Below, piece after piece: positions 1 through 64,000 of a stretch of 64,000 nucleotides of DNA. The stretch is from the NCBI RefSeq assembly GCF_002443155.1, contig NZ_CP023667.1:3348001-3412000 (forward strand), written 5' to 3'. Positions within the stretch are counted from its first letter, which is position 1; each line of letters begins with the position of its first letter. A model generated the notes under the pieces. That model worked only from the letters and a program-made list of their open reading frames with translations, was not told the origin of the DNA and did no database searches. A program made the translations under genes and the position numbers. This DNA comes from Alcaligenes faecalis. GTDB lineage: Bacteria > Pseudomonadota > Gammaproteobacteria > Burkholderiales > Burkholderiaceae_B.

Positions 1-189
1 GCACTGGGCCACAACGTATCGTCGGCACTGCTGGCTGGCCCCGGCCCCTTCATTGCGGCTGCGCTGATCCAGTACACAGGCAACCCCAACGTACCGGCCT
101 GGTACCTGGCTGCCGTATCCCTGCTGTGCTTCCTGATCCTGTATACCCGCCTGCCTGAAACCAAAAACGTGGACTTGTCCGCAGGCTGA
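1..189 (+). CDS. MFS transporter, C-terminal end (partial)
   Basis: The reading frame is open from base 1 to a TGA at 187-189 and gives 62 residues. They hold two hydrophobic stretches that fit the last two membrane helices of a major facilitator transporter, followed by the short hydrophilic tail with a PETK motif common at the end of MFS proteins, particularly the metabolite:proton symporter group. The nitrilase gene follows 20 bp downstream on the same strand, so the two may be co-transcribed and the transporter could import a nitrile, amide or carboxylate. The substrate cannot be told from this fragment; most of the gene lies outside the window. Confidence 0.75.
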   Translation, partial: ALGHNVSSALLAGPGPFIAAALIQYTGNPNVPAWYLAAVSLLCFLILYTRLPETKNVDLSAG

Positions 190-209
190 CCTTTAAAGGA
201 GACCTAGTT

Positions 210-1160
210 ATGAGCAAAGTTGCTGTTATCCAAGCGGCGTCCATCCCGTTTGACTCTGCCAGCAGTGTAGAAAAAGCCGCCGCCATTTTGCAGCGCGTGG
301 CCGCCAACGGGGCCACCCTGGCGGTCTTTCCTGAAGCCTTTCTGGGTGGTTATCCCAAAGGTATCAGCTTTGGCAGCGTGATCGGCAACCGCCGTCCCGA
401 AGGCCGTGCCCTGTACCAGATGTATGTGGAAGGTGCCGTCACTCTGGGAGGTCCCGAACTGGAAGCACTGGCCGATGCCGTTACTCAAACCGGGGTCTAC
501 ACCGTGATGGGTGTGATCGAAAAAATGGGCCGCACCCTGTATTGCACCGCGCTGACACTGGCTCCGGGCAAAGGTGTGGTGGGCATCCACCGCAAACTGA
601 TGCCTACTGGTCAGGAACGTCTGGTCTGGGGCTTTGGCGATGGTTCCACCATGGGCACCGTCGATACTCCCATGGGCCGTATCGGCAACGTGATCTGCTG
701 GGAAAACTACATGCCCACCCTGCGTCAGACCATGTACGCCCAAGGCACCGAGCTGTACTGCGCCCCCACGGCAGACGACCGCCCCACCTGGGCCTCGTCC
801 ATGATTCACATCGCTGTTGAAGGCCGAGTGTTTGTACTGTCCGCCTGCCAGGCCATCCGCCTGAACAACTATCCCGAGTCCTTCCAGAAAGAGTTTGCCC
901 TGCCCGGCGAATTTGCTCCGGACAGCTACGTGATGCACGGCGGCAGCATGATCGTCAGCCCTACCGGCGAAGTGCTGGCCGGCCCGGTGTTCGACGAAGA
1001 AACCGAGCTGTATGCCGAGCTGGACATGGACCTGCTCAAACAGGCCAATCTGGACTTTGACGTCTACGGCCACTACTCGCGCCCCGACATCTTCTCCCTG
1101 CATGTAGACACCCGAGCCAAACAGGTTGTGAAGCTGCAAACCGAAGACTCGGGCGAATAA
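210..1160 (+). CDS. Nitrilase (carbon-nitrogen hydrolase family)
   Basis: A 316-residue cytosolic hydrolase expected to convert a nitrile to the carboxylic acid and ammonia. The nitrilase catalytic triad is visible: Glu42 in FPEAFLGGYP, Lys129 in HRKLMPT, and Cys163 in ICWENYMP, which is the nitrilase (not amidase) form of the nucleophile elbow. The length is slightly below that of many bacterial nitrilases because the long C-terminal tail is short. The ATG at 210 follows a good ribosome site (AAAGGAG). It lies just behind an MFS transporter gene, which suggests uptake and hydrolysis of one substrate. Family assignment is firm; substrate preference (aliphatic, aromatic or arylacetonitrile) is not readable. 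Confidence 0.9.
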   Translation: MSKVAVIQAASIPFDSASSVEKAAAILQRVAANGATLAVFPEAFLGGYPKGISFGSVIGNRRPEGRALYQMYVEGAVTLGGPELEALADAVTQTGVYTVMGVIEKMGRTLYCTALTLAPGKGVVGIHRKLMPTGQERLVWGFGDGSTMGTVDTPMGRIGNVICWENYMPTLRQTMYAQGTELYCAPTADDRPTWASSMIHIAVEGRVFVLSACQAIRLNNYPESFQKEFALPGEFAPDSYVMHGGSMIVSPTGEVLAGPVFDEETELYAELDMDLLKQANLDFDVYGHYSRPDIFSLHVDTRAKQVVKLQTEDSGE

Positions 1161-1182
1161 AACCGCTCCATCCTGCACCTTA

Positions 1183-1224
1183 AAAAAAACCGGCCCCATC
1201 GCGCTTTTGACGTGATGGGGCCGG
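1183..1224 (-). terminator. Intrinsic terminator, minus strand
   Basis: An 11-bp perfect stem (CCGGCCCCATC at 1190-1200 with GATGGGGCCGG at 1214-1224) is followed, on the minus strand, by a run of eight T (the A run at 1182-1189). It lies between the convergent nitrilase and HTH genes and best serves the minus-strand HTH gene; the stem could also help stop the nitrilase transcript. Confidence 0.8.
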
Positions 1225-1303
1225 ACCTGCTTCAGAGCCAGGGACAGCTTGCTCTCTGTACCTGCTCTTTCCTGTGACAGCTTTCTTTTTTAACCCTTTG
1301 GCT

Positions 1304-1723
1304 CTAGCTCAAAGCCAAGGGATCCAGCACGGGCTGATACGTAGACACCTGCAACTGCGTCTCGTCCAGACCCATTCCCTGCGCCAGAAGAGCCAGCATC
1401 GTCTGGCTCAACGGAACAAGCCCTTTCTCGATCACGTTATATTCCGCCACGCTGATCCCCAGCCGGCCAGCCAGGCGTTCGCGCTTGATCTCCAGATACT
1501 CGCGCCAGGCTCGAATCAAGGTCCAGCGATGCGTGCGCATATCCTTGAGCACCGCATACGGAATACCCTTGTCCGAGCGCACAAAACGCGGTGCGGCCAC
1601 CAGCTTGCGCACACACTCATCTTTCAGGGAGTCGCGTGTCAACAGATGGGCATACAGCACAGCCTGCTCGGGCAATGTGCGAGGATCAATATCTTCTGTG
1701 GTCAACAAGTATGTATTCATCAT
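1304..1723 (-). CDS. Small helix-turn-helix (XRE-like) protein
   Basis: A 139-residue protein. The C-terminal half reads as a lambda-repressor-type helix-turn-helix (about residues 82-120: basic residues, then RLAGRLGISVAEYNVIEKG and a second helix). The N-terminal half is mixed and unassigned, so the overall form resembles HTH proteins that carry a toxin-antitoxin-like or enzyme-sensing N-domain. The frame is open upstream to 1924, but the extra 67 residues are Cys- and Trp-rich and unconvincing; the tandem ATG at 1721-1723 and 1718-1720 is the likely start, with only a weak ribosome site. It is convergent to the nitrilase gene and stands alone. Target unknown. Confidence 0.6.
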   Translation of the reverse strand: MMNTYLLTTEDIDPRTLPEQAVLYAHLLTRDSLKDECVRKLVAAPRFVRSDKGIPYAVLKDMRTHRWTLIRAWREYLEIKRERLAGRLGISVAEYNVIEKGLVPLSQTMLALLAQGMGLDETQLQVSTYQPVLDPLALS

Positions 1724-1920
1724 GGCTGACAAACCTAAGGATGTAAGAGGACGGTATACCCAGAACTTACCGACCCGCTCCAGCCCGGTCTGCCAGATAA
1801 TTCTGAAAGTGCGCCCAACCCACCCTATCGGCTGATCCTGATCAAGACACACATCCAGACAGGCCATAAAAAATGCCCCTGAACACGTCAGAGGCACTCT
1901 TTCAGAACACAGTACTACGC

Positions 1921-1950
1921 ACAACTACAACTACAACTACAACTACAACC
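1921..1950. repeat. Hexamer tandem repeat (ACAACT)
   Basis: Four copies of ACAACT followed by one ACAACC, about 200 bp upstream of the HTH gene start. Read on the minus strand it is a GTAGTT array. Such arrays can change length by slippage; whether this one affects any promoter is unknown. Confidence 0.8.
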
Positions 1951-2096
1951 AGCAAACCAGCAACACCAAGTTTAGACACAAGAAACCCTGAACCCGCCCA
2001 AGCACAGCATCTAAAGTCGCGGCCTATCCAAGGCATTGCGCAATACAGCCCAAATCCAAAGCCCAGAGTCAGAACCCCCTAAGGCGTGAATCCCCT

Positions 2097-2340
2097 GTGA
2101 GCCCCTCTGGCCTGCGCCGGGGCCTTGGGGCGATTCAGAGCGCTTGCCGCAGGCGAGAGAGCAGGCAGGGGTTCAAGCACCCAGCTGTTTGAGCCCGACG
2201 CTTGTACTTGGTCCGGGGGACCAAGTACCGGGCGAGTTCTGGGTGCGCCCTGCCTGATCTCTCGACAAGGGGACCGGTGCGCAGCACCGGCAAGAGCTCA
2301 AGCCCCAAGGCCCCGGCGCAGGCCAGAGGGGCGTCTTCAC
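2097..2340. repeat. Large imperfect palindrome (~240 bp)
   Basis: The outer arms are a perfect 31-bp inverted repeat (2101-2131 with 2302-2332). Inside, further paired blocks keep the same nested order: GCTTGCCG-type (near 2142 and 2286), CGAGAGA/GCAGGCAGG (2154-2169) with CCTGCCTGATCTCTCG (2249-2264), GCACCCAG (2177) with CTGGGTGC (2239), and at the apex an 11-bp stem GTACTTGGTCC/GGACCAAGTAC (2204-2214, 2218-2228) with a GGG loop. The right arm has an additional small hairpin (CCGGTGC-GCA-GCACCGG, 2274-2290). A single strand would fold into one long rod. It sits just past the stop of the TonB receptor gene. There is no U-run, so it is not a simple terminator; it could be a miniature mobile or repeat element, or a structured RNA. 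Confidence 0.85.
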
Positions 2341-2404
2341 TGAGACAATTCCTGCCTGAGTCCTTATTCCGCCCCCCAACTACAACCTGCAGGCATCAAA
2401 ACAA

Positions 2405-4513
2405 TCAGAAGTTATATTTCACCCCACCAAAGAAACTCCTGCCATTGCCCGCCAGATAAGTCGGCATCGCCTCCGAAGCCGAGCGACGAATCACATAGCT
2501 GCTGGCGTAAGTCTTATCAAAAATGTTATCCGCCATCAGATAAGCACTCCAATGCTTGTCATGCTGATAAGCGACCTTGAAGCCCCAAATGGCATAGGCA
2601 TTTTGATGCGTGCCTTCCACATTCTGATGATTGGTTGGCGTATCCGAAGCCAGCCAGCGCACATTCGGCCCAAAACGCCAGCCACCGCGGCGATACATCA
2701 GCTCTGCACCCAGCAAATGCTTGGGCACCCCGGCAATACGATTGCCTTCATACTCGCCGCCACGGAAACGGAAATCACTGTAGGTATAGGACAGACGATA
2801 GTCCCAACGCCCTGCCGCCGGCGCAGTCAAAGAACCGCTCAAACCCGCTTCCACACCCTGATGCCGCGTACGATCACCATAGTTGAACGTCACTGACGAC
2901 GCCCCCGTCGCATCACTGACAGCCATCAGCTCATCTTTCACATTGCTGCGATACACGGCCAAAGACCAGTCCACCGCCGACTCGCCCCTACCCAAACGCC
3001 CGGCCCCGCCCAACTCAAAAGTCGTGGCCTTTTGCACATTCAATTCTGTCAGCCCCGTCACGGCCGAGCGCACATTCATGGGCTGCGGCACTTCCGCACT
3101 GATGATCTCCCAATACGTAGGCGCTTCATGACTGCGGCTGACATTGGCAAACACCCGCAAATCCTCGGACGGCTGCCAGACCACACCCAGTTTCGGGCTG
3201 GCGTAAGACCATTTCTGGTTCAGGGTATCGCCCCCCAAACGATTGCGCGCATCACGAATCGCCTGGCTGTACTTCACATCCCCCACCACCGTCCACTGGG
3301 GCGCAACCTTCCAGCTCAAACCCAACAGCGCATTGCGGTTTTCAGCCCGCAGGCGATAGTCCCCAAAGAACAAGGCACGGCTGCCATTGGCAGGATTGAC
3401 CGCATACAACTCACGATCCATATCACTGCGCGCCCAGTCCAGGGCAAGGCGATAATCCAGGCTGCCTTCACGACCGGCCAACTGCCACTGTGCGCCATAG
3501 GTATTCCCCTTGGTGGGCGAAGACACCTGCGGATTCGTAAAAGTATCGTCCACCGTCTGCCAGTACAGGCCCACGGTCTGGTTGAAATCCTCGGTACCCC
3601 AATAACTACGGTTAGCCAGACGGAATTGAGTGGCCTTGCGATTCGGGTCGCGGTTATAGACATTGGCCGCCATATCCTGCGGCGTGCCATAGTCCCCCAT
3701 CACACTGCGCGGATCGCTGTAAAGACGCTCACGCGGGACCACATTGGGAATATCAAACTTCAAATCCACATAGGACAGGTAGGTGCGGTTCTCGAACTGC
3801 CCGCGCCTGAAACCGATATTGCCCTGCACATTCGTGCGCTCGGAATCCGAGTGATGGCGATAGCCATCGGCCTTGTCGTGGCTGACGGCCAATCGCCCAT
3901 CAAACTCGTCCGTCTGAAAACCCTTGGCCGCATACAAGCCCAAACGCCCGAAGCTGCCGCCTTCCACGCTGATGGCATCGCCCTGTGTGCCATTCATGGA
4001 ACGGAAATCCAGCTCGCCACCCAAGGTGGTTGCACTGGGGGACAAGGCATTGGCACCACGCCGCACGCTGATCAAGGAACTGTTGCGCGGTTCCAGAAAA
4101 CCAATCACAAAAGAGCCGTCCGCCTCGTTCAAAGGCAGGCCATCCTGTAGCAACAAGACACCTCGATTAACCGGATTGCTTTGAATCCCCGAACCGCGAA
4201 TATTGAGCCGTGGCTGATCAATCCCGCCAAAGAAATCCTGCACCACCAGACCGGGTTGATAATCCAGGGCATCGCGCAAGGTCACCAGACGCACTTCTTC
4301 CTGCGGCTGAATCAAGTTGGTGCCACCGGGCACGGCGTCCAGGCGGGCTTTCTCTTGTCGTAGGTCAGCCTGCAGCACGCTTTGCCCGACAGGCGCCTTG
4401 ATGACAATGGGAGACAGGGTGGAGGTAGACGGATCGGCCCAGGCGGCGCCCGACCACAGCCCTCCCAGCGCCAGGCTGACCGTCAGCCGACGCAATACAG
4501 GAACGTGTGACAT
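2405..4513 (-). CDS. TonB-dependent outer-membrane receptor
   Basis: A 702-residue outer-membrane receptor: signal peptide ending near AWA, then a TonB-box-like stretch (STLSPIVIKAP), a plug domain (about residues 55-165 with the DALDYQPG and NIRGSG motifs), and a 22-strand-type barrel ending in the expected aromatic residue (YNF). It is the last gene of a five-gene unit after the CopD-like membrane protein (24 bp gap) and the ABC transporter genes, so receptor and inner-membrane transporter probably handle one ligand. A Fur-like box and an FNR-type operator precede the unit. The ligand is not evident; candidates are a metal chelate, a siderophore or haem. The large palindrome lies just downstream. 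Confidence 0.85.
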   Translation of the reverse strand: MSHVPVLRRLTVSLALGGLWSGAAWADPSTSTLSPIVIKAPVGQSVLQADLRQEKARLDAVPGGTNLIQPQEEVRLVTLRDALDYQPGLVVQDFFGGIDQPRLNIRGSGIQSNPVNRGVLLLQDGLPLNEADGSFVIGFLEPRNSSLISVRRGANALSPSATTLGGELDFRSMNGTQGDAISVEGGSFGRLGLYAAKGFQTDEFDGRLAVSHDKADGYRHHSDSERTNVQGNIGFRRGQFENRTYLSYVDLKFDIPNVVPRERLYSDPRSVMGDYGTPQDMAANVYNRDPNRKATQFRLANRSYWGTEDFNQTVGLYWQTVDDTFTNPQVSSPTKGNTYGAQWQLAGREGSLDYRLALDWARSDMDRELYAVNPANGSRALFFGDYRLRAENRNALLGLSWKVAPQWTVVGDVKYSQAIRDARNRLGGDTLNQKWSYASPKLGVVWQPSEDLRVFANVSRSHEAPTYWEIISAEVPQPMNVRSAVTGLTELNVQKATTFELGGAGRLGRGESAVDWSLAVYRSNVKDELMAVSDATGASSVTFNYGDRTRHQGVEAGLSGSLTAPAAGRWDYRLSYTYSDFRFRGGEYEGNRIAGVPKHLLGAELMYRRGGWRFGPNVRWLASDTPTNHQNVEGTHQNAYAIWGFKVAYQHDKHWSAYLMADNIFDKTYASSYVIRRSASEAMPTYLAGNGRSFFGGVKYNF

Positions 4514-4537
4514 CGTATTCTCGATAGGAAAGTGAAA

Positions 4538-4981
4538 TTACCAGTGCAGATAAAACATGGTCTTGGCCAGGATCACGATCCCGACCATGTGACAGAACAC
4601 GCTTAGGTGAATGCGCTTGAAATGGATGGACTTCATGCGTCCGGTGCGCCGCAAGGTCATGGCCGTCAGAAAATGGCCAAAAACGCTGAGCGCCAACAGA
4701 ATCTTGATCGTCAGAAACAGGCCCAGGGTGTTGTCAAAAGGATGGGCCAGCGCAGCGCGGTGATGCCAGGCCAAACCTATCCCGGCGCTGTACAGAACCA
4801 GCAGAACCCAGGGCATGATGCGCCGGGCACGGTCACCAATAGCAATCTCCAAGGTGCGCATGGCCTCTCGCGGAACGTGCTTGCGTATGCCTTCCAGCAT
4901 CAGGACTTCAAAGAACACCGTGCCGATGAAAAACAAAGCAGCAAACAGGTGGAACAAGAGGATCACGGGATAGGCAGTCAT
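4538..4981 (-). CDS. CopD-like histidine-rich membrane protein
   Basis: A 147-residue protein with about four membrane helices and unusually many histidines close to the helices (LLFHLF near the N-terminus, a WHHR pair, FGHFL, IHFKRIH, FCHM, YLHW at the C-terminus). This pattern resembles the CopD/DUF2269-like family of small inner-membrane proteins thought to bind copper or haem. The ATG at 4981 overlaps the stop of the ABC ATPase gene (ATGA), so it is translationally coupled to the transporter. The longer frame to 5035 is only overlap with that gene. Its place between ABC transporter and TonB receptor suggests it handles or senses the same metal or haem ligand. Function is inferred. Confidence 0.6.
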   Translation of the reverse strand: MTAYPVILLFHLFAALFFIGTVFFEVLMLEGIRKHVPREAMRTLEIAIGDRARRIMPWVLLVLYSAGIGLAWHHRAALAHPFDNTLGLFLTIKILLALSVFGHFLTAMTLRRTGRMKSIHFKRIHLSVFCHMVGIVILAKTMFYLHW

Positions 4982-5679
4982 GGCGTCAAAGCCTCCTGAG
5001 ACAAAAGTTGGGCGTACAAGGAATCGGCCAGACACTCACGGGCAGCGGTATCCGCCGGGGCCACAGGCTCAAACAGCTGGCCTTGTCCCTTTTGCAGCAG
5101 CAGGCAGGAATCAGCAACCCGCATCAACTCACGGGGTTGATGGCTGACGTACAGCAGCGCCGCTCCAGTTTCTTCCAGACAACGCAGGCAGGCTTGGGCC
5201 AGGCTGTTACGCAGGGCCGGGTCCAGAGCGCTGAAAGGTTCGTCCAGCAGCAAAAGATCCGGCTGCAAGGCAAAGGCGCGGGCCAGTGCTACCCGTTGCG
5301 CCATGCCACCGGACAACTCGCCGGGCCAGGACTGGGCGACATCGGCCAGTTCCACCTGCCCCAGCCAATACATGGCACGCTCTTTGGCTTGCGTAGCGGA
5401 CAAACCTTGCGCACGTAGCGGAATCTGCACGTTGTCCAGCACGCTGCGCCAAGGCAGCAAACGAGGCTGCTGAAACACCAGCACAGGGTGACGGAACTCG
5501 TTCCAGATCTGGCCGTTATCGGGCTTGATCAGCCCGGCCACCAAACGCAGCAAGGTGCTTTTGCCTTCACCGCTAGGGCCAAGAACGCCCAGGCGCTGCC
5601 CGGCTTTCAAGGTGAAACTTAAATCCTGCAAAACCGGTTTTTGCCCGAACAGGACTTGCACATGGCTTAGCTCAAGCAT
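4978..5679 (-). CDS. ABC transporter ATP-binding protein (NitT/TauT type)
   Basis: A 233-residue ATPase of the nitrate/sulfonate/taurine importer group. Walker A (GPSGEGKST), the Q-loop FQQPRLLPW, the signature LSGGMAQR and Walker B LLLLDEP are all present in order. The ATG at 5679 is preferred because the frame up to 5739 overlaps the permease gene; it overlaps the permease stop (5672-5674) by 8 bp. It would energise the permease encoded upstream. The FQQPRLLPW form of the Q-loop is typical of SsuB/TauB-like ATPases. Confidence 0.85.
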   Translation of the reverse strand: MLELSHVQVLFGQKPVLQDLSFTLKAGQRLGVLGPSGEGKSTLLRLVAGLIKPDNGQIWNEFRHPVLVFQQPRLLPWRSVLDNVQIPLRAQGLSATQAKERAMYWLGQVELADVAQSWPGELSGGMAQRVALARAFALQPDLLLLDEPFSALDPALRNSLAQACLRCLEETGAALLYVSHQPRELMRVADSCLLLQKGQGQLFEPVAPADTAARECLADSLYAQLLSQEALTP

Positions 5680-6451
5680 GGCTGTCCTCCCGCCACTGTC
5701 CCAGACGACGCTGCAAGGGTTGCAGCAGGACAAATTCAATCGCGGCGACCAAGCCCAGAATCAGCACCACCCAGGCATACAGCTCGGCACTGTCAAAGGT
5801 GCTGCGCGCATTGGCCAGGGCATAGCCCGCACCACTTTCCGCACCCAGCACTTCGGCCATCACCACCAGACGCACACCACCGCAGCAAGCGATCAGCAAA
5901 GCAGCCGTCAAGGGGGCCGTCAGGGAAGGCAGATACAGGTGACGCAGACGACGCCACCAGCCAAAGCGGTAAACGTGGCTCATTTCGATCAGATCGCGGT
6001 CTACCTGCAACATGCCTTTGACCGTGTTCACGTACATGCCCGGCACCATCATCAGCACCGTCATGAAAATCACCATGCCCGAACCCAGACCAAACCAGAG
6101 CATGGCCAGCACAACCACCACCACAGGCGGAATCGCCATCAACAACCAACGTAAAGGTTCCAGCAAGCCGCGCAGCCGCGGACTGTGCGCCGCCAAAATG
6201 CCTAGCGTGAAACCAATGGAACACCCCACGCTGACGCCAATGGCCACGCGCAGCAAACTGGCTCCGGCGACATTCAGAAAATGGCCGGACATCATCAAAC
6301 GCGGAATCGCACGGGCGGTTTCTATGGGGGAGGCCATCAGCAAAGGCCCCAGAAACATGGCGCTGATCTGCCAGCACAGCAAGATCAGCAGCACCCCCGC
6401 TACGCCCCATGCACGAGAGCTACGGGCCGTTAAATGAGACCTGGTTTTCAT
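5672..6451 (-). CDS. ABC transporter permease (NitT/TauT type)
   Basis: A 259-residue inner-membrane permease with about six helices and the SsuC/TauC-type coupling region (MSHVYRFGWWRRLRHLYLPSLTAPL, whose EAA-like loop contacts the ATPase). The start overlaps the stop of the binding-protein gene (ATGA at 6448-6451) and its end overlaps the ATPase start, so all three are translationally coupled. It forms the channel of the importer with the binding protein (6448-7431) and the ATPase (4978-5679). Confidence 0.85.
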   Translation of the reverse strand: MKTRSHLTARSSRAWGVAGVLLILLCWQISAMFLGPLLMASPIETARAIPRLMMSGHFLNVAGASLLRVAIGVSVGCSIGFTLGILAAHSPRLRGLLEPLRWLLMAIPPVVVVVLAMLWFGLGSGMVIFMTVLMMVPGMYVNTVKGMLQVDRDLIEMSHVYRFGWWRRLRHLYLPSLTAPLTAALLIACCGGVRLVVMAEVLGAESGAGYALANARSTFDSAELYAWVVLILGLVAAIEFVLLQPLQRRLGQWREDSHA

Positions 6452-7431
6452 GGTCCATAAAACCCGGCAGCAGGCAGACCACCACCCAAGGCTTGGGGAT
6501 GCTGATCCGCCAGCAATTGATACAGCGCTTCCAGTTGAGGGCGGATTTCACTGGCTGGACGACTATCCAGACGAGTCTTTTCAATCGCGGTTTGAATTGC
6601 CGGAACCGGGAACTGGGGTAAATAGCCATGAACCATTTGGGCGCACTCTTGCGGCTGCTGACTGCACCAACGGGCCGACTCGGCATAAGCCCGTTCCACG
6701 GCCTGATTCAGCTCGGTATCGTGGGCAACGGTGACGTTAGCCATGACACCGGCTTGAGGCAGCGCCTGTTGCGAAGGGAACACTTCCGCCCAGGCTTGCT
6801 CCAGACTTTGGCCACGATGCAGTTCCACCTTTTTCTGCTCGGCCTGCCACAAGAGCAAGGAGGCAGTAGGTTCAACCAGCAGGGCCTGATCGCCCTGCCC
6901 GGTCAGCATCAAGGCAATCGCATCCTGAGCATCACGGGTACGGCGCAAGCGCACGGCTTCCTTGCCCGGTTCGGCTTGCTTGGCCAGCAAGGTGTCCAGC
7001 AGGACAGCAGGCAGATCGCGCTGGAATGGCACCAGCAGTTCTTGACCGGCCAGATCGCTAAAGCTCTTGACGGCAGGATCACGGCTGACCAGCCACAAAA
7101 TCCCCCAGACCGAGATATTCAGCTGTTTGACGGCCTGTCCCTTGTTGAACATCAAGGCGGACAAATTGCTGGGTGCAGCGCTGTAATCCACTTCTTTCTT
7201 TGCCAGCAGGACACGCAACTGATCCGGGTTTTGCCACAGACGAAACTCCAGCTTGTCCGTGTATTGGCTCAAGGCCTGGGTCTGCGCCATATGCATCAAG
7301 GGATAGGACACCACCGCGCCTGGACCAGCCAGAGTCAGGGACTCATAACGGGGAGCGGCCTGAGCACCTACTGCCAGCGAGGCCAAGAGCAAGCCAGGCA
7401 AAACACGGTTCAAGACTTTGCGAACGAACAT
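6448..7431 (-). CDS. ABC transporter periplasmic substrate-binding protein (NMT1/SsuA-like)
   Basis: A 327-residue binding protein with a clear signal peptide (basic start, hydrophobic LLLASLAVG, cleavage after AQA). The rest fits the NMT1/SsuA-like fold: an early strand followed by SYPLM, then LLAKKEVDYSAAPSN and FSDLAGQELLVPF. The start at 7431 was chosen because it gives the signal peptide directly and has a purine-rich site (AAGAGATGG) upstream. The frame is open about 100 codons further (to 7755), but that part lacks the codon pattern of its neighbours and runs across the proposed promoter. It is the first gene of the uptake operon. Members of this family bind sulfonates, thiamine precursors and other small ligands; the present ligand is unknown. 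Confidence 0.75.
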   Translation of the reverse strand: MFVRKVLNRVLPGLLLASLAVGAQAAPRYESLTLAGPGAVVSYPLMHMAQTQALSQYTDKLEFRLWQNPDQLRVLLAKKEVDYSAAPSNLSALMFNKGQAVKQLNISVWGILWLVSRDPAVKSFSDLAGQELLVPFQRDLPAVLLDTLLAKQAEPGKEAVRLRRTRDAQDAIALMLTGQGDQALLVEPTASLLLWQAEQKKVELHRGQSLEQAWAEVFPSQQALPQAGVMANVTVAHDTELNQAVERAYAESARWCSQQPQECAQMVHGYLPQFPVPAIQTAIEKTRLDSRPASEIRPQLEALYQLLADQHPQALGGGLPAAGFYGP

Positions 7432-7761
7432 CCCACGGCCATCTCTTTTGGAGTTACCCAGCGCCTTAGAGGCAAACCGAGCAAGAACCCGCTCCTTAAC
7501 TCCACCCAAAACGTGAACCTGTGCCCCGTTTTTTAGATCAGGTTCATCCAGACGGAGCATGGCAGCATGCTTACCCGATAAGCCAGCATCGATTGCCTTG
7601 GGAGCAGCTTGGTTTAAGGGAAGCCCACTCACATGGCTGGCGAGAGCCTGCCGCCCTCTCTCTGAACGGGCAATTTTTCCCTGAGATGCAGCCCAGCAAT
7701 GAAACCCTTGATAGATATATGGCATGAAGATTCGTATAATGAGAACTATTATCAAATGGGA
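7432..7761 (-). promoter_or_regulatory. Long 5' leader of the uptake operon
   Basis: If transcription starts near 7755 (from the operator and -10 described next), about 320 nt precede the first gene. The leader can form an 8-bp hairpin (TGAACCTG at 7514-7521 with CAGGTTCA at 7539-7546). The sequence TGAACCTGATCT recalls part of the TPP riboswitch, but the partner elements are missing, so no riboswitch is called. The frame is open throughout and fused to the signal peptide, yet codon use differs from the neighbouring genes. Confidence 0.4.
7735..7753. promoter_or_regulatory. Candidate Fur box
   Basis: The 19 bases from 7735 match the Escherichia coli Fur consensus at 15 positions (core ATAATGAGAACTATTATC). 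The box overlaps a TATAAT hexamer (7735-7740) usable by the regulator gene, and lies just downstream of the proposed start of the divergent uptake operon. Iron-dependent repression of both directions is therefore plausible. Confidence 0.65.
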
Positions 7762-7802
7762 ATTCTCCCATCTTCATCCCAGCGTCCCAATGACAAAAGT
7801 CA
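7762..7802 (-). promoter_or_regulatory. FNR/DNR-type class II promoter for the uptake operon
   Basis: The palindrome TGACAAAAGTCA (7791-7802) fits the FNR-family form TTGAY-N4-RTCAA. On the minus strand the hexamer GAGAAT (7767-7762) begins 29.5 bp from its centre, which is the spacing of an activator bound at -41.5. The start of transcription would be near 7755. The same 16 bases (7787-7802) recur inverted at 8520-8535 with the same spacing to the same hexamer. Confidence 0.6.
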
Positions 7803-8503
7803 ACATGCCCGGCCCGTGTCCAGCTTTGTTTGAATTGCTGGCCCGCCACCGCCTCCTGCAAGGTCTGCCCATCGAGGTCATCCAGCATTTGTGCCATGAC
7901 GCCCTGGCTCAGCACGCCAGCGCCGGCCAGATTCTGTTCAATGAAGGTGACGAGGCCCGCTATTGCTTGCTGGTCGATAGCGGCCAGGTAGAAATCCTGC
8001 GCTACAGCCAAAATGGCGACGAACGTGTTTTCAACGTATTCGAGCCCGGCCAACTGGTAGCGGAAGCCGCCATGTTCATGCCGCATGGTCGCTACCCCAT
8101 GTGCGCCCGCGCCAAAGGGACAGTACGCGTCTACAAGCTCTCGCGCAGCAGTCTGCAAGAAGCCTGCCGCCGCTGGCCCGAACTGGCCATGAACATGATG
8201 GCTGGCCTGAGCAGCGCCTTGTATGCACAGGTCAACAAAGTGGATTGGATTTCCGCCAGCTCGGCCGCCGAGCGCCTGGCCAACTACTTGCTGAATCTGC
8301 AGGCCCGCCAAGGGGAACATATCCAATTGCCTTTGAACCAACGGCAACTGGCCGCCCATTTGGGCATACGGGCAGAAACCTTGAGCCGTTTGTTTACCGA
8401 CTGGCAGGCGCGTGGTTATGTCAGCGGCAAGCGCAGCGACTGGCAGGTACATGACCAGGCCCACCTGCGCCGTTTGGCCAGTCCAGCCCAACGCTCTTTT
8501 TAA
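7790..8503 (+). CDS. CRP/FNR-family regulator, DNR-like
   Basis: A regulator of about 237 residues: cyclic-nucleotide-binding-type beta-roll (ILFNEGDEARYCLLVDSGQVEIL and AEAAMFMPHGRYPMCARA), a dimer helix, then a helix-turn-helix (RQLAAHLGIRAETLSRLFTDW). The recognition helix carries the E-x-x-S-R pattern of FNR/DNR proteins, which read TTGAT-like half sites. It lacks the N-terminal cysteine cluster of FNR and matches DNR-type nitric-oxide/low-oxygen regulators better, including AEAAMFM. Start uncertain: ATG at 7724 lies upstream of the promoter and Fur box; 7790 and 7805 are the realistic choices, neither with a good ribosome site. It lies between two copies of one operator and probably controls the divergent uptake operon and the following globin gene. 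Confidence 0.8.
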   Translation: MTKVNMPGPCPALFELLARHRLLQGLPIEVIQHLCHDALAQHASAGQILFNEGDEARYCLLVDSGQVEILRYSQNGDERVFNVFEPGQLVAEAAMFMPHGRYPMCARAKGTVRVYKLSRSSLQEACRRWPELAMNMMAGLSSALYAQVNKVDWISASSAAERLANYLLNLQARQGEHIQLPLNQRQLAAHLGIRAETLSRLFTDWQARGYVSGKRSDWQVHDQAHLRRLASPAQRSF

Positions 8504-8519
8504 GCGATCGACGCACTCA

Positions 8520-8560
8520 TGACTTTTGTCATTGGAGACCCTTTCAAGCAGACCGAGAAT
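8520..8560 (+). promoter_or_regulatory. FNR/DNR-type class II promoter for the globin gene
   Basis: TGACTTTTGTCA (8520-8531) is the exact reverse complement of the palindrome at 7791-7802; the identity covers 16 bases (8520-8535). GAGAAT at 8555-8560 begins 29.5 bp from the palindrome centre, as at the divergent promoter. Transcription would start near 8567, which leaves ATG 8592 as the first usable globin start. Confidence 0.6.
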
Positions 8561-8591
8561 GCCGACTTTTAGCTTCTCTGGCTTGATACCC

Positions 8592-9266
8592 ATGACACAC
8601 TCGCCGCCGCAGGCCGATTACACCGAAGCCGACATCCGCCAACTGGTGACCCAGTTCTACGCCCAGGTACGGCAAGATGTACAACTAGGCCCGATTTTTG
8701 AACACCATGTGCAGGACTGGGACGAGCATCTGGATATGCTGTGTGATTTCTGGTCGGCCATTTTGCTGGGCACACGCCGCTTCAAGGGCGCCCCGATTGC
8801 GCGCCATGCGGCCCTGCCCGAGTTATCCTGGCCCTTGTTTGAACGCTGGCTGGAAATTTTCCACCAAACCACGGCCAATCTGGGCAAACCCGCCCTGCAA
8901 GAAAAGGCAGACGCCATGGCAGACCGAATTGCCGCCAAACTCTGGCAAACCTATCAGGCGCAAAGCAATCAAACGCGCCTGCCCGACACCCTGCCCGAAG
9001 GGCTGGAACGCTACAGCCAATCCCCCGTTTTCACGCCGGACAATTTGCCCGAGGCCCTGCGCCGTGCCCACAACACCAAGGCCGGCACCTGGGGCCTACT
9101 GCGGGTTCAAACCGGCGTACTGCGCTTTGCGCTGGACCAGGAGCCCTTTACCGAAGTAGTCCTGACAGCCGGCCAATGCGTGGTCATCGAGCCCCAGATT
9201 CTGCACCACGTGGAGTTCGAGCTGCCCGGCAGCTTTCAGATCGAATTCTTCAAACAAGCCCGCTAA
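8592..9266 (+). CDS. Group III truncated haemoglobin fused to a DUF1971 (YeaR/TehB-N-like) domain
   Basis: A 224-residue fusion. Residues 1-125 read as a group III truncated globin: an early YTEADIRQLVTQFYAQVRQD, then GPIFEHHVQDWDEHL, FWSAILLGT, and a likely haem-ligating His in PIARHAALP followed by FERWLEIFHQT. Residues 132-224 are a small beta-barrel of the DUF1971 group (LPEGLERYSQSPVFTPDNLPEALRR, then a cupin-like run ending HHVEFELPGSFQIEFF), related to YeaR of E. coli, which is induced by nitrate and NO. The upstream frame to 8526 uses a TTG and runs across the proposed -10, so ATG 8592 is chosen. Role inferred: NO or peroxide handling under low oxygen. It is driven from its own FNR-type site. 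Confidence 0.8.
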   Translation: MTHSPPQADYTEADIRQLVTQFYAQVRQDVQLGPIFEHHVQDWDEHLDMLCDFWSAILLGTRRFKGAPIARHAALPELSWPLFERWLEIFHQTTANLGKPALQEKADAMADRIAAKLWQTYQAQSNQTRLPDTLPEGLERYSQSPVFTPDNLPEALRRAHNTKAGTWGLLRVQTGVLRFALDQEPFTEVVLTAGQCVVIEPQILHHVEFELPGSFQIEFFKQAR

Positions 9267-9503
9267 ATTGAAAAAATCCCTTGCAAACAGTAGGTGAATA
9301 CCCGCATCACCGACTACACTTGCGGCTCTGGCGTGAAAACCTCAATAGAATCAAGATTGTCCTTGATCAATTAGTCACGCCCTTCGGGCAGTAACCCATA
9401 AGTTCAACGCTTATACTGTTCAACTATAAAACAGGGGCAGAGCTCACAAGGCGATTCCCCTCACGATTTCAAACACGAAAACACAATCCTATTGGAGAGC
9501 CGC
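9267..9503 (+). promoter_or_regulatory. Promoter region of the formate dehydrogenase operon
   Basis: No gene is seen here. A hairpin-forming repeat ATCAAG-N6-CTTGAT lies at 9350-9367. A GTTCAAC direct repeat (9402-9408 and 9418-9424) is followed by TATAAA at 9425-9430; TTCAAC at 9403-9408 is 16 bp upstream of it, a possible sigma-70 pair. No exact FNR site was found: TTGATCAATTAGTCA at 9363 is one base out of register. Confidence 0.35.
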
Positions 9504-12500
9504 ATGGTGAACATGAATCGGCGTCAGTTCTTCAAAGTGACGGGGGCCTCGCTGGCCAGTTCCAGCATGGTTTTGCTGGGCGCTGCGCCCACCCCCGCCA
9601 TGGCGGAAGTCAGGCAGTACAAACTGACCCGCATGACAGAGACGCGAAATACCTGTCCTTACTGTTCTGTAGCCTGTGGAGTGCTGCTGTACTCCCGTGG
9701 TGACGGTGCCATGAATGCCGAGCCCAGCGTGGTTCACATCGAAGGCGACGCGGACCACCCGGTCAATCGCGGCACACTCTGTCCCAAGGGCGCAGGCTTG
9801 GTGGATTTCATCAAGAGCCCCAACCGACTCAAATACCCCGAATACCGCGCCGCTGGCTCGGACAAATGGGAACGCATCTCCTGGGAAGACGCTTTCACGC
9901 GTATTGCCAAGCTGATGAAAGAAGACCGCGACGCCAACTTCCAGACCACGGCTGAAGATGGCACCGTCGTCAACCGTTGGCTGACCACGGGCATGCTGGC
10001 TGCTTCGGCAAGCAGTAACGAAGTGGGCTATGTCACCCATAAAGTCATCCGCAGCATGGGTGTACTGGCGTTCGATAACCAAGCACGTGTCTGACACGGC
10101 CCGACGGTGGCAGGTCTTGCCCCGACGTTTGGCCGTGGAGCGATGACGAACCATTGGGTCGACATCAAGAACGCGGATATTGTGCTGATTATGGGCGGCA
10201 ACGCAGCCGAGGCGCACCCCTGTGGTTTCAAATGGGTGACCGAGGCCAAAGCACACAACAATGCAAAACTGATCGTTGTGGATCCACGCTTTACGCGTTC
10301 GGCATCCGTGGCGGACTATTACGCGCCTATACGCACCGGTAGTGACATCACCTTCCTGGGTGGCGTCATCAAATACCTGCTGGATAACGACAAGATCCAG
10401 CACGAATACGTGCGCAACTACACCGATATGCCCTTTATCGTGCGCGAAGACTTTGACTTCGAGCAGGGGCTGTATTCGGGCTACAACGAAGAAAAACGCA
10501 GCTACGACAAGTCCTCCTGGGACTACGAGCTGGGCGAGGACGGTTACGTCAAAACCGACCCCACCTTGCAACACCCACGCTCGGTCTACCAACTGCTGCG
10601 CAAGCACTACGAGCGCTACACGCCCGAGATGGTGGAACGCGTCTGTGGCACGCCCAAGGACAAGTTCCTGAAAGTCTGTGAAATGCTGGCCTCGACCGCT
10701 GAACCGGGTCGCGCGGGCACCATTCTGTATGCACTGGGCTGGACGCAACACAGTATTGGTTCGCAGATCATCCGTACTGGCGCCATGGTCCAGCTGCTGC
10801 TGGGCAATATTGGTATTGCCGGCGGTGGCATGAACGCGCTGCGCGGACACTCCAACATTCAGGGTCTGACTGACCTGGGCTTGATGTCCAACCTGCTGCC
10901 CGGCTATCTGACTTTGCCCAACCAGGCCGAGAAAGAGTTTGACGGCTACATTGGCGCGCGTGCCCAACAGCCGCTCCGCCCCAACCAGCTAAGCTACTGG
11001 CGCAACTACAAGAAGTTCCACGTCAGCCTGATGAAGGCCTGGTTTGGTGATGCCGCCCAGGCCGACAATAACTGGGCCTACGACTACCTGCCCAAGCTGG
11101 ACAAGCTCTACGACATGCTGCAAGTGTTCGAGCTGATGGACGAAGGCAAGATGACGGGCTACATCTGTCAGGGCTTCAACCCCCTGGCGGCGGCACCGTA
11201 CAAGGCCAAGCTGCTACGTGGTTTCTCCAAGCTCAAGTACATGGTCATCATGGACCCGCTGGTCACGGAAACGTCAGAGTTCTGGAAGAACTATGGCGAG
11301 CACAATGATGTCGATTCCGCTTCCATCCAGACCGAAGTCTTCCGTCTGCCCACCACCTGTTTCGCCGAGGAAGAAGGCGCACTGGTGAACTCGGGCCGCT
11401 GGTTGCAATGGCACTGGAAGGCCGCCAACCCTCCGGGCGAGGCCAAGAGCGACATTGAGATCATGAGTACGCTGTTCACGCGCATTCGCTCGCTGTACCA
11501 GAAAGAAGGCGGTGCCTTCCCTGATCCGATCCTGAACCTGTCCTGGCCCTACTCCAACCCGGATGATCCAACCGCCGCTGAACTGGCCAAGGAATATTCG
11601 GGCCGCGCACTGGTGGATCTGCATGATCCCAAGGATCCGACCAAGATCACGCGTAAAGCAGGCGAGCAGCTGGATGGCTTTGCCGAATTGCGCGACGACG
11701 GCACCACGCTTAGCGGTTGCTGGATCTATGCCGGTGCCTGGACGCAGCAAGGCAATATGATGGCTCGCCGCGACAATAGCGACCCCACCGGCATCGGCCA
11801 GACGCTGAACTGGGCCTGGGCCTGGCCAGCAAACCGCCGCGTGCTCTACAACCGTGCTTCCTGTGACCTGACCGGCAAGCCCTTTGACCCACGCCGCAGC
11901 CTGGTTCACTGGGATGGCAAGCGCTGGGGTGGTGCGGACGTCCCCGACTACAAGGCCGATGAAAATCCGGCTGATGGCATGGGTCCGTTCATCATGAACC
12001 CCGAAGGTGTCGCCCGCTTCTTTGCCCGTAAGGGCATGGCAGAAGGCCCCTTCCCCGAGCACTACGAGCCCTTTGAAAGCCCGCTCAGCTACAACCCGCT
12101 CAGTCCTGACGAGCCACGTGCCATGACCAACCCGGCAGCGCGTATCTTCAAGGACGACCTGGCGGCCATGGGTACGGTAGACAAGTTCCCCTATGTGGGC
12201 ACGACCTACCGCCTGACCGAGCACTTCCACTACTGGACCAAGCACGTGAAGCTGAACGCCATCGTGCAGCCGGAACAGTTTGTGGAAATTGGCGAGGAAC
12301 TGGCCAAGGAAGTGGGCATTGTGCAAGGCGACCGCGTCAAGGTGTCCTCCAACCGTGGCTACATCAAGGCCGTGGCGGTGGTGACCAAGCGCATCAAGGC
12401 CCTGAACGTGGATGGCAAGGTTGTCCACCAGGTGGGTATCCCGCTGCACTGGGGATTTGTGGGTCTGGCACGACCTGGTTTCCTGATCAATGCATTGACA

Positions 12501-12578
12501 CCGCCCGTGGGTGATGGCAACTCGCAAACGCCAGAGACCAAGGCCTTCCTGGTTCAACTTGAAAAAATTAAGGAGTAA
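9504..12578 (+). CDS. fdnG: Formate dehydrogenase-N alpha subunit, selenoprotein
   Basis: A 1024-residue Mo/W-bis-MGD enzyme subunit that oxidises formate to CO2 in the periplasm. The twin-arginine signal is NRRQFFKVTGAS; a [4Fe-4S] site follows with Cys51, Cys54, Cys58 and Cys93 (CPYCSVACGV and TLCPKG). An in-frame TGA at 10092-10094 falls exactly at the selenocysteine position (ARV-U-HGPTVAGLAPTFGRGAMTNHW), residue 197. The frame continues without shift to 12578, so the two open frames are one gene. The ATG at 9504 follows GGAGAG. The gene lies upstream of fdxH (3-bp gap) and fdnI, and selA, selB and selC follow, which supports UGA recoding here. Electrons pass to the beta and gamma subunits and then to quinone. 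Confidence 0.95.
10092..10130 (+). promoter_or_regulatory. Selenocysteine UGA codon and SECIS hairpin
   Basis: Directly after the UGA (10092-10094) the mRNA can fold CGG (10105-10107), a bulged U, and GGCA (10109-10112) against UGCC (10118-10121) and CCG (10122-10124), with the loop GGUCU. The bulged U and the GGUCU loop are the features SelB reads in the known bacterial fdhF and fdnG hairpins, and the distance from the UGA agrees. Confidence 0.85.
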
Positions 12579-12581
12579 GCC

Positions 12582-13499
12582 ATGGCCTTGCAATCACTTG
12601 ATATCAAACGGCGCTCCGCAACCACCACCCCCATGCCCAGCGTGCGCGAGCCCGTGGGCGGGGAGGTCGCCAAGCTGATCGACACCAGTAAGTGCATTGG
12701 CTGTAAGGCCTGTCAGGTCGCCTGCATGGAATGGAACGATACGCGCGACGAAGTCGGCCACAACGTCGGGGTGTATGACAATCCGGCTGACCTGACCGAC
12801 AAGTCCTGGACCATCATGCGTTTTGCGGAGTATGAAAACCCCGCTGGCGATCTGGAATGGCTGATTCGCAAAGACGGCTGTATGCACTGCGAGGACCCAG
12901 GCTGCCTGAAGGCCTGTCCCTCGCCGGGCGCCATCGTGCAGTACACCAACGGCATTGTGGATTTCCACGAGGAAAACTGCATTGGCTGCGGCTACTGCGT
13001 GACCGGCTGTCCTTTCGATGTGCCCCGCATCTCGGAAAAGGACAAGAAAGCCTACAAGTGCACCTTGTGTTCAGACCGTGTCGCGGTCGGACAGGAACCG
13101 GCCTGTGCCAAGACCTGTCCTACCGGCGCGATTGTGTTCGGTACGAAAGAAGACATGCAGCACCACGCTGAAGAGCGTATCGAAGACCTGAAATCGCGTG
13201 GCTTTGAGAACGCCGGTCTGTACGACCCGGCCGGAGTGGGCGGCACCCACGTCATGTACGTGCTGCACCACGCCGACAAGCCCGAGCTGTACAGCGATCT
13301 GCCCAAAGACCCGCAGATCAGTCCGATGGTCTCGCTCTGGAAGGGAGTGGCCAAACCACTGGGCGTTGCTGCCATGGCACTGACCGCCCTGATTGGTTTC
13401 TTCCACTACATCCGAACCGGTCCTAACGAGACTGACGAGGAAGACGAGCGCCGCGCCGACGAGGACGCACGCAAGATCCAGGAGGCTCACCATGACTGA
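12582..13499 (+). CDS. fdxH: Formate dehydrogenase beta subunit (Fe-S electron transfer)
   Basis: A 305-residue electron-transfer subunit. It has four Cys groups for four [4Fe-4S] clusters: [37 protein letters not shown], and CTLC...CAKTCP. A single hydrophobic helix near residues 245-280 ([18 protein letters not shown]) anchors it in the inner membrane, as in FdnH. The ribosome site AAGGAG lies just inside the end of fdnG. The stop overlaps the start of fdnI by 8 bp. It relays electrons from the periplasmic alpha subunit to the cytochrome subunit. Confidence 0.93.
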
Positions 13500-14145
13500 T
13501 CACAACCGCAAGGGCATGATTCAGCGCTACACCACCAGTCAGCGCATTAATCACTGGATCATTGCCATGAGCTTTGTGCTGCTGGCCTTGTCCGGGCTGG
13601 CGCTGTTTCATCCGTCAATGTTCTGGCTGACCAATCTGTTTGGCGGCGGTCCGTGGACACGCATTCTTCACCCGTTTATTGGCGTGGTAATGTTTGTGTG
13701 CTTTTTCCTGTTTGCGGCTCGCATGGTACGGCACAATATGTTCTCCAAGGGTGACGCGGCCTGGCTGCGTCACTTCAAGGACGTGCTCAATGCCAAGGAC
13801 GAGCGCATTCCCGAAGTAGGCCGCTATAACGCCGGGCAAAAAATCCTGTTTTTTGCTTTGGTGATCTTCATGATCGGCCTGCTGGCAACCGGTGTGGTGA
13901 TGTGGCGCGAATACTTTTCCGCCTTCTTCCCCATCTGGGCTATCCGCCTGGCCTCCGTGCTGCACGCGGTTTGCGCCCTGCTGATGATTTGCGCGATTAT
14001 CGTGCACATTTACGCCGGTATCTGGGTAAAGGGTTCGGTCAAAGCCATGACCCGTGGCACGGTCACCCGTGCCTGGGCTTGGAAACACCACCGCGCCTGG
14101 TTCCGTGAAGAAATGGAAAAAGGTCCCAGCCGTCCTGCCGAATAA
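13492..14145 (+). CDS. fdnI: Formate dehydrogenase gamma subunit (cytochrome b556)
   Basis: A 217-residue membrane cytochrome with four helices (about residues 20-40, 55-78, 112-135 and 150-172) and the family's early His in [18 protein letters not shown], plus later His residues in helices 2 and 4 that can bind two haem b groups. The start at 13492 is an ATG overlapping the fdxH stop; the longer frame from 13393 only duplicates fdxH in another frame. It carries electrons from formate to the quinone pool. A hairpin with a T-rich tail follows the gene. Confidence 0.92.
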
Positions 14146-14171
14146 GCGGGGCTTTGGTACATAAGCAACCC

Positions 14172-14210
14172 GGCTGCCATGCACCATTTCGGGCATGGCA
14201 GCCTTGTTTT
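14172..14210 (+). terminator. Terminator or attenuator between fdnI and fdhE
   Basis: An 11-bp stem (GGCTGCCATGC at 14172-14182 with GCATGGCAGCC at 14193-14203) with a 10-nt loop is followed by TTGTTTT. It ends only 13 nt before the fdhE start, so it may lower expression of fdhE and the sel genes relative to the structural genes. Confidence 0.7.
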
Positions 14211-14222
14211 CAGGAGTCTGTC

Positions 14223-15149
14223 TTGCAACGCATCCTTCCGCGCGGCGAAATCGAAAGTCTGGACCACACCTCCATCCCCCGACTGCGCCTGCCTGTGCGA
14301 GCCAGCGTCTTTGCAGACCGGGCAGCACGTCTGCGCCAATTGGCTGATGGCAACCCCGTCGGCGCCTACCTGCTCTTGCTGGCACATCTGGTGGACGGGC
14401 AGCACAGGCAGCTTACTGCACTTGCCCCGGCCGAACTGCCCGCTGATGTGCTGGAAACGGCACAAAGGCACGGTATGCCGCCCTTGCTGGCCTCGGGCTG
14501 GAAACGCGATCCGCAGTGGCTCAGCATCTTGAACAGCCTGCTCAATCACATGATCAATACCTCGGACGTGCCTGCCGCCGCCCAAGAGGTTTGCCAGGAT
14601 CTGCTCCAGAAAGCCGAGTCTGACCCACAAAAGCTGGAAGATCTGGCTGACGCGATTCTGGCCGAGCAGTTGCCAGAACAAGATGGTGCCGCCGCACCTT
14701 TTGTCATGGCCGCCTTGCAGGTCTACTGGACACATCTGGCCTGCTCGCTGACCGAAGGCCAACTGTCTGTGACCAGCCCCTTTGGCGTGTGCCCCTCCTG
14801 CGGCAGCCTGCCCGTATCCAGCGTGGTACGTGTCGGTGGTCGTGAAGATGGTTGCCGCTACATGTGCTGCCCTCGTTGCAGCGTGGAATGGCATCTGGTA
14901 CGCGTGACCTGCTCGCACTGCGAGAGCACCAAAAGCGTGGCTTACCATGCCATTGAAGATGGCCCGGAAGGGATCAAGGCCGAGTCCTGCGACAACTGCC
15001 ACACCTACCGCAAAATCTTCTACCAGGAAAAACAACTGGGCCTTGATCCAGTTGCAGACGACCTGGCCAGTCTGGCTCTGGACGTTCTGATGGGCGAAGA
15101 AGGCTATTCCCGCGCCAGCGGCAATCCGCTTCTTTGGCATCAGTCTTAA
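14223..15149 (+). CDS. fdhE: Formate dehydrogenase accessory protein FdhE
   Basis: A 308-residue cytosolic maturation protein with the rubredoxin-like Cys pairs of the family: CPSCGSLPVSS, CCPRC, CSHCES and CDNC, and the ending LASLALDVLMGEEGYSRASGNPL, which is close to E. coli FdhE. The start is a TTG at 14223, six bases after AGGAG; the frame upstream to 14154 is open but unlike the family and contains the terminator hairpin. FdhE acts on the alpha subunit before Tat export. It follows fdnGHI and precedes selA. Confidence 0.88.
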   Translation: MQRILPRGEIESLDHTSIPRLRLPVRASVFADRAARLRQLADGNPVGAYLLLLAHLVDGQHRQLTALAPAELPADVLETAQRHGMPPLLASGWKRDPQWLSILNSLLNHMINTSDVPAAAQEVCQDLLQKAESDPQKLEDLADAILAEQLPEQDGAAAPFVMAALQVYWTHLACSLTEGQLSVTSPFGVCPSCGSLPVSSVVRVGGREDGCRYMCCPRCSVEWHLVRVTCSHCESTKSVAYHAIEDGPEGIKAESCDNCHTYRKIFYQEKQLGLDPVADDLASLALDVLMGEEGYSRASGNPLLWHQS

Positions 15150-15161
15150 GCTAAGATTCCC

Positions 15162-15193
15162 CTACGCCTTGCTGCTTCACGCACAAGGCGTAG
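15162..15193 (+). promoter_or_regulatory. Hairpin between fdhE and selA
   Basis: CTACGCCTTG (15162-15171) pairs fully with CAAGGCGTAG (15184-15193) around a 12-nt loop. No T-run follows, so this is either a weak terminator or an RNA-stability element in the 84-bp gap before selA. Confidence 0.5.
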
Positions 15194-15233
15194 CTGATGG
15201 ACCCTGCCCATAGACTCAAATGCCTGCCTTTGA

Positions 15234-16655
15234 ATGATGAGCCCTACTCCTGAACTCTCTCCCGCCCACATTCCCTCCCTGGACCGCTTGCTGCGCTCGC
15301 CAGAGTTCCAGCCCTTGCTAAGCCAGTTCGGCCATACGCGCCTTAGTCAAAGCGCGCGCGGCCATTTACAGGCACTGCGAGAGGCAGTGTTGAGGGGATC
15401 ACTAAGCCCTCAGGATCTGGAGCCCGCTCAGCTTGCCAAAGCACTGCAAGCACAGTTGCAGGAAGAATCCCGGTTGCAGCTGCGCCCAGTCTTCAATCTG
15501 ACCGGCACCGTGCTGCACACCAATCTTGGACGTGCGATGCTGCCGGACGAAGCCATACAGGCTGTCGTCCAGGCCATGCGCTCGCCCGCCAATCTGGAAT
15601 TTGATCTGGAAACCGGCGGCCGAGGCGACCGCGATGACCTGATCAACCCCTTGCTCTGCGAACTGACCGGCGCTGAAGCCGCCACGGTCGTGAACAATAA
15701 TGCCGCCGCCGTGCTGCTGATGCTCAGCACCCTGAGCCCCCACCGCGAGACCGTGGTGTCGCGCGGCGAACTGGTTGAAATTGGCGGCGCCTTCCGTATC
15801 CCCGACATCATGAAGCGTGCCGGTGCTCGTCTGCATGAGGTGGGCACCACCAACCGTACCCACGCGGCTGACTACGAAAACGCCATCAACGAGCGCACCG
15901 CCATGTTGATGAAGGTGCATTGCAGCAACTACGCCGTCAAAGGTTTCACCAAAAGCGTTGCAGTCGAAGAGGTTGCACAGATCGCCAGGAAGCACGGCCT
16001 GCCCACCAGCGTGGATCTGGGCAGCGGCACCTTGGTGGACCTGAGCCAGTGGGGCCTGCCGCCCGAGCCCACCGTGCGCGAGACCATCGAAGCCGGTGCC
16101 GATATCGTGACTTTCAGCGGCGACAAGCTGCTGGGTGGCCCCCAGGCCGGTCTGATCGTAGGCCGGGCAGACCTGATCGCCAAGATCAAGAAAAACCCGC
16201 TCAAACGCGCTCTGCGCGTGGGCAAAATCACCTTGGCAGCGCTGGAGCCTGTGCTGGCCTTGTACCGTTCGCCAGAGCGCTTACCCGAACACCTGACCAC
16301 CCTGCGTCTGCTGACCCGACCTTCTGCAGAGATGCGCGCCCAGGCGCTGCGTTTGGCACCCGTCCTGCAGCAATGGGTGGGGACACAATTTGCAGTCGAA
16401 CCCACTGCCATGCTGAGCCAGATTGGCAGCGGTGCTTTGCCCGAAGACGTGCTGCCCAGCTTTGGACTGCGCTTTGCCTACCAAGGCACAGGCCGTCCGG
16501 GCCGCCATCTGACTCAACTGGAAAAACGCCTGCGCACTTTGCCCCAGCCCGTCATCGGGCGCATTGCGCAAGATGCCTTTTGGCTGGACTTGCGCTGTCT
16601 GGAAGAACCCTTTGAGGCCGCCTTCAGCGCACAACTGATTCCCGAGCAAGCATGA
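15234..16655 (+). CDS. selA: L-seryl-tRNA(Sec) selenium transferase
   Basis: A 473-residue PLP enzyme that converts Ser-tRNA(Sec) to Sec-tRNA(Sec) with selenophosphate. The PLP lysine is Lys298 in [13 protein letters not shown]. Other family landmarks are [14 protein letters not shown] (85-101), [12 protein letters not shown] and [11 protein letters not shown]. The length is normal for SelA. Two ATG codons in tandem (15234 and 15237) could start the protein. The stop overlaps the selB start (ATGA), so the two are translationally coupled. Confidence 0.95.
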
Positions 16656-18571
16656 TTGTTGGTACAGCAGGACATATCGATCACGGCAAAACCACCTTGA
16701 TCCGCGCCTTGACGGGTGTAGATACCGACCGTCTGGAAGAAGAAAAAAAACGCGGTATCTCCATCCAGCTGGGCTATGCCTATACGCCTTTGCCCGATGG
16801 CCAGATTCTGGGACTTATTGATGTGCCCGGCCACGAACGCCTGGTACATACCATGGTCGCAGGAGCAACCGGCATTGATTTTGGTTTGCTGATCGTAGCT
16901 GCAGATGACGGTGTCATGCCGCAAACCCGCGAGCATCTGGCCGTGCTGCAATTGCTGGGTTTGCAGGCGGGCGCCATCGTCCTGAGCAAGGCGGATCGCG
17001 CCGATGCGGCTCGTATTGAATCCGTCAAAGCCGAGCTGCAAGCACTTGTCCAAGGAAGCTTTCTGGACAGTGCCCCCATCTTCGTGGTCGATGCCCTGTC
17101 CGACGACAAACCCGGCCTGGAAGCGTTACGCGAGCATTTGCACGCACAGGCCATGCAGTCCACTAAACAGGATGGCCAGGGCTATTTCCGTCTGGCCATT
17201 GACCGCGTTTTCACCTTGCAGGGCCACGGCACCGTCGTGACCGGCACTGTGCACGATGGCGTGCTGGATCTGGATGGCCCGGCTATGGACTTGCGCCTGA
17301 TGCCACGTGGCACGCCGGTACGTGTGCGCAGTATTCATGCACAGAACCAGTCCTCGCGCCAGGCTCGTGCCGGCCAGCGTTGCGCCCTGAACCTGGGCGG
17401 AATTGATGTACAGGATATCGAGCGTGGGGACTGGCTGGCCGATGCCCGCTGCTTCCTCCCCTCCAGTCGTATCGATGTGGAACTGAGCCTGCTGGACAAA
17501 GACATCCCCGCCTTGCGCACCTGGTCTCCCTGGCATGTCCACATGGGAGCCGCGCACCTGACAGCCCATGCCGTCCCATTGGATGGCGAGTCCTTGCAGC
17601 CCGGGCAGACCGGCAAGGTCCAGTTGGTCTTTGACCGCCCGATCTGCACCATGACGGGCGAGCGCTTTATCTTGCGCAACGCCCAGGCCAGCGAGACCAT
17701 CGGCGGCGGGATTGTGCTGGACCCGAATGCGCCGGACCGCAAACGACGCTCTACGACACGTCTGGCCTGGCTGGACGCCTTGGCGCAATGGACGCGCGGC
17801 GGACCGTTGGAAGGCCTGCTGGCCCAAGCACCTTACGGTCTGGACGAAGCAACGCTGCTGCGTCTGTCGGGAGGATCTCAACAAGGCTTGAGCGCCCCCG
17901 CCAATGCCCGCTGGCACACCGGATCTCGCCCACAAAGTCAGCCTATCTTGTTGAGCGATGCACGCCTGGAAGCACTGTGTCAGCACATAGAAAGCGTGAT
18001 GCTGCAGTTCCACGAGCGCAATCCGGACGAGCCGGGCCTGTCCATCAGCCGCTTGCGACGCATGGCCGCCCCCACCATGCCCGACGCTATCTGGCAGCTC
18101 CTGACCGAATATCTGCTGGCAGAACAGCGGCTGGCCCGACAAGGAGCCTGGCTGCATACGCCAGGCCACCGCGTCACCCTGAGCCCCGAAGACGAAGCGC
18201 TGGCCACCGCCCTGCTGCCCCTGATCGAGGCAGGCCGCTTTGATCCTCCATGGACACGTGATCTGGCCAAAGAAACCGAAGCCCCAGAAGAGCAGACCCG
18301 CAACGTACTGCGCCGACTGGTGCGCCAAGGCGAGCTGTTTCAGATCGTGCACGATCTGTTCTATCACCGCCGCCAGATCGCGGTGCTAGCCAATATCGTC
18401 AAGGAGCTGCACAGCGGCCAAGGCGTCAGCGCCGCGCAGTTCCGGGACGCAACGGGACTGGGCCGCAAACGGGCCATTCAGATTCTGGAGTTCTTTGATC
18501 GCGTCGGCTATACACGACGTGTACGTGATCGCCATGTATTACGGGGTGAAGCCTGGGCGGCAGCAGACTGA
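16652..18571 (+). CDS. selB: Selenocysteine-specific elongation factor
   Basis: A 639-residue GTPase that brings Sec-tRNA(Sec) to UGA codons followed by a SECIS hairpin. The GTPase motifs are visible: GHIDHGKTT (P-loop), DVPGHE, and LSKAD. Domains II and III follow, then a long C-terminal region with winged helices (roughly residues 400-639, including [22 protein letters not shown] and [19 protein letters not shown]) that binds the SECIS loop. The client UGA is in fdnG about 6.5 kb upstream. selC follows 87 bp downstream. Confidence 0.95.
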
Positions 18572-18616
18572 ACCCGAAGCGTCATGCGGGGGCCAGAGCA
18601 GGCAGCGCCCGGATCA

Positions 18617-18645
18617 TTGAAGCGTAATCAGCCCTAACGTATGAT
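18617..18645 (+). promoter_or_regulatory. Sigma-70 promoter of selC
   Basis: TTGAAG (18617-18622) and TATGAT (18640-18645) are separated by 17 bp. The tRNA begins at 18659, so transcription would start a few bases before it. This is the clearest -35/-10 pair in the window. Confidence 0.7.
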
Positions 18646-18658
18646 AGGGCCTCTTGAA

Positions 18659-18754
18659 GGAAAGCATCCGTGCCCGGTGGCACGGCCGGGCTTCAAACCC
18701 GGTTGGGGGCGTCAGACGTTCCCAGGTAGGTTCGACTCCTGCTGCTTTCCGCCA
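18659..18754 (+). tRNA. selC: tRNA-Sec (anticodon TCA)
   Basis: A 96-base tRNA with the hallmarks of bacterial tRNA-Sec: an 8-bp acceptor stem (GGAAAGCA with TGCTTTCC), an anticodon stem CCGGG/CCCGG around CTTCAAA giving anticodon TCA (18693-18695), a long variable arm, GGTTCGACTCC in the T arm, discriminator G and an encoded CCA (18752-18754). It lies directly after selB, as part of the selA-selB-selC group. Confidence 0.96.
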
Positions 18755-18811
18755 CTTTGTTGACCGAGCATTCTTCATCCCCACCACATGCCAGGGACAC
18801 GTGTCCATTGA

Positions 18812-19411
18812 CTACGCCGGCGTATCGGACGTTGGACGACCTGCTGTTGGTCCCGAGTCAGAGCACGTCACCGCCAGTACCTGCGCCTGTTGATCCCCCA
18901 GGCTAAGCACGCTGTGGGGTAGCTCCGAATCAAAATATACGGAATCCCCCGTCTCCAAGGTCATGCTGTGCTCTGCAATGGTGACTTGCACTTGCCCGTG
19001 GATCACAAATAAAAACTCTTCTCCCCCATGCGGGAAAGTTGGCGCCGGCTGCTCTTGCTCGTGTGGAGGGTAAATCACAAAGGGGTCCATCAAACGAAAG
19101 CGCCGCCGTCCGGCCATGCTTTCGTAACGGTAGGCGCTATGACCTGCCACACTGGGCAAGGGCATACGTTCGTGTCGACGCACGACACACACACTTTCGT
19201 CCTGATCCAGATCCCCCTCTCCAATCAACTGCGACACCCCCATGCCATAAGCCTGGGCCAGCTTGACTACGGTAGAGATGGACGGCGCACTGACTGCCCG
19301 CTCCAGCTTGGACAGATAACTTTTAGTCAGACCGGTGCGCTGGGCCAACTGCTCCAGCGACAAGCCATGTTGGCGACGCAGGGCGCGCAAGCGAAAGGGA
19401 AGATGGGTCAT
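18812..19411 (-). CDS. XRE-family regulator with C-terminal cupin domain
   Basis: A 199-residue repressor-type protein. Residues 7-62 are a helix-turn-helix (RLRALRRQHGLSLEQLAQRTGLTKSYLSKLERAVSAPSISTVVKLAQ). Residues 105-190 are a cupin (PTFPHGGEEFLFVIHGQVQV, then LETGDSVYFDSELPHSVLSLG) that likely binds a small effector. It is oriented with the aldolase, GST and Bug genes on the same strand and follows them, so it probably regulates that group. The effector is unknown. Confidence 0.85.
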   Translation of the reverse strand: MTHLPFRLRALRRQHGLSLEQLAQRTGLTKSYLSKLERAVSAPSISTVVKLAQAYGMGVSQLIGEGDLDQDESVCVVRRHERMPLPSVAGHSAYRYESMAGRRRFRLMDPFVIYPPHEQEQPAPTFPHGGEEFLFVIHGQVQVTIAEHSMTLETGDSVYFDSELPHSVLSLGDQQAQVLAVTCSDSGPTAGRPTSDTPA

Positions 19412-19478
19412 GGGTTAAACAAGAGGTGTAGCGCCCGAGGTCAGCCTCGGAGCGCATATAAAAAAGCGGCCTCTTATT

Positions 19479-20261
19479 CTACTCAAAAACATCCGTATGG
19501 CGTTTCAGCGCTTTGCGGGCATAGTACTCAAAGCCGATCTGGGAGCGGCGCGGTCTCAGAATCCAGTCATGTGCCTCTCGGCCCAGTTCCGGCGCAATAG
19601 GCTTGATCGTTCCGGCTGACATCGCCAACAATTGCATGCGCGCTGTGCGCTCAAATTGCAACGCCAATACGCAGGCTTCTTCTACTGAGGCCGCCGCCAC
19701 CAACATTCCATGGTGCGATAAAAGAATAGCGCGCTTGTCACCCAAAGCCTCAGAAATGATCTGTCCCTCTTCATTGCCCACAGGGACACCCGGCCAATCC
19801 TTCAAGAACGCGCAGTCCTCATACAAAGGGCAGTTGTCCATATGGGATACATTCAACGGCACCTCCAGCATGGACAGGGCGGCCACATGCAAGGGATGTG
19901 TATGAATGATGCAGTTCACATCCGGCCGGGCACGATACACCCAGGAGTGAAAACGGTTTGCTGGATTAGGCATCCCATATCCCTTCAAAACCGTTAAGTC
20001 TTCGTCTACCAGCAAGACGTTGGTCGACGTAATTTCATCAAACCCAAGCCCCAGCTGCTGCGTAAAATACGTGCCCTCCTGTTCGCCGCGTGCTGTGATC
20101 TGGCCAGCCAAACCAGAGTCATGGCCGCCATCAAAAAGAATACGGCAAGTCAGTGCGAGCTTCTCGGGAACACTGCGCTCAGGGATTTCGAAGAGGGCCT
20201 GCATCTGGCTTTGCGCCTGTTCAATCAGCACGGACTTGGACAAGCTCATGGTGTCACTCAT
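19479..20261 (-). CDS. Class II aldolase/adducin family protein
   Basis: A 260-residue protein of the zinc-dependent class II aldolase/adducin fold. The metal-site motif is visible (IIHTHPLHVAALS), with a later His in ILLSHHGMLVAA and the family start SGNITARG-like SGLAGQITARGEQ. Such enzymes cleave or decarboxylate small hydroxy acids, and many annotated members have unknown substrates. It is followed by the XRE-cupin gene and preceded by the GST gene 30 bp away, so it appears to be part of one catabolic unit with an importer-type binding protein. Confidence 0.85.
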   Translation of the reverse strand: MSDTMSLSKSVLIEQAQSQMQALFEIPERSVPEKLALTCRILFDGGHDSGLAGQITARGEQEGTYFTQQLGLGFDEITSTNVLLVDEDLTVLKGYGMPNPANRFHSWVYRARPDVNCIIHTHPLHVAALSMLEVPLNVSHMDNCPLYEDCAFLKDWPGVPVGNEEGQIISEALGDKRAILLSHHGMLVAAASVEEACVLALQFERTARMQLLAMSAGTIKPIAPELGREAHDWILRPRRSQIGFEYYARKALKRHTDVFE

Positions 20262-20291
20262 AACAACTCCTTTTGTAAATTAATATCCTGC

Positions 20292-20903
20292 TCACAACAG
20301 CGGGACATAGCCCGCCAGGGCCTGCATACGCTCGAGCCAATGTCGTACCGATGGATAGGGGCGCAGGTCGTACCCTCCCTGCTCTGCCATGCAGGTATAG
20401 GGAAACAAGGCCACATCGGCGATGCTGGGCCTGCCTCCAACGAAATAGCGATGCAACTGCAAGTACGCCTCCATCTGAGCCAGAGCTTTATCGCCCTGTT
20501 CGCGCCACGCCAGCACCGCAGGATCATCCACCGTCATCGTCCCCCGCAACGCCACCCACAGTCTGGGCTGTGCAAGGTTGGTCATATGCTGAGTCTGCTC
20601 AAAAGACAGCCACTGCAGCACCTGAGCCTGCGCAAGCGGGTCCGCGGGCAGAAAGTCTGTGCCCTGCGCCAGGTACCACAAAATAGCGGCCGACTCTGCC
20701 AGCCAGGGTCCTTCCCGGGTTCGCAGTACCGGTACCTGTCCCCAGGGGTTGATTTGCCGAAACACCTCGGTATCCAGATCCCCCTCCACAATAGACAGGC
20801 TGCGCCGCTGTAGCGCTATCCCCAAATAACCGCACAACAGTCGTACCTTCCAGCCATTGCCGGTATGCACCGTGTCGATAAGCTCCAGAGCGGCGTGTTT
20901 CAT
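20292..20903 (-). CDS. Glutathione S-transferase family protein
   Basis: A 203-residue GST: thioredoxin-like N-domain (TVHTGNGWKVRLLCGYLGIALQRRSL, then NPWGQVPVLRTREGPWLAESAAILWYLA) and an all-helical C-domain (RPSIADVALFPYTCMAEQGGYDL). The ATG at 20903 is taken; the longer frame to 21092 overlaps the Bug gene and is not GST-like. It lies between the Bug-protein gene and the aldolase gene, all on the minus strand with short gaps. The role (conjugation or a glutathione-dependent step in degradation) is inferred only from family and position. Confidence 0.8.
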   Translation of the reverse strand: MKHAALELIDTVHTGNGWKVRLLCGYLGIALQRRSLSIVEGDLDTEVFRQINPWGQVPVLRTREGPWLAESAAILWYLAQGTDFLPADPLAQAQVLQWLSFEQTQHMTNLAQPRLWVALRGTMTVDDPAVLAWREQGDKALAQMEAYLQLHRYFVGGRPSIADVALFPYTCMAEQGGYDLRPYPSVRHWLERMQALAGYVPLL

Positions 20904-20913
20904 TGTTTTCACC

Positions 20914-21885
20914 TCACTCAAGACTGATTTCTGCGGTCTGAACAATACGCTGCCACTTGCTGCGCTCAGCCGCGATGAAGCTTTGATACTCATCCTGGGT
21001 GCCGGTGTAGACCTGGCTGCCCTGCTGCTCCAGATGGGCTTTAAATTCCGGGTTGGCCAGTGTCTTTTGCAATGCCGTCTCCAACACCGCAACCACCTCC
21101 TGTGGCGTACCCGGCGGGGCCAGCAACACGTTCCAGGAGCTGATACGTAGCTCAGGAGCGCCCAGCTCTGCGCTGGAGGGCACTTCGGGAGCAGCTGGGG
21201 AACGTTGGCTATCAGCCAGCACCAGGGCCTGAAGCTTGCCCGCCTTCACCTGCGGCATGATCACGGGAATAGCATCCATCACCATGTCAGCATGGCGGCC
21301 AACAACGGCACTGACCGCTTCCCCTCCACTCTTGAAAGGGATATGCCGCACATCAAGTTTCTCGGTCAACTTGAAAAGCTCTACCCCCAAGTGCGGCGCA
21401 CTCCCTATCCCTGCTGACCCGAAGTTAAGGACCCCAGGCTCCTGACGGGCATGGGCAACCAGTTGGGAATAACTCCCCGTACCCAAATCCGAACGAACTG
21501 CCAGAACATACGGAGACCCCGTCACCATGCCGATGGGCACAAAGGCCTGCGGGTCGTAGTTGATTTTAGAAAGAATCAACGGGTTGACCACCTGTGTGCC
21601 TACTGTCCCCATGAACACGGTGTAACCGTCCGCTTTCGCATTTTGTGCAGCCTGAGCGGCGATCATGCCCCCGGCTCCTGCCTTGTTTTCAACAATCACG
21701 GTCTGGTCCAGCTCCTTGCCCAACTGCTGGGCAAGGAGGCGTGCCACCAGGTCGGTGATCCCCCCTGCACCAAAAGGCACGATCAGACGTACTGACTGTG
21801 CCGGGAACGTCGTTGCTTGTGCCGGAGCCGCCGTCATCGTCAAGGCCGCCCAGCCGGCCATCATCAAACCAAGCATCTTTTTCAT
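20914..21885 (-). CDS. Bug/TctC-family periplasmic binding protein
   Basis: A 323-residue periplasmic binding protein of the tripartite tricarboxylate (Bug) family. The signal peptide ends at AQA, followed by the family pattern TFPAQSVRLIVPFGAGGITDLVAR and later VVENKAGAGGMIAAQAAQ and YTVFMGTVGT. The start MKKMLGL (21885) gives a proper signal peptide; the 18-residue longer frame does not. It heads the minus-strand group with the GST, aldolase and XRE genes. Bug proteins commonly bind carboxylates; no TctAB membrane subunits are present here. Confidence 0.85.
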   Translation of the reverse strand: MKKMLGLMMAGWAALTMTAAPAQATTFPAQSVRLIVPFGAGGITDLVARLLAQQLGKELDQTVIVENKAGAGGMIAAQAAQNAKADGYTVFMGTVGTQVVNPLILSKINYDPQAFVPIGMVTGSPYVLAVRSDLGTGSYSQLVAHARQEPGVLNFGSAGIGSAPHLGVELFKLTEKLDVRHIPFKSGGEAVSAVVGRHADMVMDAIPVIMPQVKAGKLQALVLADSQRSPAAPEVPSSAELGAPELRISSWNVLLAPPGTPQEVVAVLETALQKTLANPEFKAHLEQQGSQVYTGTQDEYQSFIAAERSKWQRIVQTAEISLE

Positions 21886-22242
21886 TGGATGTCTCCTGAA
21901 CTTTTTAAGTTTGAATTGTTCAGGACACATTCTCATCAAAAATGACCCATCGTGTCAAATAGAATAAAAATGTCCTTGATGATTTTTTTAACGTATTAAA
22001 AAAATTAAAAAAACATGAGTTCGCAATACTCAGAATGCTTTCCAAGAACTAAATCTGTCTAAAAAGACACCAAAATATCCTTTCAGACAATTAGTGTCTT
22101 GTGCGCTTATCAATACCCCTCTTTTCTGTGCGTGTTTCATGCACCACAAAACCGTCAGGTTTCTCGACAGCCGTCACATTTTTAAACACAATTCGTAGCG
22201 CGAACAATTCTCATTCTGTTTATCGTTTACTAGGAAAGTATT
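21886..22242. other. Intergenic region between Bug gene and siderophore receptor
   Basis: This 357-bp AT-rich stretch has no gene. It serves two divergent units. An inverted repeat AAGACAC (22064-22070) / GTGTCTT (22094-22100) and a smaller GTCTAAAAAGAC lie in the middle and could be a regulator site for the Bug-GST-aldolase group. A Fur-like box at 22200-22218 is next to the receptor gene. Confidence 0.5.
22200..22218. promoter_or_regulatory. Candidate Fur box before the siderophore receptor
   Basis: GCGAACAATTCTCATTCTG matches the Fur consensus at about 12 of 19 positions on the minus strand. It shares the core TTCTCATT with the boxes at 7735-7753 and 27973-27991, and lies 25 bp before the receptor start. 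Confidence 0.5.
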
Positions 22243-24501
22243 ATGAATTTATCGGCGCCTCCGGCCCGCCGCCCGATCTTTGCATTGGGCTTGCTCGCCA
22301 CGGCTTTGGCAGCCAGTTTCAGCGCTAACGCGCAAACCTCCAGCGTCCGGGGTGGGGTGACCTCGCTGGAAGAAATTCGTGTACTGCCTTCGGCGGAAGA
22401 AGCTGTCAAACAGGCACCCGGCGTGTCCACCATTACCGCCAAGGATATTGAAAAACGTCCTCCCGCCAACGACCTGTCCGAACTGATCCGCACCATGCCT
22501 GGTGTGAACCTGACCGGTAACAGTCCGTCCGGTTCCTACGGCAATAGTCGCCAGATCGACTTGCGCGGCATGGGCCCGGAAAACACCTTGATCCTGATTG
22601 ACGGCAAGCCTGTCAGCTCGCGCGACTCCATCCGCATGGGGCGAGACGGTGAGCGCAATACCCGCGGCGACAGTAACTGGGTGCCCGTCAACGCGATCGA
22701 ACGCATTGAAGTGTTGCGCGGTCCAGCCGCCTCCCGTTACGGCTCTGGCGCTGCCGGTGGTGTCGTGAACATCATCACCAAGGCCCCTACCGACACCTTC
22801 TCCGGCTCGGTAACCGCTTACGGTCTAATTCCTGAAGACAGCAACTACGGCTCCACCCGCCGTACCGGCTTTAACCTGTCTGGCCCCATCGCCGACAAAC
22901 TCTCTTTCCGTGTTTACGGCAATATCGCCAAAACCGATGCGGACAAGCCTGCCTTAAACGCCAAATCCTCTGGCATTGATGTGAGCGAAACCAACGTTCC
23001 GCCCGCGGGCCGTGAGGGTGTACGAAACAAGGACATCAACGGTCTGGTCCGTCTGGACATCAACCGCGACCATCGCCTGGAACTGGAAGGCTCTTTCAGC
23101 CGCCAAGGTAATATTTTTGCTGGTGAGCGCCTGTTCACCAACGGAAATGCCACTATCGCCTCGCTGGCAGATGATGGCGCAGAAACCAATATCATGTATC
23201 GCCGAGCGGGCTCGCTAAGCCACTATGGGGACTACGGCCAAGGACGCACCTCACGCCTGACCTTTGCCTATGAAGGCACTACCAACTCGCGCCTGAATGA
23301 AGGGATGGCCGGGGCAGGTGAAGGCAGCATTTCCAACCCTGGTACCGGTTCCGTTTCCGAACTGCGTTCGCTGAATGTCTCCGGCGAGTACAACACGCCC
23401 CTGCAGATTGCGAACAAGCACGTTCTGATGACAGTAGGTTTCGAGCACCGGGATCAAAGCCTGGATGATGATTACGCTACCCGCTCTGGCCAGACCATCA
23501 ATGGCAATAGCGATTCCAAGAGCAAGGCAAAAACGACGGCCGCTTATGTGGAAGGCAATATCGAGCTGACCGAGGCCTTGACCATCACTCCCGGTGTCCG
23601 TTTTGACCATCACAGCAAATTCGGTGACAACTGGAGCCCCAGCCTGAACGCCTCCTACTTCATCACCGACAACATCACCCTGAAGGGCGGTATTGCGCGT
23701 GCCTTCAAGGCACCCAACCTGTATCAGTCCAACCCCAACTACCTGTACCAGACGCGCGGTAACGGTTGCCCGTACGACCCCGTAACTGGCCAACGTGTCA
23801 GCGGTCCTTGCTACATCTTCGGTAACGACAATCTGTCGCCCGAGCGCAGCATCAACAAGGAAATTGGTCTGGCCTACGACAACGCAGGCTGGGCAGCCGG
23901 TCTGACTTACTTCCAGAACGACTACAGCAACAAGATTGTGGCCGATATGGGCGACCAGACCATTCCGGATGCGGTGTACATTGGCGGCTCCCTGGTCCGC
24001 CCATTCCAGTGGGTCAACTCCGGCAAGGCCGTGATCCGCGGTCTGGAAGGCAACCTGACTATCCCGATCCTGGGCGAGAACGGCGACACACTGAGCCTGA
24101 GCAACAACCTGACTTACATGATCACCAACAAGTCCAAGGAAACAAATCAGCCATTGACCGTCATTCCACGCTACACATTGAACAGCACACTGGATTGGCG
24201 CGTGAACGACAGACTGTCCATGCTGGCTACCGCCACGCTGTATGGCAAGCAAAAGCCACGCTCGCACAACCTGTCCAACAACTCGGAAGTGAAAGGCGAT
24301 GGTCTGCGTGAACGTGGCTCGTATGCCATCTTCGGTCTGAGCGGCGCTTACCAGGTGACCAAGTCCACCAATATCCGTCTGGGCGTCAACAACCTGTTCG
24401 ACAAGCGCTTGTACCGCGAAGACTCGGGTAGCGGCCAAGGTGCCAACACCTACAACGAACCTGGTCGTCAGTACTACGCGACATTGACTGCCAGCTTCTA
24501 A
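22243..24501 (+). CDS. TonB-dependent siderophore receptor (FepA/BfeA-like)
   Basis: A 752-residue outer-membrane receptor: signal peptide ending at ANA, then the plug domain (ASTITAKDIEKRP-type region, NDLSELIRTMPGVNL, and the catecholate-receptor signature RQIDLRGMGPENTLILIDGKPVSSRDS), an IERIEVLRGPAASRYGSGAAGGVVNIITK motif that ends the plug, and a barrel closing in SF. This plug is close to the FepA/PfeA/BfeA group for ferric enterobactin-like catecholates. A Fur-like box lies just upstream. Transport partners are not adjacent. A strong hairpin follows the gene. Confidence 0.88.
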   Translation: MNLSAPPARRPIFALGLLATALAASFSANAQTSSVRGGVTSLEEIRVLPSAEEAVKQAPGVSTITAKDIEKRPPANDLSELIRTMPGVNLTGNSPSGSYGNSRQIDLRGMGPENTLILIDGKPVSSRDSIRMGRDGERNTRGDSNWVPVNAIERIEVLRGPAASRYGSGAAGGVVNIITKAPTDTFSGSVTAYGLIPEDSNYGSTRRTGFNLSGPIADKLSFRVYGNIAKTDADKPALNAKSSGIDVSETNVPPAGREGVRNKDINGLVRLDINRDHRLELEGSFSRQGNIFAGERLFTNGNATIASLADDGAETNIMYRRAGSLSHYGDYGQGRTSRLTFAYEGTTNSRLNEGMAGAGEGSISNPGTGSVSELRSLNVSGEYNTPLQIANKHVLMTVGFEHRDQSLDDDYATRSGQTINGNSDSKSKAKTTAAYVEGNIELTEALTITPGVRFDHHSKFGDNWSPSLNASYFITDNITLKGGIARAFKAPNLYQSNPNYLYQTRGNGCPYDPVTGQRVSGPCYIFGNDNLSPERSINKEIGLAYDNAGWAAGLTYFQNDYSNKIVADMGDQTIPDAVYIGGSLVRPFQWVNSGKAVIRGLEGNLTIPILGENGDTLSLSNNLTYMITNKSKETNQPLTVIPRYTLNSTLDWRVNDRLSMLATATLYGKQKPRSHNLSNNSEVKGDGLRERGSYAIFGLSGAYQVTKSTNIRLGVNNLFDKRLYREDSGSGQGANTYNEPGRQYYATLTASF

Positions 24502-24515
24502 TGTCCCACGCTCTA

Positions 24516-24551
24516 CTCCGGACTCCAGCAGGAGTCCGGAGGATTGATCGT
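24516..24551 (+). terminator. Terminator after the siderophore receptor
   Basis: CTCCGGACTCC (24516-24526) pairs perfectly with GGAGTCCGGAG (24531-24541) around a 4-nt loop (AGCA). The following GATTGATCGTTTT has a short T-run slightly delayed from the stem. Confidence 0.7.
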
Positions 24552-24709
24552 TTTACCCGCCCCTGCCTGCCCCGTCTGGAGCAGCCGGGGCTACGTCGTA
24601 CCCGGCTTTAACCCACGGCCTCCCTCCCCGACCCCGCTCCAACAGCGCTAGACTAAAGCCTTGTTGGCCAGCTTTCTGGCTACAGAATCACCACATTCGG
24701 GAGCTGATC

Positions 24710-25798
24710 TTGTCGTCCACCGAGCCTGATCTCGCGATCTACGCCGGGCCTCGTGCCTATCGCCACATACAAAGCCATGGTTTACATGCCAAGGACATCA
24801 GCACACTGATTGGCAGCGCAGGTGGGCCCAAGGCTTTGGCGCTGACTGGGCTGGATCAGTATCTGTTTGGGGACTGGCTCAACACACATGACGAACCGCT
24901 GTGGCTGTTTGGCAGCTCCATTGCCTCCTGGCGTTTCGCCTGCGCAGCGCAAAGCGATCCGCACAAAGCCTTTGCGGACTTTGCGCAGCTTTATATACAC
25001 AGCCCCTTTCTGCCCAACTCCACGGTAGCGGACATTACCCGGTCGACCCAGACCATGCTGAAAACCTTGCTGGGGGATGGTGACTCACAGGCAGCGATCC
25101 TGAACCACCCGCGCTATCGCTTTGCCATTACCGTGGCGCGCAGCAAAGGCTGGGCGGGTTCCCGAAATCAAAAGCAGCTTGGCGCGGCCCTGCTTAGCTG
25201 CATGGTCGGCAACTATGTACACCCTGCCATCCCGCACTGGTTCTTTGAGCGGGTCATCGTGCACGACGCTCGCAGCCCCTTGCCCATTCATGGCAAGCAT
25301 CAAGGCCGGGCCCGTTACGCGGCGCTGGATCAGCACAATCTGTTTGAGACCTTGGCCGCCAGCACGGCCATTCCATTGGTCATCGATGGTGTGGATGCGG
25401 CCCACAACTGGCCCGCCGGGCTTTACCGGGATGGAGGGCTGGTTGACTACAACTTCTGCGCGCTGGATCTGGATAGTCCCGGCCTGACCTTGTTCCCCCA
25501 TTTCACGCAAAAAATCAGCGCCAGCTGGTTCGACAAATATCTGCCGCGTTGGCAGAAAGCCCGCCGCCCCCACTGCCTGGATAATTTGATTCTGCTGTGC
25601 CCCACTCCGCGCTTTTATCAGCGCCTGAAAGGCCAAAAAATCCCGGATCGCTCCGACTACAAACGGCTGTCTGATTCGGAGCGACGTCTGGCCTGGCAAC
25701 ACTCCGTTGAACAAAGCCAGCGCCTGGGCGAGCAGTTTGCGCAATGGGTCGCTGATGACCAGCTTGCCCAGGTTGTACGCCCCCTGCCCTTCCCATAA
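24710..25798 (+). CDS. Patatin-like phospholipase family protein
   Basis: A 362-residue protein with patatin features: a glycine-rich oxyanion stretch (GSAGGPKAL, about residues 35-43), the nucleophile elbow GSSIASW (Ser69/Ser70), and the catalytic-Asp motif DGGLVDYNF (near residue 243). It has no signal peptide, so a cytosolic or membrane-associated lipid hydrolase is likely. The start is TTG at 24710, six bases after CGGGAG; no ATG fits. It stands alone between two TonB receptor genes. Lipid substrate unknown. Confidence 0.75.
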   Translation: MSSTEPDLAIYAGPRAYRHIQSHGLHAKDISTLIGSAGGPKALALTGLDQYLFGDWLNTHDEPLWLFGSSIASWRFACAAQSDPHKAFADFAQLYIHSPFLPNSTVADITRSTQTMLKTLLGDGDSQAAILNHPRYRFAITVARSKGWAGSRNQKQLGAALLSCMVGNYVHPAIPHWFFERVIVHDARSPLPIHGKHQGRARYAALDQHNLFETLAASTAIPLVIDGVDAAHNWPAGLYRDGGLVDYNFCALDLDSPGLTLFPHFTQKISASWFDKYLPRWQKARRPHCLDNLILLCPTPRFYQRLKGQKIPDRSDYKRLSDSERRLAWQHSVEQSQRLGEQFAQWVADDQLAQVVRPLPFP

Positions 25799-25831
25799 GC
25801 GGCGCTTGCCACACAACAAGTGCCAGTCAGC

Positions 25832-27952
25832 TCAGAATTGATAGCGCAATGATGCCATCACATTACGGGGTGCGCCGTAGGTATGACTGCTGTACGCAAG
25901 ACGATAGGTTTTGTCGAAGATGTTATTGAAATTCACGGTTAAATCCGCCCGAGGCGTAATGGCATATCGAGCCATCAGATCCACCACCGTATAGGCTTTC
26001 TGTGTATTGGTTTCACGAGCTACGCCGGTCAGCTGATTATCAAAAATCTTGCTTTGCCATTGCACGGAGCCGCCTACCGTCAATTTATGCCATGCACCCG
26101 GCAAGCGATAAGTCGTGAACAGCTTGACCTGGTCAGCCGGAATATCCGTCTTGATCTTCTCCCCGTCAGCACCCCGGAAGCGGTAGTGGGTATAGCCCGC
26201 CCCCATTTGCCAGCCAGGGGCAAGCTCGCCATTGATCTCGAACTCAATCCCTTCAGAACGCGTATTGCTGGCTGCGGTGTACGCTTGGGTTCCGCTAGGA
26301 GTCAGTTCCTTGCCATCAACGACAGCCAGATTGTCCTTGCGAGTCTGAAACACCGCCAAAGAGGCTGAAGCCGCCTCTCCAGGGAACAAATATTTGACCC
26401 CCAGTTCATAGTTATTGCCTTTTTCAGGGTCCAGATAATTGCCATCTCTGTCCTGGCTGGACTGGGGATTGAAGATTTGCGTATAGCTGGCATACGTCGC
26501 CCACTGCTCATTCCAGTCGTAGACCAGACCTGCATAGGGGGTAAACACGCCATTTTCTTTACGCAAGGTCGTATTGGAATGGTCCTTCCAGTTCGTGACC
26601 CGTCCGCCCGCAATCAAGGCCAAGTTGTCCGTCAAACGCAAACGTGTTGCGGCATACGCCCCCCACTGGCGCGCCCGCTGATTATCCGGCCCGGTAATCT
26701 TCAAGTCCGGACGTGGCAGGTTACGGTCAAAGTCCTTGATCTGAGCAATGGGGATACGCTGGCGCGCATAAGCCATGTCATGTCGGGAGAGCTCGTAGTA
26801 ATTGGCCCCCAGCATAATGTCATGCCCTTGCCCCCATGCCTGAAAGCGCCCTTTGATCGTGATATCGGCCGTATCCTGCGTGGGTGTTTTTTCATTGAAG
26901 CCCGCCGTCATGGAACCTCGCCCCTGCGGGGTCGGCTCCGGAGCGGCCACTCCATACAACTGCTCGTTATTCAGCCAAGAACGCCCCACCGCCATTTGAA
27001 TGGACCAGTCATCATTGAACTCGTGTTCAAGTTGAGCAAATGCCATCGTCCGGCGCTGCTTGCTGTAGGCCCAGGCGGCCGTCGCAGAATCGCTACGATC
27101 CCACTCCACCAGATTTCCGTCCGTATCCGAGACACTGAATGCGTGCATGCTGGAGCCATCGTAACGATTATCCATGTGCTCAAGACCCAGTCTGGCTACC
27201 GTTCGCGCCCCCAGATCCGCTTCTATCACGCCATAGAAAACATCCCGTTTGCCCTTGTAGCCATCCTTCCAGGAGCGGGACTGATCATAAGCAGCAACCA
27301 GCCGTCCCCGCACAGAGCCGCTGTCATTGAGCGGGCCCGAAATATCCGCCATGCCCCGGTACCGATCCCAGCTCCCCACTCCTGCTAAAACCTGTCCTTG
27401 AAACTCGGCCGTTGGCCGTTTGCGCTGCATCATGATGGATGCCGACGGCTCTCCAACCCCACTGAGCAGGCCGGTCGCACCGCGCACAATGGCGACATTG
27501 TCATAAATGGCGGTATCCATGACGCTGACCCCGCCATACCCTTGCAAGGCGGCAGCCGTCGTCGGGACACCATCAATAACGTAATTCGTGATGTTGAAAC
27601 CACGTGCCTGAAATGAGGTATAGCCTGCGCCGTCATCCCCGTATTGCCGGCGACTGACCCCGGGACTTTGCTCCATGACCTGCCCCAAGGTATCCAGGCC
27701 CTGATCTTCGATGCGTTGTCGCGTAATGACCGTTGCAGACTGGGGCAGCTCCTGTAGCGTCATGGGCAATTTCAAAACCTGAGGCACAGCCTGTTGCTGA
27801 TAGCTGCCTGTGCCCTCAGACTTCTCATTCTGAGCCCGCACTTTGATGGACGACAGGGTGGATACCTCCTGAGGCGTTTCCTGAGCTTGTGCCACACCCA
27901 TCAAAAGCCCCAAAACCATGGAATACCCGCCAGCCCAAACCACTGCTTTCAT
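25832..27952 (-). CDS. TonB-dependent siderophore receptor (FhuE/FpvA-like)
   Basis: A 706-residue receptor of the ferric-hydroxamate/pyoverdine group: signal peptide ending at AQA, a TonB-box-like ETPQEVSTLSSIKV, plug with QELPQSATVITRQRIEDQGL, GVSRRQYGDDGAGYTSFQARGF and NYVIDGVPT, and a barrel ending in RYQF. No N-terminal signalling domain is present, so it does not trigger its own sigma factor. A Fur-like box lies about 20 bp upstream. The ligand cannot be read from the sequence; together with the FepA-like receptor it suggests use of other microbes' siderophores. Confidence 0.87.
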   Translation of the reverse strand: MKAVVWAGGYSMVLGLLMGVAQAQETPQEVSTLSSIKVRAQNEKSEGTGSYQQQAVPQVLKLPMTLQELPQSATVITRQRIEDQGLDTLGQVMEQSPGVSRRQYGDDGAGYTSFQARGFNITNYVIDGVPTTAAALQGYGGVSVMDTAIYDNVAIVRGATGLLSGVGEPSASIMMQRKRPTAEFQGQVLAGVGSWDRYRGMADISGPLNDSGSVRGRLVAAYDQSRSWKDGYKGKRDVFYGVIEADLGARTVARLGLEHMDNRYDGSSMHAFSVSDTDGNLVEWDRSDSATAAWAYSKQRRTMAFAQLEHEFNDDWSIQMAVGRSWLNNEQLYGVAAPEPTPQGRGSMTAGFNEKTPTQDTADITIKGRFQAWGQGHDIMLGANYYELSRHDMAYARQRIPIAQIKDFDRNLPRPDLKITGPDNQRARQWGAYAATRLRLTDNLALIAGGRVTNWKDHSNTTLRKENGVFTPYAGLVYDWNEQWATYASYTQIFNPQSSQDRDGNYLDPEKGNNYELGVKYLFPGEAASASLAVFQTRKDNLAVVDGKELTPSGTQAYTAASNTRSEGIEFEINGELAPGWQMGAGYTHYRFRGADGEKIKTDIPADQVKLFTTYRLPGAWHKLTVGGSVQWQSKIFDNQLTGVARETNTQKAYTVVDLMARYAITPRADLTVNFNNIFDKTYRLAYSSHTYGAPRNVMASLRYQF

Positions 27953-27972
27953 ACCTTCCCCTTATATTAAAT

Positions 27973-27991
27973 GCGAATTGTTCTCATTATT
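27973..27991. promoter_or_regulatory. Candidate Fur box before the FhuE-like receptor
   Basis: GCGAATTGTTCTCATTATT fits the Fur consensus at about 13 of 19 positions on the minus strand. The octamer AATGCGAA occurs on both sides (27970-27977 and 27994-28001). It lies between the receptor start (27952) and the divergent selD. Confidence 0.55.
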
Positions 27992-28153
27992 GTAATGCGA
28001 ACTAATTATTTTTGAATATGCAATTTAATAAGCAACAGGTAAATACTCAGGCACGAAACCCGCTCTTTTCAAATACCCAAACGTGCTCAGCGGGCAAACC
28101 GTTCACCTGTCCATGACGCCCAGACCTCGCCTAAGTGCTCTGATCGATTTACC

Positions 28154-29224
28154 ATGACAGCTTCCGATCACAACCTACCCCCGAGCAATATGGATACTCC
28201 TATTCGTCTGACCCAATACAGTCATGGAGCCGGTTGCGGCTGCAAGATATCCCCCAAGGTACTGGACATTATCCTGGCCGGTAGTGGCGCCCAGAACATG
28301 GACCCGAACCTGTGGGTAGGCAATACCTCGCGCGACGACGCCGCTGTCTACGGCCTGAATGAGGAAACGGGCGTCGTCTCGACCACCGATTTTTTCATGC
28401 CTATCGTGGACGACCCCTATGACTTTGGGCGCATTGCCGCGACCAACGCCATCAGCGATATCTACGCCATGGGCGGCAAACCCATCATGGCCATTGCCAT
28501 TTTGGGCTGGCCTATCAATGTGCTGTCTCCTGAGGTCGCCCGCGAAGTGGTGCGAGGCGGACGGGCTGCTTGCGATGCTGCAGGCATCACCCTGGCCGGT
28601 GGCCATTCCATTGATGCACCCGAACCTATTTTTGGGCTGGCCGTCACCGGGGTCGTTGATAAAGGCCAGTTAAAGCGCAACGACACGGCTACTGAAGGTT
28701 GCCAGCTCTATCTGACCAAACCTTTAGGCATCGGCGTGCTGACCACCGCTGAGAAAAAAGCCAAGCTTCGTCCTGAAGATCAAAACCTGGCACGCGACTG
28801 GATGTGCACGCTGAACAAGCCCGGCAGCCGCTTTGCGCAACTGCCCGGCGTGAAAGCCATGACGGACGTGACCGGCTTTGGCCTGCTGGGCCACCTGATC
28901 GAAATGGCGGACGGCAGCGGCCTGACTGCCCGTCTGAACCTGGACCGTGTGCCCTTGCTGCCCGGCATTGAGTACTACCTGGAACAAGGCTGCGTCCCTG
29001 GCGGCACGCAACGCAACTTCGACAGTTACGGCCACCGCATCGCCCCTATCAGCCAGGAGCAAATCAATATCTTGTGCGACCCGCAAACCAGCGGCGGTTT
29101 GCTGGTGGCCGTTGAGCCCTCTGCCACGGCCGAATTTCTGGCCGTAGCAACAGAGCTGGGCCTGACGCTGGAACCTATTGGACAAATGATTGCGCAGCAA
29201 CAGCATGCTGTCGAAGTCGTATAA
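28154..29224 (+). CDS. selD: Selenide, water dikinase
   Basis: A 356-residue enzyme that makes selenophosphate from selenide and ATP, the Se donor for both SelA and SelU. The catalytic motif is GAGCGCK with Cys28 and Lys31; unlike some bacteria the catalytic residue is encoded as Cys, not Sec. Further landmarks are [40 protein letters not shown] and [13 protein letters not shown]. The first ATG (28154) gives a 12-residue extension over the E. coli enzyme; ATG 28190 is an alternative and neither has a strong ribosome site. A terminator follows. Confidence 0.93.
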
Positions 29225-29298
29225 ATCAATATAGGCACCCTGCTCGTCCCCAGGGCCATCACGGGCGATCAGGGCTGTATAACCCTTGATAGCAAGAC

Positions 29299-29334
29299 AG
29301 AGCCGCCAACTCATTGAAGCGGCGGCTCTTTTCC
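29299..29334 (+). terminator. Terminator after selD
   Basis: GAGCCGCC (29300-29307) pairs with GGCGGCTC (29321-29328) around a 13-nt loop, followed by TTTT. It lies between selD and the convergent Bug gene. Confidence 0.8.
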
Positions 29335-29361
29335 TGCAACTCCTCTCTTTGGCAGCAAGGG

Positions 29362-30384
29362 CTACATGTTCAGCTCCAGACCTTGCAGCTTTTCCTGCCA
29401 AACCTGAGCTTCCTGCCGCAACTCCTGTTCCAGGGCAGGACCAGCCTGTGCATTGATTTGCAATCCTGCATCCTCATACTGGCGCACCAGTTCAGGTGTC
29501 TGCAAAACCGATAGCACGGCCGAGGACAACGCCTCCCTGCGTTCCGCTGGCGTATCCTTGCGAGCCACCAGCATCCACCAGTTGTCGGGAATAGCAGCAA
29601 GCAACTTCCCCCAGCCAGCTTCCTGTACAGTGGGCACCTCAGGCAAAACCGCCAGGCGCTGTGGTGCCACTACCGCCAAAGCACGAACACGCCCCGACTG
29701 CAGCATGGCCTGGACAGAAAGATAGCCTATGACAGCAAACTGCACTTCGCCCGCGCCCAGGCCCGTCACCATCGCACCTCCGCCCCGGTAAGGCACATGC
29801 ACCGCTTTGGTATTGCTGGCTTGCAAAAGCAGCGCTCCGGCCAGGTGGGGCAAGGTCCCTGCACTGGGCGAACCATAATTGGCATCGCCTTTTTGAACGC
29901 GCAGATAGGCTATCAGCTCATCCAGACTTCGTATGGGCAATTCAGCATTCACCACGATTAACAAAGGCACAGAAACCAGTTTGGCAATTGGCGTAAATTG
30001 CTCCAGAGGATCGAGTTTCTGATCCGGAAACAAAAACTGATTGATCACCAGATTGTTGGTCGCCGCCGACAGCACGGTATATCCATCTGCGGGTTGGCGC
30101 AGCAGATAATCCGCACCAATCAGCCCCCCCGCACCCGGCTTGGATTCAATAATGAAAGCCTGCCCAAAATGCCGTTGCAGCTGGTTTCCAAGCAAGCGAG
30201 GCACTTGGTCTGCAATACCACCGCCACCGTAGGGCACAACGATATGCACGGGTTGATCAGGATAAGAGTCTGAGGCCTGCGAACTCATGCCAGGCAGGGC
30301 CAGGATTGCCGTCACCACAAGACGGCGTAAAACGACACGACACCGCAGGCCCGCACGGTGCAGCGCTACGAGAGTGTTGGTCAT
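29362..30384 (-). CDS. Bug/TctC-family periplasmic binding protein
   Basis: A 340-residue binding protein of the Bug family with signal peptide (hydrophobic VVTAILALPGMSSQA) and the family pattern SYPDQPVHIVVPYGGGGIADQVPRLL, then IIESKPGAGGLIGADYLL. It lies 8 bp downstream of the metallo-hydrolase gene on the same strand, so both are likely one transcript under control of the divergent LysR gene. It would deliver a small carboxylate or related ligand; the ligand is not known, and no membrane transport subunits are nearby. Confidence 0.85.
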   Translation of the reverse strand: MTNTLVALHRAGLRCRVVLRRLVVTAILALPGMSSQASDSYPDQPVHIVVPYGGGGIADQVPRLLGNQLQRHFGQAFIIESKPGAGGLIGADYLLRQPADGYTVLSAATNNLVINQFLFPDQKLDPLEQFTPIAKLVSVPLLIVVNAELPIRSLDELIAYLRVQKGDANYGSPSAGTLPHLAGALLLQASNTKAVHVPYRGGGAMVTGLGAGEVQFAVIGYLSVQAMLQSGRVRALAVVAPQRLAVLPEVPTVQEAGWGKLLAAIPDNWWMLVARKDTPAERREALSSAVLSVLQTPELVRQYEDAGLQINAQAGPALEQELRQEAQVWQEKLQGLELNM

Positions 30385-30392
30385 GACGGTTC

Positions 30393-31448
30393 CTAAAACT
30401 TGGGGAAAATCTGTTTTTCAGACAGCCAAGGTGACATCTTCATGCGCTCTTTGCGAGGCGCCTTCTTGAACTCTTCGTGATGTTCTTTATTGGGCCATAC
30501 ATCCGCACTGGTCACAGCCATCCGCGTCACAATCCGTTCCGCCGTCACGTTAAAAACCATCATGTCCTTAGCCAACACCAAGGGCCCCTGATAGTGCGTA
30601 CGGATCGCCTGCTCCATCTGTGGCGCCGTATCGAAATCATTAAAAAAATGGTACGCCACGGCCAATCTGGGAGCACAGAGCTCAAAAACCTTGCCCGCCT
30701 CGACCGGATCCGAATGCGCCATGCTGCCAACACCAATGGCAGTACGTTCGTCGTAGCCGGACCGCTCCATCAATTGCTCACGGGTATTGAAAGTCTCATG
30801 GACCACCACGTCAGCATCGCGCGCATTTTCCACAAAGAAATAGCTGGGGGTAGTGTCTCCGGAGTACACAAAGGACAAACCATTCCAATCCAGTCGAAGG
30901 CTAACCGCACCATCGTAAATATGCACAGCCGGGAAACTGCTCACCTTCACTCCATTGCGCTCATAAATCACATGGGCTCTGGAGTAATCAAACTCATGCA
31001 CATTGACCTCTGCCCCCACCGCCGGCAACAGCCCCACTCGCGTGTCCGTATCCCAGGCATAAGACTCCATCTGCTTGGTCACAAAATGCTTCATACCGTA
31101 TTTTTCAACGGGGCCGGACGGGCCATACACCTCCAGCGGCCTTGTACGCCCCCCCGCCCAGCTGCCTATCCATATTTGCGCAAAATCACCAACATGATCA
31201 GTGTGCAAATGAGTCGCAAAATACGCCGTCATTGTTTGATAAGGGATCTGCAGGGCACCAAAATTAGTCTGGGTGCCGTAGCCAAAATCGAACTGAAACT
31301 TGTCGCCATTGCCCAGTTCAACCAGCCAGCCTGCATTGGCTTGCGAGGGTCTTAAAAAAGGACGTCCTGTCCCCAATGCTGTAATCCGCATTTCATCCTT
31401 TCCCAGTTCCTCGGTATTAGGAAAGAATTGGTCCCGATAGTGCGTCAT
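30393..31448 (-). CDS. MBL-fold metallo-hydrolase (GntH-like)
   Basis: A 351-residue metallo-beta-lactamase-fold hydrolase. The first metal motif THLHTDHVGD is complete, and the later AVHIYDGAVSLRL, YSGDT and HSDPVEAG supply the remaining ligands. The fold resembles the MBL protein annotated GntH in guanitoxin clusters, a name widely propagated to unrelated bacteria; nothing else of that pathway is here, so the name should not imply toxin production. The ATG at 31448 follows AGGAGAC, so the frame to 31484 is not used. It is divergent from the LysR gene. Confidence 0.75.
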   Translation of the reverse strand: MTHYRDQFFPNTEELGKDEMRITALGTGRPFLRPSQANAGWLVELGNGDKFQFDFGYGTQTNFGALQIPYQTMTAYFATHLHTDHVGDFAQIWIGSWAGGRTRPLEVYGPSGPVEKYGMKHFVTKQMESYAWDTDTRVGLLPAVGAEVNVHEFDYSRAHVIYERNGVKVSSFPAVHIYDGAVSLRLDWNGLSFVYSGDTTPSYFFVENARDADVVVHETFNTREQLMERSGYDERTAIGVGSMAHSDPVEAGKVFELCAPRLAVAYHFFNDFDTAPQMEQAIRTHYQGPLVLAKDMMVFNVTAERIVTRMAVTSADVWPNKEHHEEFKKAPRKERMKMSPWLSEKQIFPKF

Positions 31449-31552
31449 GTTTGTCTCCTGAATCATCGTTATTGAAATACGCACGATCAGTCTAGAATTG
31501 GACGACTTGCCTGACTATTTACATTCCGGCCCCTATCCATACCAATATTGAT

Positions 31553-32557
31553 ATGTCTGAAGATCTCGATCCCACCTTGCAACAAGCGCGTCAACGCTGG
31601 CAGCAGGTTGCGCGTTTCAAGCTTCGTCATCTCGTGCTCCTTGATGCCATCGGAGAGTTGCAAAACTTGCGTCTGGCCGCGGAACACACATATATGACCC
31701 AGCCGGCAGCCAGCCGGATGCTCAAGCACATTGAGAGCTTGCTGGGCATGCCTTTATTCAAACGTGGCAAACATGGCCTGCGGCCCAATCCAGAAGGCGA
31801 ACTGATGATTCGCTATGCACGACGCATGATTAACGATCTGCAGGCCGCACAGCACGAATTACAACAACGGGAGGGCGGGCTGACAGGCAGCATCAAAGTG
31901 GGGGCAGTGCAATCTTCTGCCAGCCAGATATTGCCGCGCAGCGTCGCGCGCCTGCTCAGCCAGCACCCAGGCCTGCACATCTCCATTCAGGAGGGTGAGT
32001 CTCACATGCTGGCGGACGCCCTCAGAGCGGGCAAGCTGGACTTGCTGGTAGGACGTTTGAACACGGGATCAACGCACCACGAGCTGAATGTGGAGATTCT
32101 CAGCACCGAACCGTTTGTCGTCGTGGCCAACTGTCACCACCCTTTTGCAAAACGGTCTCAAGTCCAGGCGCATGAACTTGTGGCTGAGCAATGGATATTG
32201 CCCCCAAGGACCACTCCCATCCGACATGTATTTGATAGCCTGTTTATCAAAAATATCCAACAAACACCTGAGCGCGTCATCGACTCAGTATCATTATCTT
32301 TTAATCAGGTCTTGCTTCAGGAAATGCAATGCTTGGCCATCTTGCCGCGCACCACTGCACTAAGCCTGGAGAAGCAGGGACTGCTACGCATTCTGTCGTT
32401 TGAGCTAGGCCAACTGTTCGGAGCACTGACGATTGTTACCTTGAAAAATGGCATACCTCGTGGTGGCGTGCAGGCTTTGATTCAAACCCTGCGCAATACG
32501 GCAGTTCAAGAGCAGACCGACCCACCCAGTAATCTGAAGTCAACCGATGCGCCCTGA
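31553..32557 (+). CDS. LysR-family transcriptional regulator
   Basis: A 334-residue regulator: N-terminal winged helix-turn-helix (about residues 24-82: KLRHLVLLDAIGELQNLRLAAEHTYMTQPAASRMLKHIESLLGMPLFKR) and a C-terminal effector domain of two Rossmann-like lobes. It is divergent from the metallo-hydrolase/Bug pair with 104 bp between, the classic layout of a LysR activator. An imperfect palindrome around CAATATTG (31540-31547) just before the start might be its site. The stop overlaps selU by 11 bp. Confidence 0.9.
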   Translation: MSEDLDPTLQQARQRWQQVARFKLRHLVLLDAIGELQNLRLAAEHTYMTQPAASRMLKHIESLLGMPLFKRGKHGLRPNPEGELMIRYARRMINDLQAAQHELQQREGGLTGSIKVGAVQSSASQILPRSVARLLSQHPGLHISIQEGESHMLADALRAGKLDLLVGRLNTGSTHHELNVEILSTEPFVVVANCHHPFAKRSQVQAHELVAEQWILPPRTTPIRHVFDSLFIKNIQQTPERVIDSVSLSFNQVLLQEMQCLAILPRTTALSLEKQGLLRILSFELGQLFGALTIVTLKNGIPRGGVQALIQTLRNTAVQEQTDPPSNLKSTDAP

Positions 32558-33641
32558 CACCCACCACTACCGCGAGCTGTTCCTGAACGACGTGCCTTTG
32601 ATGGACGCTCGCGCTCCCATCGAGTTCAACAAAGGTGCCTTTCCCGGCGCGTTGAACCTGCCATTGATGAACGATGAAGAGCGTCATCAAGTGGGTATCT
32701 GCTACAAGCAGCATGGTCAGGACGTCGCGATTGCGCTGGGCAATAAACTGGTCAGCGGTCAGATCAAGAAAGAGCGGCTGCAAGCCTGGGTGCAATTCAC
32801 GCAAGCGCACCCCGACGGCTATTTGTATTGCTTCCGAGGTGGTCTGCGCAGCCAGATCACACAAACCTGGCTACGCGAAGAGGCGGGCATTCGCTACCCA
32901 CGCGTGGTGGGCGGCTACAAGGCCATGCGTGGCTTTTTGCTGCACAATCTGGAACAAACCATCAGCAGTGCCCGCTTTCAGATTCTGGGGGGCATGACAG
33001 GTACAGGCAAAACTGATGTGCTGCAGCAACTTGATCACAGTCTGGATCTGGAGGGCTATGCCCACCATCGCGGTTCCAGCTTTGGCAAACATGCCACTGG
33101 CCAACCCAGCCAGATCGACTTTGAACACCGCCTGTCCATTTCCATGCTCAAGAAAACCGCACAAGGGCATCAAGGCTTTGTGCTGGAAGATGAAAGCCAG
33201 ACTATTGGTCGTTGCAGCCTGCCACTGAGCCTGTATCGTGGCATGCAGCAGTGGCCCATTATCTGGCTGGAAGACAGTCTGGAAAACCGCATTACGCGCA
33301 TCGTGCGCGACTACGTTCAGAATCTGCACGCGGAGTTTACACAGCAGCACGACCCGCAAACCGGCTTTGCGCTGTTTGCCGAGCAACTGCGTCAAAGCCT
33401 GGCCCGCATCACCAAACGGCTGGGTCATCAACGCTACCAGCAACTATCAGCCATCATGGACGCCGCCTTGCAGGAACAAGAGCGTAGTGGCGCGCTGGAC
33501 GACCACCGCGACTGGATTGGGGGCCTGCTGACGCAATACTACGACCCCATGTACAGCTATCAGCGCGAGCAAAAAAAAGATCGGGTCATTTTTCAGGGTG
33601 ATGCCGACGCGGTCCTGAATTATTTGCGTCACCAAAGCTGA
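32547..33641 (+). CDS. mnmH: tRNA 2-selenouridine synthase
   Basis: A 364-residue enzyme (SelU, also called YbbB) that replaces 2-thiouridine by 2-selenouridine at the wobble position of several tRNAs, using selenophosphate from SelD. The N-terminal rhodanese domain has Cys95 in LYCFRGGLRSQ; a P-loop follows (GGMTGTGKT, residues 148-156). The gene starts 11 bp inside the LysR gene, so it may be co-transcribed with it. It completes the selenium genes of the window, though it is not near selA. Confidence 0.92.
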   Translation: MRPDTHHYRELFLNDVPLMDARAPIEFNKGAFPGALNLPLMNDEERHQVGICYKQHGQDVAIALGNKLVSGQIKKERLQAWVQFTQAHPDGYLYCFRGGLRSQITQTWLREEAGIRYPRVVGGYKAMRGFLLHNLEQTISSARFQILGGMTGTGKTDVLQQLDHSLDLEGYAHHRGSSFGKHATGQPSQIDFEHRLSISMLKKTAQGHQGFVLEDESQTIGRCSLPLSLYRGMQQWPIIWLEDSLENRITRIVRDYVQNLHAEFTQQHDPQTGFALFAEQLRQSLARITKRLGHQRYQQLSAIMDAALQEQERSGALDDHRDWIGGLLTQYYDPMYSYQREQKKDRVIFQGDADAVLNYLRHQS

Positions 33642-33812
33642 ACCCCATCTAAAGCCCGGCCAGCAAAGCCTGCCATCATTTCTCACAGATCAAGAGCTGA
33701 CTGACGCCGACCCACACCCACTCTTGTCAGAATCTGTCCTTGCTCTGACACAAAGAGCAAACAAAGGATAACCCCTACCATCTCGCAAGAATCTTGTTGC
33801 AGGTGGTAAGAA
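33642..33812 (+). promoter_or_regulatory. Upstream region of nosR with an inverted repeat
   Basis: The repeat TGTCAGA (33725-33731) / TCTGACA (33744-33750) with a 12-bp centre is perfect over 7 bp and its flanks continue as CTCT and AGAG with one extra pair. No clear FNR/DNR half-site pair was found. It could be an operator or an RNA hairpin. Confidence 0.45.
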
Positions 33813-36074
33813 ATGACGTCCCTCAATCGCTTGGCCCGGCATGTCCAGTTACGTACTATCTGGCTCCTGCTTTTCCTGCTGGCAGCCTGTTTAAGCAGCA
33901 CTTCCGCACACTCCACGTCGCGCATTGCCCACTTCCTCCCGGACATTGCCCTCAACGAGATCTTCCCCACCGCCACCCACACCAGCGAGCCCGCAGGCTC
34001 GCTGCCTGTCGCCAAGGTATTTAAAGATCAGGAGCAGCTAGGGTATGTGTATGTGACGACCGACATCGTCAACACCCGCGGCTATTCCAGTTTCCCCATC
34101 GACACTCTGGTTGCCATGAGCATGGATGGCAGCATCGTCGCCGCCAAGCTGCTGGAACACCATGAACCCATTGTCTTGATCGGTATTCCGGAGTCGCGCG
34201 TCGAAGCCTTTATTCAAGGCTATATCGGCCAGAACTACATCAAGAACCGCCCCAAACCCGGCGCACCGCCACCCGTAGATATCATCAGCGGTGCCACCGT
34301 GACCTTGATGGTCGTGGGCGACAGCATCATGCGCTCTTCTCAGTTGGTGGCCCGGCAAGAAGGCATAGGCCAGCCTGCCGCCCCCGCCACGGCACCCGTC
34401 GCCGTCAAGCGCAGCATAGATACCAGCAACCACACCATTTCCAGCTGGGACGAACTGCTCCAAAGCGGTGCCATCCAACGCCTGCATGTCAGCGTGGCCG
34501 ACATCAACCAGGCCTTTATTGATAATGGCCGTACAGAGGCCGCCGCCCATCCTCAGGAAGGCGATCCACAAGACACGTTTATCGACCTGTACGCCGCCCT
34601 GGTCAGCGTGCCCAGCATTGGACAAAGCCTGTTAGGCGAGGCCGATTACAACTACCTGCAACAAGAACTGAAACCCGGCCAGCAGGCCATGCTGGTCGTG
34701 AGCAATGGGCTGTATTCCTTCAAGGGATCGGGCTATGTGCGAGGCGGGATTTTTGACCGCATCGAAATCATCCAGGACCTGGACAGCTTTCACTTCACCG
34801 ACCTGGATCACCAACGTCTGCCCGGCGTGAAAGCCGCAGGTGCTCCGGATTTCAAAGAAGCCGCCCTGTTCAAGATCCCTGCTACCGCCACCTTTGATCC
34901 TGTTTTGCCCTGGCGACTGCAACTGTTGGTACAGCGTGTGCTTAGCGTCAAAGACAAAGCCTTTGTCACGCTGAACCTGAATTACCAGCTTCCTGACTCC
35001 TATTTGACGGCGCCCCCTCCAGCAGCCGCTGCAGCAGCCCCCGAAGCCGCAGAGCACGATGACCTGGAAACCGCCAGCGAGCCTTTGTACAAGCAAATCT
35101 GGGCTGGCAAGAAGGTACAAATTGCCGTGCTGCTGGTGTCTTTGCTGACCTTGGGCGGAGTCTTCTTCTTCCAGGACACGCTGACAAAACACGAGGTGTT
35201 CTACCGACGCTTTCGTATTGGCTTTCTGCTGTTCTCCCTGGTCTGGATTGGCTGGTACGCCTCGGCCCAATTGTCCGTGGTGAATGTACTGACGTTCTCC
35301 CACGCCCTGCGCACCGATTTCCGCTGGGAATACTTCCTGATGGATCCACTGGTCTTCATTCTGTGGATTGCTACCGCCATTTCCCTGATTTTCTGGAACC
35401 GGGGCGCCTTCTGTGGCTGGCTCTGTCCTTTCGGAGCACTGCAAGAGCTGGCCAACAAGCTGGCCCGCTTCCTGCGCATTCCCCAGATCAAGGTGGCCTA
35501 CAGCGCCCATAAACGGCTGGTAGCCATCAAGTACGTGATCTTCATTCTGCTGTTTGGCTTTGCCCTGTACGACATGGCCGTGGCCGAAAAGATGGCCGAA
35601 GTCGAACCCTTCAAGACCGCCATCATCCTGAAATTCATCCGCGACTGGCCCTTCACGATCTTTGCCGTACTGCTGCTGATTGCCAGCCTGTTCATCGAGC
35701 GTTTTTACTGCCGCTATCTCTGTGCCCTGGGCGCTGCCCTGGCCATCCCCGCCCGCCTGCGCATTTTTGACTGGCTGCGTCGCTACCCCATGTGTGGCAA
35801 CCCCTGTCAGCGCTGTGCGACCGACTGTCCCGTACAAGCCATCGAGCCCGAAGGCCCCATCAACCCCAACGAATGTATCCAGTGTCTGAATTGCCAGATG
35901 CTGTATCACCACGAGAAAAAATGCCCGCACCTGATTCAAAAGATCGCCAAACGCAAGCGAGATAAACCGGCCCCCGTTGCCGTTGCCAGCTCGCTGCAAG
36001 ACGATGCTGCCGCCCGCCCTACCGTGCGTCCGCGCAGCGTAGACAGTACCGATTCCACCCCCGCCACGCCGTGA
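33813..36074 (+). CDS. nosR: NosR, regulatory/electron-transfer protein for N2O reductase
   Basis: A 753-residue inner-membrane flavo-Fe-S protein needed for expression and activity of NosZ. After an N-terminal signal-type helix comes a periplasmic FMN domain with the flavinylation motif SGATVT (159-164), then about five membrane helices from residue 430, a pair of CxxxCP-like motifs (CGWLCPFGA and CRYLCALGA) and a C-terminal two-cluster ferredoxin part ([13 protein letters not shown] and CIQCLNCQ...CP). The ATG at 33813 is used; no strong ribosome site is seen. It heads nosRZDFYLX. Confidence 0.95.
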
Positions 36075-36136
36075 GACGCCTGGGCGCGCCCCAGCGCCAA
36101 GTCGGTCACGTCATCACACACAAGGAAAATCACACC

Positions 36137-38041
36137 ATGTCCGAGAACAAGCAGGATAAACAGGGTCTGAGCCGCCGCGCCTTTTTGGGCACCGCCGCCT
36201 TATCCGGCGCTGCTGTGGTCAGCGCCACCCACATTGGCAATGCCTTGGCCGATACCAAAAAGGCGCCGAACGGGCAAAGCGCCCATATTGAGCCGGGCGA
36301 GCTGGACCAGTACTACGCCTTTAATTCCGGTGGTCAGTCCGGCGAGATCCGCATCATGGGTCTGCCCTCCATGCGCGAACTGATGCGCATCCCGATCTTC
36401 AATATTTGTAGTGCCACCGGCTGGGGGATTACCAACGAAAGCCGCCAGATCATGCGCGCCAATCTGACGCCTGAAACCCTGGCGTTTGCAGACTCCCTGG
36501 GCGGCATTTTGCCCAATGGCGATGCTCACCACCCCCATATGTCCTTTACCGACGGGACCTATGACGGGCGCTTCATCTACATCAACGACAAGGCCAATAA
36601 CCGCGTGGCTCGCGTGCGCTGCGATGTCATGAAGTGCGACAAGATCATTGAGATTCCCAATGCCGACGGTATCCACGGCCTGCGCCCGCAACGCTACCCA
36701 CGCACCGGCTATGTGTTCTGCAACGGCGAGCACATCGTCCCCCTGCCCAATAACGGCACAATCTTTGGCAACCCCAAGGAAAACTATTTCTCGGTGTTTA
36801 CCGCCATTGATGGCGACACCATGGAAATCGCCTGGCAGGTGATCGTGGACGGCAACCTGGACAATTGCGACGCCGACTACCAGGGCAAGTACGCGTTCTC
36901 CACCTGCTACAACTCCGAAAAGGGAATAGATGTAGGCGAGATGAGCGCCAACGAGCAGGACTGGGCCGTGGTGTTCAACCTGAAAGCCATTGAAGACGGC
37001 GTCAAGAAAGGCGACTTCAAAGAAATGCAGGGCGTCAAAGTGCTGGATGGCCGCAAAGGCTCGCGCTACACCCGCTACATCCCCGTACCCAACTCCCCCC
37101 ACGGTTGCAATGCCTCCCCCGATGGCATCCACGTGGTCTTTAACGGCAAGCTCTCGCCCACCGTCACCATGATCGACGTGCGCCGCCTGGATGACTTGTT
37201 TGCCGACAAGATCAAACCACGTGACTGCGTAGTGGCAGAACCTCAGCTGGGTCTGGGCCCACTGCACACCGCCTATGACGGCCGCGGCAATGCCTACACC
37301 ACGCTGTTTATCGACAGCCAGATCGTGAAGTGGAACATTGCCAAGGCCATCGAGGCGTATCAGGGCAAGGACGTAGACCCCATCATCCAGAAACTGGATG
37401 TGCACTACCAGCCTGGCCACAACCACACCACCATGGGCGAGACCAAAGAAGCCGATGGCAAATGGCTGGTGTCGCTGAACAAGTTCTCCAAAGACCGCTT
37501 CCTGAACGTAGGCCCGCTCAAACCCGAGAACGATCAGTTGATCGACATTTCAGGCGATGTGATGAAGCTGGTCCACGATGGCCCGAGTTTTGCCGAACCG
37601 CACGACATGCTGCTGGTTGCCGCCGAAAAAGTACGACCCAAGCGCGTCTGGACTCGCGACGATCCATGGTGGGACGGCGCACGGAAAATGGCCGAGAAAG
37701 ATGGCGTCACCCTGGAAGGTGCCTCCAAGGTCATCCGGGATGGCAACAAGGTTCGGGTCTACATGACTGCCGTGGCACCCGTGTTCTCCGTGCCCAGCTT
37801 TGAGGTCAATCAGGGCGATGAAGTCACCGTCGTAGTCACCAATATGGAAATGATCGAAGACTTGACCCACGGCTTCACCCTGTCTGGCTATGGCGTGGCC
37901 ATGGAAATTGGACCGCAGCAAACCAGCTCGGTCACCTTCACGGCCTCTCGCCCCGGTGTGCATTGGTACTACTGCCAGTGGTTCTGCCACGCCTTGCACA
38001 TGGAAATGTCCGGTCAGATGAATGTGAAACCCAAAGCCTGA
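36137..38041 (+). CDS. nosZ: Nitrous-oxide reductase, clade I (Tat-exported)
   Basis: A 634-residue periplasmic copper enzyme reducing N2O to N2. The twin-arginine signal [14 protein letters not shown] marks the clade I type. The seven-bladed propeller carries the His ligands of CuZ ([18 protein letters not shown] among them), and the C-terminal cupredoxin has the CuA motif with Cys613, Cys617, His621 and Met624 ([12 protein letters not shown]). The ATG at 36137 follows AAGGAAAA; the longer frame overlaps nosR. It is the catalytic protein served by the rest of the operon. Confidence 0.97.
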
Positions 38042-38048
38042 CGGTGAC

Positions 38049-39389
38049 ATGAAGCCTTTCCGCCTGCTCCCCGCCCGTGCACGATGCCTCAGCCCAACCC
38101 TGGTGCTGAGGCTGGCCTTCAAGCCGCTTACGATCCTGGCCCTTGCGGCCAGTGGTCTGGCTGCTCAAGCGGCCACCATTGAGGTGCCTGCCGATACCGC
38201 GCTGCAAGCCGTTATCGATGCCGCCCAAGCCGGCGACATCCTGATGCTGGCTCCCGGCACGTATCAGGGCAATATCATCGTGAACAAACCTTTGACGCTT
38301 CAAGGCCCCAGCAACCGGCAAGCCGTGTTGATGGGCGAACGTGAAGGTCGCACGGTGTGGGTCCAGGCGGAAGATGTGCAGATACGTCAGATCACCGTGC
38401 GCAATTCCGGCTTGAGCCTGCCGGATATGGATGCGGGCATCTTCCTGGACAAGCCCGCCCATAACGCCCTGATCGAAAACAACGACATCCTCGACAATCT
38501 GGTGGGGGTATATGTCTGGGGGCCCCACAACGCGCTGGTGCAGCACAACACTATCGTGGGCAATAAAGAGCTGCGTCTGAATGAGCGTGGCAATGGCGTG
38601 ACCGTCTGGAACTCCCCCGGCTCACGCATCTTGTACAACGATATTTCCTGGGGTCGCGACGGGATTTTTTCCAATACCAGCCGCGACAATGTGTTCAGCC
38701 ACAACCGCTTTACCCAGCTACGCTATGCGGTGCACTACATGTACACCAATAACAGCGAGGTCAGCAGCAATGTCTCCATAGGCAATGACATTGCTTATGC
38801 CCTGATGTTTTCGCAGTTCCTGACGGTACGTGAAAACATCGGCATCAACAGCACACATCAAGGCTTGATGCTCAACGCCGCCCAACAATCGACCATTACC
38901 GACAATATCGTGGACGGGGCCGAAAAAGGCGTTTTTCTCTACAACGCCAACTTCAACAAGATCTCCGGCAACCTGATTCAAAACACCCAGATCGGGGTGC
39001 ACTACACCGCCGGTTCCGAAGGTAATGAGATCACGGAAAACGCCTTCATCCAGAACCAGAATCAGGTGAAGTATGTGGGCACCCGCTACCTGGAGTGGTC
39101 CAGCAAGGACCGGGGCAATTACTGGAGCGATCACAGCGCCTTTGACCTGAACGGTGACGGCATCGGTGACACCGCTTATCGCCCCAATGGCCTGATTGAA
39201 CAACTGGTGTGGCGAGCCCCTTCGGCGCGCGTGCTCTTGAACAGCCCCGCCGTTTCCATTGTGCGCTGGGCGCAAACCCAATTTCCTGCCATTTTGCCCG
39301 GCGGCATCATCGATAGCGCACCGCTGATGCGTGCGCCCGACAATCCCGTCTGGGAGCGCTACAAGGCCAATCATGACTCCATCCAATAA
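38049..39389 (+). CDS. nosD: NosD, periplasmic maturation protein
   Basis: A 446-residue exported protein with a long N-terminal hydrophobic signal (LTILALAASGLAAQA) and a right-handed beta-helix of CASH repeats over most of its length (IVNKPLTLQGPSN, NALIENNDILDN, ILYNDISWGRDGIFSNTSRDN). It works with NosFY in building the CuZ sulfide-copper centre of NosZ. It lies 7 bp after nosZ and its end overlaps nosF by 17 bp. Confidence 0.94.
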   Translation: MKPFRLLPARARCLSPTLVLRLAFKPLTILALAASGLAAQAATIEVPADTALQAVIDAAQAGDILMLAPGTYQGNIIVNKPLTLQGPSNRQAVLMGEREGRTVWVQAEDVQIRQITVRNSGLSLPDMDAGIFLDKPAHNALIENNDILDNLVGVYVWGPHNALVQHNTIVGNKELRLNERGNGVTVWNSPGSRILYNDISWGRDGIFSNTSRDNVFSHNRFTQLRYAVHYMYTNNSEVSSNVSIGNDIAYALMFSQFLTVRENIGINSTHQGLMLNAAQQSTITDNIVDGAEKGVFLYNANFNKISGNLIQNTQIGVHYTAGSEGNEITENAFIQNQNQVKYVGTRYLEWSSKDRGNYWSDHSAFDLNGDGIGDTAYRPNGLIEQLVWRAPSARVLLNSPAVSIVRWAQTQFPAILPGGIIDSAPLMRAPDNPVWERYKANHDSIQ

Positions 39390-40284
39390 CTGTACGGCCC
39401 CTGTCGCGCTGGCCAATGTCAGCAAGCTGTATGGCCAGCAGCGTGCCGCCAACGCGGTGAACTTCGAGCTTTACCCCGGCCAATGCACGGTGCTGGCTGG
39501 CCACAATGGCGCAGGCAAAAGTACCGTCATCAAACTGATTCTGGGCCTGATCCGTGCCGATGAAGGCAAGGTCACCTTGCTGGACCACGATGCGGGTTCA
39601 TCCCAGGCTGCCCGGCTGCGAGCCCATATCGGCTACCTGCCTGAAACCGTCGCCTTGCACCCTGCCTTGACCGGCACCGAAACACTGGCGTTTTACGCCC
39701 GCCTCAAAGGGCTGCCGACCAGTGACAACCAGGCTTTACTGGCACGTGTCGGCATTGCCCAAGCGGCTCACAAACGCGTAGGCACGTACTCCAAAGGCAT
39801 GCGCCAACGGCTGGCACTGGCCCAAACCCTGCTAGGCAAACCTCGTGTGCTTTTGCTGGATGAACCCACAACCGGACTGGACCCGGCCTCCCGTCTGCTG
39901 TTCTACGAGATCGTGCAAGAACTGCGCGATGCCGGGGCCACCATCCTGCTCAGCACCCACGCTCTGGCAGAGATGGAACGTCTGGCAGACCGCATCATCG
40001 TGATGCAACAAGGACGCAAGATTGCCGATGGCACCTTGTCCGAACTGCGCCAACACGCTGGCTTGCCGGTACGTATTCGCCTGACCGTGGAGCAGATCCC
40101 CGATTCTGTTCCACCGCACTGGAATGTCATCGGCACCAATCGTCTGGAACGTCATTGCACCGAAGCCGAAAAAATCCAGATTCTGCGCGAAGCGCATGCC
40201 ATCCCCGGGTTGACCGACCTGGAGCTGGAATCCCCCGGTCTGGACGAGTTGTATGCGCACTTTTTGAAGCGCGAGGATTACTAA
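39373..40284 (+). CDS. nosF: NosF, ABC ATPase
   Basis: A 303-residue ATPase that powers NosY in CuZ maturation. Walker A GHNGAGKST, signature YSKGMRQRLALAQTL, and Walker B VLLLDEPTTGLD are all present, and a C-terminal extension follows. The ATG at 39373 overlaps the end of nosD by 17 bp; the longer frame from 39331 lies inside nosD. nosY starts 3 bp later. Confidence 0.94.
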   Translation: MTPSNNCTAPVALANVSKLYGQQRAANAVNFELYPGQCTVLAGHNGAGKSTVIKLILGLIRADEGKVTLLDHDAGSSQAARLRAHIGYLPETVALHPALTGTETLAFYARLKGLPTSDNQALLARVGIAQAAHKRVGTYSKGMRQRLALAQTLLGKPRVLLLDEPTTGLDPASRLLFYEIVQELRDAGATILLSTHALAEMERLADRIIVMQQGRKIADGTLSELRQHAGLPVRIRLTVEQIPDSVPPHWNVIGTNRLERHCTEAEKIQILREAHAIPGLTDLELESPGLDELYAHFLKREDY

Positions 40285-40287
40285 GCC

Positions 40288-41118
40288 ATGAACCCTGTCC
40301 TGATCATCATCCAAAAGGAAGTGCGCGACGGATTGCGCAATCGTTGGGTACTGGCGGTCACCCTCTTGCTGGCCGCCCTGGCTTTGTCTCTGGGATTTCT
40401 AGGCAGCGCCCCCACCGGCAGCGTCAAGGTAGATCCGTTGACAGTCACGGTTGTCAGCCTGTCCAGCCTGTCTATTTTCCTGATCCCGCTGATTGCCATG
40501 CTGCTGTCCTACGACGCCATTGTGGGCGAGATCGAGCGCGGCACCATGTCCTTGCTGCTGAGCTACCCCGTCCATCGCTGGCAGGTTCTGGTCGGTAAAT
40601 TCCTGGGCCATGCCCTGATCCTGAGCCTGTCCACGGTGGTGGGCTATGGCCTGGCAGGCATCACCTTGCAAGTGGCGCATGGCGGCCTGGACTTCAGCGT
40701 CTGGACACCCTTTCTGGCCATGATGGGGGCCAGCGTTCTGCTCGGCGCCAGTTTCCTGTCCATGGGCTATTTCATCAGCACCCTGGTCAGAGAGCGGGCA
40801 ACGGCGGCAGGTCTGGCCATCGGTATCTGGCTGTTCTTCGTGGTGATTTATGACATGGCTCTGCTAGGCATTCTGGTTGCCGATCAAGGCGCCATGATCA
40901 CCGCGTCCTGGCTGAACATCATTCTGCTGTTCAACCCCACCGACGTGTACCGCCTGCTGAATCTGACCGGCTATGAGAATGTCGCCATGTTTGCCGGCAT
41001 GGCCGGTTTAAGTGAACAGGCTCGTCTGCCCGCCAGCGTGCTGATGGGCGTTCTGCTGCTATGGATCGCTGTGCCTTTTGGTCTGGCAAGCCTGGTATTC
41101 AAAAGAAAAGCATTATGA
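40288..41118 (+). CDS. nosY: NosY, ABC permease
   Basis: A 276-residue membrane protein with six hydrophobic helices of the ABC-2 type (SLSSLSIFLIPLIAMLLSYDAIVGEIERGTM with the conserved ExxGTM loop, then HALILSLSTVVGYGLAG and so on). Together with NosF and NosD it moves a sulfur species for the CuZ centre. The stop overlaps the nosL start by 4 bp (ATGA). Confidence 0.93.
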   Translation: MNPVLIIIQKEVRDGLRNRWVLAVTLLLAALALSLGFLGSAPTGSVKVDPLTVTVVSLSSLSIFLIPLIAMLLSYDAIVGEIERGTMSLLLSYPVHRWQVLVGKFLGHALILSLSTVVGYGLAGITLQVAHGGLDFSVWTPFLAMMGASVLLGASFLSMGYFISTLVRERATAAGLAIGIWLFFVVIYDMALLGILVADQGAMITASWLNIILLFNPTDVYRLLNLTGYENVAMFAGMAGLSEQARLPASVLMGVLLLWIAVPFGLASLVFKRKAL

Positions 41119-41630
41119 AAAAACTGCGCACTCTTCTGTTGCTGTGCCTGGGACTGATACTGGCCGCTTGTGGCCAGCCTGAGCCTATACAGGCCCCACC
41201 GCCGCCCGTCGTCCAGATCCCCCAAACCGCCGTGGGCCACTACTGCGGCATGTACCTGTTCGAGCACCAAGGCCCCAAAGGGCAGATTCTTCTGCGCGAA
41301 CGCGAAGCGCCGCTCTGGTTCACCACCATACGCGAGGTCTTTGCCTACACCATGCTGCCTGAAGAATCCAAAGCCATCGCCGCTACTTATGTCCAAGACA
41401 TGGCCCAGCGCGATCAGGACGGTCAGTTCCCCGAACAAGCCTGGATACCGGCACAAGATGCCTGGTATCTGATCTACAGCCGCTATACCGGCGGCATGGG
41501 CACCATCGATGCCCTGCCCTTTAGCCAGGAGCAGGCCGCCAAGGACTTCCAGCAACAACATGGCGGCCAATTGGTTCGCTTTGCCGACATGCCGGAGAAC
41601 TACATCTTCGGTGCGGTCGCACTGCCTTGA
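41115..41630 (+). CDS. nosL: NosL, copper-delivering lipoprotein
   Basis: A 171-residue lipoprotein: signal peptide ending in the lipobox LILAACGQ, then the family's copper motif HYCGMYLFEHQGPKGQ. NosL supplies Cu(I) to NosZ in the periplasm. The ATG at 41115 overlaps the nosY stop. Confidence 0.92.
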   Translation: MKKLRTLLLLCLGLILAACGQPEPIQAPPPPVVQIPQTAVGHYCGMYLFEHQGPKGQILLREREAPLWFTTIREVFAYTMLPEESKAIAATYVQDMAQRDQDGQFPEQAWIPAQDAWYLIYSRYTGGMGTIDALPFSQEQAAKDFQQQHGGQLVRFADMPENYIFGAVALP

Positions 41631-41662
41631 AACGCTTATCTTCCTGATCCCAGGTATTTGCC

Positions 41663-42670
41663 ATGACTTCTACTCCTGTTTCCCGTCGTCGTTTTATCGG
41701 TATCGTGGCCGCGACCAGCGCACTGACTTGCGTGCCCTGGGCCGTCAAAGCGATGCAAGCGGTCCCTACCCCACTCAGCTCCTGGCAAGGTGTGGCTTTG
41801 GGTGCGGACGCACAACTGCATATCCACCACCCCGACCCGGTTTTCGCACAGACCTTGATCGATCAAGCCTTGTCCGAAGTGCGACGACTGGAGCGAATAT
41901 TCAGCCTGTATCAGGAAGACAGCGCCTTGCGACGCCTGAACCGCGACGGCTATCTGAAGCAAGCCCCCGGTGATCTGACGCGCTTGCTGCTGGAGTCACA
42001 GCGCCTGAGTGAATTAACGAACGGGGCCTTTGATCCAACCGTGCAGGTGCTATGGGAACTGTATAGTCAGGCCGCTCAACGCAGCGACACGACTTCCATT
42101 CCCAATGCAGCCGAGATCAAGCAAACGCTGCAGCAGGTTGGTCACCAAGCCATCCACATTCAAGACGACACTGTTCAACTACAACGTCCTGGCATGGCTC
42201 TGACGCTGAACGGAATTGCCCAAGGCTACATCACCGATCGCATCACCGAGCAGCTGAAACAGGCAGGTCTGGAGCACGCTCTGGTCGATATGGGCGAGAT
42301 ACGCGGCCTGGGCATGGCTCCGGGCAATCGTCCCTGGCGCGTCGGTCTGGCAGGCGATCAAACTGAACCCGTCAGCCTGTTAAGTCTGGACGTACACAAT
42401 CAGGCAGTCAGCACCTCATCGGGGTCAGGCACGGCGCTTAGCCGCGATGGCTCTGTGACTCATCTGTTCAACCCCGCCAATGGTCAGGCCCGGCCTTTGT
42501 ATCGCAGTGTCTCTGTCGTGGCTGGGAATGCCACGATTGCCGACGCCCTGTCCACGGCCTTCTCCTGGATGTCGCCACAAGAGATTACGCGGGTTCTGGC
42601 CAGCGATCCTGGTTTGCGGGCATGGGTATTGCCCCACGATGGGGATCAGCTCGTGCCCATGCACTCGTAA
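41663..42670 (+). CDS. nosX: NosX, FAD:protein FMN transferase (ApbE-like)
   Basis: A 335-residue exported ApbE-family protein. It has a twin-arginine-type start (SRRRFIGIVAAT) and ApbE landmarks: RRLERIFSLYQEDSALRRLN, GAFDPTVQVLWELY, LTLNGIAQGYITDRI, and ALVDMGEIRGLG, TSSGSG. In nos clusters it attaches FMN to NosR at the SGATxT threonine. The gene follows nosL by 32 bp and ends the operon; pgi comes next. Confidence 0.92.
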   Translation: MTSTPVSRRRFIGIVAATSALTCVPWAVKAMQAVPTPLSSWQGVALGADAQLHIHHPDPVFAQTLIDQALSEVRRLERIFSLYQEDSALRRLNRDGYLKQAPGDLTRLLLESQRLSELTNGAFDPTVQVLWELYSQAAQRSDTTSIPNAAEIKQTLQQVGHQAIHIQDDTVQLQRPGMALTLNGIAQGYITDRITEQLKQAGLEHALVDMGEIRGLGMAPGNRPWRVGLAGDQTEPVSLLSLDVHNQAVSTSSGSGTALSRDGSVTHLFNPANGQARPLYRSVSVVAGNATIADALSTAFSWMSPQEITRVLASDPGLRAWVLPHDGDQLVPMHS

Positions 42671-42759
42671 ACACCAAGACAAACCCGCTTACCGGCAGAC
42701 GCTCAAGCCCGATAAAGCCTCGTACAATGGCGGTTTCGTCTACTGCAGGCCAAACCCCC

Positions 42760-44331
42760 ATGCCCCTCGATACCCAAACCCTTCCCTCTGCTGCCCCTTT
42801 GCCCGGTCTGCCAGAATGGACCGGGTTTTGCGAGGCAGCACGCCAGTCCGACCGCTACGCGCTGGACCTGCATTGCCTGAAGGCAGCAGGCTTGCAAGTG
42901 GACTTGAGCGGGCAGCGACACTCGCCGGAATTACAGGCAGCCGGGGCAGCCCTCTTGGCGGCCCGCCATTTCGACACGGCACGCCAACAACTGCTGAGCG
43001 GCGGTATCGTCAACCGTACCGAGCACCGCGCTGCCTGGCACAGCGCCCTGCGTGCGCCCGCCCCCACGGCGGAAGTCGCCAAAGAACGCGAGCGCATGAA
43101 CGAATTCGTACGCGTAGCCGACTCCGAACGCCGCTGGCGCAACATCATTCATATCGGTATTGGTGGCAGTGACTGGGGCGTGCGCCTGTCACTGGCAGCC
43201 TTTGGTTATCGCCACAGCTGGCGCAACGTGCGTTTCCTGGCCAATATCGACGGCCACGCGCTGGAACATGCCTTATCGGGGATGGACCCTCACGACACCT
43301 TGATCGTGATCGCCTCCAAATCCTTCACCACGACCGAAACCCTCAAGAACGGTCAGCGCGCCCTGGAATGGCTGCAGGCCGCGGGCGTTGCCAACCCTTA
43401 CGAGCAAATCGTTGCTGTCACGGCCCGTCCTGACACCGCCTCCAGCTGGGGCGTCCCACAAAAACAGATATTCCAGTTCTGGGATTGGGTCGGTGGCCGC
43501 TTTTCACTATGGTCTGCCGTCAGCTTGACCACTGCCCTGGCCGTCAGCAGTGATGTTGTCGCTGGCATGCTATCGGGCGCTGCCGCCATGGACCAGCACT
43601 TTCAGGAAGCGCCCATCGCCACCAACGTGCCCGTACAAATGGCATTGGCCGGCGTAGTCAACCGCAGTGTGCTGGGCTATGGCTCATTGAATATCTCGCC
43701 CTACGACTTCCGACTGGGCAATCTGGTGCCCTACATTCAACAACTGGATATGGAGTCCCTGGGCAAATCCGTCACCACCAGCGGCGAACCCGTTGGCTTA
43801 GCCACAGGCGCAGCCGTCTGGGGACTGGCTGGGACAGACGCACAACACACCTTCTACCAATGGCTGCACCAAGGCAGCGATGGCGCCCCAGTGGACTTTA
43901 TTGTGTGCCAGCAGGCGGATCACAATCAGGCCGAGCACCATAACCTGCTGCTGGCCAACTGCCTGGCCCAACGCGAAGCTCTTATGCGCGGCAAAACCTA
44001 CGAGCAAGCCCTGGCCGAATGCGAAAAGCAAGGTCTGGGTGAGCAAGCTGCCGAGCTGGCCCACCACCGCGTGCACTCGGGCGGACGCCCCAACACGCTG
44101 ATCGTATTGCCCCGCCTGAACCCCTTCTCGTTAGGCGCCCTGCTGGCCTTGTATGAACACAAGATTTTTGTGCAGGCTTTGATCTGGGGGATCAACCCCT
44201 TTGACCAATGGGGTGTGGAGTACGGGAAAGTATTAGCGAACGGGATTTTGCAGGAGCTGTCGGGAGAAAAAGAAATGTCTGCTGAGCATGATGCGTCTAC
44301 TCGGCATTGGATAGAGACTTTCAAGAACTAA
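42760..44331 (+). CDS. pgi: Glucose-6-phosphate isomerase
   Basis: A 523-residue cytosolic isomerase interconverting glucose-6-phosphate and fructose-6-phosphate. Family signatures include HIGIGGSDWGVRLS, SKSFTTTETLKNG, and the C-terminal INPFDQWGVEYGK. The start is uncertain between ATG 42760 and ATG 42727 (11 residues longer); frames further upstream overlap nosX. The product feeds hexose phosphates to the sugar-nucleotide pathways used by the polysaccharide cluster downstream, though it is not part of that transcript. Confidence 0.94.
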   Translation: MPLDTQTLPSAAPLPGLPEWTGFCEAARQSDRYALDLHCLKAAGLQVDLSGQRHSPELQAAGAALLAARHFDTARQQLLSGGIVNRTEHRAAWHSALRAPAPTAEVAKERERMNEFVRVADSERRWRNIIHIGIGGSDWGVRLSLAAFGYRHSWRNVRFLANIDGHALEHALSGMDPHDTLIVIASKSFTTTETLKNGQRALEWLQAAGVANPYEQIVAVTARPDTASSWGVPQKQIFQFWDWVGGRFSLWSAVSLTTALAVSSDVVAGMLSGAAAMDQHFQEAPIATNVPVQMALAGVVNRSVLGYGSLNISPYDFRLGNLVPYIQQLDMESLGKSVTTSGEPVGLATGAAVWGLAGTDAQHTFYQWLHQGSDGAPVDFIVCQQADHNQAEHHNLLLANCLAQREALMRGKTYEQALAECEKQGLGEQAAELAHHRVHSGGRPNTLIVLPRLNPFSLGALLALYEHKIFVQALIWGINPFDQWGVEYGKVLANGILQELSGEKEMSAEHDASTRHWIETFKN

Positions 44332-44410
44332 AGTCATCTTCTGAGCTTCATCCAACTAATTTCTTTTTATATCAACGTCATACGGTTCCATTTTTCTCGT
44401 CAGCCTTTGC

Positions 44411-44431
44411 GTGTATACTATTCGTATATAC
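44411..44431 (+). promoter_or_regulatory. VapBC promoter/operator candidate
   Basis: The interrupted palindrome TATAC-TATTC-GTATA (44414-44428) lies 20-35 bp before the antitoxin start and overlaps TATACT/TATATA hexamers that could serve as -10. Autoregulating toxin-antitoxin pairs usually carry such a site. A good ribosome site, GGAGGT (44439-44444), follows. Confidence 0.55.
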
Positions 44432-44448
44432 AGGCTATGGAGGTAACT

Positions 44449-44760
44449 ATGCGTACAAACATAAAACTACCCGCCAAGAAAGCTCACCCTACCAGCAAGA
44501 CAACAAGCGTATTCATGAGCGGAAATAGTCAGGCTGTGCGTTTACCAGAAGGTTTTCGCTTCGAGGGGAAAAGAGTCTTCATACGACGAGATCAAGAGTC
44601 TGGCGATGTCATTCTGTCCTCAAAACCAAGAGGCTGGGATCACTTCCTTAATGTTGCCGCTAATACTGACCCTGCTGAATTCGAAGGCTTCCTGGAAGAT
44701 CTGAACAGAGACAAAGAGCCGGCTCCCGAAAAAGATCACTTCGCAGGGTGGGAAGAATGA
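44449..44760 (+). CDS. vapB: VapB-type antitoxin
   Basis: A 103-residue antitoxin. Residues 20-60 fit the AbrB/SpoVT swapped-hairpin DNA-binding fold (TTSVFMSGNSQAVRLPEGFRFEGKRVFIRR), with an acidic C-terminal tail that would bind the toxin (EFEGFLEDLNRD, FAGWEE). The ATG at 44449 has the ribosome site GGAGGT; the stop overlaps the vapC start by 4 bp. Base composition is AT-richer than pgi upstream, which points to transfer. Confidence 0.85.
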   Translation: MRTNIKLPAKKAHPTSKTTSVFMSGNSQAVRLPEGFRFEGKRVFIRRDQESGDVILSSKPRGWDHFLNVAANTDPAEFEGFLEDLNRDKEPAPEKDHFAGWEE

Positions 44761-45146
44761 TCTACATGCTAGATACCAATGCAGTTTCGAATGCTGCCAT
44801 GAACAGGGGCAAAGTAAGAGAAACCATGCTGGGACACAGTCCCAGCAATATTTTTGTCTCTAATATTGTGCTTGCTGAACTAATGTATGGGTTTGCCAAG
44901 AAGTCCAGACCTACCTTGCAAGCAACAACAGAAGCCCTGCTAAGCACGATGACTGTGCTGGATTGGGATGACTCCGTTTCTGATGTTTATCCAGCTTTCC
45001 GTGTAGGAATAGAAGCCAAAGGTCGCTCACTGTCGTATATGGACATGCTGATTGCAGCCCATGCCCATTCAATAGGAGCCATCTTGGTATCCAGCGATGC
45101 GGGAATGCATAACGCCCTGGCAGACAAGGCTGTCGATTGGTACTAA
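44757..45146 (+). CDS. vapC: VapC-type PIN-domain toxin
   Basis: A 129-residue PIN-domain ribonuclease. The acidic metal-site residues are in place: Asp6 in MLDTNAVS, Glu43 in VLAELMYG, Asp99 in MDMLIAAHA, and a final Asp in VSSDAGMHN. The start overlaps the vapB stop (ATGA), the usual arrangement for coupled VapBC pairs. It sits at the edge between the nos/pgi block and the polysaccharide cluster. Confidence 0.9.
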   Translation: MIYMLDTNAVSNAAMNRGKVRETMLGHSPSNIFVSNIVLAELMYGFAKKSRPTLQATTEALLSTMTVLDWDDSVSDVYPAFRVGIEAKGRSLSYMDMLIAAHAHSIGAILVSSDAGMHNALADKAVDWY

Positions 45147-45186
45147 AACTAATAATAGATACCAGTGCCGAAATCGGAGAAAATGT

Positions 45187-46734
45187 CTACTTACCCATCA
45201 ATCCACTAAAGCACATCCACTCCCGCGCCAGATCATGAATCGCCGCATCCCGATGCGGCGTTTTTGTCTGATTGCCCGTCGAGCTCCAAATAAAGTAATC
45301 CACATCCCCACACGGCGTCCCCAGAGCTGCGTAGACCGAGGGCATGATGGGTACATGGTCGCCATACCAGCACAGGCTGGCAGGCCTGTCCGAAGAGCTC
45401 AAGGCTCCGCGCAAACGTGTCAGCATGGCATCGGCATTGCGGATGTGACGCAAGTAAATCGTCAGATCCTCGCAGCCTTGCGGAGGAGGCTGATGGTACA
45501 AGGCCTCGATATCACCTGCTGCGACCTTTTCCAGATGCAAAGGTCCGTGATTCTCCATCGTAATCACGTGAATGAATACCGGCCCTGTAGCCTGCTCCAG
45601 CACGCTGGCGACTTTATCTGCCACCGCCAGATCACCAATATAAGGGCCGGTACGTTCCACATCAGCAAACGCCTTGATGTCCAGAAACTCGTCAAACCCA
45701 AACAGTGGGAATACGCGATTACGCTGGTAAAAGCTGGCGGGATAAGGATGAATGCAGATCGTGCGGTAGCCCTGCTGTTTCAACCAGGAAGCCAAGGTCG
45801 CCACCGACCATCCCGCGCATACTGCGCGATAGGGGTTGAAGCGATGCACACCCAAAGCGCTGTTTTCAATACCGCTCAAGAAGGAAAACTCCGAGCGCAC
45901 CGTATTGGCTCCCCAGGCGGGAACCTGCAAATATCCGCTGGCAACCGCTTCGGATTTGAAGCGGTCAAACTCCGCCAGAATCTCTGGCCGAATTCCATCA
46001 GAAATTCGCCGGGCATCAAAGAAGGACTCGCTTTGCACGGAAACCAGATGAGGCAGATCAGCCACGGAACCCGCGCCAGACAAAACAGACGCAGACGTTG
46101 GGGCAACACTTCCAAAAGGGGAGGACAAACTTGGACGCTCTCGGCCTTGTTGCCAGTATCGCCAAAAGCTGGCTAACAGCCCCAAGGCCTGCACGTCCTG
46201 TTCCGGGGCAATCTGCACCATCAAACGCGCGCTATTACCCCAAAGCAGCAAGCCCAGACTCAACATAGCAAGCAGAGCCAAGGCTCCCCATTGCCCGGTC
46301 CAGGCAGCCCGCAAGACGGGCACGGCTTCTAGCCATAAACCAATCGTCAAAGCGGCAATAAAGCCCGCTGCGGCCAGAAAGAACTTTCCCCACCCGAGAA
46401 AAGGAATGTAGAGCCGAGGATGACGGATCGCATCCGTAAAATACTCATAGTCCTGAAACACAAAAGCTTCACGCAACGCCTTGAACTTGGCATTGCTGAC
46501 CACGACCAGCAGCAGAAAAAAGGCACTCAGCAAGGCCGTGGCAAAAATAGGCCGTCCCAACACGAAAACCAGCACGACATACGCCAAACCATACAGGCCA
46601 ACATGCAAAGCCCAGGCCGCTGCGGGACGACGCAAGCTGGCGGCCGTTTGCAAGAACCGCTCCAGCCCAACTGTCAGGGCCAGTCCCGACAAGGCCGCCA
46701 GGATAGCAGCCCAGAATCCCGGCTCAAGCGTCAT
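45187..46734 (-). CDS. LtaS-like membrane sulfatase-fold protein
   Basis: A 515-residue membrane protein with about five N-terminal helices (to residue 190) and a periplasmic alkaline-phosphatase/sulfatase-type domain of the LTA-synthase group (HLVSVQSESFFDARRI, TVRSEFSFLSGIEN, TMENHGPLH, CWYGDHVPIMPS). Such proteins transfer phosphoglycerol or phosphoethanolamine to surface glycans. It is the last gene of the polysaccharide cluster and overlaps the SDR gene by 11 bp, so it may decorate the polymer. Confidence 0.8.
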   Translation of the reverse strand: MTLEPGFWAAILAALSGLALTVGLERFLQTAASLRRPAAAWALHVGLYGLAYVVLVFVLGRPIFATALLSAFFLLLVVVSNAKFKALREAFVFQDYEYFTDAIRHPRLYIPFLGWGKFFLAAAGFIAALTIGLWLEAVPVLRAAWTGQWGALALLAMLSLGLLLWGNSARLMVQIAPEQDVQALGLLASFWRYWQQGRERPSLSSPFGSVAPTSASVLSGAGSVADLPHLVSVQSESFFDARRISDGIRPEILAEFDRFKSEAVASGYLQVPAWGANTVRSEFSFLSGIENSALGVHRFNPYRAVCAGWSVATLASWLKQQGYRTICIHPYPASFYQRNRVFPLFGFDEFLDIKAFADVERTGPYIGDLAVADKVASVLEQATGPVFIHVITMENHGPLHLEKVAAGDIEALYHQPPPQGCEDLTIYLRHIRNADAMLTRLRGALSSSDRPASLCWYGDHVPIMPSVYAALGTPCGDVDYFIWSSTGNQTKTPHRDAAIHDLAREWMCFSGLMGK

Positions 46735-47497
46735 AACCGATCTTGCTCAGAATAAAAACGGACACCCGGGCGGGCAGCACGGCCAGAAACCAGCAACCAA
46801 GATTCAAAGGGAACGGAAAGCTGATGCGCGCTTTATTGGCTTTCAGGTCACGGGCAATACGCTTGGCTGCTCGTTGCGGGGTCCACAAGAACGGCTTGGG
46901 GCCCGGCATGGCATCGCACATGGGCGAGCTAACGTAGCCTGGCATTACCACATTGACCTTGATCCCTTCCGGGGCCAACCAGCCACGCAGCCCCTCACCA
47001 TAAGCTTTGACAGCCGCCTTGCTGGCGCTATAGGACGGCGTGGTAGGCAAACCAAAGTAAGCGGCCAAGGAACTCATCAAGGCAATCTGACCGCGCCCTC
47101 TCGCGCGCATGGCAGGCAGCACAGATTGCACGACCCGCAGCGAAGCCTTCACATTGATATCCAGCAACAGCTCGGTATCTTCCCAGGCCTCCGGCTCGCC
47201 ATTGGGACCTACATGGATATTCATGCCCGCATTCACGATGACAAGATCAAACGCGGCACATTGTGACAACCAGCCATGCAAGGCATCCAGATCACGCAAA
47301 TCCAGCTGATGGGTATGCACTTTCGCACCCGCCTGACGGCAGCGCTCGGCCAGAGGCTCCAGAATCGCAGCATTGCGACCATGCAAAGTCAGCTCTGTAC
47401 CGGGCTTGGCGTAGTAAAGCGCCAGCTCGCCACCAATGGCACTGGTAGCTCCGGTGATCAGAATCCGCTCCTGCCCTGCTGGTTCAGCTACGCCCAC
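46724..47497 (-). CDS. Short-chain dehydrogenase/reductase
   Basis: A 257-residue SDR with the NAD(P) motif TGATSAIGGEL, the NAG motif (IVNAGMN), and the catalytic Ser/Tyr/Lys set (SSLAAYFG, YSASKAAVK). Its C-terminus has a hydrophobic stretch (FLAVLPARVSVFILSKIG) that may attach it to the membrane. The start is a GTG at 47497 just after AAGGAGAGCGC, overlapping the glycosyltransferase gene by 14 bp. It lies within the polysaccharide cluster and may modify a lipid or sugar precursor. Confidence 0.8.
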   Translation of the reverse strand: MGVAEPAGQERILITGATSAIGGELALYYAKPGTELTLHGRNAAILEPLAERCRQAGAKVHTHQLDLRDLDALHGWLSQCAAFDLVIVNAGMNIHVGPNGEPEAWEDTELLLDINVKASLRVVQSVLPAMRARGRGQIALMSSLAAYFGLPTTPSYSASKAAVKAYGEGLRGWLAPEGIKVNVVMPGYVSSPMCDAMPGPKPFLWTPQRAAKRIARDLKANKARISFPFPLNLGCWFLAVLPARVSVFILSKIGYDA

Positions 47498-48956
47498 GCG
47501 CTCTCCTTTCTTGAAAGGACCAGTACAAAACCATGCCAAAGCCTACACACACCGTCGCATTCAAGGGAACCAACAAGTAGTTGCCCATACGTATGGCCAC
47601 ATACAGGGCCAGTGCCGAATACAGGAAGGTGAACACTTCTCCGATCAGCAAATACAGATTGATGCGAGGCTGTCTTGCCGCCTTCTCGCCTTTGGGCGTG
47701 CGGTTAAATTCCCCGTAAACCTTGAAGGCGGCTCGTACACCGCCGACAAAATAATACCAAGCCATGGGCGGAAACATGGCGACATACAAGTAGGTATGCC
47801 ACACGGTCCCCAAGACACCCGGCCTGTCATCGAAACGCGCGCCCTTGCGTGCCCCAAAGGCATTATTCAACGCCCAGACAGCGACCAGCAAGAAGAACAG
47901 CGGTGCGCCCCAAAGCAAGACGACATGGTCGAAATCCAGCAAATAATTCAGCGGCAGGCTCAACAAAATCAAGGCGTAAATGGAGGCCAGCATGACCGAT
48001 GAAAACATCATGGAAAACGCATGCATGCGCTTCATCAAGGGCATGTCCTGCTGCCACATCTGCCCCAGGTGCTTGAAGGCACTATGAATCAGCCCTCGCC
48101 CCCAGCGCTCCCGCTGCACACGGAACGCACTGATGTTCTCGGGCAAGGTGGACATGGACACCACATCGCGCAAATAAGCGTACTTCCAGTCACCAAACTG
48201 GGCCCGATAACCCAGGTCCACGTCCTCGGTAATGGTGGAGGCATTCCAACCGCCCAGGGCTTCCACGCAAGCGCGTCGCCAGACACAGGAACTGCCACTT
48301 AAGGAGGCCATATCCCCGTCTTCGCTCAGCCCCACCGTCACATATTGCTGGTGGCCCATTTCCATGGCCTGAAAGCGGGTCAGGAAAGAGTGGTCACGGT
48401 TTTCATAGCCAATACCCGTCTGCAAAAAACCCAGCTTCGCGTCCTTGAAAGGCGGAATAGTTCTCTGCAGAAAGTCGGCTGGCGGTAAAAAGTCCGCATC
48501 AAAGATCGCAAAAAACTCGCCCTGGGAATGCTGAATGCCATGCACCAGATTCCCGGCCTTGTAGCCCGCACGATCGGCACGTTGAATGCGGCGAATAGGC
48601 ACACCTTGCCGAGCACACTGATCCACCTTGTTCTGGGCCAACAGCGCCGTCTTGTCTGTTGAGTCGTCCAATACAAGAATTTCCAGCGCGGACACCGGAT
48701 AATCCAGGCGACAAGCCGCATCAATCAGACGCTCGACAACGGCCGCCTCGTTATAAATCGGCAACAGAACACTGACCTTGGGATACCAGTCCTGCTGCAA
48801 TGAGGCAGACGTCTGCACCAGATCGCTTAACTTGCGGCGCTCCACGCGCCGCGAGATCAACAGTACCCGCAACTCCAGGATGACGTACAGGGCAAAGGCC
48901 CCGACAACCAGCAAGAACAGCGCCTGAATCAGGTACGCAAAAATGTTCACAATCAT
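47484..48956 (-). CDS. Processive family-2 glycosyltransferase (membrane)
   Basis: A 490-residue membrane enzyme of the cellulose-synthase-like GT2 family. It has an N-terminal helix, the catalytic region (VSVLLPIYNEAAVVERLIDA, LDDSTDKT, FDADFLPP, TEDVDLGYRAQ and QRERWGRG), and three or four C-terminal helices, so it can polymerise and move a polymer across the membrane. The Q-x-x-R-W motif marks a processive enzyme. It lies 15 bp downstream of the CgeB-type transferase gene. Confidence 0.88.
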   Translation of the reverse strand: MIVNIFAYLIQALFLLVVGAFALYVILELRVLLISRRVERRKLSDLVQTSASLQQDWYPKVSVLLPIYNEAAVVERLIDAACRLDYPVSALEILVLDDSTDKTALLAQNKVDQCARQGVPIRRIQRADRAGYKAGNLVHGIQHSQGEFFAIFDADFLPPADFLQRTIPPFKDAKLGFLQTGIGYENRDHSFLTRFQAMEMGHQQYVTVGLSEDGDMASLSGSSCVWRRACVEALGGWNASTITEDVDLGYRAQFGDWKYAYLRDVVSMSTLPENISAFRVQRERWGRGLIHSAFKHLGQMWQQDMPLMKRMHAFSMMFSSVMLASIYALILLSLPLNYLLDFDHVVLLWGAPLFFLLVAVWALNNAFGARKGARFDDRPGVLGTVWHTYLYVAMFPPMAWYYFVGGVRAAFKVYGEFNRTPKGEKAARQPRINLYLLIGEVFTFLYSALALYVAIRMGNYLLVPLNATVCVGFGMVLYWSFQERRARGRS

Positions 48957-48971
48957 GGAAACAAGCGCACC

Positions 48972-50057
48972 CTAGAAGCCGACCACATCAGCCAACTCCT
49001 GGAGGCGATGCTCCCAGGTGTGGAACTGGCGTACATAAGCCGCCCCCGCCGCCGCACGCTCGCAGTCCTGTGCGGTGGGACCTTGGAGCAGACGGGCAAA
49101 CAATTCACTGGCCTGCTCACGGGAATGCACCACATGGCAAAAGTCACGAAAATAACGATCCACCGCACGACCGGGGTTAGTCACCGCAATGCCCCCACTG
49201 GCCAGAATTTCCAGCAAGCGGCGCGAGCACATGGTGTCCGAGTCCGTGACCGAATTCACGTTCAGGCACATCACGTGCTCTTTGTAGATACGCCCCGTCT
49301 CGCGGTGCGGCACCTGGCCGTGCACCTGTAAATGGGTCGAACGAGGAAAACGGAATTCAATATGACGGGACAATCTGTCATGATTCCGGTCGTAGGCATT
49401 CAGATGCATTTGAGCATCTTCACAGGCCCCGAAAATCATATCCAGAAAACGCCGACGCTCACTGAGAATGCGGCGGTAATAACTGCCCGTAAAACACCCT
49501 TCCTTGCGCGTGAAATCAAAGCCCGTGAAACTATGAAACGCAGGCTGATACGGCATGCTCAAGGTATTCACAGGCACATCAGGACTCAAACGGGCCCGAT
49601 AACGCGGCAGGCAATCGCTGTCCGTGGTGAATACATAATCAAAGGCCTTGGCCACATCAATGAAGTGCTCGAAGTACGCCCCGTCATCCTTGTTCCAGAA
49701 CACCGTGGGCACACCCTGATCCTTAGCGAACTGCACCAGCTTGTAAATCGTGCGAGGCGTGCGCAAACGGATAAGGCGTGACTGTTTGGCCAGCTCGTAA
49801 CGCCACGCGCCACCCAGCCCATGAAACACGGACTCCACAAAAAGCAGATCAGGCTTCCAGGAGGAGATGACCTCCTCGTAATTGCGCGGGTTCAGGATAC
49901 GGATGGAGCATTCGGCTGACAGGCAATCTGCCGTGAAGTAGTCCGAGACCAAGGCCACTTTCAATTGCCCAAACTGCCCTGCAGGCTTGCCGTCTTCGCT
50001 GACGGTTGGGTGCGTGTAGACGCGCGCCCCCAGGGCCCGGATTGCACGACCGATCAT
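48972..50057 (-). CDS. CgeB-type glycosyltransferase
   Basis: A 361-residue GT-B-fold enzyme of the CgeB/DUF3880 group. Landmarks are LLFVESVFHGLGG, GVPTVFWNKDDGAYFEHFI, VFTTDSDCLPRY, CFTGSYYRR, and the C-terminal lobe with CLNVNSVTDSDTMCSRRLLEILASGG. The same motifs occur in the N-terminal part of the 1122-residue transferase at 57486-60854, so the two are paralogous. The start overlaps the GT4 gene stop by 4 bp. Confidence 0.82.
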   Translation of the reverse strand: MIGRAIRALGARVYTHPTVSEDGKPAGQFGQLKVALVSDYFTADCLSAECSIRILNPRNYEEVISSWKPDLLFVESVFHGLGGAWRYELAKQSRLIRLRTPRTIYKLVQFAKDQGVPTVFWNKDDGAYFEHFIDVAKAFDYVFTTDSDCLPRYRARLSPDVPVNTLSMPYQPAFHSFTGFDFTRKEGCFTGSYYRRILSERRRFLDMIFGACEDAQMHLNAYDRNHDRLSRHIEFRFPRSTHLQVHGQVPHRETGRIYKEHVMCLNVNSVTDSDTMCSRRLLEILASGGIAVTNPGRAVDRYFRDFCHVVHSREQASELFARLLQGPTAQDCERAAAGAAYVRQFHTWEHRLQELADVVGF

Positions 50058-51370
50058 GAGTTAGCCCCGGCTGGCAAAGCATGCACCACAAAGTCAGCCC
50101 AGCTGCGGCGCTGCGTGGCTTCTTCACGTGCCAAGGCACCATCCTGTGCCAACACTTCCGGACCAGCCTGAAAAGTTTCCTCCAACACACGAGCCAGATC
50201 CTGCACATCACCCGCTTTAAAAAAGCGTACCGAGCGACAGGGACCAACTTCATCCTGAAACACCGGCAAATCCGGCACCAGAACGGGTTTGCCCATCGCC
50301 ATCGCCTCGACCAGTTTGATGGGAGGCACGATACGGCACACTTCAAAGGGGCGGCGAGGAATACATACCAGCGCGGCTTTGGCCTGCAAGGCGCGGGCCT
50401 CTTCAGGCGAGACTCGACCAGCAAACAGCACGTGCTGTTCCATACCCAGACTTTGCACCTGAGCCTGCAACTGAGCGCGCGCCTCCCCATCCCCAATAAT
50501 GGTCAGGGTCACATCCTTGCCACGGCCTGCCAGATCCGCCACAGCGTCAATCAAGACATCCAGCCCTTCATAAACAATCAAAGAACCAGCGTAGACAATC
50601 GTGTTGGGCTGCACATCCTGAGCAGCGCCGGGAGTAAAGCGCGAGGGGTCGACACAATTGGGCATCAGGCCCATACGTGCAGGATCAACATTCCAGTGCT
50701 CGCGAGCGTATTGACCCAACTGCTCGGAAATCACAAACAAGCGATCTGCCTGACTGGCAACCAGACCTTCCAGTTCCAGGCCCTGCTTGAAACCTTGAGA
50801 ATCACGGAACTCCGGCATGCGGGAGGCCCGGCTCAACTCCCACAGACCGCGCATTTCATATTGGAACGGAATGCCTAACTGACGTGCGGCGATCAATGCC
50901 GGCAAGGCATTGACGTGGTTGGAAGCGGCATGGATGACGGCAACGCGTTGCTTGATGGCTTCCTGGGCGATGGAGGTGGCGGCTTCTATGGCGAACTGCA
51001 TGACGGGGCGCTTGTTGGAAGGATTGCGAGCATGCGCATATCGCACCCCATCCACCAGGGTTTCATCTTGATCGGCATCCACCAATCTGTCTTTACGATC
51101 CCATGGATAACCTGGGCGTGTCAGCACGCAGATATCGCCACCTGCCGCCTGCATGGCGCGAATAATCTCGTGGGTACGGGTGGTGTAGCCACTGATGTGA
51201 TATGGCAAAGCACTAGCCGGCACATACAGTAAACGTCCTGGCACAGGCTCGTAAGGGGTCTCGCGACGCTGACCGCGTCGGGTTTGCCGACGCACCATAA
51301 ACAAGGTCAACCGCCGGCTCAGAGCCATCCAAGGCTCACGCAACAGCCCACGCCATAACTTAAAGAGCAT
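50054..51370 (-). CDS. Family-4 glycosyltransferase
   Basis: A 438-residue GT-B enzyme. The donor-binding lobe shows the GT4 signature (FVISEQLGQYAREHW, GLMPNCVDPSRF, and the E-x(7)-E motif region ALQAKAALVCIPRRPFEVCRIVPPIKLVEAMAMGKPVLVPD). It is a cytosolic, retaining transferase that extends the repeat unit. It is coupled to the CgeB-type gene and follows the two deacetylase genes. Confidence 0.87.
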   Translation of the reverse strand: MLFKLWRGLLREPWMALSRRLTLFMVRRQTRRGQRRETPYEPVPGRLLYVPASALPYHISGYTTRTHEIIRAMQAAGGDICVLTRPGYPWDRKDRLVDADQDETLVDGVRYAHARNPSNKRPVMQFAIEAATSIAQEAIKQRVAVIHAASNHVNALPALIAARQLGIPFQYEMRGLWELSRASRMPEFRDSQGFKQGLELEGLVASQADRLFVISEQLGQYAREHWNVDPARMGLMPNCVDPSRFTPGAAQDVQPNTIVYAGSLIVYEGLDVLIDAVADLAGRGKDVTLTIIGDGEARAQLQAQVQSLGMEQHVLFAGRVSPEEARALQAKAALVCIPRRPFEVCRIVPPIKLVEAMAMGKPVLVPDLPVFQDEVGPCRSVRFFKAGDVQDLARVLEETFQAGPEVLAQDGALAREEATQRRSWADFVVHALPAGANS

Positions 51371-51375
51371 TTTTC

Positions 51376-52356
51376 TCAGGCCTTTTTCTGAATTTTATTG
51401 TCCGGTTCTGCTTGCAGCTCTGCCAGCGACAAGTCCACCGTATCAGGCACAACAATTTTTCCGCGAGCCTTCAAATCCAGAAACTCTGCCGTCGTAATCA
51501 CGTCATAGTCTTTAGTCAGACGGGCTAGCAACTTGCGATAGCCCTCCATGCGGCTATCGTCACGATACTCACCCAAGCCATTCTCGTCCCAGAACAGCAA
51601 GGACCAGGAGTGCAGCAAGAAAACCGCAAATGACGGATTGCCGCTAAGCGTGTTCAGCAACAACTGCCCCCACCAGGGGCGGAAGCGGAAATAGCTGGAC
51701 TCTGGGTAAGTAAGGCGAGCCCACCACTCTGGCTTGCCTACCTTACCTAAAATCCGTTTCTCGGTCATGGGCACTTCGATCACGCCGTTGGACCAAACAA
51801 AAGGATTGTTCGTGGGCTTGCTGTAAATGCATTGCTTGTTATGGACAGCACATACAGAATTATTGAAGGACAAAGGAATACCCACTGCCTTCAGAGCACG
51901 AATCGTATCTGCATTCCAGCGGAACGAACCGGCACGATGCGCCAGAACCGGCTTGCCGGTTACCTCGGACATCAAACCTGCAAAATGCTTGAACACGAAC
52001 TCCGCACGGGCCTGCTCGGTGTACTGGTTCATGTACTGCGGGCGGTTCGACAAGCCATTCTCTTTCCAGAAGCTGTCGGGCAAGTACTCAGGATGAGTGT
52101 GCAGCTGCACATCCTGACCTTGCTCGTCCAGCCAGCGCACAACCTCTTTCAGCTCATCCAGCCGAGAGTAGGCGCCACACAAGTCCGTAAAGAACACATG
52201 CTTGACGCCAAACTCGTCACCGATCTTGCACATTTCGGCCACACCGGCCGTACCCTTTGGAAATCGCCCCCAGATCAGACGATTAACATGGTCGTCAGAA
52301 GCTCGCTTTGGTAGCGCCTCTGTATCGACCGTAATCATTGCGTAGCGATCCCTCAT
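51376..52356 (-). CDS. Polysaccharide deacetylase-like protein (CE4/NodB fold), copy 1
   Basis: A 326-residue protein related to the NodB-fold proteins of O-antigen clusters (WalW/WbmS-like). The metal-site features are visible: VDTEA near the N-terminus and VQLHTHPEYL, plus LAHRAGSFRWNADTIRALK. It has no signal peptide. It is highly similar in order and motifs to the next gene upstream (52353-53318), with which it overlaps by 4 bp; the pair is a tandem duplication. It would deacetylate an N- or O-acetyl sugar in the precursor. Confidence 0.8.
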   Translation of the reverse strand: MRDRYAMITVDTEALPKRASDDHVNRLIWGRFPKGTAGVAEMCKIGDEFGVKHVFFTDLCGAYSRLDELKEVVRWLDEQGQDVQLHTHPEYLPDSFWKENGLSNRPQYMNQYTEQARAEFVFKHFAGLMSEVTGKPVLAHRAGSFRWNADTIRALKAVGIPLSFNNSVCAVHNKQCIYSKPTNNPFVWSNGVIEVPMTEKRILGKVGKPEWWARLTYPESSYFRFRPWWGQLLLNTLSGNPSFAVFLLHSWSLLFWDENGLGEYRDDSRMEGYRKLLARLTKDYDVITTAEFLDLKARGKIVVPDTVDLSLAELQAEPDNKIQKKA

Positions 52357-53318
52357 ACTGGTTTGCCTACCTGCTCTAAGTTAACTGTTCGCGAAACGTC
52401 GATTTTACCCTGAGCGCGCAGTTCTAAAAATTCTGCGGTGGTGATGACCTCACAATCCTTGACAAGGCGGCGCACAAATTTCCGATATCCCTCCAGCAAT
52501 CGATCATCTCGATATACCGCATGCCCTGCCTCATCACGCTCAAGAAAAGACCATGAGTGTAAGAGCACCACAGTAACCGGTGCAGGCTTAGGTGCAAAAG
52601 GATGTTTCCAAGTTGGGATGGGGCGAGAGCCAAATTTGAAGTAAGGGGACTCAGGATAGGTCAGACTGACCCAACGATCTGGGCGGAAACCTGGAACTCC
52701 TGGCACCCAACGCTCGGTAACGGGAACTTCAATTACGCCATTGGACCAGGAGTAAGGGAGAGAGCCTGGCTCGCCATATATACCTCGGCCACTTTCCAAG
52801 GCACGCATGGACTGGTTGAACGATAAAGGAATACCAAGCTCTTGCAACGCCTTAATAGTTAAAGCGTTCCACCGGAAAGAACCAGCGCGGTGAGCAAGAA
52901 TGGGCTTGCCTGTTATATCGGTGATGAGCTTACTGAAATGGCGTAGAACAAATTCGGCACGAGACTGCTCAGTGTACTCATTCATGTAGCGAGGTAAAGC
53001 GGACCACCCATGTTGCTGCCAAAAGGATTTGGGTAACGTCTCGGGATGCGTATGCAGCTGTACGTCTTGGCCTTGTGAGTTCAACCAAATAACAACCTCG
53101 CGCATTTGAGAAAAATTAGAGTAAGCACCACAAAGGTCAGTGAAGAACACATGCTTAGCACCAAATTCATTACCAATCGTACAAAACTCACGAATACCCG
53201 CGACACCTAAAGAGTGACGCCCCCAGACAAGGCGTTGCACATGACGATCAGAAGCACGTGATTTTAAAGCCTCTACATCAACAGTTAAAAGACAATAACG
53301 CTTTAAGCCCGCCATCAA
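52353..53318 (-). CDS. Polysaccharide deacetylase-like protein (CE4/NodB fold), copy 2
   Basis: A 321-residue paralogue of the neighbouring gene, sharing the blocks VDVEALKSRASDRHVQRL, GAKHVFFTDLCGAYS, QDVQLHTHPETLPKSFW, AHRAGSFRWNALTIKAL and NGVIEVPVTERW. Copy 2 is somewhat lower in G+C than copy 1, and it lies next to the AT-rich three-gene insert. The two copies may act on different sugars, or copy 2 may have come with the insert. Confidence 0.8.
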   Translation of the reverse strand: MMAGLKRYCLLTVDVEALKSRASDRHVQRLVWGRHSLGVAGIREFCTIGNEFGAKHVFFTDLCGAYSNFSQMREVVIWLNSQGQDVQLHTHPETLPKSFWQQHGWSALPRYMNEYTEQSRAEFVLRHFSKLITDITGKPILAHRAGSFRWNALTIKALQELGIPLSFNQSMRALESGRGIYGEPGSLPYSWSNGVIEVPVTERWVPGVPGFRPDRWVSLTYPESPYFKFGSRPIPTWKHPFAPKPAPVTVVLLHSWSFLERDEAGHAVYRDDRLLEGYRKFVRRLVKDCEVITTAEFLELRAQGKIDVSRTVNLEQVGKPV

Positions 53319-53365
53319 TAACCCTAAAAAATCCGGATATCAGTTGCAAGATCAAAAAAAACTAA

Positions 53366-54079
53366 CTAAAACGAACAAACCTTAGACAACCTATAATCAA
53401 AGTATCGATAATAATCTTCCGTAAAATGAAATACATCTACCCCCCACTTATGATTAATATCACAAACCAATAAATCGGCACCAAAATCAATAACATTTTC
53501 GAGCGGAAAAAAATCAATAATAGTATCGTAAATAAAATTCAATCGATCATTATAAACAGCAACATCGACATCCAAAAAAGAGCCATCACTACAATGATTA
53601 GAAAAATATAACTTATTCAAAATTACCCTACGATAATTTCTTTTCAAAAATTTTTGAAAATGCACCATACCTAAATTATGATGAAAAACGAACTCATCCG
53701 ACCAACATGGAATAGTCTTATATTTAATAGAACAATCAATAAAAGCCGCTTTAGTTTGGGGAGTTAATGTACCAATTTTCCCAAGAACATTATACAAATT
53801 TAAACGGACAGCCGAAGCAAAATCTAAAATTAGAAATTGATTATCCGCAAGATCAGTACATAAGAAATTAAAAAAAATTTTTTTCGAGTCTTCCTCAAAC
53901 AACCTTTTATGAAAATTATGATTAAATTTTAAATCAATAGAAAAACCAGTCTGAGAAAAAGATGCAGGAACAGTACGTGAAAAATACTTTAAAATCTTCT
54001 TATCTGGAGCTGAGAGAAAGGAATCAGCAAGCGAAAAAGCATCCCGACTGGCACAGCCACCATAAATAAAAAATTCCAT
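53366..54079 (-). CDS. DUF6270-like protein
   Basis: A 237-residue AT-rich gene. The start FIYGGCASRDAFSL matches the N-terminus of the DUF6270 group, a set of proteins of unknown function found in capsule and teichoic-acid-type clusters. The GGCxSRD pattern recalls a SGNH-hydrolase nucleophile region, with a possible later Asp/His pair, so an esterase or acyltransferase role is possible but not shown. It follows the heparinase-like gene by 6 bp. Codon use is far AT-richer than in the flanking clusters. Confidence 0.6.
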   Translation of the reverse strand: MEFFIYGGCASRDAFSLADSFLSAPDKKILKYFSRTVPASFSQTGFSIDLKFNHNFHKRLFEEDSKKIFFNFLCTDLADNQFLILDFASAVRLNLYNVLGKIGTLTPQTKAAFIDCSIKYKTIPCWSDEFVFHHNLGMVHFQKFLKRNYRRVILNKLYFSNHCSDGSFLDVDVAVYNDRLNFIYDTIIDFFPLENVIDFGADLLVCDINHKWGVDVFHFTEDYYRYFDYRLSKVCSF

Positions 54080-54085
54080 AGGAAT

Positions 54086-55666
54086 TTATAACCTTTCTTT
54101 AAAATCGAAAGAAAAAACCAAATCACTATCAAAAGAAGGGCCAAAAACAACCGCTTGAGAATCCTCTACCACATTAAATATTTTACTAGTTAGACTAGAA
54201 AAAACATCACATTTCCCGGAAAATACATTACATGATATCTTTTTATCAGAACAGCGAATAATTAAATTTGCATTCCGACCTTTAACAACCGCTTTCCCAA
54301 AAGAAGAAACTATAGATTTATCCTTAGGAAAATGAAAAATACAATATTTACTCTGACCATCATATCCTAAAAATTTATCATGAATTCTAAAATAACCAGC
54401 ATCTCTAACTAACAGCCTACGCCTAATCCTTCCTCCTGAATACATCTTAGTAAACCCATCTACAGCAAAAGCATATCCAGGAGCAGATGAAGGGCGCAAA
54501 TAAGAAAATGATGAGCTAGGGCTCGATCTATTAACTCTTGAATCAGGCACATAAGGAATATTATGTGCCAAGGCTGACCTCATATATAGACGAACAGGAT
54601 CACTCTGATTATGGTTATACATTCCAGAGTCAATAAGCCAATCTTCACCATAAGCGTAGACAAGAATATTCAAATCATCGTCTTGACGATGATATTTACT
54701 CAAAAACCCACTTTTAAACACAATATGTGTATGATTAACCCAATCTTTCCAATCAGATCTATACACAGCATAACCTGACTTCTCGAAGATAATAGATGTC
54801 ATATCTGGATGGCGACCTTCCTTTCCAGCGCTCAACACCCATTTAATAAACTCAAACTGCTCAAAACTTGACAATGCACTTGAAACATTTGGACGATAAC
54901 TAGCACTATCACCTAATAAAGCAACAAATCGATCTGGCCGAGTAATCCAAGCTAAAAACCAAAGAGCTCCTTTAAAAATACTATCAAGATATGCCCCAGC
55001 ATCTCCTAATAAGGAAAGGACTTTTCTAGCCCTAATCAAGTTATTAGTCATACCAACATGGTAGGCAGGGCTATTTTCCACATGAATACCCTCTTCCGTA
55101 AAAGCAAAATTAATTTCTTGCTTTAATCTTTGAAGGCCAGTCTTACGCCAAAGCAAATACCCTTCCATACCCTCAAAAACTAAGGATGCCACTAACAAAG
55201 ACATTGCCTGATCAAAACCATGATTAGTATTTTCAGAATAAAAATCTTTTCTCAACAATAGATCAGCATGAGACTTCACCAAATCATAAAATTTAAACTT
55301 ATCAAAAACCAATGCCATTCTAGCTAACCGCTCTAATCTCAATGCGGTAGCATGGTCATGCCATGGAAAATCATCATCAACAGGCCTATTTTCAAATAAT
55401 ACAGCCCATGAGCTAACCAACTCATTCACATAACCCTCGTATTTACAAGCAATTAAACAATCAAACAAGGAATAGGAATGAAGACTCCACAACCATGAAC
55501 GATTATCTTGAGGGCCGCTTGACCACACCCCATCCTTGATATCAACACAACCAAAATTATTTGTATCTATTATGGAGTTGTAAACAATAGACTTGCTTTT
55601 CACATCATCTAAAGAAGAAGCATCTGGAAACAATGACTTTAACACGTCAGAATTACGAATCATCAT
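54086..55666 (-). CDS. Heparinase II/III-like protein
   Basis: A 526-residue protein with the heparinase II/III layout: an alpha/alpha toroid in the first half (WSLHSYSLFDCLI, NHGFDQAMSLLVASLVF, HVENSPAYHVGMTNNLI) and a beta-sandwich in the second (KYHRQDDDLNILVYAYGEDWLIDSGMYNHN). Such proteins are lyases or hydrolases of uronic-acid polymers, or are found in exopolysaccharide clusters with unproven roles. No signal peptide is visible, so it may act in the cytosol or be moonlighting as a modification enzyme. It overlaps no neighbour but is spaced only 4-6 bp from them. AT-rich. Confidence 0.75.
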   Translation of the reverse strand: MMIRNSDVLKSLFPDASSLDDVKSKSIVYNSIIDTNNFGCVDIKDGVWSSGPQDNRSWLWSLHSYSLFDCLIACKYEGYVNELVSSWAVLFENRPVDDDFPWHDHATALRLERLARMALVFDKFKFYDLVKSHADLLLRKDFYSENTNHGFDQAMSLLVASLVFEGMEGYLLWRKTGLQRLKQEINFAFTEEGIHVENSPAYHVGMTNNLIRARKVLSLLGDAGAYLDSIFKGALWFLAWITRPDRFVALLGDSASYRPNVSSALSSFEQFEFIKWVLSAGKEGRHPDMTSIIFEKSGYAVYRSDWKDWVNHTHIVFKSGFLSKYHRQDDDLNILVYAYGEDWLIDSGMYNHNQSDPVRLYMRSALAHNIPYVPDSRVNRSSPSSSFSYLRPSSAPGYAFAVDGFTKMYSGGRIRRRLLVRDAGYFRIHDKFLGYDGQSKYCIFHFPKDKSIVSSFGKAVVKGRNANLIIRCSDKKISCNVFSGKCDVFSSLTSKIFNVVEDSQAVVFGPSFDSDLVFSFDFKERL

Positions 55667-55670
55667 AATA

Positions 55671-57395
55671 TTACGAATACCAATTCAATGAATCATATAT
55701 AGAAAAAGCCGTACGAATGTGAATTCGATTCTTCAGCTCACCTCTATAGAATCTATTGACAACTTTCCAATTTAAATTTTTCTCAATCAAATCTCTATTC
55801 TTTTTAAGAATCCCTCTCGCTCGATATTGCACATCATCTAAATACAAGATCTGCATCAATGACGAATTCATCGACTTAGATAACTCTATCTGACTCTTAG
55901 TAGGAGCAACCCCAGAAAAATCACGCTCTCTTTCAACATTTCTTACACGTAAATCACGCTTAATAAAGTCTTTTTCATAAACTTTATTATAATTCTTTCT
56001 ATAAAAATCATCTATTTTACTAACATCAAATGGCAACGAGATCATTGTCTCATCAAAAGATCTTAGCAAATTTAGACCTAACACATTAGACTTACGCTCT
56101 TGCTCTGTCAAACTCAAAGACAATCTAAGAGCATTTACAGAGTACAGTGGATCCACACGAGGAGAATATTTTGAGTATAAAGCCGAAATTGATCCAATAT
56201 AATATCTATTTCTTTTTGTAGCAAAAATATAATCCAAAATAGAATTTACTGGCAAACCACAAGCTTTTATTTTATTTATATATCGCTCAAATTCAGCATA
56301 ATAAAAATCATAAAATCTTTTACTTATTATCCCACTGTTCTCATTAGAAGAGAATCTTTTCCCAAAAAGGCTAGTTAGGACGTTCTCAATTGAATTATTC
56401 GACAGTGATGCTCTTGAACCATAAACCGATCTTAATAACCCACCATAACCTCCAGACATCACCACATAATCTTCTAAGAATCGACTAGGTATATTAGCTC
56501 GAACCATCCCCATAGATGGAAATAATGCTTTACCAGGCTCAAATGCATTAGCGCTATTTCTTCCATCAGAATTCGTGAATATTAAATCATAATGAGATGC
56601 TAATTTTTTAGCGATAACCTTATCATTAGTCTCCTCATTACCGCTGCACATCACATTAAATAGGTCATGATCAATTCCTGAAGAAAGCAATGCCGCTAAA
56701 ACCAGCCTTGAGTCAAACCCCCCAGTTAAATGAGCTACTTTATTTTTTATACTTGACTGAGAAACTGACCTCACATTATTGACAAACTCTTCCCTAACCG
56801 TATGGAAAAGATTTTTTTTCTCAATATCACTTACAGGGGATAATAACTTATCGTGCTCAGGAGAAAGCAGTATCTCCACACTATCTCTCGTTATTAAAAT
56901 GTACTCAAATGGATCTAGAACACAAACCCCTTCATAACTTGAGGGAACAAAACCTCCATTTCCAGTAGATATTAGCTCAGTTAAATAGTCAAATCGTTTT
57001 TCTGGCTCAATACCAGACTCTTTAAGCACTAGAAGCAAACTTTCCAGATCACTGGATATAAACCAATTCTCATTTTCTTTATAATAGAAAAGCATTGACC
57101 CAGACAAAGGATCAGGAACAACAAAATACTTATCCCCATCTTTAATATACAAAGTCAAGCTACCACGCTGACTTTGAAAAACCTTACTTAGATATGATTT
57201 ATTATTATTTTTAAAAAAACCAAACAAATCAGAAGGCTTAGATACAAACACTCCATCGACCCAACCAGCCCCATACATCGAAAAAACAATGCTACCCCCA
57301 TCATCCTTTCGGATAGTTTCCTCATCCAGCTTAGGATAATAAATAACTGATTTATATTGAATCCCAGCCCTAACAACTATCACAGGTGATTTCAT
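55671..57395 (-). CDS. Asparagine-synthase-like protein lacking the glutaminase nucleophile
   Basis: A 574-residue protein. The C-terminal half (from about residue 195) has the ATP-pyrophosphatase motif HLTGGFDSRLVLAALLSSG (TGGFDSR at 224-230) of asparagine synthetases and amidotransferase-like EPS proteins. The N-terminal half keeps elements of the glutaminase fold (KDGDKYFVVPDPLSGSMLFYY, WFISSDLESLLLVL) but has no Cys at position 2, so it probably does not hydrolyse glutamine. It may use ammonia or ligate amino acids to a sugar carboxylate. The ATG at 57395 is preferred. A terminator lies upstream, so the three AT-rich genes may be a separate transcript. Confidence 0.7.
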   Translation of the reverse strand: MKSPVIVVRAGIQYKSVIYYPKLDEETIRKDDGGSIVFSMYGAGWVDGVFVSKPSDLFGFFKNNNKSYLSKVFQSQRGSLTLYIKDGDKYFVVPDPLSGSMLFYYKENENWFISSDLESLLLVLKESGIEPEKRFDYLTELISTGNGGFVPSSYEGVCVLDPFEYILITRDSVEILLSPEHDKLLSPVSDIEKKNLFHTVREEFVNNVRSVSQSSIKNKVAHLTGGFDSRLVLAALLSSGIDHDLFNVMCSGNEETNDKVIAKKLASHYDLIFTNSDGRNSANAFEPGKALFPSMGMVRANIPSRFLEDYVVMSGGYGGLLRSVYGSRASLSNNSIENVLTSLFGKRFSSNENSGIISKRFYDFYYAEFERYINKIKACGLPVNSILDYIFATKRNRYYIGSISALYSKYSPRVDPLYSVNALRLSLSLTEQERKSNVLGLNLLRSFDETMISLPFDVSKIDDFYRKNYNKVYEKDFIKRDLRVRNVERERDFSGVAPTKSQIELSKSMNSSLMQILYLDDVQYRARGILKKNRDLIEKNLNWKVVNRFYRGELKNRIHIRTAFSIYDSLNWYS

Positions 57396-57425
57396 GCTCA
57401 ACCCCAACTTATAAGCTAAAAGATA

Positions 57426-57468
57426 TAGAACCAAAAACCAAAACAGGCTTAATAGATTAAGCCTGTTT
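57426..57468 (-). terminator. Terminator between the giant transferase and the AT-rich insert
   Basis: AAACAGGCTTA (57441-57451) pairs with TAAGCCTGTTT (57458-57468) around 6 nt; on the minus strand the stem is followed by TGGTTTTTGG. It lies just after the stop of the 1122-residue transferase gene. Confidence 0.75.
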
Positions 57469-57485
57469 ACAAAGAAAGTTAAAAA

Positions 57486-60400
57486 TCAGATAGCATATCT
57501 TAATAAACTAATCTCATTATCAATAACCTGCCTTTTATTACTTTGATTAAAGACTCTATTACTAGCTTTTTTAGATAGCTCAACAAAAATTTCCGGCTTA
57601 TTATAAATTCTTTCAATTGCTTCTGAAAGCCCAATATAATCTTCTCCAGCAACCAAAACACCACAAGTATCATCTACAAATTCAGGCACAGCGGATACTG
57701 CATTAGTAATTGGAACCAAACCCGATGACATTGCCTCATCTCTCGAAACACCTTGAGAATCACAACGAGTCGGAACTAAAAACAACCCATATCTTTTATG
57801 CATATCTGATATTTCAGACTGAGTCAAAAATCTTTTCTCTATTTTGACATTAGAAAAACCTTGCAATGGCGCAAGTATTTCATCAAAAAGCTCACCACTT
57901 CCTAAAAAGCAAAATTCCAGATCTTTAAAAAATGGTTTTTTTGATAATTCCAAGACTGCTTTAACACTCAAATCGTTCGCATATGCATGTGCAGAATATG
58001 GTCGAATAGACAGGATTTTTTTCCTTAGCTCCGGGTTCTTTTTTGTAAACTTAAATAGATCAGTATCTATTGGATTATGAATAATCTTATACCTATCTTT
58101 AGACAAACTGACTTTTAAGTCAGAAAACACCTCTTCAGCAAAATGATTAGAAACAAAAACAAAATTTACGTTTGAATGGAGATTTTTAAAAATCTGCGTC
58201 CAGAATTTATTTCTATTTTCACCCAACTTCTTCTTACGTTCTATTTCAGATTCGGTCAAACCCTTAAACTCAAATTTTCTTTGCCACCAAGCCTGAATCT
58301 CAGAGCCGTGAGCCCATACCGTCACCTTGATGCTATCCAAATACTTCTCCAGCACCCTCCACATATGCTGATCTAGTATGTGAACCATAACATGCTTAAT
58401 CTGACCAGTAGCGAGTGTCGCGTCAAGTAGGGCTGCATCGCCAGTTGCTACATCAATATTCTCGAACTCCCGGTACTCAGCCGGCCCATTCTGGATACGG
58501 AACATATCCACCATTTGGCCAGATGCTTTATAAGCTCGCACGCGACTATGCAAAAACCCATAACGATAGAGATCATCATAAGCAGGATACTGTTTGGCAA
58601 GCACCAAGTATGGTGATTTAGTAATAACAGCCGCAGGCCGCTCCGCTGTACTCCCTAATACTAGCTTCTCAATCCAAGCCTCACCCGGCCCTTCAACTCG
58701 CAAGCCGAAGCGAATCTTGGCACAATGCACAGGAATAGCTAAAGCATGCTTGTCACCAATCCCGTTCATCTGATGTGCTATCTTCTTCCCATTCTTATCC
58801 TGAAACTCAAAGACCGTTCGAAGATTAATAGCACCCTCGCCAAACAGTTGGAACTGACTATTCAGCACTAAATTCATCTCGTCGCGCGTGTTGGCTGATC
58901 GGCAATACAAATACTCATGCTGACCAGGCTTTAACGTGGAGCGAACTCGCAGCTTGTCATCCATCACGGATAAGGCAACTCCTGATCTCGCTGGAATCCA
59001 CTCACGTAATTCCTGTGCATTTAACTTTGGAAGGTTGAGTGTATCGCTGGCTTCTTGATTCAAAGAGGCTGGCAGTGCTTCAGCTACAGGTGCTAGATGC
59101 CCACTAAATGACACACCTTGATCAAGCAAATCCAGATCTAATGCATCCCTCAAATCGTCACTGGATAAAGAGGCACCACCCTCGACATAGTTGAACTCAT
59201 CAATAGCGAGCATTCCCGAAAGCTCGACATTGGCGAGCTTCAACAGCTGCCAATTTTTTGCGAAATCTTGGGACAGCCAAACTGATTTCCGAACTAACGC
59301 CGCACGAGCGCTAAACGAATCGACAGAACAATACTGCATCGATTCATTAACCAGTATCATTTTTTGATTTTTTACGCTATAACGAGTGAATTTCCCAAAA
59401 GCAGGTGCATCACTATATGTACTGGCCAATACCAAGTCGGTCAGGTAGTTTTCACCATAATAATCACTGGCATCAAGAACCCCAACTAAACTATCATCAG
59501 AACTTAAGCCAATCTTCTCCCAAACATTATTCAGATCAGCACAATAAATAACATTCTGATTATGCTTGCTTTCAATTGGTTTTGGCGCCACCAAAAAAAG
59601 CGTTTTATTTTTATATAACTGGCGCTGAAAGGAGACTAAAACCTGGTGCACTTGCTCCTCATTGTCAACTTCAGCAATAAGCGACACAGGCACTTGCTTA
59701 TTTGAAAACTCTCTACCAAGTAGTTTTGCTTGTATATAGGCCAAACGCTGCGCGTAGGTGTGTTCAGTCATCACCTTACGCAACCCTAATAGACGTAACT
59801 TCCGATAATTCAACTCGTCCTGCACGATAGCATTCATGCGCTGGGCAAGTTGCGACTGATTATCAGAGGAAACAACAAGATCGCCAAATAGCAGCCTAAC
59901 ACCGCGAGAAAAATTTGATACTACAACTGTATTTGACGCTAACAACTCAAAGACTCGCCGTGCGAACATTGACTGGGATTGCTTAATGGTATTCATATTA
60001 ATACCATAGCGATAACCCTTATATGCCTTATCAATTTCCGAGAATGGCAACTTGCCCAGTATCATCGGTTTATATTGATCAGGGAATGTATAGTGCGGAT
60101 GAGGGTTATCTGCATTACGGTCATAAATATCAACCGGACGTAAGTCTTTAACAGCATCAATTAATGATGCGAAATCACGTTGGCGCTCTGGATACCGCAG
60201 GTAATAAGAGCCTGCAAAATTAAAAGCATCTTTACGCTCATAAACTTCTACAGGGTTATGCGTCTTTGGTTGAGCAGCAAACGGTAAAAAGAACACGCGG
60301 TCATGCCCGACGTGAAATTTATACTTAGGTACGCAATCAATATCGGTGGTAAATACATAATCCACCTGTTTGGCCAACGGAATAAAAGTACCAAAATGGA

Positions 60401-60854
60401 CAGGATCCTCTTTGTTCCAAAATAATGTCGGCACGCCATTACGCTTGCACCAATCAATGCAAGCGTTAATTTCCGGGCCGTTTGTACTAATCTTCAGTTT
60501 CCAGAGCTGCTCGAACCCCTGCCAGGCTGACTCAATAAAAAGTATATGTGGCTTAAACCTTTCTAGCTGCTCAATGCAGTGCTCGGGATGCAACTGCAAC
60601 AGATCACACTCCGGGTCGTAAGAGTGAAAAGTAAACTCATCCATCACCCCTGCCACACGTAGCTGCTTAGCTGGCAGGCTGGCCAATTCTCCTTGACCTA
60701 GCGAAGCACCTAAACGTGACTGACATAAAGCCAAATTCGCAGCAAAGAACTGGTGTCCCAACTGCTCCCCCAGCTCTTTATAAAGGGTCATCGCCTTCGC
60801 GTAATCCTCATCACGGAATGCCCGCGCAGCACTACTTACTTTTGATTGCAACAT
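57486..60854 (-). CDS. Giant fused glycosyltransferase (CgeB-type + GT4)
   Basis: A 1122-residue multidomain protein. Residues 1-60 are a TPR-like helical start; about 60-390 is a CgeB-type transferase (ILFIESAWQGFEQLW, GVPTLFWNKEDPVHFG, VFTTDIDCVPKY, FNFAGSYYLR, RRVFELLASNTVVVSNFSRG). About 400-570 is a remnant of a GT2 fold, 640-790 a beta-rich segment like a carbohydrate-binding region, and 800-1122 a GT4 C-terminus (VWAHGSEIQAWWQ, HNPIDTDLF, CDSQGVSRDEAMSSGLVPITN). The start MLQSK at 60854 is preferred over the frame to 60914. The base composition of the last third (below about 58300) is AT-rich like the insert, while the N-terminal part resembles the main cluster. Confidence 0.82.
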   Translation of the reverse strand: MLQSKVSSAARAFRDEDYAKAMTLYKELGEQLGHQFFAANLALCQSRLGASLGQGELASLPAKQLRVAGVMDEFTFHSYDPECDLLQLHPEHCIEQLERFKPHILFIESAWQGFEQLWKLKISTNGPEINACIDWCKRNGVPTLFWNKEDPVHFGTFIPLAKQVDYVFTTDIDCVPKYKFHVGHDRVFFLPFAAQPKTHNPVEVYERKDAFNFAGSYYLRYPERQRDFASLIDAVKDLRPVDIYDRNADNPHPHYTFPDQYKPMILGKLPFSEIDKAYKGYRYGINMNTIKQSQSMFARRVFELLASNTVVVSNFSRGVRLLFGDLVVSSDNQSQLAQRMNAIVQDELNYRKLRLLGLRKVMTEHTYAQRLAYIQAKLLGREFSNKQVPVSLIAEVDNEEQVHQVLVSFQRQLYKNKTLFLVAPKPIESKHNQNVIYCADLNNVWEKIGLSSDDSLVGVLDASDYYGENYLTDLVLASTYSDAPAFGKFTRYSVKNQKMILVNESMQYCSVDSFSARAALVRKSVWLSQDFAKNWQLLKLANVELSGMLAIDEFNYVEGGASLSSDDLRDALDLDLLDQGVSFSGHLAPVAEALPASLNQEASDTLNLPKLNAQELREWIPARSGVALSVMDDKLRVRSTLKPGQHEYLYCRSANTRDEMNLVLNSQFQLFGEGAINLRTVFEFQDKNGKKIAHQMNGIGDKHALAIPVHCAKIRFGLRVEGPGEAWIEKLVLGSTAERPAAVITKSPYLVLAKQYPAYDDLYRYGFLHSRVRAYKASGQMVDMFRIQNGPAEYREFENIDVATGDAALLDATLATGQIKHVMVHILDQHMWRVLEKYLDSIKVTVWAHGSEIQAWWQRKFEFKGLTESEIERKKKLGENRNKFWTQIFKNLHSNVNFVFVSNHFAEEVFSDLKVSLSKDRYKIIHNPIDTDLFKFTKKNPELRKKILSIRPYSAHAYANDLSVKAVLELSKKPFFKDLEFCFLGSGELFDEILAPLQGFSNVKIEKRFLTQSEISDMHKRYGLFLVPTRCDSQGVSRDEAMSSGLVPITNAVSAVPEFVDDTCGVLVAGEDYIGLSEAIERIYNKPEIFVELSKKASNRVFNQSNKRQVIDNEISLLRYAI

Positions 60855-60880
60855 ATCAGCCTTTTCTGCTTTCCTAGCGC

Positions 60881-62146
60881 TTATTCCGCAAACAAACCTA
60901 CAACGTCGATGCACTGAGCATGCTTGCGAATCTCAGCAACTTGCTCGATGAATGGACGATGTTTAACAAGAACGCAGACAACATCGGCATCAGCCATAGC
61001 GCTACCCAAAGCAGCCAACTCAATACCCGTACCTTGTAGCTTGGCTGGCAATTCGCTGATATTGGGTTCTACGGCTTGCACCTTGCAACCCAGACTGGCA
61101 ATCTTCTTGGAAACACCAACAGCAGGGCTTTCACGCAAGTCATCGATATCGGGTTTGAACGCCAGGCCCAGGCAAGCCACTTTGATGTCAGCCATACGCG
61201 CATCAGGACGCAACGACAAAACACCTGCAATAGCGGCTTTAACTTTCTCTACAACCCATTCAGGTTTGTAGTCGTTAATCTCACGAGCCAAGCGCACAAT
61301 GCGAGCCTCTTCAGGCGTCTTGTCCACGATGAACCAAGGATCCACGGCGATGCAGTGACCACCCACCCCGGCACCAGGCTGCAAAATATTAACGCGTGGG
61401 TGACGGTTAGCCAGGCTGATCAGTTCCCACACATTAATATTCAAGCGATCGCAGATCAGAGACAGCTCGTTGGCAAACGCGATGTTGACGTCACGGAAGC
61501 TGTTCTCTGTCAGTTTGCACATTTCAGCGGTACGTGCATTGGTTGGCACCAAAGCACCTTCCACAAAAATTCGGTACAGCTCAATTGCCATCTCGGTAGC
61601 TTTTTGAGTCATGCCACCAATAACACGGTCATTGCTAACCAGCTCATGCACTACGCGACCGGGCAAAACACGCTCTGGGCAGTAGGCCACCTGAATATCA
61701 GCCTCCTCGCCTGCTTGCTGAGGAAAGCTCAGATCAGGACGAGCTTCAGCCAGCCACTGCGCCAATTGCTCGGTCGTACCAACAGGAGACGTCGACTCCA
61801 GAATAACCAGATTGCCTTTGGCCAGCACTGGCGCAATGGCTTTGGCTGCGTCGGCGATATAGCTCAAGTCAGGCTTATTGCCTTCCAGGAAGGGGGTCGG
61901 GACGGCGATCAGAAACGCGTCAGCAGGTTCTGGGGTCAGAGTAGCGCGCAAGTAACCACCGTGCACGGCGGCCTGCACCAGCATATCCAGTTCAGGTTCA
62001 ACAATATGAATACGGCCTTGATTGATCGTGTCAACCGCGTAAGCGTTCACATCAACGCCAATGACCTTTTTGCGGCGTGAGGCAAATAATGTTGCAGTAG
62101 GCAGGCCGATATAGCCCAAGCCGATCATGGAGAGAGTTTCAAACAT
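60881..62146 (-). CDS. wecC: UDP-N-acetyl-D-mannosamine dehydrogenase
   Basis: A 421-residue UDP-sugar 6-dehydrogenase making UDP-ManNAcA. The Rossmann motif SMIGLGYIGLPTATLFA is near the start; the catalytic region GVGGHCIAVDPWF carries the active Cys, and ACLGLAFKPDIDDLRESPA is the C-terminal binding motif. The ATG at 62146 follows CGGAAG; the longer frame begins with TTG. It lies 14 bp after wecB, the usual partner. Confidence 0.92.
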   Translation of the reverse strand: MFETLSMIGLGYIGLPTATLFASRRKKVIGVDVNAYAVDTINQGRIHIVEPELDMLVQAAVHGGYLRATLTPEPADAFLIAVPTPFLEGNKPDLSYIADAAKAIAPVLAKGNLVILESTSPVGTTEQLAQWLAEARPDLSFPQQAGEEADIQVAYCPERVLPGRVVHELVSNDRVIGGMTQKATEMAIELYRIFVEGALVPTNARTAEMCKLTENSFRDVNIAFANELSLICDRLNINVWELISLANRHPRVNILQPGAGVGGHCIAVDPWFIVDKTPEEARIVRLAREINDYKPEWVVEKVKAAIAGVLSLRPDARMADIKVACLGLAFKPDIDDLRESPAVGVSKKIASLGCKVQAVEPNISELPAKLQGTGIELAALGSAMADADVVCVLVKHRPFIEQVAEIRKHAQCIDVVGLFAE

Positions 62147-62160
62147 GCTAGTCTTCCGAA

Positions 62161-63282
62161 TCAAGAGATCAAGGTTTTTAAAATTTCACTAATGCGGGTG
62201 GCGGCCTTGCCGTCCCCATAAGGGTTGTGCGCCCGTGCCATACGCTCATATTCAGCAGCGTCATCCAGCAGCTGCGTGGCAGCGCTGACAATGGCTTGTG
62301 TTTCTGTTCCCACCAAACGCACAGTTCCTGCATCCACCGCTTCAGGGCGCTCGGTCGTGTCACGCATCACCAATACCGGTTTGCCCAAAGAAGGCGCTTC
62401 TTCCTGAATGCCCCCGGAGTCGGTGACCAAAAGGTCACAACGATCCATTAGGTAAACAAAGGGCAAATAATCCAGTGGTTCGATCAAATGAACATCGGAA
62501 ACGTCGGATAAGATACGACGTACTGGTTCCTGAACATTCGGATTCAAGTGCACGGGATACACAACCTGCACATCGCCACGGGAGGCAATCTGGCGCAAAG
62601 CCAGGCAGATGTTTTCAAAGCCAGAACCAAAATTCTCGCGACGATGCCCCGTCACCAGAACCAAGCGTTTGGCTGGATTGATAAAAGAGAACTGAGCCTC
62701 AAAACGGCTACGCAGTTCCGAGTCCTGGCGTACGCGTGCGGCTACATCCAGCAGCGCATCAATGACAGTGTTGCCCGTAATATGCACCGTCTTGGGATCC
62801 ACACCTTCATGCAATAAATGAGACTGCGATTGCTCGGTCGGAGCAAAGTGCACATCAGCCAGCACACCCGCTTGGCGACGGTTCATTTCCTCTGGCCAAG
62901 GCGAGTACTTATTATGAGTACGCAGGCCGGCCTCTACGTGACCGACCTTGATCTTGGCGTAATAAGCCGACAAGGCTGCAGCCATCGTGGTGGTCGTATC
63001 ACCATGCACCAAAATCATGTCTGGTTGCCATTGCTTGTACACGTCACGCATACCCAACAACACATTGCTGGTGATGTCATACAGGTCCTGGCCTGGCTTC
63101 ATCAGGTTTAAGTCAAAATCAGGTTTGATGGAAAAAATATCCAGAACCTGATCCAGCATCTGGCGGTGCTGACCCGTAACACACACGCGCGCTTCAAATG
63201 CAGAGTCTGCAGCCAAAGCCTTAACCACCGGAGCCATTTTGATGGCCTCCGGTCGTGTGCCAAATACAGTCAAAATCTTCAT
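62161..63282 (-). CDS. wecB: UDP-N-acetylglucosamine 2-epimerase
   Basis: A 373-residue non-hydrolysing epimerase that supplies UDP-ManNAc. Characteristic motifs are [18 protein letters not shown] at the start, [26 protein letters not shown] and [29 protein letters not shown]. With wecC it provides UDP-ManNAcA for the cluster. The gap to the methyltransferase-like gene upstream is 4 bp. Confidence 0.95.
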
Positions 63283-63286
63283 AAAC

Positions 63287-64000
63287 TTACGTTGAGCCTT
63301 TAGGATAAACAGTTAATAAACAGGCGTCTTTTTCAAGCTTGTATTCAGTATATTTTCCAGCCAGTCCCAGGGCGTCTATATCTGCTAACCAGTGTTGCAC
63401 CACTTGCTTTTCATCTTCGCGGATATAGTCATCCATCAAAAAATCAATATGGGCATTAGGGAAATGCTCCACCAATAAAGGACCTGCGGGGTATCGGGCT
63501 TGAGGGCCCGTAGCCGCCGGAGGACCATCTACAATCACCAAAATGCGCTTTCGAGTAACTTGCTTTTGTCTGGCCAGTTTGGCCAAGGTGCTTTGGCAGC
63601 TGTAATACGGATAAACTTGGCCGTCCGCAGACTGCCAGTCCTTAAGTGGTGCCAGTGTCAGCTGTGCAGCCTGCTCCAACCCTGCTTGTTGAAGATGCGC
63701 TAAGGTTTGCTCGTAATACGAATCCAAATGCTCGAAGGACACGAACTGGGTCTGTCGGGTATCACCTCGTTCCGCCATCAACGCCAATGTCTTAGCCACA
63801 ATAACGGTGGACATGCCTGACCCAAACTCAATGACAAGGTCGTAGGGCTTAAGCACCAATTGCCGCATCAAACATAATGCAAAGTCTGCAGAGATTGGCC
63901 AACTGTGGGCCTCACTGTTAAATGCAGGTAGCACTCCAGTGGCAAAATACTCTTGCATCCCAACAAAGGACTGGAGCTGACGTACCGCATTAGCACTATT
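63287..64000 (-). CDS. Class I SAM-methyltransferase-like protein (5' end outside window)
   Basis: At least 237 residues; the frame is open through the last 14 codons to the window edge (reading [10 protein letters not shown]...), so the ATG at 63958 may not be the true start and the gene probably begins outside. A SAM-binding-like motif is visible ([19 protein letters not shown]), and the rest ([37 protein letters not shown]) fits the O-methyltransferase-like proteins found in glycan clusters. It is the first visible gene of the polysaccharide transcript. Confidence 0.65.

What the first reader, a model, noticed from the sequence alone, without database searches (positions are those of the whole stretch)
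7762..8560. Two copies of one FNR-type promoter, matched to the base, around a DNR-like regulator
A 16-bp sequence (7787-7802) recurs exactly in inverted orientation at 8520-8535. Its core is the palindrome TGAC-N4-GTCA. In both directions the hexamer GAGAAT begins 29.5 bp from the palindrome centre, the geometry of a class II FNR/CRP promoter (site at -41.5). One copy faces the TonB/ABC operon, the other the globin-DUF1971 gene. This gives a concrete regulon for the regulator encoded between them and a simple prediction of start sites (near 7755 and 8567).
Basis: partly seen in the sequence, partly recalled or inferred. Interest (0 to 1): 0.75.

Follow-up and report, generated by a model that had tools for sequence, protein, structure and literature searches.

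The report
Iron-uptake switch embedded in own start
A bacterial switch protein is encoded between two matching DNA docking sites that probably turn on an iron-uptake operon and a small globin gene, and one of those sites contains the switch gene's own start codon, a layout kept in many related bacteria.

Summary
Confirmed and extended. The 16-mer (7787-7802, inverted at 8520-8535) is exact, occurs nowhere else in the 4.08-Mb genome, and GAGAAT lies 29.5 bp from both centres. The bare palindrome is not significant (19 of 100 shuffles give two or more); conservation carries the case. Of 10 Alcaligenes genomes, the 8 with the regulator have TGACTTTTGTCATT exactly twice, flanking it; the 2 without have none. 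A -10-like hexamer sits 29.5-30.5 bp from the globin-side site in 20 of 22 loci, from the transporter-side site in 23 of 40.

'DNR-like' is loose: another Crp/Fnr gene of this genome lies beside nirK-like, norB and norR-like genes. Best reading: a local Crp/Fnr activator of two class II promoters, one also Fur-controlled, with probable self-repression at the start codon. Signal unknown; nothing tested at the bench.

The parts
7790..8503 (+). Crp/Fnr-family regulator, 237 aa from the ATG that lies inside the operator (MTKVN...); cNMP-binding-like domain and Crp-type HTH
   Evidence: PF00027 3.9e-18 and PF13545 2.5e-17 (scanned from 7805); predicted Crp/Fnr fold, mean pLDDT 89.1; orthologues open from the same ATG in 38 of 43 loci
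7787..7803 (-). Transporter-side operator; on the - strand TTGAC-TTTT-GTCATTGG; contains the regulator's start codon (ATG 7790-7792)
   Evidence: a site of this form upstream of the regulator in 40 of 43 loci
7762..7767 (-). -10-like hexamer GAGAAT of the leftward promoter, 29.5 bp from the site centre; predicted +1 near 7755
   Evidence: NANAAT at 29.5-30.5 bp in 23 of 40 loci, shuffle mean 1.36
7735..7753 (-). Fur-box-like element GATAATAGTTCTCATTATA, about +3 to +21 of the leftward promoter; also covers the -10 of the candidate rightward promoter
   Evidence: 14 of 19 to a recalled consensus; 0.3% of 5000 shuffles of this stretch reach 14; 29 of 40 loci score 12 or more
7712..7740 (+). Candidate sigma-70-type promoter of the regulator, TAGATA-17-TATAAT
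   Evidence: 10 of 12 matches, but 0.8 such sites expected by chance in the scanned region; conservation not tested
8520..8535 (+). Globin-side operator TGAC-TTTT-GTCATTGG
   Evidence: a site with at least 7 of 8 core bases in 20 of 20 loci with the globin gene and in 2 of 23 without it
8555..8560 (+). -10-like hexamer GAGAAT of the globin promoter; predicted +1 near 8567
   Evidence: NANAAT at 29.5-30.5 bp in 20 of 22 loci, shuffle mean 0.26
8592..9266 (+). Truncated globin (group III-like) fused to a DUF1971/TehB-N domain, 224 aa; ATG 25 nt after the predicted +1
   Evidence: 2ig3 group III truncated haemoglobin 4.1e-14, 3dl3 TehB 1.4e-9; PF01152, PF09313
6448..7725 (-). Substrate-binding protein of the ABC transporter, first gene of the leftward operon; earliest ATG at 7725, 30 nt after the predicted +1
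   Evidence: PF02621 23.6 bits, below its cut-off of 26; 3hn0 'nitrate transport protein' 5.7e-9; hits in relatives
5672..6451 (-). ABC permease
   Evidence: PF00528 8e-25
4978..5739 (-). ABC ATPase
   Evidence: PF00005 3.2e-30
4538..5035 (-). Small protein, membrane-type by eye (CopD/HemJ-like by eye only)
   Evidence: no Pfam or NCBIfam family at 1e-3; hits beside the regulator in relatives
2405..4513 (-). TonB-dependent outer-membrane receptor
   Evidence: PF00593 6e-41; 6v81 YncD 3.5e-20

Best explanation
The regulator gene encodes a local Crp/Fnr-family activator that binds two inverted copies of TGAC-TTTT-GTCATT. At each copy it sits at -41.5 of a class II promoter: one (start near 7755) drives the SBP-permease-ATPase-small membrane protein-TonB receptor operon, the other (start near 8567) drives the truncated-globin-DUF1971 gene. 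A Fur-box-like element just past the leftward start suggests that iron-loaded Fur switches the transporter operon off (and perhaps the regulator, whose candidate -10 it overlaps), so uptake would need both iron shortage and the activator's own signal. The leftward operator includes the regulator's ATG, so occupancy should hinder the regulator's own expression: built-in negative feedback. Shown from sequence: sites, spacing, conservation, start-codon overlap, co-occurrence. Inferred: binding by this regulator, activation, Fur control, iron-related cargo, self-repression. The signal (NO, low O2, haem or redox) is a guess from the globin partner.
For: Exactly two 14-mers per genome in 8 of 8 Alcaligenes genomes with the regulator, none in 2 of 2 without. 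Operator upstream of the regulator in 40 of 43 loci from Alcaligenaceae, Pseudomonas, Comamonadaceae, Stenotrophomonas and others; its ATG in frame and open in 38 of 43. At least one gene of the transporter operon divergent to the regulator in 38 of 43. Globin-side site in 20 of 20 loci with the globin, 2 of 23 without. -10-like hexamer at 29.5-30.5 bp in 20 of 22 and 23 of 40 loci, shuffle means 0.26 and 1.36. Fur-like element: window 14 of 19, reached by 0.3% of shuffles; mean best score 12.3 over 40 loci against 9.7 for shuffles, largest shuffle mean 10.1. The site is kept out of frame in L020 and with an in-frame stop in L027, so not for the peptide alone. Residues 1-6 are predicted disordered although M1 and T2 are at least 90% conserved. 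Similar layout in a second clade beside Peripla_BP_2/FecCD genes.
Against: No binding, start-site or expression data. 17 of 40 transporter-side promoters lack NANAAT at 28.5-31.5 bp, including L044 of the same genus, all five Pseudomonas loci, the Stenotrophomonas locus and all four Comamonadaceae loci, so class II spacing is not shown there. The best Fur-like match starts 35-45 bp from the site centre in only 31 of 40 loci, and 11 of 40 score below 12 of 19. FNR and another Crp/Fnr of the same genome could bind. Three of 43 loci show no operator (L057, L059; L009 is cut by the contig end). No clear Shine-Dalgarno stands before ATG 7790. The loci are related, so counts are not independent trials. 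The cargo is not established: the receptor's best solved matches are YncD, a PQQ transporter and a pyochelin receptor.
Confidence: 0.7

Rival explanations
1. The two sites are targets of FNR or of the Crp/Fnr protein encoded beside the nirK-like, norB and norR-like genes, and the regulator between them acts elsewhere.
For: The genome has a cysteine-bearing FNR (L101) and a further Crp/Fnr gene in a nirK-like/norB/norR-like cluster (L103, L114). TTGAC-N4-GTCAT resembles the FNR box.
Against: The 14-mer is absent in the two Alcaligenes genomes that lack this regulator; only 9 TGAYWWWWRTCA exist in the genome, 2 of them here; the site tracks this gene across genera. Whether those two genomes keep FNR was not tested.
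Confidence: 0.15
2. The transporter-side palindrome is kept because it encodes the regulator's N-terminus, and the match with the globin-side site is accidental.
For: The ATG is in frame in 38 of 43 loci; start regions are often A/T-rich (57% A/T at the wobble of codons 2-3 in 27 other ATG ORFs of the window).
Against: Site kept out of frame (L020) or interrupted by a stop (L027); residues 1-6 predicted disordered; wobble of codons 2-3 is A/T in 98.7% against 21.3% in the rest of the 38 genes; a site of the same kind faces the globin in 20 of 20 loci with that gene.
Confidence: 0.05
3. The regulator is a repressor, or the sites matter only for autoregulation, and Fur with the housekeeping sigma factor alone sets transporter expression.
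For: The site sits on the regulator's own start codon; Fur control of TonB and ABC uptake genes is common (for example PMC6922518, passages).
Against: The sigma-70 scan reports no promoter-like pair at either place, while the site sits where a class II activator would stand, with the -10 spacing kept in many loci.
Confidence: 0.1

Closest known systems
DNR (denitrification regulator of Pseudomonas and beta-proteobacteria)
   Same: Crp/Fnr family, similar length, 73.2 bits to 3dkw, FNR-type palindrome
   Different: Site TTGAY-N4-GTCATT instead of CTTGAT-N4-ATCAAG (PMC1274295, section 7); neighbours are a transporter and a globin; another Crp/Fnr of this genome sits beside nirK-like and norB genes
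NssR with Cgb/Ctb in Campylobacter (recalled; papers seen only as search listings)
   Same: Crp/Fnr regulator controlling a group III truncated globin; the globin here matches 2ig3, a group III truncated haemoglobin
   Different: Globin fused to DUF1971; site differs from the recalled TTAAC-N4-GTTAA; includes a transporter operon with a Fur-like box; no NO data
DNR paralogue with a local globin operon in Acidithiobacillus ferrooxidans (PMC1274295, passage)
   Same: A Crp/Fnr gene clustered with a globin operon preceded by a candidate site
   Different: Single-domain globin; no uptake operon and no start-codon operator in the passages seen
Fur-repressed TonB/ABC iron-uptake operons (for example PMC6922518, passages)
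   Same: TonB receptor plus ABC importer with a Fur-box-like element at the promoter
   Different: Additional Crp/Fnr class II site; the importer in the window is SsuC/TauC-like, not FecCD

Membership tests
Crp/Fnr superfamily | cNMP-binding-like domain plus Crp-type winged helix | tested here: met
   PF00027 65.6 bits and PF13545 63 bits, both over cut-off; fold search
FNR proper | N-terminal cysteines for a [4Fe-4S] cluster (recalled) | tested here: not met
   The first 30 residues hold one Cys in the window and none in L004; the genome's L101 has the Cys-rich N-terminus
DNR | Orthology to DNR by tree | tested here: inconclusive
   73.2 bits to 3dkw, no better than 3h3z/3fx3; no labelled DNR was in the tree, whose long branches are unsure
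DNR | Recognition site CTTGAT-N4-ATCAAG at nir/nor/nos genes | tested here: not met
   Sites are TTGAY-N4-GTCATT-like at a transporter and a globin
DNR | NO sensing through haem (recalled) | not testable with these tools
   H99 is invariant in the 69 aligned sequences but there are no ligand data
Class II Crp/FNR promoter | Activator site centred near -41.5 with a -10 at the matching distance | tested here: met
   29.5 bp in the window; 20 of 22 and 23 of 40 loci at 29.5-30.5 bp; the start sites themselves are unmapped
Fur-controlled promoter | Fur box at the promoter | tested here: met
   14 of 19 to a recalled consensus, reached by 0.3% of shuffles
Fur-controlled promoter | Fur binding and iron response | not testable with these tools
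   no expression or binding data
Autoregulated gene with its operator on the start codon | Binding site spans the in-frame start codon | tested here: met
   38 of 43 loci; that translation starts there, and that binding represses, are not testable here

The most novel reading that the evidence does not exclude
Two clades of Crp/Fnr regulators tied to iron-type transporters share a self-limiting layout: the operator that activates the divergent uptake operon is also the regulator's start codon and first codons, so that the N-terminal peptide MT[K/N/F/I][V/I]N is an imprint of a DNA-binding site and occupancy shuts off the regulator's own message, under a second lock by Fur.
Probability: 0.4. 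Interest if true: 0.65.

Novelty: new variant of a known kind. Interest (0 to 1): 0.5.

Why it matters
It gives a branch of Crp/Fnr regulators, for which my searches listed no study, a concrete and tiny candidate regulon linking an uptake system to a globin, and an operator that can be read off the protein's first five residues. That makes members recognisable in protein databases and makes self-repression at a start codon testable by synonymous recoding. It also points to a place where iron (Fur) and a gas or redox signal (Crp/Fnr plus truncated globin) may be combined.

Tried and rejected
Bare palindrome as evidence: rejected, 82 copies in the genome. Wider regulon: TTGAYNNNNRTCATT gives 9 places and TGAYWWWWRTCA 9 in the genome, ours included. 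One search listed ORFs around the 14 other places; several lie inside long ORFs and the genes were not identified, so a wider regulon is neither claimed nor excluded; L094 carries a perfect FNR box just outside an ORF and is more likely FNR's. Family-wide pattern: 37 of 151 genomes match; of the 29 new loci (L137-L165) 14 start, at the site's ATG, an ORF with a recognition-helix pattern of this family and 15 do not, so the pattern alone proves nothing. RNA elements: Rfam found none at the locus. Wobble test: only suggestive, since early codons are often A/T-rich. Tree: long branches leave the relation of the two clades open. Literature: ten searches, judged from titles and abstract starts, listed no paper on this regulator, this operon or a start-codon operator in this family; two papers were opened (PMC1274295: passages and section 7; PMC6922518: passages). 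Most subscription papers are not held and synonyms were not exhausted.

Full report
What was checked. The sequence at 7787-7802 is CCAATGACAAAAGTCA and its exact reverse complement stands at 8520-8535. GAGAAT begins 29.5 bp from each centre, pointing away from the regulator. The 16-mer has only these two copies in the 4,075,263-base genome. The palindrome core alone proves little: 0.79 expected in the window, two or more in 19 of 100 shuffles, 82 in the genome against 51 for the reversed-pattern control. With an A/T-only spacer, TGAYWWWWRTCA, there are 9 places in the genome, two of them here.

Who the players are. The regulator (7790-8503) has a cNMP-binding-like domain and a Crp-type helix-turn-helix, a Crp/Fnr fold by prediction (mean pLDDT 89.1; fold search), and reaches none of the NCBIfam cut-offs. 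To the left is an operon of SBP, permease, ATPase, small membrane-type protein and TonB receptor; to the right a truncated globin related to 2ig3 (group III) fused to a TehB-N/DUF1971 domain. The window belongs to Alcaligenes or very near it: the regulator is 98% identical to that of A. faecalis AU14. The genome also has a cysteine-bearing FNR (L101) and a Crp/Fnr gene next to a sigma-54 activator with a GAF domain (norR-like), norB and a multicopper oxidase (nirK-like by size and place) (L114), so the window's regulator is not the obvious denitrification regulator.

Conservation. Forty-three loci were used: 29 of the 36 and 14 of the 30 (dropped rows are told under Tried and rejected). At least one gene of the transporter operon lies divergent to the regulator in 38 of 43; in 3 of these 38 only the small membrane-type protein was hit; L009, L030, L056, L057 and L059 had no hit. 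A site of the form ATGAY-N4-RTYA stands within 180 bp upstream of the regulator match in 40 of 43 (none in L057 and L059, cut off in L009; weak in L056). The globin gene follows the regulator in 20 of 43; all 20 have a globin-side site with at least 7 of 8 core bases, against 2 of 23 without the globin, L009 and L060. In the genus, 8 of 10 genomes hold the regulator, each with exactly two copies of TGACTTTTGTCATT that flank it; the other two have neither.

Promoter geometry. NANAAT stands 29.5 or 30.5 bp from the globin-side centre in 20 of 22 loci (shuffle mean 0.26, largest 3 in 2000) and from the transporter-side centre in 23 of 40 (mean 1.36, largest 7). The 17 misses on the transporter side include L044 of the same genus, all five Pseudomonas loci, the Stenotrophomonas locus and all four Comamonadaceae loci. 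The loci are related, so these are not independent trials.

The Fur-like box. Just past the predicted leftward start lies GATAATAGTTCTCATTATA (7735-7753, - strand, about +3 to +21), 14 of 19 to a recalled Fur consensus; 0.3% of 5000 shuffles of that stretch reach 14. Over 40 loci the mean best score is 12.3 against 9.7 for shuffles (largest shuffle mean 10.1); 29 of 40 score 12 or more, and the best match starts 35-45 bp from the site centre in 31 of 40. It also covers the -10 of the one promoter-like pair in the scan, 7712-7740, which could serve the regulator (0.8 expected by chance). I read the transporter as iron-repressed, which fits a TonB receptor; the actual cargo is not known.

The start codon inside the operator. 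In 38 of 43 loci the ATG of ATGAY is in frame with the regulator and the frame is open. In two Comamonadaceae loci (L028, L029) AGAGGA precedes it, a good ribosome site; the window has none that is clear. The proteins therefore begin, for example, MTKVN, MTNIN, MTNVK, MTFIN or MIKIN. Among the 120 listed of 307 database homologues, 89 begin with this motif, 10 more carry it within 45 residues and 21 do not; none of 804 methionines beyond residue 45, in both protein sets together, is followed by it. It is not kept for the protein alone: L020 keeps the site out of frame and L027 with an in-frame stop, residues 1-6 are predicted disordered while M1 and T2 are at least 90% conserved in 69 sequences, and the wobble bases of codons 2-3, which lie in the spacer, are A/T in 98.7% against 21.3% for the rest of the 38 genes, although early codons are A/T-rich in general (57% in 27 other ORFs of the window).

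A second clade. A pattern search of 151 family genomes pointed to regulators 33-35% identical to the window's (L138, L146, L148; identities) that start MTIVN on the same kind of site, with NANAAT at 29.5-30.5 bp and, by eye, a Fur-like stretch beyond. In L146 the divergent genes are Peripla_BP_2 and FecCD, an iron-type ABC importer; L138 and L148 carry relatives of both. Of 47 database homologues of L146's regulator, 34 begin with the motif, 3 more carry it within 45 residues and 10 do not. The tree does not settle whether the clades share the layout by descent.

Mechanism, with the status of each step. Binding of this regulator to both sites: inferred from strict co-occurrence. Activation from -41.5: inferred from geometry. 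Iron repression by Fur: inferred from the box. Self-repression by occupying its own start codon: inferred from the overlap. Signal: unknown; the globin partner and the invariant H99 make NO, O2 or haem plausible.

Relation to what is known. DNR binds CTTGAT-N4-ATCAAG-like sites at nir, nor and nos genes (PMC1274295, section 7 read), and a DNR paralogue with a local globin operon is predicted in A. ferrooxidans (same paper, passage). NssR with Ctb in Campylobacter is the closest working analogue, from recall. None of the ten paper searches listed, by title or abstract start, a Crp/Fnr operator on the gene's own start codon; that is a statement about those searches only.

Noticed in passing
window 7431-7725 (- strand): The substrate-binding protein has an open N-terminal extension of about 98 codons ahead of what looks like its signal peptide. 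Four Alcaligenes relatives keep the frame through indels, but substitutions fall evenly on the codon positions (6, 10, 11 against 11, 5, 53 in the mature part, L003).
   Followed up: partly
window 2101-2131 and 2302-2332: A 31-bp exact inverted repeat, arms 170 bp apart, between the TonB gene and the Xre-type gene.
   Followed up: no
window 9492-18750: An apparent selenocysteine formate dehydrogenase right after the globin, with SECIS (10089-10147) and tRNA-Sec (18659-18750) found by Rfam; fdhE- and selA-like genes between them are named by eye.
   Followed up: no
L165, 1537-1613: Behind a start-codon-type site the frame runs into 9.6 copies of an 8-bp repeat (TGGCGTGT) and ends after 76 codons: possibly a broken or phase-variable case, or no regulator at all.
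   Followed up: partly
L114, 3105-9276: Multicopper oxidase (nirK-like), norB, sigma-54 activator (norR-like) and a further Crp/Fnr gene in one cluster of the same genome.
   Followed up: partly
regulator residues 95-104 and 237 (alignment A1): M95, M97, H99, G100, P103, M104 and the C-terminal F237 are invariant in 69 aligned relatives, with no role known to me.
   Followed up: no
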